A stretch of 64,000 bases of DNA from an uncultured Pelagibacteraceae bacterium (GTDB lineage: Bacteria; Pseudomonadota; Alphaproteobacteria; Pelagibacterales; Pelagibacteraceae). A program made the position numbers and the translations under genes. The DNA is taken from the NCBI GenBank assembly GCA_902541315.1, contig CACBQF010000001.1, forward strand, positions 1 through 64,000. Direction: 5' to 3'. The notes beneath the pieces were generated by a model, which was given only the letters and a program-made list of their open reading frames with translations, made no database searches and was not told the origin of the DNA. Numbering within the stretch: the first letter of the stretch is position 1; every line of letters starts with the position of its first letter. Below, one piece after another: positions 1-64,000 of this stretch.

Positions 1-2
1 AT

Positions 3-671
3 ATTAATAATGGTGCAAAAAGAGTTATTGTCTCTGCTCCGTGTAAAGATGCTGACAGAACTATTGTATATGGAGTAAATGAGACTGAATTAAAAAAGGA
101 GGATAAGATTATATCTGCTGCTTCTTGCACAACAAATTGTCTTGCCCCTCTAGCTCATGTTTTAAACAAAAATTTCGAAATTGAAAAAGGGTTTATGATC
201 ACAATTCATTCCTTTACAAGTGACCAAAGAATATTAGATAATTCTCATAAAGACCCAAGAAGAGCCAGATCGGCAAGCCAGTCTATTGTGCCAACCTCAA
301 CAGGTGCATCAAAAGCAATTGGTGAGATTATACCTTCGCTTAAAGGTAAATTAGAAGGTGTGGCTATGAGAGTCCCTACGCCCAATGTTTCATTAATTGA
401 ACTAGTCTTTTGCACAAAAAAAGACATTACTATTGATAAGATTAATTTAGCATTTCAAAATTTTAGCAAAAAGAATAAAATTCTTGAAACTACAAAAGAA
501 AAACTTGTTTCAATCGACTTTAATCATAATCCTGCTTCTTCGATATTAGACGAAAGTTTAACAAAAGTGGTTAGTAAAAATATGGGTAAAATTTCAGCCT
601 GGTACGATAACGAATGGGGTTTCTCAAATAGAATGTGTGATATTGTAGAATATATTCATAAGAATTCTTAA
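3..671 (+). CDS. gap: Glyceraldehyde-3-phosphate dehydrogenase, C-terminal part (5' end outside window)
   Basis: Frame open from position 3; contains ASCTTNCLAP catalytic Cys motif and C-terminal SWYDNEWGFSNRMCD; provided ORF starts internally at 195. Confidence 0.95.
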   Translation: MNNGAKRVIVSAPCKDADRTIVYGVNETELKKEDKIISAASCTTNCLAPLAHVLNKNFEIEKGFMITIHSFTSDQRILDNSHKDPRRARSASQSIVPTSTGASKAIGEIIPSLKGKLEGVAMRVPTPNVSLIELVFCTKKDITIDKINLAFQNFSKKNKILETTKEKLVSIDFNHNPASSILDESLTKVVSKNMGKISAWYDNEWGFSNRMCDIVEYIHKNS

Positions 672-1849
672 TGAACAATATTAAAGATTATGAAAATCTT
701 AATAGCAAAAGAGTTTTATTAAGATTAGACCTAAACGTCCCCTTGAAAAATGGTGACATTGTCGATGAAACCAGAATAATTAAAATTATACCTGTTATCG
801 AATTTTTAATAAAAAGAAATTCAAAAATTTTAATAATCTCTCATGTTGGACGTCCGAAAGGTAAATTTAATAAAGATCTCTCCCTTAAACCAATTTGTGA
901 TTACTTAGAAAAAAAGATAAAAACTAGAGTAAACTTTATAAGTGAAGATATTTTAAAAATTAAAAGAGATGATTTATTCAAAGAGCCTGAGGAAAAAGTT
1001 ATCTTTTTTGAAAACATAAGATTTTATGCAGAAGAAGAAAAGAATGAGTCAAATTTTTCAAAACACCTGGCTAGTTTTGCGGATTTGTTCGTAAACGATG
1101 CTTTTTCTTGTTCACACAGAAAACATGCTTCAGTATGCAAAATTACAGAATTTCTGCCGTCATTTGCTGGATTACAATTTGAGACTGAAGTAAATGCTTT
1201 AAAAAAAGTTACTGTCGAAATCAAAAAACCAATTACTTGTATTATTGGTGGATCAAAAATTTCTACAAAAATAGATATAATCAAAAATTTAATACATAAA
1301 TTTAACAACATAATCTTTGTGGGAGGTATGGCTAACAATATTCTGAGCTTCAAAGGTAATAAAATTGGAAAATCAATTAGTGAAGGAAATTGTGAAAGTA
1401 TAATAAAAGAAATTTTTGAAATTTCAAAAAATACATTATGTGAAATTACTTATCCAGAAGATGTCTTAATAGGTAAAAGTGCTGATGACGATGCTCAGAT
1501 AAAAGATCTTAAGGACATAGCAGATGATGATTTAATCTTAGACGTGGGACCTAAAACACTAAAAAGAATAAAAAATATAATTGAAAATAGTAAAACAGTT
1601 CTTTGGAATGGTCCTGCTGGTTATTTTGAAAATCCAAATTTTGCTAAAGGTAGCATTGAGATTGCAAAAACAATTATTAAAAAAAATAAAGATAATTCAA
1701 TTTATTCTGTAGTTGGTGGAGGAGATACTGTGGCGGTTGTTAATCAACTAAATGTAATTAAAGATTTTAATTTTGTTTCAACTGCTGGTGGTGCTTTTTT
1801 AGAATATCTTGAAGGAAAAGAACTTCCTGGTATAAAAGCCCTAAACTAA
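671..1849 (+). CDS. pgk: Phosphoglycerate kinase
   Basis: RLDLNVPLKNG, SHVGRPKG, GPAGYFE, GGGDTVAVV motifs; directly follows gap. Confidence 0.97.
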   Translation: MNNIKDYENLNSKRVLLRLDLNVPLKNGDIVDETRIIKIIPVIEFLIKRNSKILIISHVGRPKGKFNKDLSLKPICDYLEKKIKTRVNFISEDILKIKRDDLFKEPEEKVIFFENIRFYAEEEKNESNFSKHLASFADLFVNDAFSCSHRKHASVCKITEFLPSFAGLQFETEVNALKKVTVEIKKPITCIIGGSKISTKIDIIKNLIHKFNNIIFVGGMANNILSFKGNKIGKSISEGNCESIIKEIFEISKNTLCEITYPEDVLIGKSADDDAQIKDLKDIADDDLILDVGPKTLKRIKNIIENSKTVLWNGPAGYFENPNFAKGSIEIAKTIIKKNKDNSIYSVVGGGDTVAVVNQLNVIKDFNFVSTAGGAFLEYLEGKELPGIKALN

Positions 1850-1850
1850 A

Positions 1851-2861
1851 ATGTCAGAACTAAATAATACAGCATTAAAAATTTTAGAAAACGGTAAAGG
1901 AATTTTAGCTGCAGATGAAAGCACTGCAACAATGACTAAAAGATTAGACAGTGTAAATGTTCCCTCAACCGCAGAAAACAGATTGATATTCAGAGAAACA
2001 CTTTTTAGCTCATCCTCAATGAAAGATTGTATTGGAGGTGTAATTCTTTATGATGAAACAATTAAACAATCATCGTCAAAAAAAAATACAATTCCAGAAT
2101 TAATATCAGATAAAGGCTCATTGCCAGGTATCAAAGTAGACACAGGTGCAAAAATTTTAGCTGGTTCTCCAAATGAAAAAATTACCGAAGGTCTTGATGG
2201 ATTAAGGGAAAGATTAAAAGAATATTATAAATTAGGTGCAAGATTTACTAAATGGAGAGGTGTTTATCATATAACTAAAAATTATCCAAGCAAACTTTCT
2301 ATCAACTCTAATGCACATGCATTAGCAAGATATTCTGCTTTAGTTCAAGAGTGCGATATGGTTCCAATAGTTGAGCCTGAGGTTTTAATGGACGGTGATC
2401 ATTCTGCTAAAGAATGTTTAGAAAAAACTTCTGAAGTTATAAAAAAATGTTTTGAAGAGCTAATAGTCAACAAAGTAAATTTGAAGGGAATTATACTCAA
2501 ACCTAATATGATCTTAGCAGGAAATAGATCCAAAGAAAAAATTACTAATGAGGAAGTTGCAAAATTAACTTTGGAATGTTTAAAATCCTCAGTACCCTCG
2601 GAAGTTCCAGGTATAGCTTTCCTATCTGGAGGTCAGTCCGAAATAGAAGCGACAGAAAATTTAAATTTAATTAACAAATACAATAATACCAGTTTTATCA
2701 TGAGTTATTCTTATGGGCGGGCTCTTCAACAAAGTGCCTTAAAGTATTGGTCAAAAGATATTAAGAATATTAAAGGCACTCAGCAGATTTTTAACCACCG
2801 AGCCAAAATGAATACATTGGCTGCTCAAGGAAAATGGTCAAAAGATTTTGAGATACAATAA
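1851..2861 (+). CDS. fba: Fructose-bisphosphate aldolase class I
   Basis: GKGILAADES, KWRGVY, PIVEPEVLMDG, LKPNMI, FLSGGQS motifs. Confidence 0.95.
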   Translation: MSELNNTALKILENGKGILAADESTATMTKRLDSVNVPSTAENRLIFRETLFSSSSMKDCIGGVILYDETIKQSSSKKNTIPELISDKGSLPGIKVDTGAKILAGSPNEKITEGLDGLRERLKEYYKLGARFTKWRGVYHITKNYPSKLSINSNAHALARYSALVQECDMVPIVEPEVLMDGDHSAKECLEKTSEVIKKCFEELIVNKVNLKGIILKPNMILAGNRSKEKITNEEVAKLTLECLKSSVPSEVPGIAFLSGGQSEIEATENLNLINKYNNTSFIMSYSYGRALQQSALKYWSKDIKNIKGTQQIFNHRAKMNTLAAQGKWSKDFEIQ

Positions 2862-3462
2862 AAAAAGATTTGTTTACCTAATATCCCCACCTAAGATTGA
2901 AAAAAATTTTTTAAAAGATTTAAATGAAGTATTAAAACAAAATAAAATAAGTTTTTTTCAATTACGTCTAAAAAAAGGTAGTTTTAAAAAAAGATTAATA
3001 ATTGGACGTGAAATTCAAAAGATATGTAAAAAATTTAAAGTGAAATTTTTAATTAACGATGACGTGTACCTTTCAAAAAAATTAAATGCTGATGGATGTC
3101 ATCTTGGTCAAAGTGATATGAAAATTAAAGAGGCAAGAAAATTAATTGGAAAAAAAATAATTGGAATTACATGTCATAATTCAATAAAACTTGTAAAAAA
3201 TGCGATAAAAAATAAAGCTGACTATTTAGCTCTTGGTGCTTTTAATTCATCTAAAACAAAAAAAGTAAAATATAAGGCATCAATAAGTTTTCTTAAAAAA
3301 GCTCGAAAAATCACAAATACACCAATCGTTGCAATCGGAGGTATTAACTCTACGAATTATAAAAATCTTTTGTTGAATAAGGCAAACTTTTTAGCTATCT
3401 CAAGCTACATTTGGAAAAATAAAAAACTTAAACCTAAGAATGCTGTAAAAAAATTAATATGA
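2848..3462 (+). CDS. Thiamine-phosphate synthase (ThiE/TenI-like)
   Basis: TIM-barrel ThiE pattern: FQLRLK, LINDDVYLSKKLNADGCHLGQSD, IIGITCHN, PIVAIGGI; overlaps fba end by 14 nt. Confidence 0.8.
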   Translation: MRYNKKRFVYLISPPKIEKNFLKDLNEVLKQNKISFFQLRLKKGSFKKRLIIGREIQKICKKFKVKFLINDDVYLSKKLNADGCHLGQSDMKIKEARKLIGKKIIGITCHNSIKLVKNAIKNKADYLALGAFNSSKTKKVKYKASISFLKKARKITNTPIVAIGGINSTNYKNLLLNKANFLAISSYIWKNKKLKPKNAVKKLI

Positions 3463-4019
3463 AAATTAATGCAGGTGAAATTAAAGTAGGTATGTTGCTA
3501 GAATATAAAAACGATTTATGGCAGGTGCTAAAAACACAGCATGTAAAACCTGGAAAAGGTGGAGCATTTGCACAGGTTGAAATGAAGAGCTTAAATAAAA
3601 ATACTAAACTAAATGAGAGATTTAGATCCAGTGAGACAGTTGAAAAGGCTTCATTAGAGGAAACTAGTTTTACTTATTCATATGAGGACCAAGTAAATTA
3701 CTTTTTTATGAATCCTAAAACTTTTGAACAAACTGAAATTCAAAAAAGTCTGATAGGTGAAAAAGGTAAATTATTGACTGAAAACCTTGAGGTTACAATA
3801 AGTTTTTATAATGATAATCCAATTTCTGTAGATCTACCAAAACAAGTAACCTGTAAAATTAAAACCACAGATGCTGCCTTAAAAGGTCAAACTGTTTCAT
3901 CATCTTACAAACCTGCAATCTTAGAAAATGGATTAAGTATTCAGGTTCCACCTTTCATTGATGCAGGAGATAGTGTGATAATAGATACAAGAAATCTCGA
4001 ATATATAAAAAAAAACTAA
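3459..4019 (+). CDS. efp: Elongation factor P
   Basis: Full-length EF-P; KPGKGGAFAQVEMKSL and C-terminal PPFIDAGDSVIIDTR. Confidence 0.96.
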   Translation: MKINAGEIKVGMLLEYKNDLWQVLKTQHVKPGKGGAFAQVEMKSLNKNTKLNERFRSSETVEKASLEETSFTYSYEDQVNYFFMNPKTFEQTEIQKSLIGEKGKLLTENLEVTISFYNDNPISVDLPKQVTCKIKTTDAALKGQTVSSSYKPAILENGLSIQVPPFIDAGDSVIIDTRNLEYIKKN

Positions 4020-4022
4020 CTT

Positions 4023-4760
4023 ATGAATTCCATCTCCGCAAATCTTAATGTAATGATTAAAGCTAGTGAGAAAGCATCAAAAATATTGATAAGAGATTTT
4101 GGAGAATTAGAAAAATTACAAGTATCAAAAAAAGGACCAAGAGACTTCGTGACTAATGCTGATGTTAAAGTTGAAAGATTAATAATAAACGAATTAAAAA
4201 AAGCACGACCAAATTATTCAATTATTAGTGAAGAAAATGGAATAGAAAAAAATAAAGATAAAAACAATTCTTGGATAATTGATCCAATTGATGGAACAAT
4301 TAATTTCTTACATGGAGTACCTCATTTTGCAATATCTATAGCTCTTAAATCAAATAATGAGATAGTGTGTGGACTAATTTTCGATCCAATAAAAGATGAA
4401 ATGTTTTACGCAGAGAAAAATAATGGAGCTTTTTATAATAATCAGAGAATTAGAGTATCAAAAAAAGATAATATAAATGAATGCTTATTTGGTGTTGGAA
4501 AAATCAATGGTGAAACAAATTTAACATTAAGAAGATCTGGGTGTGCAGCTTTAGATATGGCGTATGTTGCCTCGGGTAGATACGATGGATATTATCAAAA
4601 TAATTTAAATCTCTGGGATATTGCTGCAGGAATAATACTTATTAAAGAAGCTGGTGGGATTATTAATGAAATTGATCTAACAAATCTGAAAAATATAAAA
4701 GTTTTAGCATCAAGTACAGAAATTTATGCTAAATTTGTTAAAAAAATTGATAACTTTTAA
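4023..4760 (+). CDS. suhB: Inositol monophosphatase family protein (SuhB-like)
   Basis: [15 protein letters not shown] and [16 protein letters not shown] motifs. Confidence 0.88.
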
Positions 4761-4795
4761 TTGTTTTAAAATTTTCTTTTGTTATATATCTGCAA

Positions 4796-5026
4796 ATGAA
4801 AAAAAAAATACATCCTAATTACCACACAATTAAAGTTGAAATGACTGATGGTACTCAATTTGAAACGAAATCAACATGGGGTGCCGAAGGTGATGTTCTA
4901 AAGCTAGAAATTGATCCTAAGTCACATGCAGCTTGGACTGGTGGAAAACAAAAATTAATGGATAAAGGTCGAATAAGTAAATTTAACAAAAAATTCCAAA
5001 ACTTCAGGTCAGAAAATAAAAATTAA
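4796..5026 (+). CDS. rpmE: 50S ribosomal protein L31
   Basis: [29 protein letters not shown]...; SHAAWTGG. Confidence 0.93.
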
Positions 5027-5595
5027 TGTCAAACGCTCCTTTAATGCCTATGGCAACTGCAGTGTGGCTAGTTGAAAATACAACGCTTACATTTAAGCAA
5101 ATTGCTGATTTTTGCAAATTACATGAAGTCGAGGTTCAGGGTATTGCTGACGGTGAGGTGGCTAAAGGTATTAAAGCATACAATCCTATAATTTCTGGAC
5201 AACTTTCAAGAGAAGAAATTGAATTATCATCAAAGGATGAGGCTAGACCCTTAAAAATAAATAATACTGATATTGAAATATCTAATACCGAAAATAAAAT
5301 TAAAAAATATGTTCCATTGTCAAAAAGACAAGATAAACCAGATTCTGCTTTATGGCTTATAAAACATCACAACATATTAAAAGATTCTCAAATAGCAAAG
5401 CTGGTTGGGGTTACAAAAAATTCTGTCACATCAATAAGAAATAAAAGTTATTGGAATTTTAACAATTTAAGTCCAAAAGATCCAGTAGCTTTAAATTTAT
5501 TTACTCAAAAAGATTTGGTTAGCGCCTTAGAAAAGGCTGAGAGAAGAATTAAAAGAGAAAAAAAAGAGAAAGAAAAGCAAAAACAGTCGATATAA
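5026..5595 (+). CDS. DUF1013 family protein (alphaproteobacterial TrcR-like regulator)
   Basis: MPMATAVWLVENTTLTFKQIADFCKLHEVEVQGIADGEVAKGIKAYNPI...; KRQDKPDSALWLIKHHN; HTH-like repeats. Confidence 0.85.
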   Translation: MSNAPLMPMATAVWLVENTTLTFKQIADFCKLHEVEVQGIADGEVAKGIKAYNPIISGQLSREEIELSSKDEARPLKINNTDIEISNTENKIKKYVPLSKRQDKPDSALWLIKHHNILKDSQIAKLVGVTKNSVTSIRNKSYWNFNNLSPKDPVALNLFTQKDLVSALEKAERRIKREKKEKEKQKQSI

Positions 5596-5605
5596 AACTT
5601 AAATA

Positions 5606-5668
5606 ATGAATAAAATTAATAGACATAAAATTATAAAAGTGTTACTTACTCGTTTTTTTTGGAGGTAG
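5606..5668 (+). CDS. Putative 20-aa leader peptide upstream of rpsU (MNKINRHKIIKVLLTRFFWR)
   Basis: ATG at 5606, stop TAG 5666-5668, 2 nt before the proposed rpsU start; last codons contain the GGAGG Shine-Dalgarno. Confidence 0.35.
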   Translation: MNKINRHKIIKVLLTRFFWR

Positions 5669-5670
5669 TT

Positions 5671-5865
5671 ATTAAAATAGATGTTAAAGATAACAACGTT
5701 GAGCAAGCTCTAAGAGTTTTAAAAAGAAAACTCCAGAGAGATGGTTTTTTCAAAGTTATTAAGTTAAAAAATACATATGAAAAACCCTCAGAAAAAAAAA
5801 AAAGAATCTTGCAGGAAAATATTAAAAGAGTCAAAAAACTCAATAAACTAAGGAATAGAATTTAG
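5671..5865 (+). CDS. rpsU: 30S ribosomal protein S21 (proposed ATT start at 5671; ORF track places TTG at 5659)
   Basis: (I/M)KIDVKDNNVEQALRVLKRKLQRDGFF...YEKPSEKKK; residue at ATT aligns with Met1 of typical alphaproteobacterial S21; GGAGG at 5661-5665. Confidence 0.9.
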   Translation: MKIDVKDNNVEQALRVLKRKLQRDGFFKVIKLKNTYEKPSEKKKRILQENIKRVKKLNKLRNRI

Positions 5866-5871
5866 TTACAT

Positions 5872-5948
<77 letters not shown>

Positions 5949-5954
5949 TTTTGA

Positions 5955-6656
5955 TTAAATTTTAAACTTAGATTTATTACTATCAACTAAAAAAGCTTTT
6001 ACAGTTTCTGTAGTAAGTTGCTGATATGATTTTCCAAAATTTTTAATTTTTTCAATAACACTTGGCGGTATAGTTATTATATGGCAACCTATTTGTTTTG
6101 CTTGTGTATAATTATATGGCTCTCTCACGCTTGCCCATAATATTTCAACATTTTTAAATTTTTTTGCCATCTTAATACTTTTAACAAATTCAGGAACGGG
6201 ATCCTTCCCTGCATCACCAGCTCTTCCAGCAAAAATAGAGATTATCACTTTTGTTTTTTTATTTATCATGTTTAAAATTTTCTTTGTTTGTTTTGCAGTA
6301 TAAACAGCTGTGATATTTAATTTAATATTTTGCCTATTTAATTCTCTTATAACTTTACCGGAAAATTTATTTTTTGAATTCACTACAGGAACCTTTACAT
6401 AAATGTTTTTGCCCCATTTATTTATTTTTAACCCTTGATTAATCATTGATTTATGATCATCTGCAAAAACTTCAAAAGAAATTGGTTTAGTTTTGCAAAC
6501 TTTTAAAATTTTTTTTGAATATGACTTATAGTCCTTTGCACCAGCTTTTCTCATCAAGCTTGGGTTTGTTGTAAAACCTTTTACAATCTTTAATTTATGA
6601 AATTTTTTAATTAAATCTAAATTAGCTATATCGCAAAAAATTTTTATACTCATCAA
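5955..6656 (-). CDS. Transaldolase (Fsa/TalB-like short form)
   Basis: KIFCDIANLDLIKKF, GFTTNPSLMRKAG, VKVPV, NITAVYTAKQ, SIFAGRAGDAGKDP, ILWASVREP. Confidence 0.88.
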   Translation of the reverse strand: MMSIKIFCDIANLDLIKKFHKLKIVKGFTTNPSLMRKAGAKDYKSYSKKILKVCKTKPISFEVFADDHKSMINQGLKINKWGKNIYVKVPVVNSKNKFSGKVIRELNRQNIKLNITAVYTAKQTKKILNMINKKTKVIISIFAGRAGDAGKDPVPEFVKSIKMAKKFKNVEILWASVREPYNYTQAKQIGCHIITIPPSVIEKIKNFGKSYQQLTTETVKAFLVDSNKSKFKI

Positions 6657-6659
6657 ATC

Positions 6660-8057
6660 TTATAAATTTTTTGTGATATCCTCTGTCATTTTTTTTGCAT
6701 CTGCGAATAACATTAAAGTATTCTCTTTATAAAACAAATCATTATCGATACCTGCATAACCAGGTGAAAGACTTCTTTTAACGAATAATACAGATTTACA
6801 TTTTTCTACATCAAGCACAGGCATTCCATAAATTGGACTTTGTGGATCTGTTTTAGCGACTGGATTAGTAACATCGTTAGCTCCAATGACAAATGCAACA
6901 TCTGCATTAGCAAAGTCATTATTAATTTCCTCTAACTCAAATACCTCATCATAGGGAACGTTTGCCTCAGCTAACAAAACATTCATATGTCCAGGCATTC
7001 TTCCAGCTACAGGGTGAATAGCATATGAAACTTTTATATCGTTTTTCTTTAATGTATCGACCATTTCTCTTAAAGCATGCTGAGCTTGAGCTACTGCCAT
7101 ACCATATCCAGGGACAATGATGACTGATGAAGCATTTTTCATCAGGAAAGCTGCATCATCAGCATTACCACTTTTAACTGGTCTTTGCTCCTTAGATGAT
7201 TTACTTGAAACATCATCAGTAGCACCAAACCCTCCTAAGATTACATTAAAGAAGGAACGGTTCATACCTTTGCACATAATATATGACAATATCGCACCAG
7301 ATGATCCCACTAAAGCTCCCGTAATTATTAAAGCTGTATTTTCTAAAGTAAATCCGATCCCAGCTGCTGCCCAACCAGAATATGAATTAAGCATTGAAAT
7401 TACTACCGGCATATCTGCTCCTCCAATTGGAATTATTAAAAGAAAGCCAATTAAAAATGAAACTACTAATAATATCCAAAACAAATTTGATGATTGTGTT
7501 GAACATAATAGGTAAATTAAAATAACTATTGAGATTAAAATTAATGCATTAAGAGGATGTTGACCTTTGAACGTAATTGGTGAACCAGACATAATCCCTT
7601 GCAATTTTAAAAAAGCAATTACAGATCCTGAAAATGTAATTGCTCCAACTGCAGCCCCAATTGACATTTCAATTAGACTTCCAAGTTTAATATTCCCCGG
7701 TGATCCAAGATTAAATGCAATAGGATTTAAAAAAGCTGAAATGGCTACAAAGACTGCCGCGAGTCCAACCAAACTATGAAATCCAGCTACCAATTCTGGC
7801 ATGGCTGTCATCGGAATTTTGTATGCAATATAGGCTCCAATTGAACCCCCAACCATTATAAATATTATAACAAAAATAAATCCACTTGAAAAAGTTCCTA
7901 TTGACAAAAAAGTTACGGTCACAGCAATAATCATTCCTAAAATTCCAAATAAATTTCCTTGTCTAGATGTCTCTGGTGAAGACAAACCCCTTAAAGCTAG
8001 AATAAATAATACCCCTGAGACTAAATAAAAGATTGCTGATAAATTTGCTGATATCAT
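6660..8057 (-). CDS. pntB: NAD(P) transhydrogenase subunit beta
   Basis: Multi-TM N-terminus; GYGMAVAQAQHALREM, HPVAGRMPGHMNVLLAEANVPYDEV, ANDVTNPVAK. Confidence 0.96.
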   Translation of the reverse strand: MISANLSAIFYLVSGVLFILALRGLSSPETSRQGNLFGILGMIIAVTVTFLSIGTFSSGFIFVIIFIMVGGSIGAYIAYKIPMTAMPELVAGFHSLVGLAAVFVAISAFLNPIAFNLGSPGNIKLGSLIEMSIGAAVGAITFSGSVIAFLKLQGIMSGSPITFKGQHPLNALILISIVILIYLLCSTQSSNLFWILLVVSFLIGFLLIIPIGGADMPVVISMLNSYSGWAAAGIGFTLENTALIITGALVGSSGAILSYIMCKGMNRSFFNVILGGFGATDDVSSKSSKEQRPVKSGNADDAAFLMKNASSVIIVPGYGMAVAQAQHALREMVDTLKKNDIKVSYAIHPVAGRMPGHMNVLLAEANVPYDEVFELEEINNDFANADVAFVIGANDVTNPVAKTDPQSPIYGMPVLDVEKCKSVLFVKRSLSPGYAGIDNDLFYKENTLMLFADAKKMTEDITKNL

Positions 8058-8365
8058 TATTTTTCTTTTTTCTTTTTCTTGTACATTGCTAACATTCTTT
8101 GTGTTACTAGAAATCCACCAAAAATATTAATTGCCGCTAAGGCAATAGCTACAAAACCAAATAAACTTGATGTGTTGAATACACTTTCACTATCTCCAGA
8201 TAATCCGGCAATTATTGCCCCAACGATAATTACAGATGAAATTGCATTAGTTACTGACATTAAAGGTGTATGTAACGATGGAGTAACGCTCCAAACGACA
8301 TAATATCCAACAAATATTGAGAGGATAAATATACTTAATCTAAATATCAAAGGATCAATTTCCAT
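8057..8365 (-). CDS. pntAB: NAD(P) transhydrogenase subunit alpha 2 (membrane part)
   Basis: VVWSVTPSLHTPLMSVTNAISSVIIVGA; overlaps pntB start. Confidence 0.94.
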   Translation of the reverse strand: MEIDPLIFRLSIFILSIFVGYYVVWSVTPSLHTPLMSVTNAISSVIIVGAIIAGLSGDSESVFNTSSLFGFVAIALAAINIFGGFLVTQRMLAMYKKKKKEK

Positions 8366-8369
8366 ATTT

Positions 8370-9455
8370 TTACTTAATAATAGTTTTAGCTATAATTTCA
8401 TCTTCTAAATTTATATTAATTTCTTTTTTTTCCTTATCATATAAATTTTCAATAAAATTAAATAGATTTTTTGCGTATAAATTAGAAGCTGAAACTGGCA
8501 ATCTATTCAAGATATTACTTTCACCCATAATTTTTACCCCATTTTTCTCTATAATCTTGTCTGCTTGTGTGAATTGTGTATTTCCACCCTGAATTGCTGC
8601 TAAATCATATATTACAGAGCCTGGTTGCATATTACTTATCATAAAATCTTTAATTATTAATGGAGCTTTTTTACCAGGTATTAAAGCTGTGCAAATTACT
8701 ATGTCTATTTTTTTTAAAGTTTCTGCTAATAGCTCTTCTTGTTTCTTTTTAAAATCCTCAGAAGCTTCTTTTGCGTAACCACCCTCTGTTTCCAAATTTT
8801 CTGATCCCTCAACTGTTAAAAATTTTCCACCCAAACTTTCAACCTGTTCTTTTGACGCCATTCTTACATCTGTACCAAAAACGATGGCACCCATTCTTTT
8901 TGCTGTAGCAACAGCTTGCAAACCTGCAACTCCTGCACCAACTACAAGTACCTTTGCAGCTGGAATAGTGCCTGCTGCAGTCATCATCATCGGAATTGCT
9001 TTTTCAAAATTTGCAAATGACTCAATAACTGCCTTATATCCTGCAAGATTTGCTTGTGAAGACAATATATCCATAGATTGTGCTCTTGTTATTCTAGGTA
9101 AAAGTTCTAGAGAAAAAATATCAACTTTTTTTTCTACTAAAACTTGGAGTTTATCTTTATTGTCATATGGATTTAGGACCCCAATTAATGATTGTTTTTC
9201 GACTAGTAAAGAAAGTTTTTCATCTGGTAAAATATTTAGTTGAACTATAAGATTAGAATTTTTTAAAATTTCATCCCCATCTTTAATCTTTGCCCCAAGA
9301 TCAGAATACATTTGATCACTAAAGCCTAAATGAGATCCATAATTTTTTTCTAAAAATATTTCAAAACCTAAGGAAATATATTTTTTTACAATATCTGGAG
9401 TTATTGCGACTCTTTTTTCAAAGTCGTGATTTTCTAATATGGATCCAATAATCAT
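8370..9455 (-). CDS. pntAA: NAD(P) transhydrogenase subunit alpha 1
   Basis: E..EKRVAITPD, VLVVGAGVAGLQAVATAKRMGAIVFGTDVR, DLAAIQGGN. Confidence 0.95.
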   Translation of the reverse strand: MIIGSILENHDFEKRVAITPDIVKKYISLGFEIFLEKNYGSHLGFSDQMYSDLGAKIKDGDEILKNSNLIVQLNILPDEKLSLLVEKQSLIGVLNPYDNKDKLQVLVEKKVDIFSLELLPRITRAQSMDILSSQANLAGYKAVIESFANFEKAIPMMMTAAGTIPAAKVLVVGAGVAGLQAVATAKRMGAIVFGTDVRMASKEQVESLGGKFLTVEGSENLETEGGYAKEASEDFKKKQEELLAETLKKIDIVICTALIPGKKAPLIIKDFMISNMQPGSVIYDLAAIQGGNTQFTQADKIIEKNGVKIMGESNILNRLPVSASNLYAKNLFNFIENLYDKEKKEININLEDEIIAKTIIK

Positions 9456-9464
9456 AATAGAATT

Positions 9465-9575
9465 TTACAGTAAGAATATTGCCATTAATACCAAAACACA
9501 TATAACAGCGACAGTACCCCACAGTACAAATTTTGTGAAGTTATTCCATGTATTTTTATGGTTTTCGTTATCCAT
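9465..9575 (-). CDS. Small single-TM protein resembling aa3-type cytochrome c oxidase subunit IV (36 aa)
   Basis: My translation: MDNENHKNTWNNFTKFVLWGTVAVICVLVLMAIFLL*; polar N-terminus plus one TM helix; missing from ORF track; lies between pntAA and rpmJ. Confidence 0.7.
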   Translation of the reverse strand: MDNENHKNTWNNFTKFVLWGTVAVICVLVLMAIFLL

Positions 9576-9580
9576 AAATA

Positions 9581-9706
9581 TTACTTTTGTCTGGCTTTGT
9601 ATTTAGGGTTAGTTTTATTTATTATATAAACTCTACCTCTTCTCCTAACTAACTTAGAATTAAGATCTCTTTTTTTTATAGACTTAAGTGAACTTTTAAT
9701 TTTCAT
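9581..9706 (-). CDS. rpmJ: 50S ribosomal protein L36
   Basis: My translation: [41 protein letters not shown]; matches alphaproteobacterial L36; missing from ORF track. Confidence 0.95.
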
Positions 9707-9712
9707 AAAATT

Positions 9713-10597
9713 TTATTCTTTAATAAACGAAGATATATAATCTTTCAAATCTATTTTTCCAAATCTTTTAAATACCTTATTATTTAATGAAATTTTTGTT
9801 AAAGCAGACGCGTATCTTTCACCAGGTCTTTTTTTTAAATAAACTAATTTAGTTTTGAACATTTTTGCAACTTGGATTATTGAATACGACTTTCTATAAG
9901 CAATTGAATAATGGCTACATTTGTCCTTTTTCCATGCCTCAAAACAAACACTTATAGTATCACTGATATGAGTGAATCTTCTTGTCTGAGTACCTGGTTT
10001 TACAACTGGTAATGGTTTCTTATTTTTAAATTTATCCTCAAATATTCCTATTACAGTGGCCATTGGCCCTTTCTTTATTTGTCGAGAACCATATACATTA
10101 TAAAAATAAATTACTTCGAATTTAAAATTAAACCACTTTTTCAAATTTTCTAACAGCTCTAAATTTTTAGCTTTTGTAAATGCGTAAGGTGACAAGTTCT
10201 TATCATCACCATAATTTCCAAGAGTTGCTGATGTAGCTGAATAAATTAATTTAATTTTATTTTTTAAACAAAAATTGAATACTGCATTTGATCCAATAGA
10301 ATTGGCTTTATAACATTCATCAAATTTTTCAAAACTTTGATATATTCTTGCAAATTCTCCAAAGTGAAATACAGAATGAATTTTTTTTTTAATTTTATTT
10401 AATACTTTATCAATATCTGAAGTTTCTGCTTTTACATACTTAATTCTTTTATAGTTGCTTCTAATGTGGTTTTTTTTATTTCCAGATGAGTAATTGTCTA
10501 TGCTAATGATATTTTTTTTTGTTTTTAAGTGTAAATACTCAATTAAATTTGAACCGACAAATCCAGCTCCACCAGTTACTATAATGATATTTTTCAT
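9713..10597 (-). CDS. NAD-dependent epimerase/dehydratase (UDP-glucose 4-epimerase-like extended SDR)
   Basis: VTGGAGFVGSNLIEYL, SATSATLGNYG...SPYAFTKAKNLE; starts 10 nt after the 3' end of 5S. Confidence 0.85.
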   Translation of the reverse strand: MKNIIIVTGGAGFVGSNLIEYLHLKTKKNIISIDNYSSGNKKNHIRSNYKRIKYVKAETSDIDKVLNKIKKKIHSVFHFGEFARIYQSFEKFDECYKANSIGSNAVFNFCLKNKIKLIYSATSATLGNYGDDKNLSPYAFTKAKNLELLENLKKWFNFKFEVIYFYNVYGSRQIKKGPMATVIGIFEDKFKNKKPLPVVKPGTQTRRFTHISDTISVCFEAWKKDKCSHYSIAYRKSYSIIQVAKMFKTKLVYLKKRPGERYASALTKISLNNKVFKRFGKIDLKDYISSFIKE

Positions 10598-10607
10598 CTA
10601 GAATTTA

Positions 10608-10723
10608 GCCTGGCAAAGTCCTACTCTTCCATGTCTTAAGACAAAGTACCATTGGCGCTGAAAGGCTTGACTTCCGAGTTCGGAATGGTATCGGGTATTA
10701 CACTTTCGCTATAATCACCAGGC
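10608..10723 (-). rRNA. rrf: 5S ribosomal RNA
   Basis: Reverse complement reads GCCTGGTGATTATAGCGAAAGTGTAATACCCGATACCATTCCGAACTCGGAAGTCAAGCC...TGGAAGAGTAGGACTTTGCCAGGC; terminal helix GCCTGG/CCAGGC. Confidence 0.96.
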
Positions 10724-10729
10724 GAAAAT

Positions 10730-10758
10730 GATATATAATTAGAATATTAAAATGTCAA
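10730..10758 (-). promoter_or_regulatory. Putative sigma70-type promoter for 5S rRNA
   Basis: On - strand: TTGACA (10758-10753), 17-nt spacer, TATATC (10735-10730), then 6 nt to the 5S 5' end. Confidence 0.6.
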
Positions 10759-10794
10759 ATATTTATTTAATCTTTCACTAAAATATTTTAAATT

Positions 10795-11820
10795 TTGCTA
10801 ATTAAAATGCTAGCTAATTTATTCATTTTATTTCTTTTACAAATTTCAATTTTAATATTGCTTAACAAATTTGCTTATAAGTTAGATTTTTTAGATCATC
10901 CAAACAAAAGAAAAACTCACATGCAACCAACTCCATATATTGGTGGTTTAACTATTAGTATAAGTTATCTTTTCATAACATATTTAATAAATATTGAGTC
11001 TTTTTTTATCAATTTGATAATTTTTTATGGAATTTTAATTTCACTTGTTGGCATAATAGATGATAAGTTTGATATTAATCCTATTTCCAAATTAATCCTA
11101 CAATCAATACCAGTTTGTATCTTAATTTCTAAGGGGTTATATCTCAATGATATTGGTGAATATGAGATAATTGGCAAAATTTATTTGGGAAATTATAATT
11201 TAATTTTCACATTTTTATGCTCCCTTTTAATTATAAATGCTTTCAATTATTTAGATGGAGTTGATGGACTTTTATCAAGTTTATTTATTAATATTTGTTC
11301 TTCTTTTATGATCCTTTGTTATTTATTTGATGAGCTCTATATGTCTCAACTTTTCATTTATTTCATATTTCCCGTTTTTATTTTTTTTCTATTCAACATC
11401 TCTTTTTTAAAACTACCAAAAATTTTTTTAGGAGACTCAGGTAGTACTCTGCTTGGTTTTTTGACGGGTTTTTTAATGATTTTTTTATACTCAAAATTGA
11501 ATATTGATCCTTCGGTACTAATATGGCCTGTAGGACTGATAATATATGATTTTCTGAGCACTAATATATTGCGTATTCTAAAAAAGAAAAATATATTTAG
11601 CTCTGGGACTGATCACATTCATCACCAAATTTCAAAAAAATTTAATCTTAATGTTTTTAAATTAAATCTTTTAATAAATATATTAAATTATCTAATAACA
11701 TTATTAGGAATAGTAATTTATTTTTCTTTAGGGTCTTTTTTCTCTTTAGTAGGATTTATCTTATTATTTTTTTTATATCTTTACTATAAACTATACCTTG
11801 TTAATAAAATAAGTTCATAG
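10795..11820 (+). CDS. Glycosyltransferase family 4 / WecA-MraY-like undecaprenyl-phosphate sugar-1-phosphate transferase
   Basis: DHPNKRKTHMQPTPYIGGL, DDKFDI, NAFNYLDGVDGLLSS, IFLGDSGSTLLGF, HIHHQ; polytopic membrane protein. Confidence 0.9.
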   Translation: MLIKMLANLFILFLLQISILILLNKFAYKLDFLDHPNKRKTHMQPTPYIGGLTISISYLFITYLINIESFFINLIIFYGILISLVGIIDDKFDINPISKLILQSIPVCILISKGLYLNDIGEYEIIGKIYLGNYNLIFTFLCSLLIINAFNYLDGVDGLLSSLFINICSSFMILCYLFDELYMSQLFIYFIFPVFIFFLFNISFLKLPKIFLGDSGSTLLGFLTGFLMIFLYSKLNIDPSVLIWPVGLIIYDFLSTNILRILKKKNIFSSGTDHIHHQISKKFNLNVFKLNLLINILNYLITLLGIVIYFSLGSFFSLVGFILLFFLYLYYKLYLVNKISS

Positions 11821-11826
11821 TTAATT

Positions 11827-12774
11827 TTATCGATTTTTGTTTTGAATATAACTTTTTATAAAATCGTTAATAGCAAAACCTAAGCCGTCCTCAAGTGAAA
11901 TTTTTGGTTTCCAACCATACTTTTTCGCTAAGCTGCTATCTAAAAGTTTTCTTGGTGTACCATCTAATTTTTTATTTTCGTGCTTTATATTTAATTTTAA
12001 TTGCAAATGTTTCATAATAAATTTTGCGTAATCATTAATACTTTTCTCAACTCCTGAGCCTATATTTATCAGGGTTTCCTTAGTTTTTTTATTTAGAAAA
12101 AAAATACAAGCATCTGCAATATCGTCACTTATTATTACCTCTCTTAAAGGCTTTCCACTGCCCCAAATTTTTATGTAATTTTTTTTATTGTTTATTGCAT
12201 GAATTATTTTCCTAATTAATGCTGGCAAAAAATGCGATGTCTTTAGATCATAATTATCGTTTATTCCATAAGCATTACAAGGCATTAAACATTTATAATT
12301 AAGGTTGTATTGAAAATTATAGCTCGAACACAAATTTATACCCGCTATTTTTGCAATAGCATATGGTTCATTAGTTTTTTCTAAATAACCTGACAATAAA
12401 TATTGCTCTTTTATTGGTTGTTTACAATTTTTAGGATAAACACAACTAGATCCTAAGAATATTAAATTCTTCACACCTGCTTTGTAACTTCCATGGATAA
12501 GGTTATTTTGTATTGCTAAATTTTCATAAATAAATTCTGCTTTTGACTCATTGTTTGCTTGAATGCCTCCAACTTTAGCTGCAGCTATGATAACCGCATC
12601 GGGTTTATTTTTTTTCAAAAAAGTATGAACTTTTGACTGATTGGTTAAGTCAAGTTGATTTCTGGTTTTATAAATTAAATTTTGATATTTTTTTAATCTT
12701 AATTTTCTTAAGATAGCTGATCCAACAAGGCCTTTATGCCCAGCTATATAAATCTTAGATTTTTTATAAATCAT
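11827..12774 (-). CDS. fcl: GDP-L-fucose synthase
   Basis: IYIAGHKGLVGSAILRKL, AAAKVGGIQANN, LGSSCVYPK, EPYAIAKIAG; adjacent gmd. Confidence 0.92.
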   Translation of the reverse strand: MIYKKSKIYIAGHKGLVGSAILRKLRLKKYQNLIYKTRNQLDLTNQSKVHTFLKKNKPDAVIIAAAKVGGIQANNESKAEFIYENLAIQNNLIHGSYKAGVKNLIFLGSSCVYPKNCKQPIKEQYLLSGYLEKTNEPYAIAKIAGINLCSSYNFQYNLNYKCLMPCNAYGINDNYDLKTSHFLPALIRKIIHAINNKKNYIKIWGSGKPLREVIISDDIADACIFFLNKKTKETLINIGSGVEKSINDYAKFIMKHLQLKLNIKHENKKLDGTPRKLLDSSLAKKYGWKPKISLEDGLGFAINDFIKSYIQNKNR

Positions 12775-13802
12775 GAATCTGAGTTGTATTCATATTCAAT
12801 CATATCTTTTATTAGAGATTTGATATTGTGTGTTGGTTTCCAATTAAGTAACTTTCTTGCTTTAGAATAGTTTCCTCTCAGTGTATCAACTTCTGCAGGT
12901 CTTAAATATTTCTTTTTACACTCAATAATAATGTTATTATTTCCATCAATTCCTTTTTCGTTTATACCTTTCCCATTCCATCTGAGTTTAATCTTTAACT
13001 CTTTGGCCACCATATTAATAAATTGTTTGATTGTATATTGTTTGCCGGTACAAATTACAAAATCTTCAGGTTTTTTATACTGAAGAATTTTCCACATTGC
13101 TTGAACATAATCAGCTGCATGACCCCAATCTCTCTTGGAATAAATATTACCAAGAAAAAGTTTTTTTTGTTTTTTTTGTTTAATTCTACAAAGTGCTCTT
13201 ACAACTTTTTTTGTAACGAATGTTTCTCCCCTTAATGGACTTTCGTGATTAAACAAAATTCCATTACAAGCAAATAAATTGTGAGATTCCCGATAATTAA
13301 CTGTTATCCAGTGAGAATAAACTTTTGCAACACCATAAGGACTACGTGGATAAAAAGGTGTTTTTTCAGTCTGAGGAGTCTCAATAACTTTGCCAAACAT
13401 TTCAGAAGAACCTGCTTGATAGAATTTTATTTTTTTATTCAATTGAACAATAGCCTCTAAAATCCTTAAAGTCCCTAATGCATCAACATTTGTTGTGTAT
13501 TCTGGTAAATTAAAAGATACAGCAACATGTGATTGAGCAGCTAAATTATAAATTTCATCAGGTTTGACTTTTTTTATTATATTAAAGACTGATAGGGAAT
13601 CTGAAATATCACCATAATGGAGGATAAAATTTTTTTTTTTTGAAAATGGATCACTATAAATATCATCAATTCTGTATGTATTGAGAGTAGAATTTCTTCT
13701 TTTTATACCATGAACAATATAATTTTTTTTTAATAAAAATTTTGAAAGATACGCACCATCCTGACCGGTAACTCCAAAGATCAACGCGATTTTTTTTTTC
13801 AT
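12771..13802 (-). CDS. gmd: GDP-mannose 4,6-dehydratase
   Basis: ALIFGVTGQDGAYLSKFLL, YNLAAQSHVAVSF, GSSEMFGKV, YGVAKVYSHW, LFNHESPLRGETFVTKKV. Confidence 0.95.
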   Translation of the reverse strand: MKKKIALIFGVTGQDGAYLSKFLLKKNYIVHGIKRRNSTLNTYRIDDIYSDPFSKKKNFILHYGDISDSLSVFNIIKKVKPDEIYNLAAQSHVAVSFNLPEYTTNVDALGTLRILEAIVQLNKKIKFYQAGSSEMFGKVIETPQTEKTPFYPRSPYGVAKVYSHWITVNYRESHNLFACNGILFNHESPLRGETFVTKKVVRALCRIKQKKQKKLFLGNIYSKRDWGHAADYVQAMWKILQYKKPEDFVICTGKQYTIKQFINMVAKELKIKLRWNGKGINEKGIDGNNNIIIECKKKYLRPAEVDTLRGNYSKARKLLNWKPTHNIKSLIKDMIEYEYNSDS

Positions 13803-13891
13803 TTAATGATTCAACCTAATATTACTTATACTTTAATTAATTAAATAAAACAAAATAAATATAATCTTCAAAAAAAGACAAAATATAAATT

Positions 13892-14692
13892 TTAATTTAT
13901 TTTTTTTAGCAAAACTAATAAAAGTTTATTATGAATTTCTCTACTTCCAATATTTCCAAGTTGTTTAATCTTAGTAAATATTTTTTTTAAATAAATTAAA
14001 ATAAATTTTTTCTTACCAAAAAAGGTCAAATAGATCTTCAAATCTTCAATAATTTTTTTCATCATGAATCTAAAATTTGTACTTAAACCGCCAAGCCTCA
14101 TAAAACACAAAAATTCATTAGAAATAATGTAATCAATTTTCTTATTTTTGAAAATTCTTAAAATATATTCAGTATCAGATGCAATTTTAAAGTTTAGATT
14201 GTAATTACCTATTTCATTCAGCACTTTTGTATTCATAATAGTTGCAGTATGAGGGATAAGAAAACAATTTTTCAAATTGAGATTTTTTTCATTAATTAAC
14301 CAAATTCTCTTAATTTTTTTTTCTTTGTTATAAAAAACACAATTATATATTAGCAAATCTACTTTCTCATCAATGTTTTTTTTTATTTTCTCAAGAGTTT
14401 CGGAAGAATAAAGAAGATCACCCGAATGCAATAAAATCACAAATTTTCCATTGATATACTTATGAGCATTATTTAAACCCTCAAAACAACTATGGTCTTT
14501 AATTTGTTTTTTTATAATTTTGTCTGATTTATAATTTTGAATTATCTTAAATGTTTTATCATTTGAAAAACCATCAATTACTATGTGTTCGTAATCTTTA
14601 AATGATTGAATTTTTACACTGTTTAAAGTTTGGGTAATAGTGTCCTGGCAATTTTTTGTGACTGTAATTATAGAAAAAAAAGGATCAATCAT
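13892..14692 (-). CDS. Glycosyltransferase family 2
   Basis: FFSIITVTKNCQDTITQTLNSVKIQSFKDYEHIVIDGFSND. Confidence 0.88.
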   Translation of the reverse strand: MIDPFFSIITVTKNCQDTITQTLNSVKIQSFKDYEHIVIDGFSNDKTFKIIQNYKSDKIIKKQIKDHSCFEGLNNAHKYINGKFVILLHSGDLLYSSETLEKIKKNIDEKVDLLIYNCVFYNKEKKIKRIWLINEKNLNLKNCFLIPHTATIMNTKVLNEIGNYNLNFKIASDTEYILRIFKNKKIDYIISNEFLCFMRLGGLSTNFRFMMKKIIEDLKIYLTFFGKKKFILIYLKKIFTKIKQLGNIGSREIHNKLLLVLLKKIN

Positions 14693-15395
14693 AAAACCTA
14701 TATTTAATTAATACCCATATTGCTTGAAGTCCATCAAAAATATTTATTTTTTTTCCTTCTTTATATGTTCTGCCTTTATAGCTTATTTCACATTCCTCGA
14801 TTTTAATTTTAGATTTACTAACTTTTGCAGTAAGTTCAGGACAAAAGGCAAATCCTTTTTCTTTTAATTCAAATTTTTTTATTAAATTGTGATCGATCAT
14901 TTTATAACATGTATGTGCATCAGTCAGTTTTTGACAGTAAATTATATTTGTTAAAATCGTTAAAAAATGATTTGCAAGAACTCTAAAAAATGAAATAAAA
15001 TTTTTTTGTTTATATCTACTTTTTCCAAGAACTCTTGATCCGTAAAGACACTTAAGTTTATCTTTTTTCATTTTAGATAACATTGTTTTGTAATCAGATG
15101 GATCATACTCTAAATCTGCATCCTGGATTAATATTATATCACCATAACATTTTTCCAGAGCAGTCTTTATAGCAAATCCTTTGCCGTGATTTTTATTTTG
15201 TAAAATTAAATGGTCAATTTTACCGGTTGATTTGAGTTTTTTTAAAATTTCTCTGGACCTATCTAAGGAAAAATCATCGACAACAATTATTTCTAAATTT
15301 ATAAATTTTTTTTGATCAATGACCTTATGAATAATTCTTTCAATTGTATTTTCCTCGTTATAATTTGGAATTACCACCGATAATAACATTTGCAA
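14685..15395 (-). CDS. Glycosyltransferase family 2 (DPM1/ArnC-like)
   Basis: LSVVIPNYNEENTIERIIHKV...VVDDFSLDRS...IQDADLEYDPSDY. Confidence 0.9.
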   Translation of the reverse strand: MQMLLSVVIPNYNEENTIERIIHKVIDQKKFINLEIIVVDDFSLDRSREILKKLKSTGKIDHLILQNKNHGKGFAIKTALEKCYGDIILIQDADLEYDPSDYKTMLSKMKKDKLKCLYGSRVLGKSRYKQKNFISFFRVLANHFLTILTNIIYCQKLTDAHTCYKMIDHNLIKKFELKEKGFAFCPELTAKVSKSKIKIEECEISYKGRTYKEGKKINIFDGLQAIWVLIKYRFYD

Positions 15396-15445
15396 ATTTA
15401 CTTTTTTTTTTTAGATAATAAACTGATATAATTTGTAATAATACA

Positions 15446-17113
15446 ATGGTTTATATTTTTATTAATCTATTTATATCCTCAATATTTTCAATTATTTCGG
15501 GATATCAATTAATAAAACTATCTTTTATTAAGAAAGAATTAGACCCTATTGAAGCTGGCTTGTTCGGATTTATTTTTTTGGGTATTTTGTCATTATTTGC
15601 TAACTTTTTTTTAGCTTTAGATCCAAATATCAATTCTGTCATTATTTCAATTTTTATTAGTCTATTTATTTTTCAAATTAAAAATAATTTTAATAGAGGG
15701 AAAGAAATATTAATTAGCTCATTGAAGATTTCTTTAATTGCACTAATATTTTTAGTGTTCTCAAATAACTTTGATCCAGATTCTTTTTTATACCATCTCC
15801 CATATTCAAATCTCATTAATGATTATAAAATTTTACCTGGGGCAGGATTAATACATTTCAGATTTGGAACTATCTCCATAATGCAATATATAAACGCCCT
15901 GTTCAACAATCACATTTTTGGACCCAGTGGTATTACTATTCCTACCTCATTAGTATTTTCACTTTTTTTTCTTTTCCTTTTAAACAAAATTACTGAGATT
16001 TTAAAAAACAAAAGTTTATTTTCTTTATATAATTTTTTTATTTTATGTAGTTTTATTTTTCTATGCTTAAGGATGAATAGATATAGTGATTATGGCAACG
16101 ACCATATAGTTACAATTTTCTTTCTTTATTTTATAAGTATATTCATAAAAAAATTTGATGCTTTTGATATAAATGATAAGAAATATCTAACTCTTTTGGC
16201 TTGTTTCATATTTACATTAAAAGTTTTTTATTTTGCTCCTTTAATTTTATGCTTGTACTTATGGATTCCAAAAATAAATTTTAAAATAATTAATTTTTCA
16301 AACGTTTTATGTTTATTTTTTTTACTTTTATGGTTTATTAAAAATATTTTGATAAGTGGATGTATAATTTATCCAGTTAGTTTTACATGTATTAATAAGC
16401 TCCCATGGTACAACTTGAATAATAAAAATTTTGTTAATGCTAAACAAATATCTTTATCAGGTGAAGCCTGGGCTAAAAATTGGAATACATACAATACAAA
16501 GCAAAAGAGTCTTGGAATCGAAAAGGATAAATTTGAGTCTCAAGAAGAATATATAAAAAATTTTTTTTGGTTAAATGAATGGATAATGGATCATGGAAAA
16601 TTTATATTAAAGAAATTATTTCCGTTTGTATCTTTCATCATAATTTTATATATATTGAATAGAAAAAAGATAAAAAACATCCAATTAGAAAAAAATAACA
16701 AATTATTTTTTTTATTATTATTTATAAACTCAATAGCTTTATCTTTATGGTTTTTAAAATTTCCTATAATGCGTTATGGATTGGCATATATTTTTACACA
16801 AATTTTTTTAATATCTTTTATTTTTTTTAAAGATAGATTTTCACAAAATATCAAGTTTATATTTGTATTAAGTCTTTTTATTTTAATTTCTAAAAATTTA
16901 ATTAGAATATCAGAAAATTATAATACAAGTTTATACCCTGAAATAGAAAAACAAAATAAATATTTATATATAAATAAAAATAAGTTAAAAATCTATTATA
17001 CAAGAGATTTGTGTGGTTATAAAAATTCGCCTTGTACAAGTTATAAAGAAAACATAAATAATATTGAAGTTAAAAAATTTTATAATTATAAATATATTTC
17101 ACTAATAAATTAA
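15446..17113 (+). CDS. Polytopic membrane protein, GT-C/LIC_10190-like
   Basis: Many predicted TM helices; DPDSFLYHLPYSNLI; located among glycan genes. Confidence 0.55.
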   Translation: MVYIFINLFISSIFSIISGYQLIKLSFIKKELDPIEAGLFGFIFLGILSLFANFFLALDPNINSVIISIFISLFIFQIKNNFNRGKEILISSLKISLIALIFLVFSNNFDPDSFLYHLPYSNLINDYKILPGAGLIHFRFGTISIMQYINALFNNHIFGPSGITIPTSLVFSLFFLFLLNKITEILKNKSLFSLYNFFILCSFIFLCLRMNRYSDYGNDHIVTIFFLYFISIFIKKFDAFDINDKKYLTLLACFIFTLKVFYFAPLILCLYLWIPKINFKIINFSNVLCLFFLLLWFIKNILISGCIIYPVSFTCINKLPWYNLNNKNFVNAKQISLSGEAWAKNWNTYNTKQKSLGIEKDKFESQEEYIKNFFWLNEWIMDHGKFILKKLFPFVSFIIILYILNRKKIKNIQLEKNNKLFFLLLFINSIALSLWFLKFPIMRYGLAYIFTQIFLISFIFFKDRFSQNIKFIFVLSLFILISKNLIRISENYNTSLYPEIEKQNKYLYINKNKLKIYYTRDLCGYKNSPCTSYKENINNIEVKKFYNYKYISLIN

Positions 17114-17124
17114 TAATTTAAAAC

Positions 17125-18399
17125 TTAATTAATTTTTTTTGATGAATATTTGATAAGCTTATATTCACTAATTAAAAAACCTAAAGATAAATATATAGTT
17201 ATTGAAATCCAATTATTAAAAAAACTTCCTGTGGTGGCTAAAGGAAAAATAGAAATAAATACTGATATTAAATAACAATTTTTTTTATTATTAATTTTTT
17301 CTCTTAAAAGTTTTTTTTTAAAACTTAAAAATAATTCCTTTGAAATAAAAAGAAATAGAATTAATAATATTAAGAAGGTAATGAAGCCTGTTGCTGACAA
17401 AATTTGCAAATAATAATTATGAGGATGTGTTGAGCAAGATCTGGGTCCACTTTTGAACTTTTCTAAACCACACTTATTTCTAAAAGATTTAATTCCATGT
17501 CCAAAAAGTTTTTTTTCTTTAAACATTTTATATGATGTCTTAAAATGTTGATGATGAATATCATGACCAATCTCTTTATGTACAAATATAGAGGTGTATA
17601 AGTTTATATATCTTATTTTGAAATCTTTTTTTCCAATGGCTGAGAAAAAAATTACTGTCATAATCGAGAGGATTATTAAAATACTCTTAAATTTTAGATT
17701 AATCATATAATATGCTATTGTACCTATTGTAGCTAAAACCAATGCAGATCTGTCACCACTAATGAAAATTATTGCTAGGCATATTATGAAAATAAATAAA
17801 ATCTTGTAATCAGTAGTAAATACTTTTTTTTTGTCACTCTGGCTATGCAAAAAACCTAAATAAATAAACATTACCTTTGATATAAAACTTCCTAAAATTA
17901 GCTGGTCTCCAAATAAACTACTTACTCTCTGTGTAGCTAAATTAGATGAAACTTTCATACCAAATATATTTTCACCAGTGAAAAATTGGTAAAAACTGTC
18001 TACTAAAAAAAATAATAAAATTGTTTGAAATGTAAAATTAAAATATTTAATACTTCTCTCGTCTTTTTCCAGTTTTGGTATTAAAATTGCGATTATAAAA
18101 GCAAAGAAAATAAAACGAAAATAAAAAAAAGAGCTTTTTAAACTGATCAAAATATGGTCGCTCAATAAAGATGAAATATTAATTAAAAAATAAAATAACA
18201 AAATCGATAGCAAGAAAAATCTACTTTTTTTATTAAATTCAAAATTGAGATATTTAACTAGAAAAAAAAAAGAAAATAAAACAACCACTAAATCTGGTAA
18301 AAAAGGGCCAGTAATCAAAAATAACGGAAATAATATAACCAAAGGCAATAGATAATCTGTTAAATCTTTTTGTAATTTAATCATATGAATTATTTTCAA
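17125..18399 (-). CDS. O-antigen ligase family (WaaL/Wzy-like) membrane protein
   Basis: Polytopic; ISGDRSALVLA and KKLFGHGIKSFRNKCG...STHPHNYYLQILSATG motif of the O-antigen ligase domain. Confidence 0.88.
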   Translation of the reverse strand: MKIIHMIKLQKDLTDYLLPLVILFPLFLITGPFLPDLVVVLFSFFFLVKYLNFEFNKKSRFFLLSILLFYFLINISSLLSDHILISLKSSFFYFRFIFFAFIIAILIPKLEKDERSIKYFNFTFQTILLFFLVDSFYQFFTGENIFGMKVSSNLATQRVSSLFGDQLILGSFISKVMFIYLGFLHSQSDKKKVFTTDYKILFIFIICLAIIFISGDRSALVLATIGTIAYYMINLKFKSILIILSIMTVIFFSAIGKKDFKIRYINLYTSIFVHKEIGHDIHHQHFKTSYKMFKEKKLFGHGIKSFRNKCGLEKFKSGPRSCSTHPHNYYLQILSATGFITFLILLILFLFISKELFLSFKKKLLREKINNKKNCYLISVFISIFPLATTGSFFNNWISITIYLSLGFLISEYKLIKYSSKKIN

Positions 18400-19574
18400 C
18401 TATTTTCATATACATGAATTAATTTTTTTGAAATAAAATCCCAACTAAGTTTTTTTAACTTAACATTATTTTTTTTAATTATACTATTTTTAAGACCTTT
18501 TTTTTTAAATATTTTTAATATGTTTCTTGATGTTCTTAAAATATTATTATTATGAAAAATTAAAATTTCATTATCAATAAGATGATATGAGGCACTTGAT
18601 TTTGGTAAAAATAAAATATTTTCACAATATAATGCCTCTTGTATTGATATAGATGGCGTTCCTGGCCATATGGCTATATCACTAATACACATTAAATCTC
18701 TTAAATTTTTTTTTTTTTGAAATCCAATCCATTTTACTGAATTTTTAAATTTTGAATTTAAGGTAGCTATTTTCATTTTTAATTTTATAGAATATTTATA
18801 AGAAGAGTCCCCAACCAAGAGAAGCTTGAAATTTTTATTACTTTTCAGAAGAAACTCTAACAATATGATCAAATCCAAAATTTTTTTATTTTCAGTCATT
18901 TTTCCACTATTAAAAATGATAATATCATCTTTTTTAAAATTAAATTTGTTTTTTATCTTATTAATTTTAAAAGTTTTGATTTTATTAAATTTTGAAAAAC
19001 CCAAAGGTATTATCTCAATTTTATTTTGATTAATTTTATAATTTTCAATTATATAATTTTTTGAATTAATGTTGATTGGTAAAAATTTATTAATCGTATT
19101 CTTAAAAAAATTATAAAAAAATTTCCAAAATATATTATTAATTATATTTACAAAACTTTTATTGGTGTTTTCAAAATCTGAATGACAGTCAATGAAAAGT
19201 TTTTTTTTAAGTAAATTGCAATAAAAAAAAGTAGTAATAAATGTAATTGTTCCAGTATTATGAATATGTATTATATCTGGGTTAAACTTAATTATATCAT
19301 ATAGATTAAAAAACAAGCATTGGGCATGTTTCTTGGATTCAAAAAAGGTTTTTTTTCTTAAAATTTTAACTTTTTTTATTTTATACTCTTTTTTATCTAT
19401 TACTCTTTTACCTAATAAAGGAAAATAAATTTTATTATAATTTACAAATGGATAGAATTTATCAGAAGTAATAACTTTAACATTATGTCCATCATTTGCC
19501 TGATGCTGAGTTAAAAAATTTTCTTGATAATTTAATCCATCGTTGAAGTAATTTATCAAATGTAGAATTTTCAT
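18396..19574 (-). CDS. Glycosyltransferase family 4
   Basis: MKILHLINYF...DIIHIHNTG...IIPLGFSKF...SISIQEALYCENILFLP. Confidence 0.82.
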   Translation of the reverse strand: MKILHLINYFNDGLNYQENFLTQHQANDGHNVKVITSDKFYPFVNYNKIYFPLLGKRVIDKKEYKIKKVKILRKKTFFESKKHAQCLFFNLYDIIKFNPDIIHIHNTGTITFITTFFYCNLLKKKLFIDCHSDFENTNKSFVNIINNIFWKFFYNFFKNTINKFLPININSKNYIIENYKINQNKIEIIPLGFSKFNKIKTFKINKIKNKFNFKKDDIIIFNSGKMTENKKILDLIILLEFLLKSNKNFKLLLVGDSSYKYSIKLKMKIATLNSKFKNSVKWIGFQKKKNLRDLMCISDIAIWPGTPSISIQEALYCENILFLPKSSASYHLIDNEILIFHNNNILRTSRNILKIFKKKGLKNSIIKKNNVKLKKLSWDFISKKLIHVYENS

Positions 19575-19583
19575 TTTAAAAAA

Positions 19584-20687
19584 CTATTTTGTAAAAAATA
19601 AATTTATAGCATTACAGACATATTTAATTTCTTTATGAGTTAAAAATGGATGCATAGGCAATGAAAGAATTTGTTTTTCATATTTTAAGCAATTTCTAAA
19701 GTCACTTCCAATTTTAAAGATTCTATAAGGTTTTAAATTTACTAACATCTTAGGATAATGTATCCCAGTCTCTATATTCTTTTTTTTTAAAAATTTAATG
19801 AGCGCCTCTCTATCTTTTTTTACTTTTATGACAAATTGATGGTAAGTATGAATTCCATTTTTTCTATTAATCGGCAATTCTATCGAAGAATTATTGCATA
19901 ATAATTTCTTATATAACTTTGAAAAATATATTCTTTGTAAATTAAATTTTTTAATTCGACTAATTTTTTTGTTTAAAATACAAGCTTGAATGGTATCTAG
20001 CCTTGAATTAATTCCATATGTTTCATTATCATTTTTTTTCAATGATCCATGATTTTTAAATTTCTTTAGTTTATTATATAAATTCTTGTCATTGCAAATA
20101 ATCGCCCCTGCATCTCCCATTGCACCAATATTTTTGGCTGGAAAAAAACTAAAAGTTCCTACATCACCAAAATTTCCAACAATTTTATTTTTATATTTAG
20201 TAAGGTGCGCTTGGGCACAATCTTCAATTATTTTTAAATTATATTTCTTTGATACTTTTACTATCTCCTCAATTTTACATGGCTGACCGTATAAATGTAC
20301 TGGTATTATTGCTTTCGTCTTTTTTGTAATTTTTGCCTCAATTTTATTTGCATCAATAGTGAAAAATTCATCAGTGTCCACAAAAACTGGTTTCGCCCCA
20401 ACTGCGATAATTGCACCAGCAGTAGAAACCCAAGTATGTGCAGGTAAGATAACCTCATCCCCATGTTTTATATCAAGACATTTTAAAGAAATAATTAAAG
20501 CATCAGTTCCATTGGCTACAGATACACAATATTTAGAATGACAAATTTTTCTGAATTTTCTCTCAAATAGCAAAACTTCTTTTCCTCCAACAAAATCTGA
20601 TCTTTTTATAATGCTTTTAAAAGAAATAAGAAAATTCTTGCTAAAAATTTTATTTTGTAAATATAAATTATTAAATTTTACTTTCAT
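19584..20687 (-). CDS. DegT/DnrJ/EryC1 (WbpE-like) PLP aminotransferase
   Basis: VANGTDALIISLKCLDIKHGDEVILPAHTWVSTAGAI, EDCAQAHLTKYKNK, GTFSFFPAKNIGAMGDAGAI. Confidence 0.93.
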   Translation of the reverse strand: MKVKFNNLYLQNKIFSKNFLISFKSIIKRSDFVGGKEVLLFERKFRKICHSKYCVSVANGTDALIISLKCLDIKHGDEVILPAHTWVSTAGAIIAVGAKPVFVDTDEFFTIDANKIEAKITKKTKAIIPVHLYGQPCKIEEIVKVSKKYNLKIIEDCAQAHLTKYKNKIVGNFGDVGTFSFFPAKNIGAMGDAGAIICNDKNLYNKLKKFKNHGSLKKNDNETYGINSRLDTIQACILNKKISRIKKFNLQRIYFSKLYKKLLCNNSSIELPINRKNGIHTYHQFVIKVKKDREALIKFLKKKNIETGIHYPKMLVNLKPYRIFKIGSDFRNCLKYEKQILSLPMHPFLTHKEIKYVCNAINLFFTK

Positions 20688-21149
20688 TTATTTTTTAAGT
20701 TTTACCGCCGGATTACCAGCATAAACTCCTGAATAATTTATATCTTTAGTAACCACTGAGCCTGCTCCTATTACAACATTTGAACAAATTGAAACTGGTA
20801 AGATTGTTGAATTCGATCCTATACTTACATTGTCATTTATTAATGTTTTTTTCCATAATTTTTTATTACCTTTGGCTGGACCCCCCTTTTGAAATTTATC
20901 ATTTATGAAAACTACACTATGTCCTATAAAAACATTATTTTTGATTTTCACAAACTCACAAATAAAAGTATGCGATTGTATTTTTGTATCTTTTCCAATT
21001 TTCACGCCTTTTTGAATTTCTACAAATGGACCTATTATAGAATTGTCACCAATTTCACATTCATAGATATTTGATGGATTATAGATTTTAACATTTTTAC
21101 CAACTCTAACTTTTTTAATACTAATTTTTTTTTTTATATATTTACGCAT
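20688..21149 (-). CDS. Left-handed beta-helix acyltransferase (WbpD/WlbB-like N-acetyltransferase)
   Basis: Hexapeptide repeats: IGDNSIIGPFVEIQKGVKIGKDTKIQSHTFI...VVIGAGSVVTKDI. Confidence 0.9.
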   Translation of the reverse strand: MRKYIKKKISIKKVRVGKNVKIYNPSNIYECEIGDNSIIGPFVEIQKGVKIGKDTKIQSHTFICEFVKIKNNVFIGHSVVFINDKFQKGGPAKGNKKLWKKTLINDNVSIGSNSTILPVSICSNVVIGAGSVVTKDINYSGVYAGNPAVKLKK

Positions 21150-22200
21150 TATTTAATTTATTTCTAAAATTTTTTACATTTACTAACATTTTTTTGTTGC
21201 TTTCGATTGAAGAGTACAAACTGTGAAGAATTTTTAAACTTTCTAGGCTTTCTTGAGCTAGGATAGCTCTATTTTTTTTATTTTTTAAATTTTTAACTAT
21301 TTCTAAATAAATTTTTTTGTGACCAAAACCATAAACATTTTTTGGATTTTCGAAATACTTTTTTTTGATTATATTATCTTTTTTGTTTATAAATTCACAA
21401 TATTCAATTTTATTAGCTGCAAAACCACCAATTATCATGGTGCCTTTTTCACCTAAAATTGAGATTGACCCTTCCAAATCTTTTGGTCTTGTAGCAGTTG
21501 TAACCTCAAACGTGCCTAGAGCACCATTTTTAAACTTTAGAACTGCAACAGCGGTATCCTCAGTTTGAATTTTTGCAAGCCTTCTTGTGCTAAATGCAAA
21601 TGTCTCAATTACTGGACCACCAAGATAGTACATCAAATCTATGTGATGAATACCTTGATTAGTTAGGGCACCACCATCATACTTCCATGTTCCCCTCCAT
21701 GAAGCTTGATCATAATATTTTTGATCTCTTGACCATCTAACTCTAGATGTAATACTTATTATTTTTCCAAACTTATTTTGATTAATATAACTTTTAGTAA
21801 TCTGTATAGGATTATTAAATCTATTTTGCATGATAACAAATATTTTTTTTTTTTGCTTTTTTGAAATTTTTATTAATTCATAGGCCTGTTTTAATTTCAA
21901 ACACAAAGGTTTTTCTACAATAACATTTTTTTTATTTAACAAAGCTTCTTTTATAATACTATAATGATTTCCACTTTCCGTTAAAATTACAATTGTATTG
22001 ATCTCTTTAAAACTTAAAATATCTTTATAATTTTGTGATTTTAATAAATTTTTATCTTTGATAAGGTTCAATTTTCTTTGTTTCTTATCGCTAACTGCTA
22101 CTAGTTCAATATCTGGAATTTGATTTCTTAAAAAAATTTCATAATGTTTCGAAAAAATTCTTCCACATCCAATTATTCCAAATTTAATTTTTTTTTTCAA
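21142..22200 (-). CDS. Gfo/Idh/MocA oxidoreductase (WlbA/WbpB-like)
   Basis: FGIIGCGRIFSKHY, VEKPLCL, WRGTWKYDGGALTNQGIHHIDLMYYLGGPV. Confidence 0.9.
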   Translation of the reverse strand: MKKKIKFGIIGCGRIFSKHYEIFLRNQIPDIELVAVSDKKQRKLNLIKDKNLLKSQNYKDILSFKEINTIVILTESGNHYSIIKEALLNKKNVIVEKPLCLKLKQAYELIKISKKQKKKIFVIMQNRFNNPIQITKSYINQNKFGKIISITSRVRWSRDQKYYDQASWRGTWKYDGGALTNQGIHHIDLMYYLGGPVIETFAFSTRRLAKIQTEDTAVAVLKFKNGALGTFEVTTATRPKDLEGSISILGEKGTMIIGGFAANKIEYCEFINKKDNIIKKKYFENPKNVYGFGHKKIYLEIVKNLKNKKNRAILAQESLESLKILHSLYSSIESNKKMLVNVKNFRNKLNNA

Positions 22201-22290
22201 ATTCTTCGAATTTTTTTTTAACTTTTAACAGTAAATTATACTAATCTCAAAAATTTTTTGATAAATCTTTCTGTTTAGAGTCTTCATATA

Positions 22291-23637
22291 TTACCTTTTA
22301 ATTTTTATCATACCTAAAAAAATAGTAATTCCTAAACCATAAGTTAATAAATGTGTACTTAAAGGAAATGATAAAAAACCTATAATTTGAAACAAATAAA
22401 TTAACCGAAATTCACTATTTTCAAGATTGATGCTTAAATCGACTAACTTAAATAAAATAGTCAATAATATTGAGACAAAAAATAAGCCTTTTAAACCAAA
22501 AGACGCAATACCATCCATTATGTAAGAATTTGATACTGCACTACCTCCACCATAGATGTGCTTTATGAAATCAAAAAAATTTGCTGTACCTTCGGGTAAT
22601 GGTAAGGATTTATTAAGAATTCCTATATGCGATAAATGTATTGGTCCATTTACTAGTAAGTTGTCATATACAAAAAACAAATTTTTAGTCTGAGACAAAA
22701 AAAATCTCTCAAAAAATAATGAAGTTTTAATTTGATAAAAGTGATCCATTAAATAAGACAAAAAAAATACAAAAATCAAATATATTAAGACTAACTTAAT
22801 AACTTTAGCATATAATTTTCTGGAAAATATTAATGGTTGAAAATGATAGGTTAATATGGAAATCATGAAAAAAAGGATAATTTTAGATTTTATGAAAAAA
22901 AATAGTAATAAATAAATTATTAGAACAAATATTAAATTTTTTCTTTTTTTTTCCAATAAATAAATTAACGGTAGAAAAATATAAATAGTAAAATAGTAAA
23001 GATATCCAGAAAGGCCGGAAGTCAAAGCTTTTAAATTAGTTTTTGTTGTCAATAAATAATGCAAATCAATATTAATTTGTTCACTTAAAAAAAAAAAATT
23101 AAATAAAATAACAAATGTAGCTATTGTAATGAAACCTAAAAGAATTTTTTCTAAATTTTTGACACTAACGTAAAAATATTTTAAATTAATACCTAATTTT
23201 ATTCTGGTTAAAAAAATAAGCAATACTAAATTCAAATATAAAAAAATTGATAGTAGGTATAAGTCTTTTTGTTCAAGTAATATAGCTTCGTTAGTTAAAA
23301 TTCTATAAAATTGATAATCTATACTGGTAAAAAAAATAATATATGGGGCAAAAAAGAAAAGATACAAAAAAAAAATACTTGTATTCTCGAAATTGAAATT
23401 TGATTTTAATAAGTAATATCCAGGAATTAACAAAATAAAATAAATAAAAACTTCAAAAAAATTTTGCTTATCTAGATAAAAATTTGAGTAATTTATTATT
23501 GAGTTAACAATATCAGTCTCAATATTTATGAATTTAAATTGAAAAAAGATTTGATTCTGTCTTAATAAAAAAAAAAATAATAATAATCCTAAAACTATTA
23601 ATATATTTTGATTATGTTTTAGTAATTTCAGTTTCAT
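22291..23637 (-). CDS. Putative oligosaccharide repeat unit polymerase (Wzy-like) membrane protein
   Basis: Polytopic membrane protein in glycan cluster; no catalytic motif recognised. Confidence 0.6.
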   Translation of the reverse strand: MKLKLLKHNQNILIVLGLLLFFFLLRQNQIFFQFKFINIETDIVNSIINYSNFYLDKQNFFEVFIYFILLIPGYYLLKSNFNFENTSIFFLYLFFFAPYIIFFTSIDYQFYRILTNEAILLEQKDLYLLSIFLYLNLVLLIFLTRIKLGINLKYFYVSVKNLEKILLGFITIATFVILFNFFFLSEQINIDLHYLLTTKTNLKALTSGLSGYLYYFTIYIFLPLIYLLEKKRKNLIFVLIIYLLLFFFIKSKIILFFMISILTYHFQPLIFSRKLYAKVIKLVLIYLIFVFFLSYLMDHFYQIKTSLFFERFFLSQTKNLFFVYDNLLVNGPIHLSHIGILNKSLPLPEGTANFFDFIKHIYGGGSAVSNSYIMDGIASFGLKGLFFVSILLTILFKLVDLSINLENSEFRLIYLFQIIGFLSFPLSTHLLTYGLGITIFLGMIKIKR

Positions 23638-24577
23638 ATTTTTTGAGCATATAATTTAACTTAAATTTGTTATCAATATTTTTCAATTCAAGATTGAATT
23701 TTTTGTAATTTTGACTTATTTCTTCAATTGCATTTTTTAATTTTAACTTCCTAAAGTTCAAATTTTTATCCACTTTTAATAATTTCCCATGTTTATTCTT
23801 AATTATCTCTCTCATGCTTCCTTGATCATATCCTATTACCGGTATCCCATGATTTATTGCCTCTATAACCGAATTTGGACAGGCAGGATACATTTCGAGA
23901 GATATAAATATATATTTTCTATTTTTTTGGAGAATTTTATTTATTTCAACTCTTGGTACTTCGCCGTGAAATATAACATTTTTTTTTTTTGAAAATTGAT
24001 TTTTAAAATTTTTTGATACCCTCCCGTAAATCTCATGTTTATAGTTCTTATCCACGCAATTTATTAATTTTTTTGAATTAAAAGCTGAGTCTATACTTCC
24101 TTCAACAGAAATTAAAATTGGTTTCACATTTTTACTAAAATTTCTTTTTTTATAACAAGGGTTTGAAGCATTATAGATAATAACACTCTTGTTTTCGAAT
24201 ATTTTTTTGCACCAAACTTTTTTTACAAAGTTACTTTGGTAAATTATTTTGTCAGAAATTAACTGAAAAAATAAAATATTTAGATTTTGCAAGTATGAGT
24301 ATATATAATTATATCTAAAAATAGAGTAAAATTTATGAGACCAATTTTTACCATCAACCCTATTTATTATTTTTGATCCAAATAATTTACTGAATAGTAT
24401 TGGTATGATATTTCTTATATTCGATCCTGTTACAAAAATATAATCTACATTTCCTTTTTTAAGATCTGATATTATATATTTTTTTTTTTTTAAATAATTC
24501 TGGAAATTTTGAATAAAAGTTCCTGAACCACCAATAGAATAAATTTTATTTACAAAACAAATACTAAATTTAGGCAT
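23612..24577 (-). CDS. Glycosyltransferase (family 1/4-like)
   Basis: SIGGSGTFIQNFQNYL N-terminus; C-terminal MYPACPNSVIEAINHGIPVIGYDQGSMREI donor-binding motif. Confidence 0.82.
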   Translation of the reverse strand: MPKFSICFVNKIYSIGGSGTFIQNFQNYLKKKKYIISDLKKGNVDYIFVTGSNIRNIIPILFSKLFGSKIINRVDGKNWSHKFYSIFRYNYIYSYLQNLNILFFQLISDKIIYQSNFVKKVWCKKIFENKSVIIYNASNPCYKKRNFSKNVKPILISVEGSIDSAFNSKKLINCVDKNYKHEIYGRVSKNFKNQFSKKKNVIFHGEVPRVEINKILQKNRKYIFISLEMYPACPNSVIEAINHGIPVIGYDQGSMREIIKNKHGKLLKVDKNLNFRKLKLKNAIEEISQNYKKFNLELKNIDNKFKLNYMLKKYETEITKT

Positions 24578-24701
24578 TATTTGACAATTTTAGATCAATA
24601 TAATCTGAAAAATATATTATTCTAGGTTTAAAATCTATTTCTTGAAATGTTTTATTTTTAATTTAATAAATTAGTGAATATTGTTTTAGATAACACTTTA
24701 T

Positions 24702-25628
24702 ATGAACAAAATTGTTATAACTGGTGGTAATGGATTTATAGGAAAAGAACTAATTAAAATAATAATTAAGACAAAATATACTGTTTATGTCTTAGACAAA
24801 AATATAAATAAAAACAAAAGATTAAATAACATTTTCTTTTTAAAAGTTGATATCACTAACTCAAAATCGATTAATAAAATAATTAAAAAAATTAGACCCG
24901 ATTGTTTGGTTCATTTAGCGGCAGTTCATCATATTCCAACTTGTGAAGAAAAAAGACAGTTAACACAAAAAGTAAATATAATTGGAACAGAAAATTTATT
25001 GAAATCCCTCGAAAAATTTCCACCCAAAAAATTTATTTTTGCGTCAAGTGGAGCAGTATATGATTGGCAAAAAAATCATCTAGATGAAATAAAAACAAAA
25101 ATTAAACCAAATGATAACTATTCTTTAACAAAGTATACTAGTGAAATACAAATTAAATTGTGGTCAAATAAAATTAAAAGGACTCAAGTTTTTTTAGCAA
25201 GAATATTTAATACAATTGGTCCAAATGATCCTAATTCTCACTTGATACCTGATATTTTAAAACAGATAAATTTTAAACACAAAAAACAAAGCATACTACT
25301 TGGAAATATCAAAAGCAAAAGAGATTACATTGATGTTAGAGATACCGCAAAATGTTTAAGTTTAATGATTAAAAAAAAATCAAAAACCGGATTTGAAATT
25401 TTAAATGTCTGCAATCAAACTAACTATAGTGTTAAAGAAATTGTTGAGACAATTGGAAAAATTTTAAAAAGTAAAATTATCATTAAAATTGACCCAAAAA
25501 AAATAAGAAAAGTTGATAGACACTCTCAAATAGGTTCAAATAAAAAAATTAAAAGATTTTTAAACTATAATCCCGAATATAGCTTGAATGACTCAATCAA
25601 AAATATCCTGAAAAATATGACAAAATGA
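24702..25628 (+). CDS. NAD-dependent epimerase/dehydratase
   Basis: VITGGNGFIGKELIK, VHLAAVHHIP, ASSGAVYDW, NYSLTKYTSE, RDYIDVRDTAKCL. Confidence 0.88.
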   Translation: MNKIVITGGNGFIGKELIKIIIKTKYTVYVLDKNINKNKRLNNIFFLKVDITNSKSINKIIKKIRPDCLVHLAAVHHIPTCEEKRQLTQKVNIIGTENLLKSLEKFPPKKFIFASSGAVYDWQKNHLDEIKTKIKPNDNYSLTKYTSEIQIKLWSNKIKRTQVFLARIFNTIGPNDPNSHLIPDILKQINFKHKKQSILLGNIKSKRDYIDVRDTAKCLSLMIKKKSKTGFEILNVCNQTNYSVKEIVETIGKILKSKIIIKIDPKKIRKVDRHSQIGSNKKIKRFLNYNPEYSLNDSIKNILKNMTK

Positions 25629-26758
25629 AAATAGCTTTAACAGAAATTGACGGTAAATCTTGGACTGGTGGTATTACATATTTAAAGAATTTTTCAGGTA
25701 CTATTAAATCAAAATTAAACGAAAAAATCACTCTGTGTCTTATTTCAAAATCGGGTAATGAGAATGATAAGATTAAAAATGATTTTAACGATATTATAAA
25801 CTTAAAAAAAACAAAATGGTCGAAATTTTTACAAATTTTTTCTTATGAAATTAATAAGATAATAAAAAAACACTCAATTGATGTTTTATTTGAAACCACC
25901 GAGTTTCTTGGTTTTTTTTGTAAAAAGAAAATAGTGTCATGGCTTCCAGATTTTCAGCATAAATATTATCCCGAGTACTTCAATTTTATTAATTACTGCA
26001 AAAGGGAAATTTCATATTTGATAAAAATTTCTTTTAGAAACAGAATTTTAGTCTCTAGCAACAATGCAAAAGAAGATTGTGTTAAATTTTATAAAATTGA
26101 TCCAAAAAAGATTTTTGTTGTGCCGTTTTCCATTGATTTAGAACCGTCCAAATATATGAATAAAAAAGCTTATTTAGAAAAAAAATATAATATAACTAAG
26201 GATTTTTTTTATATCCCAAATCAATTTTGGCAACATAAAAATCATAAGTTAGTTTTTGACTTTTTAGATAAAGTCCTTGAAAAAAAAGAGATTTATGAAA
26301 AACTTCCAGAATTCATTTTTACAGGCTTGCCTTTAGATAACAGAAATAAAAAATTTTCAAGAATTATATTAAATAAAATGAATTCTAGAAAATATAGTAC
26401 CAAAATTAAATATCTTGGCCTGGTACCTCTAGAGGACGTTTATACTTTAAATGCTAACTGTCTTGCTTTAATAAATCCATCCCTTTTTGAGGGTTGGTCA
26501 ACGACTGTCGAGGAAGCAAAGTCATTAGGGACCAAGATGATATTATCAAATATTAAACTTCATCTTGAACAAGCTACCGAGGCAATTTTTTTTAATCCAA
26601 AAAAAATTGAGAGTTTTGAAAATGTGATCCTAAATTTTATAAAAGATAAAAATAATGTTAAAGATTATCGAAATCTTATTCAAATTCAGGAATATACTGA
26701 ATTAAGAAAAGCAGAATATGCTCAAGCTATCTATAAAGCTTTTAATTTCACAAACTAA
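25625..26758 (+). CDS. Glycosyltransferase family 4
   Basis: VSWLPDFQHKYYPEYF, ILVSSNNAKEDCVKFYKIDPKKIFVVPF, YIPNQFWQHKNHKLV, NPSLFEGWSTTVEEAKSLG. Confidence 0.9.
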   Translation: MKIALTEIDGKSWTGGITYLKNFSGTIKSKLNEKITLCLISKSGNENDKIKNDFNDIINLKKTKWSKFLQIFSYEINKIIKKHSIDVLFETTEFLGFFCKKKIVSWLPDFQHKYYPEYFNFINYCKREISYLIKISFRNRILVSSNNAKEDCVKFYKIDPKKIFVVPFSIDLEPSKYMNKKAYLEKKYNITKDFFYIPNQFWQHKNHKLVFDFLDKVLEKKEIYEKLPEFIFTGLPLDNRNKKFSRIILNKMNSRKYSTKIKYLGLVPLEDVYTLNANCLALINPSLFEGWSTTVEEAKSLGTKMILSNIKLHLEQATEAIFFNPKKIESFENVILNFIKDKNNVKDYRNLIQIQEYTELRKAEYAQAIYKAFNFTN

Positions 26759-28029
26759 ACTCTTATAATTTTTTCTGATAAATTTTTAAAAACATTTCGT
26801 GAATCAAAAATTTGTTTAGCGTTTTTGTAGATTAAACTATAATCTATATTATCATGATCTGTACATATAAAGACAGCATCGTATTTTTTTAGCATTTTTG
26901 CATTCAAATTTTTTGATTTCATCTTAGCAAAAAAATTTCTGTTTTTTGGGAGAGTTTTATTAAATGGATCATGATAATTTACATTAAATCCTTTATTTTT
27001 TAAATCTCTAATGATTTTAAGCGCTGGTGACTCTCTTACATCATCTATATTTTTTTTATATGATATGCCTATTATTAAAATTTTAGGTTTTGTTCTTTTT
27101 TTTATTTTAGAATTTATTATATTAGAGATCCTTTTGGTCGTCTCATAATTAACTTTAAAAGATGTCTCAATTAACTGAGCTTTAAGTCCTTTTTGTTTTG
27201 CTTTAAAAGAGAGGTAAAGGGGGTCGATCGGTATGCAGTGCCCCCCAATGCCTGGACCTGGGTAAAAAGGCATAAAACCAAAGGGTTTTGAGCTTGATGC
27301 CTTTATAACATCGTTAAAGTTTATATTCATTTTTTCTGATAAATACTTCATTTCGTTTACTAGACTTATGTTTACTGCTCTAAAAATATTTTCAAAAATC
27401 TTTGAAAATTCAGCAGTCTCAAGATCTTTTGTAACAACAACCTTTTTAAAAAATTTTTTATAAAATGCCTTACCAATCTTTTTACATCTATCACTATAAC
27501 CACCAAGAACTTTTGGAATATTCCGTAATAAAATACTCTTTCTGCCAGGATCTTCTCTTTCTGGGGAATAAACTAGAAAAAAATTCTTTCCCACTTTAAA
27601 TTTGTTTAAATAAGGATATATTATTTCTCTAGTTGTGCCAGGGTAAGTAGTGCTTTCTAATGATATAGTCTGATTAGGTTTTAGATATTTTTCAATTGAT
27701 AACATAGTTTTTTTGATAAAAGATAGGTCAGGTAATTTGTTTTTTGTAAGTGGTGTTGGCAAACATAAAATTATCAAGTCAACATTTGAAATTTTTTGAA
27801 AATCACTTGTAAATATAATCTTCTTATTTTTACGAATTGAATCTAGTTGGATATGCTTAATGTAACTTATTCTATTTTTTAGTTTTATAATCTTTTTTTT
27901 ATCAACATCAAAACCTATAATTTTCAAATTTTGACTTGCAAACCCTTTGAGAAGAGGTAATCCCACATATCCAAGACCGATAACACCAATTGTTATCTTA
28001 TTATATTTTATTTTATTTAATAACTTCAT
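26755..28029 (-). CDS. UDP-sugar 6-dehydrogenase (UDP-GlcNAc/ManNAc dehydrogenase; WbpA/WecC/TviB-like)
   Basis: IGVIGLGYVGLPLLKGFA, CLPTPLTKNKLPDLSFI, ESTTYPGTTRE, PGPGIGGHCIPIDPLYLS, DDVRESPALKI. Confidence 0.94.
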   Translation of the reverse strand: MKLLNKIKYNKITIGVIGLGYVGLPLLKGFASQNLKIIGFDVDKKKIIKLKNRISYIKHIQLDSIRKNKKIIFTSDFQKISNVDLIILCLPTPLTKNKLPDLSFIKKTMLSIEKYLKPNQTISLESTTYPGTTREIIYPYLNKFKVGKNFFLVYSPEREDPGRKSILLRNIPKVLGGYSDRCKKIGKAFYKKFFKKVVVTKDLETAEFSKIFENIFRAVNISLVNEMKYLSEKMNINFNDVIKASSSKPFGFMPFYPGPGIGGHCIPIDPLYLSFKAKQKGLKAQLIETSFKVNYETTKRISNIINSKIKKRTKPKILIIGISYKKNIDDVRESPALKIIRDLKNKGFNVNYHDPFNKTLPKNRNFFAKMKSKNLNAKMLKKYDAVFICTDHDNIDYSLIYKNAKQIFDSRNVFKNLSEKIIRV

Positions 28030-28032
28030 CTG

Positions 28033-29115
28033 TCAATTTATAATTTTTTTAATTCTTTTATTCCATGTATAAAATTTTTTAAAATCTCTATAAGCATTAT
28101 TTCCTAAAAACTTTCTAAATTTTTGTTTTTTTAATTTATTAATTGCAAAAAGCCACTCCTTAAGATTATCTGGATTACATAACAAGGAATTAATATTATT
28201 ATTTAAAACTTCCCTCAAAACTTTATGATTAGAGCAAATTATTGCTTTTTTTGCGGACATATATTCAAAAATTTTTAATGGTGACATATATCTCGCTGTA
28301 TCCATCTCCTCAATTTTACCAAGTTTTCTTTGATATGGTGCAATTAAAATATCATTTTTACACAAAAATTCTGAAATGTGTCTATGAGCTACATGCTGAA
28401 AAAAATTTACATTCTTAGGTACTTTATTAAACTTTCGCAGATAATCTTTATCGCTCTTAAATCCACCAAGAATATTGAAATTAATATCTTTTTCAAATTT
28501 TGCTAAACTGAATATCATTTCAATACCTCTTCCAGGATAGAGGTGTCCACAATATCCAACTGATAATTTTTTTGATTTTTTCCACTTTTTTGTGTTTTTG
28601 GAATAATTATCATCTGAACAATCATGAGCAATAACATAACATCTTGGTATGTATAACTTTTTTTTATAAATTTTAAATAATTCTTTTGATATAAATATAA
28701 TTTTAACATTCTTTAATTTAAAAATTAATTTTAAAAAATGATATGAAAGATTTAATTTACTCAGGTAGGTCATATGAAGCTCTAAATAGATCTCCCTATA
28801 AACTAGCAATCCAAAAAAAGCATAATGAACATCCCTTGTGTAAAGGATATCTTCTTTTTTTTTTTTAAATTTGATAAGGTTTAAAATTTTTGAAAAAATA
28901 TTTAAAATTCGAAAATTAAAGATTTTTATATTAGATATTTTAAAAGTGTTTTTTAAGTTATAATTATATTTTATTCTTTTATAATTTGAATATCCGCAAA
29001 TAAGATTTACATTATATTTTGTCGCTAGCTCATCACACATTTTTAAAATTTGAACAGAGTGAGCTTTTTTATTTGGTATGTACGTAGATATAAAATAATT
29101 TAAATTCTTTATCAC
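28033..29115 (-). CDS. Glycosyltransferase family 4
   Basis: KAHSVQILKMCDELA, LSVGYCGHLYPGRGIEMI, MSPLKIFEYMSAKKAIICSNHKVLREVL. Confidence 0.88.
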   Translation of the reverse strand: MIKNLNYFISTYIPNKKAHSVQILKMCDELATKYNVNLICGYSNYKRIKYNYNLKNTFKISNIKIFNFRILNIFSKILNLIKFKKKKEDILYTRDVHYAFFGLLVYREIYLELHMTYLSKLNLSYHFLKLIFKLKNVKIIFISKELFKIYKKKLYIPRCYVIAHDCSDDNYSKNTKKWKKSKKLSVGYCGHLYPGRGIEMIFSLAKFEKDINFNILGGFKSDKDYLRKFNKVPKNVNFFQHVAHRHISEFLCKNDILIAPYQRKLGKIEEMDTARYMSPLKIFEYMSAKKAIICSNHKVLREVLNNNINSLLCNPDNLKEWLFAINKLKKQKFRKFLGNNAYRDFKKFYTWNKRIKKIIN

Positions 29116-29121
29116 TGAAAA

Positions 29122-30081
29122 TTATTTGTAATATTCTTTGAACCAGTTAATGAATTTTTTTAAACCAATGTTAATTGATACTTTACTTTTATAACCACAA
29201 TATTTGTTCAATAAGGATGAATTAGAATGAGTTTTGTAAATATCTCCTGGTTGCATTGGTAAATATTTTATTTTAGCTTTTTTATTGAGTAAAATTTCAA
29301 TTTTTCTTACGATATTCATGAGTTTTACTTTTTTACCACTCCCAATATTAAATATCTTTACTCCTTTATTTTTCTTTTTTAATATCTTAGATACTCCACT
29401 AACAACATCATCAATATATGTAAAATCTCTTACATGATTTCCAAAATTGTAAATTTGGATTGAATCACCGTTAGTAATATTTTTAACAAATTTAAATATA
29501 GATAAATCTGGTCTCCCCCAGGGACCATAAACCGTAAAAAATCTCATAAAAACAAAGTTTATTTTGAACATTTTATGATAGCTGTAAGCCATAACTTCAT
29601 TTGCTTTTTTTGTTGCTGCATAAAATTGTATTGGTTTTGAAGTCTCAAATTTTTCTTTTATTGGATAACTTTTCTGATCACCATACACACTGCTCGTACT
29701 TGCGCATAAAAGTTCTTTAATTTTTCTTTCTCTGGCAAACTCTAAGACATTAAAAAAACCTTGAAGATTGCTTAGGAAGTACTTTCTTGGATAATCAAAA
29801 GCGTGTCTTACTCCAGCTTGAGCCGCTAGATGAATTATTTTATCAATTTTTACTTTTAATAATTTTTTACTAAAGATGGCCTTATTGGAAATATCAACTT
29901 TAATAAACTTAAAATTCTTGTATTTAAGTAATACTTTTAATCTATTCTTTTTTAATGTTTGTGAGTAATAACTATTTATATTATCTATACAAATTACATT
30001 ATGATTTGTATCTAATAAATGCTTTGAAACATGATAACCAATAAATCCTGCTCCACCAGTAACTAAATAGTTTTTTTTCAT
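29122..30081 (-). CDS. UDP-glucuronate 4-epimerase-like NAD-dependent epimerase
   Basis: LVTGGAGFIGYHVSKHLL, AAQAGVRHAFDYPRKYFLSNLQGFFNVLE, ASTSSVYGDQ, RFFTVYGPWGRPDLS. Confidence 0.92.
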   Translation of the reverse strand: MKKNYLVTGGAGFIGYHVSKHLLDTNHNVICIDNINSYYSQTLKKNRLKVLLKYKNFKFIKVDISNKAIFSKKLLKVKIDKIIHLAAQAGVRHAFDYPRKYFLSNLQGFFNVLEFARERKIKELLCASTSSVYGDQKSYPIKEKFETSKPIQFYAATKKANEVMAYSYHKMFKINFVFMRFFTVYGPWGRPDLSIFKFVKNITNGDSIQIYNFGNHVRDFTYIDDVVSGVSKILKKKNKGVKIFNIGSGKKVKLMNIVRKIEILLNKKAKIKYLPMQPGDIYKTHSNSSLLNKYCGYKSKVSINIGLKKFINWFKEYYK

Positions 30082-30082
30082 T

Positions 30083-31267
30083 TTATCTTTCCAATATTAT
30101 GAACTCTCTTTTTAAATTATGCGAAGTATCAATTAATATAATCTTATTGTCATTTGATATTTTTGGATGAAAATCACATTTTTTTTCTTTAGTCAAATAA
30201 AAGTTATTGAAAGCACTGCCTAAAATTTTAAATTCATTTAATTTAAGATCAAAGGTATATAAAAATCTTTCTTGAAATTGATTTGGGTATGTATCAATTA
30301 CAAATAAATTTCCATTAGATGTATTTGGATGACCATCTTTATCTGAAAAATCAAAATTCAATTTAGTAAATTGTTTACTCTTTAAATTATATCTAAAAAA
30401 ACTTTTCACCTTTCCTATTTCCCCGAAAAATAAAATTTCATAATCATTTATCCATTCATGATGAGAAATAATTTCTATGTCTTTAATTAATTCATAGGTT
30501 TTAAAATTTTTAAAAAAAATTAATTTATTTGATCTAGAAAATTTATCTATTGCATATAATATAAAATTAAAATTATTCGGAGACCAAGAAATGTGGTTGA
30601 AGTAATATTCTTTAAAAAAATTTTTTAGATTAATATCAAAATAATTTTCATTATATATATTTACAATATTATTAGTTTTTAAATCCCATATATATAAAAA
30701 ATTTTCGTCATCTTTAAATTTTTCTTGTGAAAATAGATACCCGTAGCCAGGTCGACAATATTCAAGTCTTTTAAAGTTTAGAGTTGCCGCAAATCTATTA
30801 TCTTTAGTTATTGAAAAAAAGGGATAGGAAAAATTTTTTGATAATTTGTTTTCTATATTTAATGACCTACTAATCAAATTTTTATTGTCATCGATACAAT
30901 TAAATATTAATTCTTTATTCGACAACCACCTTAATCTTGAACCTAATTGCCACGACCATGCTGATGAACTATCAAAAATTTTTACACCTCTTTTATTACA
31001 TTCGTAAACACATATATTCACATAATCAGATAACTTGTTTTTTTGGTGAAATAGAATTTTTTGTCTATCACTTGAAATATTGTTTATATCATAATATCCT
31101 AAAAAATTATCACTATTTTTGTCTCCAACTAAAATAAAATTATTTTTAAAATTAATTTTTTTTTTTTTTAGTATAAATCTTTTTACAAAAATTATTTTAG
31201 AATAAATGAGGTTGAATAAATTTTTACTTTTCAAAAAATCAATAATAATTAACTTAATGTTTTTCAT
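30083..31267 (-). CDS. Predicted beta-propeller protein, TolB/oligogalacturonate-lyase-like fold; function unknown
   Basis: Repeating blade-like segments with SHHEWINDYEILFFG, DGHPNTSNGN, CDFHPKISNDNKIILIDTS; internal Met at 31267 preferred to the 31303 start. Confidence 0.5.
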   Translation of the reverse strand: MKNIKLIIIDFLKSKNLFNLIYSKIIFVKRFILKKKKINFKNNFILVGDKNSDNFLGYYDINNISSDRQKILFHQKNKLSDYVNICVYECNKRGVKIFDSSSAWSWQLGSRLRWLSNKELIFNCIDDNKNLISRSLNIENKLSKNFSYPFFSITKDNRFAATLNFKRLEYCRPGYGYLFSQEKFKDDENFLYIWDLKTNNIVNIYNENYFDINLKNFFKEYYFNHISWSPNNFNFILYAIDKFSRSNKLIFFKNFKTYELIKDIEIISHHEWINDYEILFFGEIGKVKSFFRYNLKSKQFTKLNFDFSDKDGHPNTSNGNLFVIDTYPNQFQERFLYTFDLKLNEFKILGSAFNNFYLTKEKKCDFHPKISNDNKIILIDTSHNLKREFIILER

Positions 31268-32597
31268 TAGACAACCGAAAAAAATTATTGCAAATTTTCT
31301 CAACTTTTATTGAATGATTGGAATTAATTTGTTGTTCTATAAAATTTTCAATTTCTCTTTTTGAAATTTTTTTAATTTTATAATCTACATACTTATTTGT
31401 TCTCATTAAGATTAAATCCTTTAAAAAATGAATCTTTTTTAAAAATTTATATTTAGTGACAAAAAAATTTTTTTTTTGTTTACTGATATTTTTTAATGGT
31501 AATCTACTTAATTGATCTGATATTTTTGTGTAGCTTAAGTAATCTTTTTTTAAGTTAACAGAACAATAAGTCCCATCGTTTTCAATATTTTTGTTTTTTT
31601 TATTGGATAATAAATCTATCAACTCTTTATAGTTCTTTGCTATGTGAGTTGAACTAAAATAAAAACTATCTTCCATTTTAGTGTTATAATCTGGTTTAAT
31701 TGTATAGACATTTTTATTTGCTACAACACCCTCATAGCTAGTTGTACAATAATGATTAATTATTCCCTCAGAGGCTAAGATCCAAGGGTGAGCTGAAAAA
31801 TTATTATCAAAAAATACATTTTCATATTTTTTTTCCAAATCTTTATAGACTTCAAAGTTTTCTGAAGGGTGTGATCTAATTATGAAATTAACGTTTTTAA
31901 TTTTATAAGAATTTTTAAGAAACAGTGATAACTCATTAAAAATATTTTGTTTTATTATTTCATATTTTTTCCACTCATCCATATCGGAATCATTAGTAAA
32001 AAAGTTTCTTTTTTTCAGTAAATCTGAATATTTTACATTTTTATCGTAATAATTCGTGTATGAAAAATTTGTACAGATCAGGAAAAAATTTCCATATTTT
32101 TTCTTGATCATATCAACTTCTTTTTTATAAAATTCATTAAAAGGTTTTTTGAGAAGATCTAATCTTGGGTTTCCTAAAGCAAAAATTTTATTATCATTTT
32201 CTGATAATTGTTCTTTAAGAATCTCTTTATTTTTTTCTCCCCACGTAAAAATTGCATCTGCATTTTTTAAAATGGTTTTTGATAACTTAAATGCAACATA
32301 GTATTTTTTAGAATAAGTTACCAATCCCTCCTCATCGGAAATAGTAATTAAATTTCCATTATTTTTTATTTTATCATAAAGCTTTTCAAAATTTCTAATA
32401 GTAGCTAGTCCATAATAAACACCTGGTTCAAAATACTTAGCAAAAAAATTTACATCTCCCCTAAAACCAAAATACACTGTCCATCCAAGTTTTCTGCACA
32501 CCTCAAGAGAAAGCAATAGTCTTCCATATAAATCACGATTTTTAATTTCTAATGGTACATAAAAATTTGTCATTATTAAATTTTTTTCGGTAAGCAA
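31254..32597 (-). CDS. Surface carbohydrate biosynthesis protein (GT-B/TagF-like)
   Basis: ISDEEGLVTY, NADAIFTWGEKNKEIL, ALGNPRLDLLKKPF, IIRSHPSENFEVY, NHYCTTSYEGVVANKNVYTI. Confidence 0.7.
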   Translation of the reverse strand: MLTEKNLIMTNFYVPLEIKNRDLYGRLLLSLEVCRKLGWTVYFGFRGDVNFFAKYFEPGVYYGLATIRNFEKLYDKIKNNGNLITISDEEGLVTYSKKYYVAFKLSKTILKNADAIFTWGEKNKEILKEQLSENDNKIFALGNPRLDLLKKPFNEFYKKEVDMIKKKYGNFFLICTNFSYTNYYDKNVKYSDLLKKRNFFTNDSDMDEWKKYEIIKQNIFNELSLFLKNSYKIKNVNFIIRSHPSENFEVYKDLEKKYENVFFDNNFSAHPWILASEGIINHYCTTSYEGVVANKNVYTIKPDYNTKMEDSFYFSSTHIAKNYKELIDLLSNKKNKNIENDGTYCSVNLKKDYLSYTKISDQLSRLPLKNISKQKKNFFVTKYKFLKKIHFLKDLILMRTNKYVDYKIKKISKREIENFIEQQINSNHSIKVEKICNNFFRLSNEKH

Positions 32598-32616
32598 TAA
32601 CTCATTACAACTAAAC

Positions 32617-33657
32617 TTAAATATTTTTATTTTTTTTTAATAGGTCAATAATTTCATTTTCTCTCATAAAATTAAAATTACTTACTCTAAATTTTTTTAT
32701 TTTCTCAAGATTTTCTTTTGAATTAACACTTAATTTTTTTTTTATTACAAATAAATCTTTAAAAATTGTTATTTTTGAAATTTCATTTAGTGAATATAAT
32801 TCTTCTTCAAATTTCTCTCCTTTCCCTTGTCTTGAAATTAAAATTTTACTATTTTTATTTCCCTTTTTTTTATAGAATTTCAATAAAGCTGAGGCCAAAT
32901 CAATTATTTTAAAACATTTCATACTTTTAAGAATAAAAATTTCATTCCCTTCCATATAATTAAGTGCTCTCAATATGAGATTTGTAGAATCACTAACAGT
33001 CATTACAAATCTTGTCATTTTTTTGTCAGTAACAACAATATTTTTTTTGTTTTCTAATAATGATACAAAATTTGGAACCACTGAACCCCGGGAGCCAATA
33101 ACATTTCCAAATCTAATTGCAGAAATTCTAATATTTTTATTTTTAATCATTTTTCCAGAATTTATTATAAAATTTTCTGCTAACATTTTTGACCTACCCA
33201 TAACGTTAGTTGGGGAAACAACTTTATCAGTACTTATAAATAAAAACCTTGAGACTTTATTTTTTATAGAGGCCTTTAAAATATTTTTTGTACCTACAAA
33301 ATTTGTCTGAAGTGCTTCTTTTGGATTATACTCAGATATATTCACGTGTTTTATAGCCGCTGCATGAATTACAATGTCTACATCTTTTGTGATCTCGTTA
33401 CATCTTCTGATATCTCTTACATCCCCTAAAAAAAATCTTACTTTATTTTTTCCCATCTGATTAAAAAAAAGATTATAGTTAATTAGAAATTTATTATTTA
33501 TTTCTTTTGAGAGTTCATACAGACCGTTTTCATCGTTACTCATTACTCGAATGACTTTACAATTTGATTTAATTAATCTTAGCACTAACGATGATCCAAT
33601 TGAACCAGTTCCACCAGTTACTAAAATTTTTTTATTTTTTAAAAAATTAAATTTCAT
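32617..33657 (-). CDS. CapD/LegB/PseB-like UDP-sugar 4,6-dehydratase
   Basis: NKKILVTGGTGSIGSSLVLRL, DVRDIRRC, HAAAIKHVNISEYNPKEALQTNFVGTKN, ISTDKVVSPTNVMGRSKMLAE. Confidence 0.92.
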   Translation of the reverse strand: MKFNFLKNKKILVTGGTGSIGSSLVLRLIKSNCKVIRVMSNDENGLYELSKEINNKFLINYNLFFNQMGKNKVRFFLGDVRDIRRCNEITKDVDIVIHAAAIKHVNISEYNPKEALQTNFVGTKNILKASIKNKVSRFLFISTDKVVSPTNVMGRSKMLAENFIINSGKMIKNKNIRISAIRFGNVIGSRGSVVPNFVSLLENKKNIVVTDKKMTRFVMTVSDSTNLILRALNYMEGNEIFILKSMKCFKIIDLASALLKFYKKKGNKNSKILISRQGKGEKFEEELYSLNEISKITIFKDLFVIKKKLSVNSKENLEKIKKFRVSNFNFMRENEIIDLLKKNKNI

Positions 33658-34462
33658 TTTTTAATCTTTTAAGAAAAAATTCTTTGAGTTTGTTTTTAGG
33701 TTTGAACTTTATTTCTTTCAATATTTTTGCTTTTTTAATTTTTTGAGATGAAAGTGATTTTAATTTATAATTCTCTATTATCATATCCACTTTAATTTTA
33801 AAACTTTTTTCAATAAATCGAATAATTTGTTTTATAGTTAAATTCTCATTTGCAACATTGTATATTCTATACTTTAATTTTTTATTCAACATTATTGAAA
33901 TAATTTTTGATAAGTCTTTTACATGAATAAAATTTCTAGAGGCATTTAAATTGGTTATTTTAAGCTTTTCTTTTTTTGTAATCGATCCAATTATATTTTT
34001 CAATATTCCTTTTTTATTATAATCATAAACATTTGCTACTCTTAGTATTTTATAATCTAAATTAGATTTTAAAAATAAATTCTCTCCTTTTTTTTTTAAT
34101 TTAGCATATTGTGAATATGGATCTGTTTTAGAGTTTTCATCTAAAATTTTATTTGAAAATCCATAAACCAATGTTGAAGAAATGTAATAAACACAAATTT
34201 TTTTTTTTTGTTTTTTTAAAGCTTGAATAATATTTTTGTTACCTTTAATTATTGTAGAATACATTCTAGTTTTTGAAATTTGACCTGATAAATTTATGAT
34301 TATATCAATATTATTTTTTAGAATATCATTAACTTTTTTAAAATTTGTTATATCAAACTTTTTTTTATTTATTGGACATATTAACCTGTATTTTTTTTTT
34401 AGATCTTTTTTTAAATAAGAACCTATAAAACCTGAAGAACCTATTAATAAAATTGTTTTCAA
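33647..34462 (-). CDS. NAD-dependent epimerase/reductase
   Basis: LIGSSGFIGSYLKKDL, SSTLVYG, DPYSQYAKLKKKGE, RNFIHVKDLSK. Confidence 0.85.
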   Translation of the reverse strand: MKTILLIGSSGFIGSYLKKDLKKKYRLICPINKKKFDITNFKKVNDILKNNIDIIINLSGQISKTRMYSTIIKGNKNIIQALKKQKKKICVYYISSTLVYGFSNKILDENSKTDPYSQYAKLKKKGENLFLKSNLDYKILRVANVYDYNKKGILKNIIGSITKKEKLKITNLNASRNFIHVKDLSKIISIMLNKKLKYRIYNVANENLTIKQIIRFIEKSFKIKVDMIIENYKLKSLSSQKIKKAKILKEIKFKPKNKLKEFFLKRLKNEI

Positions 34463-34466
34463 TATG

Positions 34467-35609
34467 CTAATATGTAAGTTTTTTTTGAGTATCGAAATCT
34501 CTTAAATTTAATCTCTTTATAATATTTATGATTCTATTTGATGACTTACCATCTCCATAAGGATTTTTAATATTTTTTATTTTATTTAGAAAAACCTTAT
34601 TAGTAACTTTTTTAATAGCTTTCAGAATTTCATTGGTATTATGATTGACATTAATAATATTTCTTGGTTTTTCTCTACCCTCTTGTCTAGATCCGATATT
34701 GATTACTGGAACCTTAAAACTTGATGCCTCATGTATTCCTGAACTAGAATTTCCTAAAAGAACCATCTTACCACTTAATAATGTTTTATATTCGGATAAA
34801 TTTAGAGTAGAAATATGATTTAATTTTGCTTTTTTTATCTCTTTCAAAATAAATTTTGATCCTGCATCATTATTTGGATAAACAATTAAATGTTGTATTT
34901 TGCTTTTTTTAACTGCATTTAATGTTTTTTTTATTTGTTTGGCTGAGTTTTTTAATTCGCTTGTGACTGGATGTTGTATAATTAATAAAAAAAAATTATC
35001 AACATTAATATTAAATTTTTTTTTAATATATTTTTTTTCTAACAATTTTTCTAAATTTAATGCATCAATTGAAGGGCACCCTACTGGAAAAATATGTTTT
35101 GGTATTTCACCTAATTTTATGAGCCTTTTTTTTGTATTTTTGTTTGCAGTGAAATGGAAATTTGAAAACTTTGACATTGCATGACGAAGAGACTCATCTA
35201 TAGTACCAGAAACTTCTCCACCTTGCACGTGACCAACTGGAACATTCATGTGAGCACCAGCAACACAAATTGCAAAATTAGCTGCTATATCAAAACCTGA
35301 TAAAATAATATCTGGTTTAGACTTCTTAATAATTTTTGCTAAATTTTTAAAGACTATACCTATAGCTCTTACCATTTCAGCACCGTCATTTTTTTTAAAA
35401 TAGTCTTTATCAAACATCTCAAATTTAGTGAAAATCTTAAATTTTTCTTTTTTTATTTCATTAATTGTGTAACCATGTTTTTTAACTAGATGTAATCCGG
35501 TGACAATTAGATCATAATCTAATCCTTTATCTTTTTGGATAAGTTTTATAATTGGTTTGAATCTACTAAAATCAGCTCGTCTTTCAGTAATAATTAAAAT
35601 TTTTTTCAT
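34467..35609 (-). CDS. neuC: UDP-N-acetylglucosamine 2-epimerase (hydrolysing), NeuC/LegG-like
   Basis: ITERRADFSRFKPII, HVQGGEVSGTIDESLRHAMSKFSNFHFTANKNTKKRLIKLGE, GNSSSGIHEA, NIGSRQEGREKP. Confidence 0.93.
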   Translation of the reverse strand: MKKILIITERRADFSRFKPIIKLIQKDKGLDYDLIVTGLHLVKKHGYTINEIKKEKFKIFTKFEMFDKDYFKKNDGAEMVRAIGIVFKNLAKIIKKSKPDIILSGFDIAANFAICVAGAHMNVPVGHVQGGEVSGTIDESLRHAMSKFSNFHFTANKNTKKRLIKLGEIPKHIFPVGCPSIDALNLEKLLEKKYIKKKFNINVDNFFLLIIQHPVTSELKNSAKQIKKTLNAVKKSKIQHLIVYPNNDAGSKFILKEIKKAKLNHISTLNLSEYKTLLSGKMVLLGNSSSGIHEASSFKVPVINIGSRQEGREKPRNIINVNHNTNEILKAIKKVTNKVFLNKIKNIKNPYGDGKSSNRIINIIKRLNLRDFDTQKKLTY

Positions 35610-36652
35610 TACTTTAAATGATTTTTTTTAATCAAAGTATTTTTTTTAATTCTTTTTTTTGTTTTTTTTCCTAAAATTTTTTTATAATCCTTAGCTAAAA
35701 AATCTCCTGTTCCTGGTCTTTTAGGAAAACAATTTTTTTTGGTTATTTTATGACCCTTAGGAATTTCCTCAGTTGCAACTAGTGATGCAAAAGCAAATTT
35801 AAGTGTAGATTTTTCGTCTTTAACAGCCTTTTTTACATCTCCTTTAGCATAAAATATTTCTTTTGATCCTTTTATTAAAGTTTTAAGCTCATTTGGATCC
35901 ATTGAAGCTGAGATATCTGGCCCTTTACTTTTTTTGCTATCAGTAAAATGCTTTTCAATAACATTTGCACCTAATGCAATAGCTCCTAAGCAGGGAAAAA
36001 TCGACTCTGAATGATCAGATAATCCAACTAAAGCATCTGAAAAGTTTTTTTTTAAAGTTTTAATTGCACCAAGGCGAATTAAGTTTGATGGTGTTGGATA
36101 GATATTAGTGCAATGTAAAAGCACATAAGGTATTTTATATTTTCTAATTATGGTCACTGCAGGCTTTATTGACTTAATCGTATTCATCCCAGTACTCAAA
36201 ATTATAGGTTTTTTTTGTTTAGCAATATATTCTACAAGAGGATAATTGTTGCATTCACCTGAGCCAATTTTAAAAGCCGGAACTTTAAATTTTACTAATC
36301 TATTAACAGCTTTTCGAGAAAAAGGAGTGCTTATAAATATTAAACCTTTTTTTTTTGTATATTGCATGAGCTCATACTCATCTTTCTCTGATAAAGCACA
36401 TTTTTTAATTATATCAAATATATTTTTAGTTGTATGTGAAGGTATAATTTTTTTGGCTTCCTCTGACATTTCATCTTCGGGTATATGTGTTTGATGTTTT
36501 ATTATCTCAACTCCCGTTTTAGCTGCTAAATCAACAAGATTTTTTGCTTTTTTTAATGATCCATTATGATTAATGCCAAGTTCAGCAATGATTAATGGAG
36601 GATAATTATTTCCGATTAGTCTTTTTCCGATTTTAAATTTCATCTGTAACAA
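35609..36652 (-). CDS. neuB: N-acetylneuraminate synthase family, full length with C-terminal SAF domain
   Basis: IIAELGINHNGSLKKAKNLVDLA, KHQTHIPEDEMS, ISTPFS, LSTGMNT, LHCTNIYPTP, GLSDHS, ASLVATEEIPKGHKITKKNCFPKRPGTG (SAF). Confidence 0.94.
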   Translation of the reverse strand: MLQMKFKIGKRLIGNNYPPLIIAELGINHNGSLKKAKNLVDLAAKTGVEIIKHQTHIPEDEMSEEAKKIIPSHTTKNIFDIIKKCALSEKDEYELMQYTKKKGLIFISTPFSRKAVNRLVKFKVPAFKIGSGECNNYPLVEYIAKQKKPIILSTGMNTIKSIKPAVTIIRKYKIPYVLLHCTNIYPTPSNLIRLGAIKTLKKNFSDALVGLSDHSESIFPCLGAIALGANVIEKHFTDSKKSKGPDISASMDPNELKTLIKGSKEIFYAKGDVKKAVKDEKSTLKFAFASLVATEEIPKGHKITKKNCFPKRPGTGDFLAKDYKKILGKKTKKRIKKNTLIKKNHLK

Positions 36653-36654
36653 TA

Positions 36655-37377
36655 TTAAGAGTGTCTTAAATAATATTTCTTAAATAGATAACTGATAATT
36701 TTATAATCAAGATGCGAGTCTATGTCAAAGTTTTGGTAATCTTTAAGCAAGTAACCACCAACTCTTCCATCATACAACTTTGATTTGTTTCTTAAAAAAT
36801 TTGATTTTATTAAATACATTGATGCTACTTGATCATAAACTTCTGGTGATGTTTGTCTTGAGGTTGGTAAATTTTTTATATTTTTACTGATTTTTAAAAA
36901 TCTCTTATTATTTTTCTCTAACATATTGAAATATGGGTTTTTTCTTGATTTAGCAATTGTAATTACAGAGTCAAACTTTTCAATTTTAGAAAAAGTAAAT
37001 CTTAAAATACCATCAATATCCTTTAAATTTCTTAACGGATTTGTACAATCAAGGTCAAAAAAAAAGTCATATTTTTTTTTATTAATTTTTTCTATTTTAT
37101 TTAGCGCGTCTTTCCATACTAAAAATTTAGATGTATTTTTTTGTGCAAGTTTTTTATTTCTTAAAAATAATATTTTTGCTCCATATTTTCTTGAAATTTT
37201 AGCAATTTTTTTTGAGTCTGTAGATATATAAACGTTATCAATAATTTTTGATTTCTGAGCTTGAAGTATTGACCAAGCGATCAAAGGTTTGCCACAAAAA
37301 TCAATAATATTTTTATTTTTTATGCCTTTGCTGCCTCCTCTAGCTGAAATTACACATAAAATTTTATACTTATGCAT
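36655..37377 (-). CDS. neuA: CMP-N-acetylneuraminate cytidylyltransferase
   Basis: VISARGGSKGIKNKNIIDFCGKPLIAWSI, STDSKKIAKISRKYGA, FDLDCTNPLR. Confidence 0.93.
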   Translation of the reverse strand: MHKYKILCVISARGGSKGIKNKNIIDFCGKPLIAWSILQAQKSKIIDNVYISTDSKKIAKISRKYGAKILFLRNKKLAQKNTSKFLVWKDALNKIEKINKKKYDFFFDLDCTNPLRNLKDIDGILRFTFSKIEKFDSVITIAKSRKNPYFNMLEKNNKRFLKISKNIKNLPTSRQTSPEVYDQVASMYLIKSNFLRNKSKLYDGRVGGYLLKDYQNFDIDSHLDYKIISYLFKKYYLRHS

Positions 37378-37454
37378 GTCAATTGATTATTTTATTTCTT
37401 ATTTAATTGTATAAGTATATTCATAAATTTACTAATGAAATATTAATCTAGATT

Positions 37455-39173
37455 ATGAAAAAAAATGACTTTATAATTTTAGGTATAAATTTCTCTGGTG
37501 GTCACGACACCTCAGCAGCTTTAATGATTAATGGTAAGCTAAAATGTGCTTATGAGGAAGAGAGATTTAATTTAGAGAAACATACAAATAAATTTCCAAT
37601 AGTATCAATTGAGTCGTGTCTTAAAAACTACAAAATTAAAAAAGAAGAAATAGATTTAGTATGTTTAGGTTTTGATCAAAAAAAATTTATAAGAGAAAAA
37701 TATTTAGATATGGCACTTAAAGATGATAGATATATTAAAGTATTAATTAATGATATTGAGATAATTAGAAAAGCTTTAATAAATGAAAAAATTATTAAAA
37801 AATACTTTCCAAACAATAAGATAAAAATTTTTGATCATTACGATTGTCATCATGCTAGTGTTTACTTTCCAAGTGGACTCAAAAAATCATTATTAGTGTC
37901 TTATGATGGTAAAGCAGAAATTAACAGTTCATCAATTAAGGTTGCTAAAGGAAATAAATTTCTAGATTTAAAATTATTTGATAAATATCCTAATTCATTA
38001 GGTTATATTTATGCTGCAATAACTCATTATCTAGGTTGGAAATTTTTTTGCGACGAGGGAATTATAATGGGATTAGCACCATACGGAAATGCTTATACAA
38101 AAAAGAAGGAAAAAAAAATAATAGATATTTTTAGAGAAATTATAAAAATAAAAAATAACAATGTTTTTATTGATGAAAGTTGGATCTCTTTTAATTTACA
38201 GAGAGATAAATGGGTAAGTGATAAATTTATAAATTTTTTTGGAAAGCCCAGAAAACCGGGTAGCAAAATAGAAAAGATACATAAAGATATAGCTGCGGCG
38301 TTACAAAAAAGAATAGAAGAAGTAATAATACAGGTAACTAAAAGTTTAAGAAAAAAATTTAATATAGAGAATTTATGTTTTTCTGGTGGATTGGCTCTAA
38401 ATTGTTCTTTAAATGGAAAAATTTTAGCAAAAAAAATATTTGATAAATTTTATGTACATCCTGGATCAGGAGATCAAGGTCAGGCAATTGGGGCATGTTA
38501 CCTAGGACATCTTAGTAAATATCCTAATTTTAAATTTGAAAAGAATAATAATTACTATCTAGGAACTGGTTACAATCAAAGATCATTAAGTAAATCCATT
38601 AACAAATATAAGAAAAGTTTAAGAATTATAAAAACTGATAATATATTTGAAAAGACAGCAGCATATCTAAAAGATGGTAAAATTGGTGCAATTTTTAATG
38701 GAAGATCTGAATTTGGTCCTAGAGCTTTAGGTAACAGAAGTATTATTTGCAAACCATACCCAAAAGGAATGAAAGATTATCTAAATAAAAAAGTAAAATT
38801 TAGAGAAAACTTTAGGCCTTTTGCACCAATTATTTTAAAAAATTTTCAAAATAAATACTTTAATTCTACTGAGGAAAGTCCACATATGTTGTATGCAATT
38901 AAGGCAAAAAAAAAATTAATCAATAAAATTTCTGCTACAGTGCACGTTGATGGAACTTCTAGAGTTCAAACTGTAACTAAAACTAGTAATACGAGTCTAT
39001 ATAATGTTTTAAAAGAATTTTATAACATTACAGATGTTCCAGTGTTACTGAATACATCTTTTAATGTAAAAGGACAACCAATCGTTGATAACCCTGATAG
39101 TGCATTAAAAACATTTTTAAAAACTAAAATTGACTTTTTAATTTTGGATAAAAATTTAATTATCAAAACTTAA
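37455..39173 (+). CDS. Carbamoyltransferase (NodU/CmcH family)
   Basis: GGHDTSAALMINGKLKCAYEEERF, FSGGLALNCSLNGK, VHPGSGDQGQAIGACY, GRSEFGPRALGNRSI, FRPFAPII. Confidence 0.95.
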   Translation: MKKNDFIILGINFSGGHDTSAALMINGKLKCAYEEERFNLEKHTNKFPIVSIESCLKNYKIKKEEIDLVCLGFDQKKFIREKYLDMALKDDRYIKVLINDIEIIRKALINEKIIKKYFPNNKIKIFDHYDCHHASVYFPSGLKKSLLVSYDGKAEINSSSIKVAKGNKFLDLKLFDKYPNSLGYIYAAITHYLGWKFFCDEGIIMGLAPYGNAYTKKKEKKIIDIFREIIKIKNNNVFIDESWISFNLQRDKWVSDKFINFFGKPRKPGSKIEKIHKDIAAALQKRIEEVIIQVTKSLRKKFNIENLCFSGGLALNCSLNGKILAKKIFDKFYVHPGSGDQGQAIGACYLGHLSKYPNFKFEKNNNYYLGTGYNQRSLSKSINKYKKSLRIIKTDNIFEKTAAYLKDGKIGAIFNGRSEFGPRALGNRSIICKPYPKGMKDYLNKKVKFRENFRPFAPIILKNFQNKYFNSTEESPHMLYAIKAKKKLINKISATVHVDGTSRVQTVTKTSNTSLYNVLKEFYNITDVPVLLNTSFNVKGQPIVDNPDSALKTFLKTKIDFLILDKNLIIKT

Positions 39174-40588
39174 AGAAAATTCTCAATAATTGATGCGATA
39201 TTTTTAGATGCGTTTCCTTTAAATTTCCCTATTTCGATATCTACAATTTTTTTTCGTTCATTTGAATTATTTTGCGGATTTTTAAGATAATCATTTATAT
39301 AACTTATAAGTTCTTTTGGGTTATTTGCTAACTTTATAGAACCAGATTTTACAATTCTTTGATTGTGATCTAAGTTTTTATCTAGTTTATGTAGATTTTG
39401 TCGCCAGTTTTTTTTATGATCATAATTATACATTTTTTCAAGATTATCGAAATTTACGTTCACAATAGGCTTGTTGAAAATACACGCCTCAATATTAATT
39501 GTAGAAAAAATATTTACAATTACATCAGAGTGATAAATAAGGTTTATTAGCATCTCTTGTTCTTCTCTACTGATATCAAAGTTTTCATCATATGATAATA
39601 TTTTGGGATTATTAATTCTTAAAAATTTATATTTTGTGTTTAATTCTTCAAATATACTTAAGGCAGATCCAAATAATGGTTTGCCATTTTTGTTTTTGTA
39701 AAAAAGAGGATGAATTCTCGTAATTAATTGAGAATTATTAATTTCACTATTTTGTATAGCCTCACAAATTATTTTTGTTATATTTGGATTAAATTGAAAA
39801 GTACTAGGACCTTTAGTAAAAAAGGTTATTAAATTTTTGTTAACATCAAGATTTAAACCTTCAAAAAATTTTGATTTAGAAATAGGTTTTTTGTTATAAT
39901 AATCGTCAAAATGTGCTACCCCACCAACATAAATTTTTTTTTCATCAACATCATGAAATTTTATTAATTCATTTTTCATAATATCTGTCCAAGATATTAC
40001 TCTATCTGGATGAAAACTAGCATATCCCCTGGTAGTAGTATTATCCCAACTTAGAATAACAGCACAATTTTTTATATTTTTTTTTTTAGCAGCTCGCAAA
40101 ATAAATTCATCGAAACTAAAAGTTCCAAGACTTGTAGTAAGCACTAAATCTGGAGATAGTTTATTTATTAAATTATCTAAATTTGATGGATAAAAATTTT
40201 TTGTCAGTCTTAAAGTCAATTTTCTTAAAAATCTTATATTATTAAATAAACTTATCAAAAAAGTAAAAAATATTTTTCTGAAAAAATTTGTATTTTTGAA
40301 TATTTCTTCGAAATTATTTTTTGGTGTAGTGTATTTTCCACCATGAATAAAATACCTTAATAACTCTACAAAATTATAAATTTTATTTGAAAATTTGAAT
40401 TTGTTAAATTCATCTTCATTTATTTGTTCGTACTGTATGTTATCATCCTCAACATTTTTTTTTGTAGAGTTTGCATTTTTTGATAATAAAATAATTTTAT
40501 ACTTTTTTGATAATTCTTTTAAAATACCTGTATGGCAAATATACCTTAATGAAAAACCATTGGTAATATTAATTAATATTTTTTTCAC
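39170..40588 (-). CDS. Uncharacterised glycan-cluster protein, GT-B-like; paralogue of 41513..42937
   Basis: ILSWDNTTTRGYASFHPDRVISWTDIMKNELIKFHDVDEKKIYVGGVAHFD, ITRIHPL, VNIFSTINIEACIFNKPIVNVNFD. Confidence 0.6.
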   Translation of the reverse strand: MKKILINITNGFSLRYICHTGILKELSKKYKIILLSKNANSTKKNVEDDNIQYEQINEDEFNKFKFSNKIYNFVELLRYFIHGGKYTTPKNNFEEIFKNTNFFRKIFFTFLISLFNNIRFLRKLTLRLTKNFYPSNLDNLINKLSPDLVLTTSLGTFSFDEFILRAAKKKNIKNCAVILSWDNTTTRGYASFHPDRVISWTDIMKNELIKFHDVDEKKIYVGGVAHFDDYYNKKPISKSKFFEGLNLDVNKNLITFFTKGPSTFQFNPNITKIICEAIQNSEINNSQLITRIHPLFYKNKNGKPLFGSALSIFEELNTKYKFLRINNPKILSYDENFDISREEQEMLINLIYHSDVIVNIFSTINIEACIFNKPIVNVNFDNLEKMYNYDHKKNWRQNLHKLDKNLDHNQRIVKSGSIKLANNPKELISYINDYLKNPQNNSNERKKIVDIEIGKFKGNASKNIASIIENFL

Positions 40589-40617
40589 TTAATTAAATTT
40601 ATTTCATAAGGTCTATA

Positions 40618-41439
40618 TCAAGTGACTGTCCATCCTCCATCTATTATTAAGTTGGATCCAGTCATATAAGAAGATGCATCAGAGCATAAAAATTGTATTG
40701 CTCCGTTATATTCATGCTTAAATGACATCCTGTTAAGTAAAGTTTTTGAGGAGTATTTTTTTTTGAAATTTTTAGTTTGTTTGTGTTCAACTCCAGATGG
40801 TGTTAACAAATTAAATCTTATTTTAGTTTTTTTAAAATAGGCAGCTAAGTACTTATTAAGCCCAATAATCCCAAATTTTGATACAATATAATCTGCGGGC
40901 TTGAATAGTTTTTGCTTACCCTTTTCTTCATAAATTCCCTGATCAGGAGCCACTAAGCCATAGTTTGACCCAATATTGATTAAGTGCCCTTTCTTTATCT
41001 TTGAAAAGTACTTTACAATCACTTGAGCAATCAACAGTGCTCCAGTTAAATTAATTTCTAAAGATTTTTTCCACATCTCTATTGGATATTTTTCAAAAGA
41101 AGAAAATTGTTTTTTATTAAATTTTTTATCAAACGGTGCATTCATTGCTGAAGCATTAATTACAACATCAAGTTTACCAAACTTTTTTAAGACCTTCCTT
41201 AAACAGTTCTCTATTGATTTTCTATCAGTTACATTAACCTTATAAAAAAAGATATCTTTGTTATTTTTCTTTTTATAATCATTAAAATTAATAGTAAAAT
41301 TTTGTTTATTTAAATCTGCTACGCATATTTTTGCTTTTTGATTTACTAAATGTTTTGAAAATTCCGAACCAATCAAACCACAACCTCCGAAAATAAGTAT
41401 TACTTTATCTTCTACACTTAAAATATTATCTTTTTTCAT
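40618..41439 (-). CDS. SDR oxidoreductase, PtmA-like
   Basis: ILIFGGCGLIGSEFSKHL, GHLINIGSNYGLVAPDQGIYEEKGK...PADYIVSKFGIIGLNKYLAAYF, C-terminal DGGWTV. Confidence 0.88.
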   Translation of the reverse strand: MKKDNILSVEDKVILIFGGCGLIGSEFSKHLVNQKAKICVADLNKQNFTINFNDYKKKNNKDIFFYKVNVTDRKSIENCLRKVLKKFGKLDVVINASAMNAPFDKKFNKKQFSSFEKYPIEMWKKSLEINLTGALLIAQVIVKYFSKIKKGHLINIGSNYGLVAPDQGIYEEKGKQKLFKPADYIVSKFGIIGLNKYLAAYFKKTKIRFNLLTPSGVEHKQTKNFKKKYSSKTLLNRMSFKHEYNGAIQFLCSDASSYMTGSNLIIDGGWTVT

Positions 41440-41512
41440 ACTGTTATTAAAAAAATTATTATATATTGAAGATCAGACTACATTAAAAATTATTTATAGC
41501 CATTAAAAACAA

Positions 41513-42937
41513 ATGAAAAAATACATTTTTTTACCTCTTTACAGAAGTTTTGGCTTTAGATATCTGATTAGCTCAGGCCTAATTAAAAACCTTGCAAAAA
41601 GATTTACTATAGTAGTTTTTATAGATATTGAAAAAAGATCATTTTATGAACCTTATTTTGATGGAATAGATGTAATTTATGAAAATTTAGATACCAAAAA
41701 AATTGATGAAAAAAAAAATTCAATTTTTTTCGATTTCATTCATATTTTAAAAAAATTTATTTGTGGGCAAAAAAAAAATTATAATAATAATTCAGTAAAT
41801 ATGTGGAAAATTAAATTTAAGGAAGAAATTAAAAAAAAAAAATTTTTTGCTATATATTTTTTGGGATTTCTATTAAGAAATTTAAAAATATTAAGAAAAT
41901 TATTTTTGATTTTTGAAAAATTAATTGACCCTAAAAATATATTTAATCATTACTTTGAAAAATATAGGCCTAAGGCAGTTATTCTTACATCCTATGGATA
42001 TGATTATGATCAATATTTTGTGAGAGATGCAAAAAAATTTCAATGCAAATCGATTTCGATCATCTATAGTTGGGATAACCCAACATCAAAAGGTTATAAG
42101 TCCTCAGATTCAGATTTATATTTAGTTTGGAACAAAATAATGCGAGACGAACTAAATATTTTCCATGATATTCCCAATAAAAAAATTAAGATATGTGGGG
42201 TCTCTCACTGGGATATCTTTTTTAATCAGTATAAAGATCAAAAAATTTTGAAAGATGATTTTTACAAAGAAAACTCTATAAACAAAAAAAATAAGGTCAT
42301 ACTTTTTTTTTCATCTGCTCCAAGAGATTTTAAAAATAGTTTTAAAATAATTGATTCTATATTAGAAAAATTTAAAAATAATGACAGTATTACTCTTGTC
42401 GCAAGAATGCATCCACATTATATGGACGATGTAATATGTAATAAATATTTAAATAATAAAAGTTCATTCTTTATCGATCAACTCAAAAAAAAATTCAAAG
42501 AAAAATTAATTTTTAAAAATCCAAAAATGATTAAGTTCGGTAAAAATTCCTCTGAGGTGTTTTACCCTGCCGAAGATATCAAAGAATTAACTAAACTATA
42601 TAGCTCTGCAAATTTATTCATAAATGAATATTCAACTACTCAATTAGAGGCTTGTATATTTAATATACCAATTATAAATGCTGCCATAGGCAATTATAGA
42701 AATACTGAACATAGTCTATCTGTATACGAACAACATCATCATCTTTGGAATTTGAAAAAATATAAATTCACAAAAAATATAGAGGATTATAATGAATTGC
42801 ATAATGTAATAAAAACACAAATAGACAACCCAGAAGAACTTGAACAAAATAGAAAAAAATTTGTTGATATATTCTTAGAAAATGTAAAAGGCAAAGGATC
42901 GGAGAATATCATTAATAATATTAATGATTTAATTTAA
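41513..42937 (+). CDS. Uncharacterised glycan-cluster protein, GT-B-like; paralogue of 39170..40588
   Basis: IYSWDNPTSKGYKSSDSDLYLVWNKIMRDELNIFHDIPNKKIKICGVSHWD, ARMHPHYMDD, INEYSTTQLEACIFNIPIINAAI. Confidence 0.6.
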   Translation: MKKYIFLPLYRSFGFRYLISSGLIKNLAKRFTIVVFIDIEKRSFYEPYFDGIDVIYENLDTKKIDEKKNSIFFDFIHILKKFICGQKKNYNNNSVNMWKIKFKEEIKKKKFFAIYFLGFLLRNLKILRKLFLIFEKLIDPKNIFNHYFEKYRPKAVILTSYGYDYDQYFVRDAKKFQCKSISIIYSWDNPTSKGYKSSDSDLYLVWNKIMRDELNIFHDIPNKKIKICGVSHWDIFFNQYKDQKILKDDFYKENSINKKNKVILFFSSAPRDFKNSFKIIDSILEKFKNNDSITLVARMHPHYMDDVICNKYLNNKSSFFIDQLKKKFKEKLIFKNPKMIKFGKNSSEVFYPAEDIKELTKLYSSANLFINEYSTTQLEACIFNIPIINAAIGNYRNTEHSLSVYEQHHHLWNLKKYKFTKNIEDYNELHNVIKTQIDNPEELEQNRKKFVDIFLENVKGKGSENIINNINDLI

Positions 42938-43942
42938 CTTTGATAAATTAGCTTTAATTTTTAAAGCTAAATTTAAACTTTCAATGCTATTTTTGAGATC
43001 CGATATATTTTTGGTTTTTTTTAACTTAATTAAATTGAAGAAATATTTAATTTGATTTTCAAACATTTCATTACGAATAAATCTACCAAAATTTTTTTTA
43101 ACATTTTTATTTAATAAATAATCGTTTATAACCACTTCATTTTTATAATAATCCCAAAATAATGTTTTTTTTGTGCCAGTTATTAACATGTTTCTAATCG
43201 GTGGCCTTTGAAAAAAATCTAGTGTTAGGTTAACAGAAATATTATCTTTTTCAAAATTTATGAGACTATTAACATAATCTTCCACATCAATATTTAAATT
43301 GGAAAGCTTTCCTCCAAATGCATAAACTTTTTTTGGTTTACCAAAAAGGTATATGCAATAATCAAGTTCATGGATTTGAGAATTGATGACTCCTCCACCA
43401 AGTTTCTTTTGTGCCATTGTAGTTTTTTTATAATCCTCGTATTTATGATAATCTGGTAGAAATTCCCCATTATAAATATTGGCTCCACAAAGATTTCCAA
43501 GTTTACCTTTTTCTATTTGATTTTTTATGAAATTTAAACTTTTTAAAAAACGCATTTGATATCCAACCATAAATACTATCTTATTTTTAATTACAATTTT
43601 TTCTAATTTTTTTACATTTTTTGAATTATGGGATAGTGGCTTGTCTATAAATATATGAATTTTTTTTTTTGCAGCTGCTAATGCATACTTCATATGCATT
43701 GAGGTTGGATTGCATATAAAAATCACTTCAGGCCTCTCTAACAAGGCTTTTTCAAAATTTCTGAAAATTTTGATATTATATTTTTTATTCAAATTAAATC
43801 TTTGAACTCTGTTCTTATTGTCCAATGTAAGTTTTCTATTTAATTTTCTATATGCCAAAATTTCAAATTTTGGAAAAAATTTTTTTAAATTTCTAAGATG
43901 TCTTTGTCCAATCGACCCCAAGCCGACAAAAAGAATTTTCAT
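42929..43942 (-). CDS. Gfo/Idh/MocA family oxidoreductase
   Basis: ILFVGLGSIGQRHLRNLKK, FICNPTSMHMKYALAAAKKKIHIFIDKPLSHN, GGGVINSQIHELDYCIYLFGKPKKVYAFGGKLSNL. Confidence 0.9.
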   Translation of the reverse strand: MKILFVGLGSIGQRHLRNLKKFFPKFEILAYRKLNRKLTLDNKNRVQRFNLNKKYNIKIFRNFEKALLERPEVIFICNPTSMHMKYALAAAKKKIHIFIDKPLSHNSKNVKKLEKIVIKNKIVFMVGYQMRFLKSLNFIKNQIEKGKLGNLCGANIYNGEFLPDYHKYEDYKKTTMAQKKLGGGVINSQIHELDYCIYLFGKPKKVYAFGGKLSNLNIDVEDYVNSLINFEKDNISVNLTLDFFQRPPIRNMLITGTKKTLFWDYYKNEVVINDYLLNKNVKKNFGRFIRNEMFENQIKYFFNLIKLKKTKNISDLKNSIESLNLALKIKANLSKLN

Positions 43943-44697
43943 TTTTTTATATAGTATTTCTTTATTGTATCTTTGTTACTGTCATTAACATTTTCTGCAT
44001 AAGTAAAATCTTCTTCAGTATCTATATCAATTTTTTTAGGTGTCAGGAATGGTAATATTCTATGTCCATATATTAATTTTTTATTAATGTTTTGAAGAAG
44101 AAAGTTTGTTTTAAGAATATCTACATATCCATTTGGTTCATAAGTAGCTCTAAACAATTGACTTGGTTTGTTAAATAAATCATGCTCATTTTTTTTCATA
44201 TTTACATCACAATAAAAATTGTTCCTAATTCTAAATTGTTTTTCTGGTGGATGATCTGCTTTATGAGATGATCTTAGAGAAGTTGATTTTTTATTAAGTT
44301 TTAAAAATTTTAATGCTTTATTAATATCTAAAATAGATCTAAAAGGTGTAGTTGGTCTTAACTGAATAATAAACTCAGGTAATTTTTCAAACTCTTTTTG
44401 AATAAATTTTAAAAAATGAGATATATATTCATAATCTCCTGATGTTTTTAGAGAAATTTTTTTAGGTCTTAAAAATGGTACTAAAGCACCATATTTCTCT
44501 GAAATCTTTGCAATTTTTTTATTATCGGTTGAAACAAATGTTTTTGAAATTTTTTTGTTATTAGTTGATACCAATACAGAATATAAAAATAGTTCTATAT
44601 TAGATAATTTTTTTAAATTTTTATTTTTTATTCTAAATGATTTTCCTTTAGCTGGAATAATTGACCAGACTAAATTTTTAACAATTTTATTTTTCAC
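43939..44697 (-). CDS. Cytidylyltransferase family (NeuA/PseF-like) with variant N-terminal motif
   Basis: SIIPAKGKSFRIKNKNLKKL, VSTDNKKIAKISEKYGALVPFLRP, IIQLRPTTPFRSILDINKAL. Confidence 0.85.
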   Translation of the reverse strand: MKNKIVKNLVWSIIPAKGKSFRIKNKNLKKLSNIELFLYSVLVSTNNKKISKTFVSTDNKKIAKISEKYGALVPFLRPKKISLKTSGDYEYISHFLKFIQKEFEKLPEFIIQLRPTTPFRSILDINKALKFLKLNKKSTSLRSSHKADHPPEKQFRIRNNFYCDVNMKKNEHDLFNKPSQLFRATYEPNGYVDILKTNFLLQNINKKLIYGHRILPFLTPKKIDIDTEEDFTYAENVNDSNKDTIKKYYIKK

Positions 44698-44703
44698 AAT
44701 ATA

Positions 44704-45546
44704 TTAAATTTTTAGATGCGCTCTTAACTTTTTTGCTATTAAAACTTCCTCATCAATTATTTTTCCTATAGATGGTTTGCCTATTGCCAATTGGATTTTT
44801 CTTGATGACTCAACCAAATTCATAAATCCCGATGGTGCTAAAGATGCAGATTGATCTGAGCCATACATTGCTCTATCCAGAGTTATATGTCTTTCTAATG
44901 ATGAGATGCCAAGTGCTGCTGCTCCCAATGATACAGCTACACCAGACTCATGACCACTATAACCTACATCACATTTATATTTTTTTTTTAATTCCGTAAT
45001 AGTTGACAAGTTAGCATCTTTTGGATCCATCGGATAAGTAGAAACACAGTGCATCAATTCAAATGGACAATTCATCTCTCTAAAAATTTTCACAGCATCG
45101 TCTATATCTTTTTCAGTAGACATACCTGTTGAAATAAATGTATGTTTTTTTTGTTTAGCTACAGCTTTTAAAAAATTTTTATCTATTATCATTGCTGAAG
45201 CAATTTTGTTAAAATTTAGATTAAATTTCTCAAGAAATTTGAGGCTATTAATATCCCAAGCTGATGCGAACCAAGTAATTTCATTTTGTTTGCAATAATT
45301 ATCAATAATATTGTATTCCTCATAATTAAATTCCAAACCTAATTTTTGGTCTCTTTGCGTTTTTCCCCAGGGACTCTCTCGGGGCGAGTCGAGCAATTTT
45401 TTTGAGTAAACTAATTCAATATCTCTTTTCTGGAATTTTACTGCATCTGCACCAGCTTTTTTAGCTAAATCTATCAATTTTTTAGCGATGTTAATATCTC
45501 CGTTATGATTAATACCTATCTCTCCTATTATAAAAATTCTTTTCAC
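44704..45546 (-). CDS. N-acetylneuraminate synthase-like aldolase, short form without SAF domain
   Basis: IIGEIGINHNGDINIAKKLIDLAKKAGADAVKFQKRD, ISTGMSTEKDID, MHCVSTYP, VGYSGHESG; ends right after the barrel (280 aa). Confidence 0.9.
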   Translation of the reverse strand: MKRIFIIGEIGINHNGDINIAKKLIDLAKKAGADAVKFQKRDIELVYSKKLLDSPRESPWGKTQRDQKLGLEFNYEEYNIIDNYCKQNEITWFASAWDINSLKFLEKFNLNFNKIASAMIIDKNFLKAVAKQKKHTFISTGMSTEKDIDDAVKIFREMNCPFELMHCVSTYPMDPKDANLSTITELKKKYKCDVGYSGHESGVAVSLGAAALGISSLERHITLDRAMYGSDQSASLAPSGFMNLVESSRKIQLAIGKPSIGKIIDEEVLIAKKLRAHLKI

Positions 45547-45550
45547 TTTT

Positions 45551-46429
45551 TTAATTAATCTCTTTTTTTAATTTAGTTCTTGTCGGCAACTCGATATCAA
45601 GAATTTCTTTATTCTTGAATTTTAAGGCTAAATTTAATGACTTTAAATTTCTGTTAAGCCTTCTCATTCCATCTGGTTCTAAACTCGCAGCATGATCTGT
45701 ACCTTTCCATGTTCTATCTAGAGTAAAATGTCTCTCAATATAATTTGCTCCTAATGTATAAGCAGCCATGTCAAACGAAATACCTTTGTGATGGCCAGAA
45801 AACCCTATATCCTTTACTTGATCTGTTATTTTATATTTTTCTATTAATCTCTTTATTTCTAATAAGCACACATCATTAGTTTCAACTGGATAAGCTGAAG
45901 TGCACGCATACAAAATCAAATCATTATTTCTGTTATGTTTATTAAAAAAATTAACAATTTTTTCTTCCTCATTTATTGTTGTCATTCCAAGAGATAAATG
46001 AATTTCTCCATTAAAGTTTTTACAAATATAGTTTAATATATCAAAATTTAAATTTGTTGCAGAACCAATTTTAATTTTTTTTGGATTAATATTACAGATT
46101 TCTTTTGTTGATTTAATATCCCAAACAGAACTAAAATATTCTATACCTATATTTTCACATTCTTTTTTTAAGATTTTATGTTTTTCAATATCGAATTCTA
46201 AAAATTCTCTATGTTCACCATAAGATTTTCCATATGAATTTTGTTCGACTGGATGCGGTAAATTATATTCTTCTTCTGATAGTAACGTTTTAGGATCTCT
46301 TTTTTGAAATTTAATACATGGCACATCACAAAATTCTTTTGCTACTTTTATAAACTGTTTTGCAATTTCTATTTCACCCTTATGATTACATCCTACCTCT
46401 GCAATTAATGTTGGTTTTTTAAAATTCAT
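45551..46429 (-). CDS. N-acetylneuraminate synthase-like aldolase, short form without SAF domain (second tandem copy)
   Basis: LIAEVGCNHKGEIEIAKQFIKVAK, CIKFQKRDPKTLL, LSLGMTTINEEE, IGFSGHHKGISFDMAAYTLGANYIERHFTLDRTWKGTDHAASLEPDGM. Confidence 0.9.
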   Translation of the reverse strand: MNFKKPTLIAEVGCNHKGEIEIAKQFIKVAKEFCDVPCIKFQKRDPKTLLSEEEYNLPHPVEQNSYGKSYGEHREFLEFDIEKHKILKKECENIGIEYFSSVWDIKSTKEICNINPKKIKIGSATNLNFDILNYICKNFNGEIHLSLGMTTINEEEKIVNFFNKHNRNNDLILYACTSAYPVETNDVCLLEIKRLIEKYKITDQVKDIGFSGHHKGISFDMAAYTLGANYIERHFTLDRTWKGTDHAASLEPDGMRRLNRNLKSLNLALKFKNKEILDIELPTRTKLKKEIN

Positions 46430-46470
46430 ATGCTAAAAATATATAATTTTTCGACAAAAAGATAGAAATA

Positions 46471-46792
46471 TTGAACATTATTAGTTTACATACTTTAACT
46501 CATAATCCATCAGAAGCTATTATAACAACTGATGGAAAAATATTTTGCATTGCTCTTAAGGGGTTATCAAGAATAAAAAATTCATCAGGACTGTATTCTA
46601 ACAATTTAATTGAATATTTATTAAATCAGACTAATTTAAAAATTGAAAATATTGACAAATTTGTGATTGATAAAGTGGTTAAATTCAATACAAAAAAGTA
46701 TTTTTTAGATAAAACCAATTGATGCGATTAAAAAATTTAAAAAAAGTGGTCTTGATTATTTGGTTATAGAAAATAGATTATTTAAAAGGTGA
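46471..46792 (+). pseudogene. Carbamoyltransferase (NodU/CmcH) remnant: N-terminus joined to a frame-shifted extreme C-terminus
   Basis: Frame 1: MNIISLHTLTHNPSEAIITTDGKIFCIALKGLSRIKNSSGLYSNNLIEYLLNQTNLKIENIDKFVID...; shifted frame to TGA at 46790-46792: PIDAIKKFKKSGLDYLVIENRLFKR*, compare intact paralogue C-terminus PIVDNPDSALKTFLKTKIDFLILDKNLIIKT. Confidence 0.7.
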
Positions 46793-46802
46793 TAAAAACA
46801 AT

Positions 46803-47585
46803 ATGATTTTTAAATATGTTTTTGATAATTTGAATAACTCTAATTATACTTTTGATTTTACTTATAAAAAAGAATTTTATATCTTTAAAATTGAGAATTT
46901 CTTAGATAAAGAAACTTATAATTATATTGATAAAAATTTTCCAATTTTAGAAAGAGAAAAATTTAAAGAGAATAATTCTAAATATTCTTTTAATAGTTTA
47001 GAAGAGAACTACCAAAAACTTTTAGAACAAAATCCTGAATTTTCGAAAATTCATAGTTTTTTATCAAATCAAGATTTGAGTAAATACTTTATTAAAAAAT
47101 TGTTTTTTAAAATTCTTAGATCAAGAATGAATGATCTCCATCATTTTTTCAGAATGTTTAAAATACAAAACTTTGGTAAACCTAAAAAAACACGCTTATT
47201 CTCTAATTTATCGACACGTATTGAATATTCTATTTTAGGAAACCAATCTTACATAAATCCTCACACTGATGCTGTAAAAAAAATGCTATCATTAATGCTT
47301 TATTTCCCAGAGGGAAAAGATGAGCATGAATTTAATCACCAAAAACGACATGGTACAGAATTTTGGTCCAGTAAAGAAAAAAATTTTATGAATGTTCACA
47401 TCAAAAACAAAAATAAAGTAAAAAATTTTAGGAAACAAAACAAAATCATCTACAAAACTAATTTTGAAAAATATCACTTGTATGGTTTTATTCGTAATTC
47501 AAAAAGTTGGCATTCGGTAGAAGAAATTAATGAGAATAAAAATTTTTTAAGAAAATCTATCAACATAAATATTTTTTTCGATTAA
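46803..47585 (+). CDS. Putative 2OG-Fe(II) oxygenase-like protein
   Basis: YINPHTDAVKKMLSLMLYFPEG...HGTEFW...RNSKSWHSVEEI fits HxD...H double-stranded beta-helix spacing. Confidence 0.55.
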   Translation: MIFKYVFDNLNNSNYTFDFTYKKEFYIFKIENFLDKETYNYIDKNFPILEREKFKENNSKYSFNSLEENYQKLLEQNPEFSKIHSFLSNQDLSKYFIKKLFFKILRSRMNDLHHFFRMFKIQNFGKPKKTRLFSNLSTRIEYSILGNQSYINPHTDAVKKMLSLMLYFPEGKDEHEFNHQKRHGTEFWSSKEKNFMNVHIKNKNKVKNFRKQNKIIYKTNFEKYHLYGFIRNSKSWHSVEEINENKNFLRKSININIFFD

Positions 47586-47607
47586 ATTTTTTAATATTTA
47601 AATAAAA

Positions 47608-48780
47608 ATGTCTAATATAAAGTCAATACCTTTTTTTTTTAGAAGAATAAATGATCTCGAACAACTTATTCCAATCATAAATTTTTGTTTAAAAAAGAGA
47701 TACAATATACTTTTAATTTGTTTAAATGATGAATTTGATTTTAATAGATATAAAAAATTTAGAAGACTTAGAAAATTAAAAAATATAAGAATTGATTATT
47801 TTTATAACTATCTTATCGAGAAAAAAGTTTTTTTCAAAATTTTATATAAACTATTTTTTAAAATTAACACTTTGAAAATTAGATTTGATAAGAACATTTA
47901 CCAATTTCAAAATATTGCACAATTTGTTAAAAGATTTAACTTTAGTTCAGCTGTTTTTGATTTTCCTATTTCCAATCAAAATTATATTAATTATATAAAA
48001 ATTTTAAAAACTTTAAATATAAGAATTTTTGGAATTCACCATTCTATTTGGGTTAGAGAAGTTGATATTAAAAAAAAAGAAATAAAAAAAACATTTTTAA
48101 AAGATAAAAGAATTTCTTCTGTGTATGATAAGATTTTAGTTTTTAACGATGAGTATAAAAAATCATTAGAAAAAGTTGGTTGTAAAAGTAAAATACTTTT
48201 TTTTGGTCTTTTAAATGAAAAAGATATAACTTTTAAAAAAAAAGAAAAACCAAAAAAAAATAAAATTAATATCTTATATTTAGACCACTCTAAAAAATTT
48301 GGTATTGACAAATTAAAGGTAGTTGAAGACCTTAAAATTTTAAAAAAAGACTCCTTAATTAAATTAACTATACGACCAAATACATCTATAGAATTTATAA
48401 AAAATAAAAGTGATTTGGATATTTTTTACAAAAATAATCTTGGTTCAAATATTGATTATGATGAAACAATTAATTTAATAAAAAAAAGTGATATAATAAT
48501 TAATCCAATAAGTTCAGTAATCATAAAAGCATATTTATTAAATAAAATTATAGTACATCCAGTACACTATATACCAAAGGAAGTAATGATTTGGCAAAGA
48601 TACAAGAGTTGTTTTGAAGTAAATTCCTCAAAAGATATTGTTAAATTAGTACAAAAATTCAGATTAAACAAACTTAATACAAAAAACTATTTTGATAATT
48701 GTAATAAAATGTTGAATTTTCTGATTCAAAACAAAAACATTAATAATAAATTAAAGAAAATTCTTGAAAACATAATTTAA
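47608..48780 (+). CDS. Uncharacterised glycan-cluster protein (possible GT-B/CDP-glycerol transferase-like)
   Basis: ILYLDHSKKFGIDKL, KLTIRPNTSIEFI, SDIIINPISSVIIKAYLLNKIIVHPVHY. Confidence 0.5.
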   Translation: MSNIKSIPFFFRRINDLEQLIPIINFCLKKRYNILLICLNDEFDFNRYKKFRRLRKLKNIRIDYFYNYLIEKKVFFKILYKLFFKINTLKIRFDKNIYQFQNIAQFVKRFNFSSAVFDFPISNQNYINYIKILKTLNIRIFGIHHSIWVREVDIKKKEIKKTFLKDKRISSVYDKILVFNDEYKKSLEKVGCKSKILFFGLLNEKDITFKKKEKPKKNKINILYLDHSKKFGIDKLKVVEDLKILKKDSLIKLTIRPNTSIEFIKNKSDLDIFYKNNLGSNIDYDETINLIKKSDIIINPISSVIIKAYLLNKIIVHPVHYIPKEVMIWQRYKSCFEVNSSKDIVKLVQKFRLNKLNTKNYFDNCNKMLNFLIQNKNINNKLKKILENII

Positions 48781-48825
48781 ATTTTCTAGATCAACAGTCT
48801 AAATATTTTTTTATTAACTTTATTT

Positions 48826-49563
48826 TCAAAACTTTTTGCTCTTGTTTTTTATTTTTCTTACTACTTCATACAAATTTTTTTTTGTATCAACAGCAATTGA
48901 TTTATCTGACATTCTGATCATTTTTACATCATGACCAATTTCTAAAAATCTTAGTAATTCACAATCTTCTATTTTTTCAATTGGTGTTTTTTTCTTTATT
49001 GACTTGAATGCAATTAATGACTTGTATGGCATTGAATAAATGCAAACTTGCCTCCACGCTTTTACAAATTTTTGATTTTTTGTAGTCGGTATAGGTGCTC
49101 TTGACTGATATAAAAGTCTTCCATCTTTTCTAAAAACAACTTTAGGAATATTTCCAGATTTAAAATGCTTCATGCTCTTAATTTCAGTATAGCCATTTAT
49201 AATTTCTTTAGGATATTTTTTTGCAAATTTGAGTAATTTAACTAAATCAGCTGGATTACATAGGGGTTCGTCACCTTGTACATTTAAATAGAAATCAGCC
49301 TTAAATTTTTTTGCAACTTCAGCAACTCTATCAGTACCAGTCAGACATTTTTTTGATGTCATAACAACTTTAATTTTATTTTTTTCACATACCTTTTTAA
49401 TTCTTTCATCATCCGTTGCTACTAGAATTTTTGATTTAGGAATCGCTTTACAACATTGGTTATAGGTTCTAACGATCATCGGAATACCACAAATATTTAC
49501 AATTGGTTTACCAGGAAATCTTTTTGATTTATATCTAGCAGGAATCACTAAATAATATTTCAT
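48826..49563 (-). CDS. kdsB: 3-deoxy-manno-octulosonate cytidylyltransferase-like
   Basis: VIPARYKSKRFPGKPIVNICGIPMIVRTY, TGTDRVAEVA, LNVQGDEPL. Confidence 0.92.
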   Translation of the reverse strand: MKYYLVIPARYKSKRFPGKPIVNICGIPMIVRTYNQCCKAIPKSKILVATDDERIKKVCEKNKIKVVMTSKKCLTGTDRVAEVAKKFKADFYLNVQGDEPLCNPADLVKLLKFAKKYPKEIINGYTEIKSMKHFKSGNIPKVVFRKDGRLLYQSRAPIPTTKNQKFVKAWRQVCIYSMPYKSLIAFKSIKKKTPIEKIEDCELLRFLEIGHDVKMIRMSDKSIAVDTKKNLYEVVRKIKNKSKKF

Positions 49564-49572
49564 CTTAGTATA

Positions 49573-51192
49573 CTATAAAGCATAAACTGATGTTGATTTT
49601 ATTTTATATTTAGTTGGAGTAATACTCTCAACTTCAGCTTTTTTTTCTAAAGAATTATATAAAGAAAATAATTCATCCATTTCCATTCTTTTGGGATCAT
49701 CTGTTTCATAACCGTCAAACCCTGCAACATAAATTTTTTTCGCTCTACCACTGTTCGCAATTGCCAAAGCATAAGAAATTGCTAAAGTATTTGGTATCAC
49801 TGCAGAAGACTTCAGAAATTTAAATGAATTGCTTTTTACATTTATACCAAAGTCTAATTTTTTAACTTTCTTAAATTTTTCTTTAATTAATTTTGATAAT
49901 CTCTGATAGGGAAGAATTAATTTTTGAGGGAAATATTTAAATGATTTGTGATCTGTTAACAATCGTAGTGTATTACTAACTGCTCTTGTATCAATTAATT
50001 TTGAATTAATTGAATTTTGAGTATTCAGGGCAATAACAAACGGTTTATATCTTTTAATAAAACTCTCTAAAGCTATCTTGTGAGACTCGACTCCACCGCC
50101 TGATCCAAGAATAAGAACATCTTTATTTTTTATATGCTTTGATGGTTGATAGGTTCCTTTATCTTTTCCAAGATGATAGTCTTTATATATATTCAGTAAA
50201 TCATTGCTAAATTTTTTTCCTCCTTCTGTCTTTAAACTATTAATAACTGAAAGTATTTGTTCTGAACTAAAAGATTTAGTAGCGAGCATTCCTTGAATAA
50301 AACTAGGATGTATTCCGTGTAGTCCCGAAAGATAATAATAAAAATTGGATCCCCATTCATATTTTTTTTTCATAGGAATAAAATCTTTAGAAATTAGATT
50401 TATGAGTTTATTATAATTGATTTTTCTCTTAAATTTTTTTTCTAACTCTAATACAAGATTCTCTGTTTTCACATTACCTGGCCCACGACCCATTCCAAGA
50501 ACAGTGGAGTCAATATAGTTTACACCATTATTTAGTGCGATCATGGTATTTTCCATTGCCATATTCATATTATCATGTGCATGAATTCCTAGGCTTCCAA
50601 TCCAATTTTTTTTAAAATTTTTTACTATTTGCTGGGTGTGTGTGCCATTTAAACTTCCCATGCTATCTGCAAAATATAAAATATCCATATCATATTTTTT
50701 CATTAGAACACAAAAATTTTTAATCTCATTATTTGTCCTATCAGAGATTTGCATAAGATTTATTGCTACTTTATATCCTAACTTTTTAATTTTTGATGCA
50801 ACTGGCATTACTTTTTTTATTTCAGAAAAATGACAAGCGACTCTAACCAACTTAACTTTACTAAATTTAGATTCTTTAAATATTTGATTTAATAAATTAT
50901 TTTTTTTTCTCAAAAATTCCCTTTTTATCAACTCGGAACCATTGATCATTACTGCAATTTTTAAGCTTTTGGGTATCTTTAAATTGTTTAAAAAACTATC
51001 TGAAGTATAAGCGCATGGACCTTTGAAATTTTTTTTTTCTAATGATCTAAAACCAATTTCAACAAAATCAATATTTATATCTGACATTACTTTTAAATAT
51101 CTATTGATTAAATCAATATTAAAATTCCAATTGTTATAGTATCCACCGTCTCTTAGGGTACAGTCTAGTATGTTATATTTTTTTTGCCTCAT
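49573..51192 (-). CDS. HMG-CoA lyase/4-hydroxy-2-oxovalerate aldolase-like enzyme with uncharacterised C-terminal domain
   Basis: YNILDCTLRDGGYYNNWNF, VEIGFRS, YFADSMGSLNGTHT, LGIHAHDNMNMAMENTMIALNNGVNYIDSTVLGMGRGPGNVKTE; C-terminal KDVLILGSGGGVESHK...IYVAGFDGYETDD. Confidence 0.9.
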   Translation of the reverse strand: MRQKKYNILDCTLRDGGYYNNWNFNIDLINRYLKVMSDINIDFVEIGFRSLEKKNFKGPCAYTSDSFLNNLKIPKSLKIAVMINGSELIKREFLRKKNNLLNQIFKESKFSKVKLVRVACHFSEIKKVMPVASKIKKLGYKVAINLMQISDRTNNEIKNFCVLMKKYDMDILYFADSMGSLNGTHTQQIVKNFKKNWIGSLGIHAHDNMNMAMENTMIALNNGVNYIDSTVLGMGRGPGNVKTENLVLELEKKFKRKINYNKLINLISKDFIPMKKKYEWGSNFYYYLSGLHGIHPSFIQGMLATKSFSSEQILSVINSLKTEGGKKFSNDLLNIYKDYHLGKDKGTYQPSKHIKNKDVLILGSGGGVESHKIALESFIKRYKPFVIALNTQNSINSKLIDTRAVSNTLRLLTDHKSFKYFPQKLILPYQRLSKLIKEKFKKVKKLDFGINVKSNSFKFLKSSAVIPNTLAISYALAIANSGRAKKIYVAGFDGYETDDPKRMEMDELFSLYNSLEKKAEVESITPTKYKIKSTSVYAL

Positions 51193-51262
51193 AATTAACT
51201 TTCTATAGTAATTGTCTAATTTTATAAATATTTATTTCTCTCACATATTGAAATTAAAAAAA

Positions 51263-52966
51263 TTATTTTAAATATATTAATTTATCAAAATATCTTGAAT
51301 TTCTTTTTTTGTGGGTTATCACAAAAATTAATAACTTCTTTTTAATTTTTTTAAAATTTTTAAAAATAAGATCTTCAGTATGGGAGTCCAAATTACTTGT
51401 TGCTTCATCAAAAACTAGTATATTATCAGCATGATAAATTGCTCTTGCTATAGCAATTCTTTGTCTCTGGCCAACAGAAAGATTAGAACCATCATTTTTT
51501 AGGTATATATTATCCTTAACTTTTTTATTTAATAAAAAACTTTTTACACGAGAAATTTCGATAGCCTCTTTATATTTATTATTATCTACTTTATCCCCAA
51601 AACTAAAAGTTATATTATTTTTAAGAGTATCATTTAATAAATGAATATTCTGAGAAACATATCCAACATTTCCAAAAACATTAAAAATACTTTTATTTTT
51701 TTTTAAATTTTCCTTATTTATTTTTATAAAACCAGATTTTGGGATTAATATTCCTGCAATTATTAATCCAAGTGTTGATTTACCAACACCAGATTTTCCC
51801 ATAATTCCAATAATCTGTCCTTTATTAGCTTTAAATGAAACTTTTTTTAAAATTTTCTTTTTATTATAATCAAATGAAATATTTTTTAATTCAAAGGCAT
51901 TTATTTTTTTTTTGTTTTGATATTCTTGAGCAAAATTTTTGATCATTCTTTTTTTTAAAATTGATAACTCATTACTAATGTTTTCAAGTGACCTTTTGCT
52001 AAAATAAATTAAATTTATATTTGATTGTATCAATGAAATCGATGGCATGATTCTTGAAAGTGTTGCTATTATTATAAAAAATTCCTCAAATATTATTTGT
52101 GGGTCTTTACCAAATTTTAAATTATAGATTAAAAAAAAAACAAAAAAAACAATTATAGAAAGTTCAATTATACTTTTTGGCAAAGAATTGAGGAAAGTTT
52201 GTAAATTTCTCTGTTTAACTAATTGATCAAAAAAAATAAAATAACGATCAAAAAATCTATTATTAAGATTTTTTAATTTTTTTTCTAGAAATAAATTCGC
52301 ACTATCAATCACTGACTCCGAAACCTTAACACTAAAAGATGCTATCTCGTTACTTATCAATAGCATCTTTTTTTTTAATAACTTATAAAATAGATAAACT
52401 ATTAAAATGATACCTAAAAAATATGGAATTAAGAATTGAATATTTCCAACATTAAGTATTAACGTAATTGATAAAATAACAAAAATTAAATTAAAAAATA
52501 AATCGAAAATATTAAATGCAAGCCTTTCAAAATTTTTACTTTCAGTTAAAATATTTCGAATAAGCTCCCCTTGAGTGAAAGATCTAAATTTTAAAAAGTT
52601 ATAATTTGTAAATACTTTTAAGAGATTAATATATAAATTTGAAACAATATACTTTTGAATTCTTAAATTAGTCCATGTAAATATAAGAAGTATTGTATGC
52701 TTTGTAATAAATGTCACTAATAAAATGGATAAATAAAAACTTATATCCTTACTCAAAAAAAAGTCAGTGTTTATAAATTCAGACATTTTGAGCAAATATT
52801 TTGGTGGTTGTTTACTTATCAATAAAAGTATAATGGGTAGTATCGTAAGGAGCCCTAATAATTCAAATATTTTTGATACGACGTTCAATAAGTTTGAAAA
52901 CGTATATAAAATTATGTGTTTAAAATTTAAAAATTTAAATACAGACTTAATGATTTTAAATAGCAT
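51263..52966 (-). CDS. ABC transporter, fused permease/ATPase (MsbA/PglK-type exporter)
   Basis: N-terminal TM domain; GIMGKSGVGKSTLGLIIAG Walker A, LSVGQRQRIAIARAIYHADNILVFDEATSNLD. Confidence 0.93.
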   Translation of the reverse strand: MLFKIIKSVFKFLNFKHIILYTFSNLLNVVSKIFELLGLLTILPIILLLISKQPPKYLLKMSEFINTDFFLSKDISFYLSILLVTFITKHTILLIFTWTNLRIQKYIVSNLYINLLKVFTNYNFLKFRSFTQGELIRNILTESKNFERLAFNIFDLFFNLIFVILSITLILNVGNIQFLIPYFLGIILIVYLFYKLLKKKMLLISNEIASFSVKVSESVIDSANLFLEKKLKNLNNRFFDRYFIFFDQLVKQRNLQTFLNSLPKSIIELSIIVFFVFFLIYNLKFGKDPQIIFEEFFIIIATLSRIMPSISLIQSNINLIYFSKRSLENISNELSILKKRMIKNFAQEYQNKKKINAFELKNISFDYNKKKILKKVSFKANKGQIIGIMGKSGVGKSTLGLIIAGILIPKSGFIKINKENLKKNKSIFNVFGNVGYVSQNIHLLNDTLKNNITFSFGDKVDNNKYKEAIEISRVKSFLLNKKVKDNIYLKNDGSNLSVGQRQRIAIARAIYHADNILVFDEATSNLDSHTEDLIFKNFKKIKKKLLIFVITHKKRNSRYFDKLIYLK

Positions 52967-53004
52967 AAATTAGCTAAATTTAAGTGTTATTTTGAACAAT
53001 TTTC

Positions 53005-53550
53005 TTATACATTTTTATTACTTAAAAAATCCACTGCCATTAAAATCCATACGTGATGAGTCATTTCGACAATATTGTACTCTCTCGAATTTACCCAAAA
53101 ATTTAATTTACCCAATTTTTTAAGAGGATTATTTTTTTTAAAACCACTAAAAGTCACTAATTTAATTTTTTTTTTATTACAATACTTAGCTGCATTAACA
53201 ATATTTTCTGATTTTCCGCTGCTACTTATAAGCACAACCAAATCACCTTTATCAGCATGAGACTTTAGTGCTTCAGTAATCCAATTATTATAACCATAAT
53301 CATTTGCATAACATGTTATTAAATCTGCTTCGTTAAAATTGATTGACCTTATTTTACAAACTTTTGAAAAATCAACACTCACATGAGAAGCCATTGCAGC
53401 GCTACCCCCATTACCAGCAAAAACAACTTTTTTATTATTTTTTTTTATTTTCTTTAATAAATCTATAAACAGTTCAAAGTTAGTTGTTGGAAGTTTTGAA
53501 TTAATTAGATTTAACTTTTTAAAATAATTATTAACAAATTTTTCAACCAT
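53005..53550 (-). CDS. SIS-domain sugar isomerase, GmhA-like
   Basis: VVFAGNGGSAAMASHVSVDFSK, LVVLISSSGKSENIVNAAKYC; next to heptose-activation genes. Confidence 0.85.
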   Translation of the reverse strand: MVEKFVNNYFKKLNLINSKLPTTNFELFIDLLKKIKKNNKKVVFAGNGGSAAMASHVSVDFSKVCKIRSINFNEADLITCYANDYGYNNWITEALKSHADKGDLVVLISSSGKSENIVNAAKYCNKKKIKLVTFSGFKKNNPLKKLGKLNFWVNSREYNIVEMTHHVWILMAVDFLSNKNV

Positions 53551-53554
53551 TAAA

Positions 53555-54781
53555 TTAATATCTCGAATTCAATTTGTTTCTGATTGATTTTGAGAGGTTA
53601 TATATAATTGTATCAGATTTAATTGTATTTTTCAAAGTATTTAACTTATTTTTACTGCCTAGATAAATACATTTAGTATTCGCGTTATAGCTAGCTAAAA
53701 CATCCCTGGGATCGTCCCCAATATAAAATGTTTTATCGAGCAGTAATTTATATCTTTCTGCTGCTCTTAGAAAATTTCCTGGATTAGGTTTTCTATAAAA
53801 ACTTTTTGATTCAAAATGATCGGTCGATATAAAGTAATCCATTAAAGTTATGTTGTGTGTTTTGAGATAACTTTTAATATATCTATTTATCTTAATTAAA
53901 TCTGAAATTTTGACATCTTTTGTAGAAACTCCTGCTTGATTTGAAATACATATTAGTCTGATTTTTGGATATTTTTTTAATATTGATATAATTTTATAAT
54001 TCATTTTTAATTCCTCTAATCTAGTTACATATCTATTTTTTGAATTGACCTTATTAATTACTCCATCTCTATCAATTAGTATTACATTTTTCTTCTTAAA
54101 ATAATGTCTAGTCTCCTTAAGCCTTTTTATATCAGAAATACTTAGATATTTACTGAAAGTCTTTAGGGCTGTTAATTTTTTTTCAATAAATTTGTTTCTA
54201 AAATAAGAATTAAAATTAACATTATTTGAAGCAAGATATTTTATAATTTTCTTACTACAAATCATGTATCCAATCTCAACAAATTTAAAATGTTTTTTTC
54301 TTTTTAAATGGTAACGGACATTATAATCTTTGGTGAAGTTAATGTTGCCTAATTTTTTTCTTGCTACTGTTAGGGTAATCAAACTTTTAGTTTTTTTAAA
54401 AAATTTATAGTTTTTATTGAGGTTTAATGAACAATAATTATCAGAGTACATTAATAAAAAATCTTCATTTATTTTATTTTTAATTGTATATAATCTTAAT
54501 CCTGACTCAACATTAGGGGGATTATAAGAATACTCAATTTTCAAACCTAATTTTGTCCCAAATTTGAAGTATTTAATAATTTGATCTTTTTTGAAGCCAA
54601 CAAGTAAAAAAACTTTTTTGATACCCTGCTCCTTTAGTTGAACTAATAAATGCTCTAAGAAAGGTTTTTTTTGGACAGAGACCATTGGTTTAGGTTTATT
54701 TTTAGTGATTGATTTTAATCTTGTTCCATAACCTCCACAAAAGATAACGCAAGTCTTAATCATAAATATTAATAAATTCAA
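53555..54781 (-). CDS. Fusion of HddC-like nucleotidyltransferase and GmhB-like HAD phosphatase
   Basis: CVIFCGGYGTRLKSITKNKPKPMVSVQKKPFLEHLL (NTase) followed by VILIDRDGVINKVNSKNRYV...CISNQAGVS...RKPNPGNFLRAAERY...FYIGDDPRDVLASYNA (HAD). Confidence 0.92.
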   Translation of the reverse strand: MNLLIFMIKTCVIFCGGYGTRLKSITKNKPKPMVSVQKKPFLEHLLVQLKEQGIKKVFLLVGFKKDQIIKYFKFGTKLGLKIEYSYNPPNVESGLRLYTIKNKINEDFLLMYSDNYCSLNLNKNYKFFKKTKSLITLTVARKKLGNINFTKDYNVRYHLKRKKHFKFVEIGYMICSKKIIKYLASNNVNFNSYFRNKFIEKKLTALKTFSKYLSISDIKRLKETRHYFKKKNVILIDRDGVINKVNSKNRYVTRLEELKMNYKIISILKKYPKIRLICISNQAGVSTKDVKISDLIKINRYIKSYLKTHNITLMDYFISTDHFESKSFYRKPNPGNFLRAAERYKLLLDKTFYIGDDPRDVLASYNANTKCIYLGSKNKLNTLKNTIKSDTIIYNLSKSIRNKLNSRY

Positions 54782-54912
54782 TTTTAAATTTATACATTTT
54801 ATCAGAAAGTTTTTTACTAATTGATAATTTATATAAAGATAAAATTTAATAGTTTATTTTTTTTTTTTAAGTTATAAACAGTGTTTAATCAAATAAAATA
54901 ATATTAAAAATC

Positions 54913-55896
54913 GTGAAAAAAAAAAATATTCTTATTACTGGTGCCAATGGATTTGTTGGATCGCATTTCTTAGATTTTTTAATTAAAAAATATCCAAATA
55001 ATAACGTTTGGTTAAGTAAAAGATGGCATTTGTCTAATCTTGATAATATAAAAACTCATCTCAAAAAAGTAAATTTAATAGACTGTGACATCACCGACCC
55101 TGTTTCAACAAGACAAATGATTTTAAAAATAAAACCAAGTCATATATTCCATTTTGCAGCTGAAAGTTTTGTTTCACCGTCATGGGAAAATCCAAACAGA
55201 TACATGAGTGTGAACTACAATGGTACTTTAAATTTACTTGATGCCATAAAATTTTTTAAACTTAAAACAAAAATTTTAATACCAGGTTCTGGTGAGGAAT
55301 ATGGTGAAATTTATAAGAACGAGGTTCCTATTACTCCTGAGACAGTTCTGAGGCCAGTTAACCCTTATGCAGTAAGCAAAATTGCACAGGATTTAATAGG
55401 TTATGTTTATTACAAATCATATGGAGTAAATGTAATAAGAACCAGGTCATTTAATCATGAAGGTCCTCGAAGACAAAATGTATTCGGTATACCATGGTAT
55501 GCATATCAAATCGCCAAAATTGAGAAAAATTTGCAAAAACCAATAATTGAAGTTGGTGGAATTGATGATGAGAGAAATTTTACTCATGTTAAAGATATTG
55601 TAAAAGGTTATTGGTTAGCAATGACAAAATGTAAACCTGGAGAACTATATTTGTTAGGATCTGAAGATAAAAAAAATATTTCAACATTCAGAAATATTAT
55701 AAAGATGCTTTTAAAACTTTCTTATAAGAAAAATATAAAATTTAAAACTAATCTCAAATACGTGAGACCAACGCGGGTCCCTCTTTTAATTGGTGATACA
55801 AAAAAATTTAGAAAATTAACGAATTGGAAACCTAAAATTTCATTAAATGAAATTCTTGAAGATACACTCAATTATTGGCGCAATGAGCTAAAGTAA
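54913..55896 (+). CDS. GMD-like NDP-sugar 4,6-dehydratase (GTG start)
   Basis: ILITGANGFVGSHFLDFL, FHFAAESFVSPSWENP, GSGEEYGEI...PVNPYAVSKIAQDLIGY, RSFNHEGPRR. Confidence 0.9.
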   Translation: MKKKNILITGANGFVGSHFLDFLIKKYPNNNVWLSKRWHLSNLDNIKTHLKKVNLIDCDITDPVSTRQMILKIKPSHIFHFAAESFVSPSWENPNRYMSVNYNGTLNLLDAIKFFKLKTKILIPGSGEEYGEIYKNEVPITPETVLRPVNPYAVSKIAQDLIGYVYYKSYGVNVIRTRSFNHEGPRRQNVFGIPWYAYQIAKIEKNLQKPIIEVGGIDDERNFTHVKDIVKGYWLAMTKCKPGELYLLGSEDKKNISTFRNIIKMLLKLSYKKNIKFKTNLKYVRPTRVPLLIGDTKKFRKLTNWKPKISLNEILEDTLNYWRNELK

Positions 55897-55904
55897 ATTT
55901 TTAA

Positions 55905-56891
55905 ATGCAAGCAAGAAAAATTGTAATAACAAGAACCCCACTTCGAATTAGCTTTATGGGTGGAGGTACTGACTTTAAGTATTTTTATAAGAATAATGTT
56001 GCTGGAATAGTAAGCTCAACAATTAATAGATTTGTTTATGTTACTGTTAAGAGACATCCAAGATTTTTTTTTGAAAACTATAGACTTAATTATTCAAAAT
56101 CTGAGACCGCTTTAAAAATTAGTGATATTAAAAACGATATAATTAGAGAATGTATTAAATTTTCTGGTATTAAAGAAAAACTATATATATCAACTATTTC
56201 AGACTTTCCCTCAAATACAGGGCTAGGTGGATCGAGTGCATTTGTGGTTGGTTTATTAAAAGCATTATTTGAATTACAGAATAAATCTATTTCAAAAGAT
56301 AAATTATTAGAATATGCAATAAAAATTGAAATAGATATTCTTAAGAGTCCAATAGGTATTCAAGATCATATATCTGCTGTTTACGGTGGTTTAAACTATA
56401 TTAAGATTCATAAAAACAATATAAAAATAAATGAAATAAAGATGAACAAGTATAAAATTAATTTTTTTTTTAAAAAAATAAATTTATTCTGGACAGGAGG
56501 AACTAGAGAAGCAAATAAAATTTTGTCAGATCAAAAAAAAAATTTAAAAAAAAATATAAAAAATTTAAAAGTATTGCAAAACAAAAGTGTACTTTTTTAC
56601 TCTGAATTAAAAAAAAAAAAACACAATTTAAATAAAATCTGCGAAATGATTGATGAAAGTTGGAAATTAAAAAGTAAGTTTTCAAATAAAATAGTAAATA
56701 ACAAAATTTTAAATGTAATTTCTTTGTTAAAAAAAAATAACTTTCATGGACTTAAAATTTTAGGTGCAGGTGGTGGGGGTTTCGTACTTGCATTTAATAA
56801 AAAAAAAAATTTAAATAAAACCTTAAAAAATTTAAAAAATATTTCAATAGAATATCAAAAAGTTGGGAGTGAAATTATATACAAAAAATAA
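55905..56891 (+). CDS. GHMP kinase, HddA-like (D-glycero-D-manno-heptose 7-phosphate kinase-type)
   Basis: ITRTPLRISFMGGGTDFKYFY, SDFPSNTGLGGSSAFVVGLLKAL, GIQDHISAVYGGLNYI, LGAGGGGFVLAF. Confidence 0.92.
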   Translation: MQARKIVITRTPLRISFMGGGTDFKYFYKNNVAGIVSSTINRFVYVTVKRHPRFFFENYRLNYSKSETALKISDIKNDIIRECIKFSGIKEKLYISTISDFPSNTGLGGSSAFVVGLLKALFELQNKSISKDKLLEYAIKIEIDILKSPIGIQDHISAVYGGLNYIKIHKNNIKINEIKMNKYKINFFFKKINLFWTGGTREANKILSDQKKNLKKNIKNLKVLQNKSVLFYSELKKKKHNLNKICEMIDESWKLKSKFSNKIVNNKILNVISLLKKNNFHGLKILGAGGGGFVLAFNKKKNLNKTLKNLKNISIEYQKVGSEIIYKK

Positions 56892-56893
56892 AT

Positions 56894-57424
56894 ATGAAAA
56901 TTTTAAAACAAAAAATTAAAGGTGTATTTTTAATAAAACCAAAATTATTTAGAGATAAAAGAGGTATCTTCAGAAGACATTTTTGTAAAAGTACATTCAA
57001 ACTTAACAAACTTTCACACAGTGTATTACAGTCGAATTTATCAGAAAATTTTTCTAAAGGAACTTTGAGAGGATTTCATTATCAAGAAACACCATATGGA
57101 GAAGATAAAACAATGTCGTGTATTTCGGGTGCAATTTACGATATTGTTTGTGATGTAAGGCCAAAATCTAAAACATATGGAAAGTGGATTGGATTTGAAA
57201 TTAATGATAAAAATAGATATTCAATCCACATCCCAAAAGGCTGTGCAAATGCATTTTTAACTTTAAAAAATAATACTGTTGTACATTATTATTGTTCACA
57301 AAATTACAAACCAAAAAAAGAAAAATGTATAAGGTTCAATGATCCATTTTTTGATTTTAAATGGCCTATTAAACCGAAAATTATTTCTGTAAAAGACAAA
57401 AACCACAAAAATTTCCAATTATGA
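56894..57424 (+). CDS. dTDP-4-dehydrorhamnose 3,5-epimerase-like cupin (RmlC family)
   Basis: FRDKRGIFRRHFCKSTF, QSNLSENFSKGTLRGFHYQ, GAIYDIVCDVRPKSKTYGKWIGFEI, IPKGCANAFLTL. Confidence 0.92.
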   Translation: MKILKQKIKGVFLIKPKLFRDKRGIFRRHFCKSTFKLNKLSHSVLQSNLSENFSKGTLRGFHYQETPYGEDKTMSCISGAIYDIVCDVRPKSKTYGKWIGFEINDKNRYSIHIPKGCANAFLTLKNNTVVHYYCSQNYKPKKEKCIRFNDPFFDFKWPIKPKIISVKDKNHKNFQL

Positions 57425-57431
57425 TATTTTT

Positions 57432-58247
57432 ATGAACATACTAATAGTTGGCGGAAGCGGTTTCATTGGACATCATTTAACAAAAAAAATTCATGACCTT
57501 AAATATAACTATTTATCCACTTACAGAACAAAAAAACCAAGTAAATTAAATTTTTTTAAATTAAATCTGAATAAATTTGAGAGTAAAAAGAATATAATTT
57601 CTAAATTTAAGCCAAATATAATAATTTATCTTGCTTGGAATGGTATACCAAATTATTCCAAAAAAAATTCAGAACATAACTTGTATATTTCAAAGAAATT
57701 TATAGATTTTATTAGTAAGTTAGACTCTATAAATAGAATAATCATATCTGGTAGTTGTTTTGAAAAAAAAAAAGATATTAATCTTAAATTTTTTGTAAAA
57801 GCTAAATTAGAACTTAAAAATTATATATATAAAAAATTCAAAAATAAAAAGGTTAAACAAATATGGGTAAGAATTTTTTATGTTTATGGAAAAGGTCAAA
57901 GAAAACTTTCTTTAATACCAACATTAATTCGAAAACTTAAAAAAGGTATTAACCCAGAAATCAAGAACCTTAATTCCTCAAACGATTTTATTTACATAAA
58001 AGATGTTGTAGATTTTTTTATTAAATGCATAAAACTAAAAACAAGTAAAAATATACTTGAATGTGGCTGCGGTAAATTATATTCCGTAAGTGAAGTTTGC
58101 CTAATTACAGAAAAGTTAATTCTAAATAAAATAAAATTTTTTAAAATTTCTAAGCAAGGACCTGTAAAAAAAGGTATGAAGGCTAGTGCTTATAATTGGT
58201 TTAAACCAAGATACAAACTTCAAAGGGCAATCAAAGAAATGCTTTAA
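57432..58247 (+). CDS. NAD-dependent epimerase/reductase (extended SDR)
   Basis: ILIVGGSGFIGHHLTKKI, IYLAWNG, SGSCFE, RIFYVYGKGQRKLSLIPTLI. Confidence 0.85.
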   Translation: MNILIVGGSGFIGHHLTKKIHDLKYNYLSTYRTKKPSKLNFFKLNLNKFESKKNIISKFKPNIIIYLAWNGIPNYSKKNSEHNLYISKKFIDFISKLDSINRIIISGSCFEKKKDINLKFFVKAKLELKNYIYKKFKNKKVKQIWVRIFYVYGKGQRKLSLIPTLIRKLKKGINPEIKNLNSSNDFIYIKDVVDFFIKCIKLKTSKNILECGCGKLYSVSEVCLITEKLILNKIKFFKISKQGPVKKGMKASAYNWFKPRYKLQRAIKEML

Positions 58248-58260
58248 TTAAAGTTGATCT

Positions 58261-59160
58261 TTATATTTTGTAAAAATTTTTAACAATTTTGAACTCTGAA
58301 AATGTATTTTTATTGTTTGTCTTGTGCTTATTATTTTTTAGAATTAAATTAAATTTTTTTTTTAAAAAACTTTTTCTCGGAAAAAAATCAAATTTTAAAT
58401 TACAAATATTTATAATTGAAAAAAAATTAAATTTCTGAGTTGGGGGATAATCTTTTGATATCATTAATAAAATTCTGAAAAAATTTTTAATTCTAAACCA
58501 AAGCGGATAATTATATAATATAGCTAGACCAACCTTGGTATTTGATTGTTGTCTCATATTATAAATCTTATCAGTGTAAGATATTTTTCCTAAAATTAAT
58601 GAATATAAAGTAAAAAATAGCTCATGATTTATCTCAAATTCAGTGAATGATAGTTTTTTAAGTTTTCTAATCATTTTTTTAAAGAAATTTGTTTTATAAA
58701 TACAATAAGTAAAAAAAATATTTTTTTTTTTGATAAAAATCTTTAAGTTATTAAATGCACCTTTATTAAAATCAATTGATGATGGTTTTCTTTTAAAAAA
58801 AATTTTTTTGTTTTTTAGATAAAAATTATAAGTTATTCCTCTACCTACATCGTAATCATCTTTATTCATTTTATCCAAAATTATACGAATATTCTTAGGG
58901 ATATAAAGGTCATCATCTGCCGCTAAGCAAACAAATCTCGTTTTTACTTTTTTTAACGCAAACTCAATTCTCTCTCTTCTATCTAATTTGGGTTTATGAA
59001 AGTAATTTTTTTTATCTTTAAAAAAAATATTTTTTTTATTTGTTCCATCAATTATTATGAAATTTTTTTCAATTTTATTTTTTTTATAGAATTTATATAA
59101 ATTTACTAAGTCATTTGATCTATTATAAGTAGGTAAAATAAATGTTAAATTCATAAACAT
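58261..59160 (-). CDS. Glycosyltransferase family 2, TIGR00180-like
   Basis: LTFILPTYNRSNDLVNLYKFY...HKPKLDRRERIEFALKKVKTRFVCLAADDDLYIP. Confidence 0.85.
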   Translation of the reverse strand: MFMNLTFILPTYNRSNDLVNLYKFYKKNKIEKNFIIIDGTNKKNIFFKDKKNYFHKPKLDRRERIEFALKKVKTRFVCLAADDDLYIPKNIRIILDKMNKDDYDVGRGITYNFYLKNKKIFFKRKPSSIDFNKGAFNNLKIFIKKKNIFFTYCIYKTNFFKKMIRKLKKLSFTEFEINHELFFTLYSLILGKISYTDKIYNMRQQSNTKVGLAILYNYPLWFRIKNFFRILLMISKDYPPTQKFNFFSIINICNLKFDFFPRKSFLKKKFNLILKNNKHKTNNKNTFSEFKIVKNFYKI

Positions 59161-59296
59161 TTAATCATTTCTAAATTGATAATGAATTTTGTTTTTTGAA
59201 AGATCCTGGAATTTTAATGTTGCTATTACTTTGATTTTCTATCATTCAGTTTTTAAAAATATTAAAGTGTAAAATAATTTATTTTTAAACTTGAAT

Positions 59297-60319
59297 TTAA
59301 AGTTTCATATAAGATTTAGCATCAGATCTGTCTAAGGATCCTTTATTATCCTCATCATTCCAAGTCCATCCTCTTTGGGCATTACTATAAAGAATTGTGC
59401 ATGTGCTGCACAAATCAATTTGATTTTTATTCTCCTCTAAATTTAATTTTCTTAATTTTTTATACGCAAGTGAATTGAATGCCTCTATTGGTGAAATTTC
59501 CTTAACATTACCCAATTCAAACTGACCCTCTAAAAAATCAGCAGGACATAAAGCAAGATTTCCATCTGCTAGAATACACAAAGATTCAAACACATAATGG
59601 CAGGGTTTTTTTTCTATGAACTCATCATATCTATTGCCTAACATTTTTTGCTTATTACCCTTATATCCACCCCAATTATGCTCAACATATGAATAAATAT
59701 CATCATTTTTTTGTGGATCTAATAGTTTTGACCAATATTCTTTAAATCCCTCATATTGGTGTCGATTGGAGTCTTGTAGAACAAACCTGAATATAAATCT
59801 TGTCTTATAGTTATTTTTGTCCCTTAACTTAATTATATTTTCAAAATTTCTAACGACTTTTTCATAATGAAGACCAACCCTTATTTTTGCATGTGTATCT
59901 GGATCAGTAGCATCAATACTTGCAATTATTGTGTCTATGCCTGCATCAAGCAAATCTTTACCCAAATTTTCATCTAATGCTTCACCGTTTGTAGCGATAG
60001 CAGTTCTTTTAAAATTTTTCTTTTTTGCATATTCTACTCTTTGGGCTAACCACTTATCAATGGTTGGTTCACCCAAACACCACAAATCAAATTTATTAAT
60101 TTGATCTGCATATGGTGACATCTGATCAACTATAGACTCATACAAATCCATCTTCATTACTCTTTTTTTTCTTGTAGTTGGATCATCTATAAAACACATT
60201 GTGCATTTAGCATTACACCCAAACACAGTTTCAATTGCTAATTCTGTAGGTATAATCTTGCCTTGTTGTGCAAGTTTCATCAAATTTTCTCTGTTATTTT
60301 TTGATAAATCGTATCCCAT
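59297..60319 (-). CDS. Radical SAM protein with SPASM-like C-terminus
   Basis: ETVFGCNAKCTMCFIDD (CxxxCxxC), IATNGEAL, C-terminal CILADGNLALCPAD...CSTCTILYSNAQRGWTW. Confidence 0.93.
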   Translation of the reverse strand: MGYDLSKNNRENLMKLAQQGKIIPTELAIETVFGCNAKCTMCFIDDPTTRKKRVMKMDLYESIVDQMSPYADQINKFDLWCLGEPTIDKWLAQRVEYAKKKNFKRTAIATNGEALDENLGKDLLDAGIDTIIASIDATDPDTHAKIRVGLHYEKVVRNFENIIKLRDKNNYKTRFIFRFVLQDSNRHQYEGFKEYWSKLLDPQKNDDIYSYVEHNWGGYKGNKQKMLGNRYDEFIEKKPCHYVFESLCILADGNLALCPADFLEGQFELGNVKEISPIEAFNSLAYKKLRKLNLEENKNQIDLCSTCTILYSNAQRGWTWNDEDNKGSLDRSDAKSYMKL

Positions 60320-60340
60320 TTAGTTAGTATAACTTATAAA

Positions 60341-61126
60341 TTATATTGATCTTATGTACGTAGTCTTACCCGGTATATAACACCTTGAATTTAAATTGTA
60401 AACTCTACATATAAGAGTAAATCTTATTTTTTGTGATCTATTAACTCCACTTTTATGTAATGTATTGAGAGTAAAAGCAACTACATCACCTTTTTTAGCA
60501 GGTACCTCTATAGATTTGAATTTTTGGATTATTCGATCTGGTATACCTAGTGATTTTGAAGTGAAAGGGTCCCTAGGATTTTTTTTTGTTAAATTTTTTT
60601 TGTATCTTTTAAATTGACTGCCGATACAAAAAAAACAAGATCCATTGTCGTAATCAACATCTTGTAAAGGTATCCACAGAGTGTAAGCATCTATATAGCT
60701 ATGATTAATTTCCTCAATTAAACTATCCTGATGCCAGTCAAGACTGTTTCTCTCATCAGCAGGTGGATCCATTCTTAAAAAACATGGATATATAATTAAA
60801 TTATCTGATGATATTTTTAATTTATTTTTAATTAAATTTAATATTTTTTTTCCAGTAAAAAACTTATAAATTAGTGCTGTATTTTGAATTACATCATAGA
60901 TCTTTCCAAACGCTACTTTATTTTTTTTTCTTAATTCTATAGCTTTAATATGAAACTGATCATTATTTAAGAAATTTTTACTATCAAATTTTTTGAATTC
61001 TTTCCCACCATATTTTTCAAACAAAGAAAGTATTATTTCTTGAATTGATTTAAAATCATTTTTAAATAAAACATTTCTAAATTTTTCAACTCCCTTAATT
61101 TTTAAAGAATTATTTATGTTTTTCAT
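60341..61126 (-). CDS. Phytanoyl-CoA dioxygenase family (Fe(II)/2OG) protein
   Basis: LDWHQDSLIEEINHSYIDAYTLWIPLQDVDYDNGSCFFCIGSQF...GDVVAFTLNTLHKSGVNRSQKIRFTLICRVYN. Confidence 0.9.
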   Translation of the reverse strand: MKNINNSLKIKGVEKFRNVLFKNDFKSIQEIILSLFEKYGGKEFKKFDSKNFLNNDQFHIKAIELRKKNKVAFGKIYDVIQNTALIYKFFTGKKILNLIKNKLKISSDNLIIYPCFLRMDPPADERNSLDWHQDSLIEEINHSYIDAYTLWIPLQDVDYDNGSCFFCIGSQFKRYKKNLTKKNPRDPFTSKSLGIPDRIIQKFKSIEVPAKKGDVVAFTLNTLHKSGVNRSQKIRFTLICRVYNLNSRCYIPGKTTYIRSI

Positions 61127-61626
61127 TTTAAAAATCCGTAATTTTTACAATCATCACTTATAATAATTTTACTCTTCTTATCAATAGGCCATTTGATTTT
61201 TAATTTGGGGTCTTGCCAATTAACCTTGAGACTATTTGTATCATTATAAATATTATTACACATTATGTGTATAAGGGATTTTTTATGTGAAACAGAACCA
61301 TGAAGATAATTCTTTGGTACGTAAAGTAATAGATTTGGATTTAACTTAATTTTGTAAGACTTAAGAAAATTTTTAGACTTTTTTTGCATGTTAACAATTA
61401 TCCAAGTTACCTTGCCATACAATAAAGTAATAAATTTTGACTCAGCAAATTTTCCTTGTTGCATATAAAGACCTCGAACAACATTTTTTTTTTTATAAAT
61501 GGAAAATAAATTTTCTTTCATAGTAAAATTTATCTTTTTCAGGCCTTTAATTTCTTTTTTGTTATAGTTTTTTAGCATACCACCTCTTTTATCCATTAGC
61601 TTTCTTATTTTAAAAAGTTTATGCAT
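61123..61626 (-). CDS. RmlC-like cupin (dTDP-4-dehydrorhamnose 3,5-epimerase-like)
   Basis: MKENLFSIYKKKNVVRGLYMQQGKFAESKFITLLYGKVTWIIVNMQ, LLYVPKNYLHGSVS. Confidence 0.8.
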   Translation of the reverse strand: MHKLFKIRKLMDKRGGMLKNYNKKEIKGLKKINFTMKENLFSIYKKKNVVRGLYMQQGKFAESKFITLLYGKVTWIIVNMQKKSKNFLKSYKIKLNPNLLLYVPKNYLHGSVSHKKSLIHIMCNNIYNDTNSLKVNWQDPKLKIKWPIDKKSKIIISDDCKNYGFLK

Positions 61627-61629
61627 TTT

Positions 61630-62343
61630 TTATTCCCCACCAGAAATAGATATTGTCTGACCATATATAAATTTTGACTTATCGCTGAGCAAAAATTTGA
61701 CTAGTGATGCGACATCGGTTGGTGATCCTGGTTTTTTTCCTGGAATTAATCCAATCCTTTTTCTAAATCTTTTTTTGTCGTAACCTTTAAGATTTTTTGT
61801 CATACCAGAGTTAATAACACCAGGTCTTATATTGTTAATTCTTATTTTAAATTTAGAATAATATTTTGACAAATTTTTGATCACTGCCTCAATTGCAGCT
61901 TTCGAACATAAGTAAGGTATATTTTTTTGTGATCCATTGAATGATATTGTATTTGAACTTAAGTTAACGATAGTTAAACTTTTATTATTTTTTATATTCC
62001 TTTCGATATTTTCTCTTAATATAATCAAATGAGATATTAAATTTATATCTATGTTATCTTTAATCTCATTTGTAGAAGTATTAAAAAATTCTTTATAGGG
62101 ATTAGCATTTCCAGCGCAATTAATTATGTAATCAAAATTCTTTATTTTAATTAAGATTTTTTTTATAGTTTTTTCTAATTGATTTAAATTTTTGAAGTTT
62201 ACTTTAAAGGAAAAAACATTCCTTTTATTAGAAATAATTTTTTTCTTATTGTAAAATAAAAAGAATTTATCTTCATTTGTGTAAATTTCTTTAAAAATTT
62301 CTTTACCAATTCCACCACTCGCACCTGTTATTAAATAATTCAT
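61630..62343 (-). CDS. Short-chain dehydrogenase/reductase
   Basis: YLITGASGGIGKEIFKEI, INCAGNANPY, YLCSKAAIEAVIKNLSKYYSKFKIRINNIRPGVI, ISGGE. Confidence 0.92.
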   Translation of the reverse strand: MNYLITGASGGIGKEIFKEIYTNEDKFFLFYNKKKIISNKRNVFSFKVNFKNLNQLEKTIKKILIKIKNFDYIINCAGNANPYKEFFNTSTNEIKDNIDINLISHLIILRENIERNIKNNKSLTIVNLSSNTISFNGSQKNIPYLCSKAAIEAVIKNLSKYYSKFKIRINNIRPGVINSGMTKNLKGYDKKRFRKRIGLIPGKKPGSPTDVASLVKFLLSDKSKFIYGQTISISGGE

Positions 62344-62350
62344 AAAATAA

Positions 62351-63253
62351 TTATAATTGATTTTTAAAATTTGGCATTAATTCATCCAAATTATCATTTG
62401 AATATTTTGTATATAAACTTACATTTTTTATTGTTCTTAAAACTTTGGTTTCCAACATGTAAGCATGTTTGTTTTTTGATTTTGATAAATCATAAATTTC
62501 CAAATTTTTTGTTAATCTTACGCTTTTAATGATTTCTGAAAGATCATTAAAATTAGGATTATTGATTATAAATATTTCAGAGTTGTAAATTTTTTTTGAA
62601 TTATTTTTTTTTTCTAAAAAATCGTAAACTGAAAAACCATAGAGAACAATTGTTTTTTTTTTATTTCCAAATTTATAAACTGAATAATCTGTATTTAATT
62701 TATTTGGTGTTAAATCAAATTTTTTATTAATATTTTTTTGACTAAAACATAACAGATTAAATCCAGATTTATTTAATAAGTATTTTAAATTATATTTAAT
62801 ATCTGAACTCATCAACATAAACCTGCAATTTATTTTTGAAATTGAAGCAAAATCACTTAGGCAATTTAATCTAGATTGTGGCCCTTCATTACCTGTATCA
62901 ACTATATATGTTATTATTGTAAATGATCCCTTTCTTTTTTGTAAAAGAAGAGAATTGTAAGAATTTACAATATGATCCAAACCTAGCAACAAAAAGTCTA
63001 ACTGTTTTGCAACATAAATTGCTCTACCATTTGATGCCATAATTCCTAAACCCATGCCAATTAGACTTGCCTCTGAATTTTGTGTGTTAAAGATTTTACA
63101 ATTTTTGATTTTATTGAAACCATTACATAATCCAGATACTTTTGAACCAGCCAAAATATTTTGACCATAGATTATAGTATCTTTTTTTACGTTCCTTACA
63201 AAGTTAGAGTTAAATGATTGCAGAATACTTTTATTTTTTTCTGAAAATTTCAT
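62351..63253 (-). CDS. E1-beta / transketolase C-terminal-like TPP enzyme subunit
   Basis: IIYGQNILAGSKVSGLCNGF, NTQNSEASLIGMGLGIMASNGRAIYVAKQLDFLLLGLDHIVNSYNSL. Confidence 0.8.
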   Translation of the reverse strand: MKFSEKNKSILQSFNSNFVRNVKKDTIIYGQNILAGSKVSGLCNGFNKIKNCKIFNTQNSEASLIGMGLGIMASNGRAIYVAKQLDFLLLGLDHIVNSYNSLLLQKRKGSFTIITYIVDTGNEGPQSRLNCLSDFASISKINCRFMLMSSDIKYNLKYLLNKSGFNLLCFSQKNINKKFDLTPNKLNTDYSVYKFGNKKKTIVLYGFSVYDFLEKKNNSKKIYNSEIFIINNPNFNDLSEIIKSVRLTKNLEIYDLSKSKNKHAYMLETKVLRTIKNVSLYTKYSNDNLDELMPNFKNQL

Positions 63254-63999
63254 TTATTTAAAATTTTAAATATGTTGTTATTATCAAATAGTCCATCTTT
63301 AATTGATATTTTGCCATGATGATATTTATTTACTTTTCCACTAATTTTATCCAATACTTTTCCCAATGTATTAACTTCAAACTCTAAAATTATTGGTTCA
63401 TTTTTTTCTCTACAATACTTTATTGCCTCTTCGTATTTTGAGATATTTTTTTTGATATCTTTTAAAGGAAAGAAATGGTGTCTAACATTTAAAGATTTTC
63501 CTAAATATTTTATATTTAACTTACATCTTCTCTCTGATTTTTTTGTGGACATTGACCAATCATTATCTTCTATAAGGTAAACAATGGGTAATTTTAAGGA
63601 TTTTGCGAGCATGATTGACTCGTAAAAAGTGCCTTCTTCAATAGCACCATCTCCAGCATTACAAATGACGATATTTTTTCCCTTTTTTGCTTTAAAACCA
63701 AATCCACAAGCGATTGAAAAATTATTTCCTAAAATACTAGAGCAATATGAAATTTCTTTACATTTTGGATCAAAATAATTCATGGACCCAGAATATTTAT
63801 AAACATTTTTTTTTTTAAAAAAATTAGAATAATAAGCTTCCGGTTTTTTTGAAAAAATTGAGGTAAAATGAATATTTCTGTGAGAAAGAATCAAAATATC
63901 ATTTTTCTTAAAAAATACTTTTACTAAAGACGACACAAATTCATGACCTAAAGCTAAATGAATTGGTACATAAAAATTTTTTTTTAGCATCTTATTGTT
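63250..63999 (-). CDS. E1-alpha / transketolase N-terminal-like TPP enzyme subunit (frame open to window edge, possibly 5'-partial)
   Basis: GNNFSIACGFGFKAKK, TPP motif GDGAIEEGTFYESIMLAKSLKLPIVYLIEDNDWSMST; ORF track start is 63990. Confidence 0.85.
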   Translation of the reverse strand, partial: NNKMLKKNFYVPIHLALGHEFVSSLVKVFFKKNDILILSHRNIHFTSIFSKKPEAYYSNFFKKKNVYKYSGSMNYFDPKCKEISYCSSILGNNFSIACGFGFKAKKGKNIVICNAGDGAIEEGTFYESIMLAKSLKLPIVYLIEDNDWSMSTKKSERRCKLNIKYLGKSLNVRHHFFPLKDIKKNISKYEEAIKYCREKNEPIILEFEVNTLGKVLDKISGKVNKYHHGKISIKDGLFDNNNIFKILNK

Positions 64000-64000
64000 C

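Follow-up and report, generated by a model that had tools for sequence, protein, structure and literature searches.

The operon spanning position 59297 to beyond 64000 of the DNA analyzed (64,000 nucleotides, called the window here) raises the question of what a pair of E1-alpha- and E1-beta-like ThDP subunits does among nucleotide-sugar-type enzymes. The ORFs were checked against the initial annotation, and its operon of six minus-strand genes was confirmed as one tight unit. From high to low coordinates, it encodes an E1-alpha-like subunit of 274 amino acids (63250..64000, cut by the window edge, with its start at about 64065-64074; 5251-6075 of L005), an E1-beta-like subunit overlapping it by 4 nt (62351..63253), an SDR after a 7-nt gap (61630..62343; Pfam adh_short_C2, 1.1e-32), an RmlC-like cupin after 3 nt (61123..61626; Pfam dTDP_sugar_isom, 6.5e-28), and a PhyH-type Fe/2-oxoglutarate oxygenase overlapping the latter by 4 nt (60341..61126; Pfam PhyH, 8.2e-14). 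A radical SAM protein with a four-Cys SPASM/twitch-like C terminus follows after 21 nt (59297..60319; Pfam Radical_SAM, 7.4e-16, and SPASM, 1.3e-9); the last two are regarded as accessory. Extension past position 64000, a check suggested in the initial annotation, added two further genes to the operon, one for a methyltransferase (window-equivalent 64049-64867) and one for an NAD-epimerase (64827-65708). Its downstream neighbor is a TIGR04440 glycosyltransferase (58261..59160, minus strand; NCBIfam, 79.4 bits, cut-off 70).

SAR11 is among the most abundant bacterial groups of the ocean; its cell-surface variation and phage exposure are believed to be governed by HVR2. The operon was located inside this hypervariable surface-polysaccharide island of a SAR11-like bacterium, which is bounded on the left by a 5S rRNA gene (10608..10722, minus strand) and on the right by a 23S rRNA gene (about 69364-72116), both assigned with Rfam. 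The published account of SAR11 HVR2 describes the same 5S-23S position and surface-polysaccharide content; unlike the window, the HVR2 of HTCC1062 carries tktN/tktC and acetolactate-synthase-type genes, and no E1-type cassette was found in the available part of its gene table (PMC2217521).

E1-alpha matched Pfam E1_dh (1.9e-23), with TPP_enzyme_C and DXP_synthase_N as the only other domains and Transketolase_N absent from the Pfam search, and its profile matched human PDH E1-alpha (E, 2e-23). E1-beta had no match in Pfam or NCBIfam and was identified with a five-row profile against a Thermus 2-oxoacid dehydrogenase beta subunit (1.3e-13) and by its predicted structure (pLDDT 72), for which the top PDB matches were all E1-beta (E, 1.9e-11). 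The pair has in common with pyruvate and branched-chain 2-oxoacid dehydrogenase E1 the fold, the ThDP motif (GDG...N in E1-alpha), and the catalytic Glu (Glu61 in E1-beta), bearing out the earlier description of the TPP motif as intact. It differs from them in having no E2, in the replacement of GSMH by GSMN and the loss of the active-site-loop His in E1-alpha, and in the presence of Ser137 in place of the canonical beta His. Five close pairs were found in all; Ser137 occurred in 5/5, and the alpha loop His was gone in 4/5. In BCKDH, His146-beta (His128 in the Bst enzyme) and His291-alpha are used in lipoyl acylation (cf. the title of PDB entry 1olx).

The statement that no E2 or lipoyl gene lies nearby also held. 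E2/E3 genes just past the window had been named in advance as evidence for an ordinary dehydrogenase, and none was found in the next 33 kb beyond the operon. In the assembly, which is 84% complete, lipoyl domains were confined to C1 (169.7 and 172.7 kb) and C2 (142.8 kb), the nearest on the contig of the operon being ∼105 kb away. Of the three E1_dh matches in the assembly, only the window gene was of PDH type; one of the other two was the E1 of 2-oxoglutarate dehydrogenase, on C2, and the second was weak and partial, in a 637-aa frame that is probably DXS.

Between the 5S gene and the operon, the genes at 53005-58247 resemble, by sequence, a pathway to GDP-(6-deoxy)heptose. The block comprises a GmhA-like sedoheptulose-7-P isomerase (53005..53550, minus strand; NCBIfam best match gmhA, 65.7 bits, cut-off 209), an HddC-like guanylyltransferase fused to a GmhB-like phosphatase (53555..54781, minus strand; HddC, 81.7 bits, cut-off 300; GmhB, 58.8 bits, below cut-off), a GDP-sugar 4,6-dehydratase-like (GMD) protein with S-x-E and YxxxK present (54913..55896, plus strand; below the NCBIfam equivalog cut-off), an HddA-like heptose-7-P kinase of the GHMP type (55905..56891, plus strand; NCBIfam best match HddA, 118.8 bits, cut-off 600), an RmlC epimerase with its His intact in RGFHYQ (56894..57424, plus strand; NCBIfam rmlC, 161.3 bits, above the cut-off of 155.75), and an extended SDR resembling C4-reductases/epimerases (57432..58247, plus strand). 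Genes whose best functional matches cover each heptose-pathway kind thus stand together in one block. Since none of GmhA, HddA, HddC, GmhB, and the dehydratase reaches its equivalog cut-off, the term heptose derives from the combination of genes.

The initial annotation had treated the heptose genes as lying outside the system; a GDP-heptose, produced by these genes, is the likeliest identity of the sugar. Three further genomes, that of another SAR11 cell (L048) and those of two distantly related proteobacteria (L056 and L082), each had the E1 operon block and the heptose block interleaved in a single cluster. At one contig end of L048, 9.7 kb hold MT, RmlC-like, HddC, GMD, HddA, SDR, EPI2, RmlC2, GmhA, EPI, E1a, and E1b, including orthologues of the GmhA-like gene (62%), the extended SDR (39%), and the operon SDR (45%). 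L056 and L082 each have one cluster of SDR, EPI, RmlC-like, E1a, E1b, HddC-GmhB, GMD, cupin, HddA, and EPI2-like genes, with the HddC-GmhB fusion of the window, homologues of its SDR, and no GmhA. No E2 occurred in any of the four clusters. The GMD and HddA proteins of the four genomes formed exclusive clades (SH-aLRT 100 each), as did E1a once a looser relative, L028, was included (SH-aLRT 100); the E1b clade (window, L056, L082, and L028) had an SH-aLRT of 100 and the EPI clade one of 92. A split of window plus L048 from L056 plus L082 recurred in the HddA, E1a, and EPI trees, and the SDRs of the clusters did not form a single clade. The E1 pair and the sugar genes travel together in four genomes, and the independent scattering that had been set out as counterevidence was not seen for them. 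No close E1-beta was present in 369 gammaproteobacterial genomes. A phage or plasmid origin was rejected, as no E1-beta relative turned up when phages, plasmids, and IMG/VR were searched with the window protein. E1 pairs of a commoner kind in other islands may have a different function.

The proposed six-gene unit survived in part, with E1a, E1b, SDR, and the RmlC-like gene kept. PhyH lay outside the conserved core: L056 has none, and the PhyH of L082 is a different one (BLAST E no better than 2e-4). Conservation of the radical SAM gene was limited to the window and L056, where a 45% identical gene adjoins E1b. Assignment of PhyH to the NCBIfam "sporadic carbohydrate cluster" (SpoChoClust_2, TIGR04324) was rejected at 31.2 bits against a cut-off of 150; the phrase itself was not found in the literature searched. 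For the radical SAM protein (model pLDDT 48), the closest solved structure was that of BtrN, a 2-deoxy-scyllo-inosamine dehydrogenase (profile, 5.6e-9), whose four C-terminal Cys are spaced much alike; over the whole family, NCBIfam similarity was higher to metalloenzyme-maturase models (88.7 bits, below the cut-off of 380). Widening the cassette through this gene was rejected, as the relatives found in five further genomes belong to different sugar loci and do not adjoin close E1 pairs. Some of these relatives adjoin DegT aminotransferases. In the RmlC-like cupin of the operon, the catalytic His of RGxH is replaced by Tyr (RGLYMQ), with Lys64 kept; the loss is common to L048 (RGFYAQ), and the His is kept in L056 and L082. 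The protein may act as a C3-epimerase, since His67 mutants of C. jejuni MlghB and DdahB retain C3 epimerization of their heptose substrate (PMC7949155).

We give a probability of roughly one-half to the reading in which the two E1-like subunits work without an E2 as a ThDP acyloin ligase of the sugar-branching aKADH2 type, placing a two-carbon unit on GDP-4-keto-6-deoxyheptose ahead of reduction by the SDR. For the substrate, donor, branch position, and order of steps, we infer the following course. The GMD-like enzyme would make the 4-keto-6-deoxy sugar, and E1-alpha/beta would decarboxylate a 2-oxoacid, most likely pyruvate, and attack the ketone with the two-carbon carbanion; the product would be a nine-carbon GDP-sugar with a C-acetyl branch. 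The SDR at 61630-62343 would reduce the branch carbonyl, the extra epimerase and RmlC-like proteins would adjust stereochemistry, and the methyltransferase, PhyH, and radical SAM proteins would supply strain-specific decorations; the sugar would enter the HVR2 surface polysaccharide. By homology, a ketosugar-forming dehydratase (GMD-like) and a ketoreductase (SDR) are present in all four clusters. The suggestion that a ThDP carboligase, SDR, and RmlC-like set acts on a nucleotide sugar is supported, as are the absence of a 2-oxoacid dehydrogenase complex and the joint travel of the genes; nothing points to the lipid product that had been offered beside it.

A less probable variant is that the same unit is transferred to a lipid- or polymer-linked ketosugar, or to another position such as C3, the nucleotide sugar staying unbranched. 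For paulomycin and avilamycin, attachment of the two-carbon unit has been proposed to follow glycosyl transfer (PMC4425429), and aKADH2 branches are known at C3 or C4 (PMC12247030); against this variant, the pair is interleaved in four genomes with activated-sugar genes and not with glycosyltransferases. Somewhat less likely still, the same chemistry may act on a hexose derived from GDP-mannose, or on another GHMP-kinase-derived sugar, as the low equivalog scores would allow and as the acceptance of GDP-mannose by the C. jejuni GDP-heptose 4,6-dehydratase suggests (PMC7949155). However, the window combines GmhA-like, HddA-like, and HddC-GmhB-like genes, and L048 has the same combination apart from the GmhB fusion. 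It is improbable that the pair is a split transketolase-like enzyme acting upstream to provide an unusual ketose phosphate for GmhA/HddA, leading, e.g., to a GDP-octose. In L047, GmhA and HddA directly flank half-size E1-like pairs, true split transketolases occur in SAR11 islands too, and the beta model also matches the split-gene transketolase 6yaj, but E1-alpha matches E1_dh rather than Transketolase_N, 2-oxoacid dehydrogenase E1 gives the best matches by both structure and profile, the L056 and L082 clusters have no GmhA, and the operon partners are of nucleotide-sugar type. An ordinary 2-oxoacid dehydrogenase E1 working with a remote E2, to which the E1 fold and motifs and the lipoyl-domain genes elsewhere in the genome might point, was rejected as highly improbable on the E2-free gene context, the distance to the nearest lipoyl domain, the lost lipoyl-acylation His residues, and the sporadic occurrence of the pair, confined to variable sugar islands.

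Under the favored two-carbon branching of a GDP-heptose, we tentatively propose that an E2-less E1-alpha/beta enzyme builds a branched nine-carbon derivative, an unreported sugar, for Gram-negative surface polysaccharides, including those of SAR11, from a mobile cassette that SAR11 has in common with distant proteobacteria; this would be the first such use found described. If true, a conserved, transferable branched-heptose cassette would mean one more type of sugar on bacterial surfaces, split E1-type C-C ligases would reach from antibiotics to polysaccharides, and a new enzyme source for tertiary alcohols would be at hand. The proposal is directly testable in vitro, since the likely acceptor, GDP-6-deoxy-4-keto-heptose, is a characterized C. 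jejuni intermediate (PMC10680097) and already obtainable enzymatically.

The C. jejuni GDP-6-deoxyheptose pathway uses the kinds of enzymes found in the window block (GmhA, HddA, HddC, GmhB, dehydratase, RmlC-type epimerase, and reductase), leading from sedoheptulose-7-P to GDP-heptose and then through 4,6-dehydratase, C3/C5-epimerases, and C4-reductases; in contrast to the window, none of the approximately 20 heptose enzymes listed for C. jejuni is a ThDP enzyme (PMC10680097). YerE and ErwE, of yersiniose and erwiniose in LPS, are ThDP carboligases that branch a nucleotide-linked 4-ketosugar, as proposed here, and a 2025 review lists only such one-chain YerE-like enzymes for Gram-negative LPS. 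Their single-chain layout, decarboxylase superfamily, and CDP-dideoxyhexose acceptor differ from the window, where two chains carry E1-type domains, so that YerE, the model first suggested, belongs to the wrong ThDP superfamily. The real precedent is the split E1-type aKADH2 enzymes AviB1/AviB2 (avilamycin), Pau11/Pau12 (paulomycin), EvdU5/EvdS3 (everninomicin), and KbDH-alpha/beta (kibdelomycin), which place two-carbon branches on ketosugars supplied by 4,6-dehydratases or enzymes akin to them; a ketoreductase often acts next (PMC4425429; PMC10338323; PMC12247030). Because of this precedent the chemistry itself is already described. Like the window pair, the aKADH2 enzymes are split E1-alpha/beta proteins without E2 in deoxysugar clusters with dehydratase and ketoreductase-type genes; the likeness seen here is one of subunit layout and gene context, and a tblastn search of plasmids for a characterized actinobacterial aKADH2 yielded uncharacterized pairs only. 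In the literature found, two-carbon branching by this enzyme type is described only for antibiotics of soil bacteria (actinobacteria), whereas the window pair sits among GDP-heptose-type genes in a surface-polysaccharide island of a Gram-negative bacterium.

All six genes of the operon reported in the initial annotation (E1-alpha, E1-beta, SDR, RmlC-like, PhyH, and radical SAM) were present at the positions assigned, forming a tight minus-strand operon from 59297 to beyond 64000. E1-alpha was truncated by the window edge, its start lying at approximately 64065 to 64074 in the full contig. Upstream, it was overlapped by a gene whose product is a class I methyltransferase with an N terminus rich in Cys; this gene in turn overlapped that for an NAD-epimerase (EPI). 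E1-beta (62351 to 63253) had no match in Pfam or NCBIfam. A five-member profile matched the Thermus 2-oxoacid dehydrogenase beta subunit (1.3e-13), and a moderate-quality AlphaFold model (pLDDT 72) gave only E1-beta chains as top PDB matches; by profile and predicted fold, the product was placed as an E1-beta-type subunit.

When the contig was extended beyond 64000, no E2 or E3 gene was found in the 33 kb past the operon, bearing out the claim that no E2/lipoyl gene lies nearby. In the 84% complete assembly, lipoyl domains were located at 169.7 and 172.7 kb of contig C1 and also on C2, adjoining 2-oxoglutarate dehydrogenase; others may lie in the missing part of the genome. The same genome carries an ORF of 1012 aa (L093:6913-9951) whose N terminus holds a lipoyl domain and which overlaps a second lipoyl (E2-like) ORF. 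The gene neighborhood spoke against a dehydrogenase complex in all four clusters (window, L048, L056, and L082).

The GDG motif and Mg-binding Asn of the alpha subunit and the catalytic Glu61 of the beta subunit were kept. The beta His of the motif AHxPGxKV was replaced by Ser137, invariant in 5/5 members (window, L028, L048, L056, and L082), alpha GSMH had become GSMN or GCMN, and the alpha loop His (YRxxGH) was absent from all members except L028. These His residues were retained in a canonical pair adjoining E2 (L059) and in the common island pairs. In human BCKDH (PDB entry 1olx), His291-alpha and His146-beta' are implicated in reductive acylation, the columns being matched to the window E1 positions by our own alignment. 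The residue changes are compatible with an enzyme that does not hand an acyl group to lipoate.

Half-size E1-like pairs were also observed (L028:13711-14834 and L047:9006-10147; 195 to 199 and 178 to 181 aa). The L047 pair sits directly between GmhA-like and HddA-like genes, which suggests a minimal ThDP enzyme of heptose metabolism. A second, far commoner E1-alpha/beta family, with the alpha motif MRCPVHLSIGQEA (L029-L046, L083-L089, and plasmid loci L116-L118), occurred in polysaccharide islands from SAR11, from other proteobacteria, and from a Solidesulfovibrio plasmid, frequently beside DegT aminotransferase, kinase-nucleotidyltransferase, NAD-epimerase, radical SAM, and NUDIX genes; no E2 adjoined these pairs in the stretches read. 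An E2-less pair on the Streptomyces griseofuscus plasmid pSGRIFU1 (L115:10989-13035) lay in a cluster whose other genes include acyl carrier, ketosynthase, and ScbR-type regulator genes.

The host genome was 1.03 Mb, AT-rich, and SAR11-like, with Pelagibacteraceae single cells among its near relations. The island is flanked by 5S rRNA (10608 to 10722) and by a 23S-tRNA-tRNA-16S array beginning at window-equivalent ∼69364. The SAR11 HVR2 island has been assigned to this 5S-to-23S position (PMC2217521), so the window's sugar locus is at the HVR2 position. An Rfam pntA sRNA (9518 to 9579; 67 bits) lies just outside, close to the 5S rRNA gene. Further island genes encode an O-antigen ligase, glycosyltransferases, one DegT aminotransferase, three NeuB-type synthases (35609 to 36652 and, in tandem, 44704 to 45546 and 45551 to 46429), and three CMP-sugar synthetase-like proteins (36655 to 37377, 43939 to 44697, and 48826 to 49563), so that several nonulosonic or similar acids are seemingly produced. 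A carbamoyltransferase (Carbam_trans_N and _C; 37455 to 39173) and a 539-aa protein with an N-terminal HMGL-like aldolase domain (49573 to 51192), encoded beside both a CMP-sugar synthetase gene and that for an ABC exporter, were also present.

The block at 53005 to 58247, comprising GmhA-like, HddC-GmhB fusion, GMD-like 4,6-dehydratase, HddA-like kinase, RmlC, and reductase-like SDR genes, resembles a GDP-(6-deoxy)heptose pathway. Its RmlC exceeded the NCBIfam cutoff and the remaining heptose-type genes fell below equivalog cutoffs; the pathway was therefore read from the gene combination rather than from single genes. In the SAR11 single cell AG-912-P01 (L048), heptose genes on a single contig end were interleaved with EPI, E1-alpha, E1-beta, SDR, and RmlC-like genes. 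L056, from a small class of proteobacteria, and L082, from a different alphaproteobacterial family, each carried a single cluster of SDR, EPI, RmlC-like, E1-alpha, E1-beta, HddC-GmhB, GMD, cupin, HddA, and EPI2-like genes.

In quick trees without bootstrap, part of them with long branches, the GMD and HddA genes of the four clusters each formed an exclusive clade (SH-aLRT 100). The E1-alpha clade had the same support with L028 included, as did E1-beta from the window, L056, L082, and L028 in a tree without the open-ended L048 gene; support for the EPI clade was 92, and SDR fell into two groups. L028 GMD and HddA lay outside the clades despite the related E1 pair, making L028 a looser relative. 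Co-occurrence of the six genes had been named as a check in the initial annotation: it held for E1-alpha, E1-beta, SDR, and RmlC-like in L048, L056, and L082, held for radical SAM only in L056 (45% identity), and failed for PhyH, the PhyH-type genes of L082 including no clear orthologue. Close E1-beta matches were found in 1/399 genomes of the phylum and 1/48 of the class of genome G361 (the identical genome), in 1/385 of the class with the window's own genome excluded, and in none of 369 gammaproteobacteria; among 297 SAR11 genomes there was one strong match besides the window, plus L048. The cassette is rare.

The nearest solved relative of the window radical SAM protein was BtrN, a sugar-alcohol-type dehydrogenase, and the spacing of its four C-terminal Cys residues agrees with that of BtrN. 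Relatives at ∼34% adjoin DegT aminotransferases in other sugar loci (L113:8816-9817 and L114:9342-10301), and many family members occur in the small class to which G361 belongs. The operon RmlC-like protein had lost its catalytic His; it may still be an epimerase, because the heptose epimerases of C. jejuni retain C3 epimerization of heptose when this residue is mutated (PMC7949155). EPI may be more than an epimerase, since it retains a dehydratase-like S/T-x-E-W motif.

We infer the donor, acceptor, branch position, and product of the window E1 pair. The acceptor of the C2 unit would be GDP-6-deoxy-4-keto-heptose, a characterized C. jejuni intermediate (PMC10680097), and the branch carbonyl would be reduced by the SDR, in parallel with the paulomycin ketoreductase. 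C2 branching of a ketosugar by E2-less split E1-type ThDP enzymes has precedent in AviB1/AviB2 and Pau11/Pau12 (PMC4425429), EvdU5/EvdS3 (PMC10338323), and KbDH-alpha/beta, which has been shown to act on pyruvate and cyclic ketones in vitro (PMC12247030). For LPS sugars, the latter review gives one-chain YerE-like enzymes but not E1-type pairs. The window pair resembles the AviB, Pau, Evd, and KbDH enzymes in being split, E1-type, and without E2, a likeness of gene organization.
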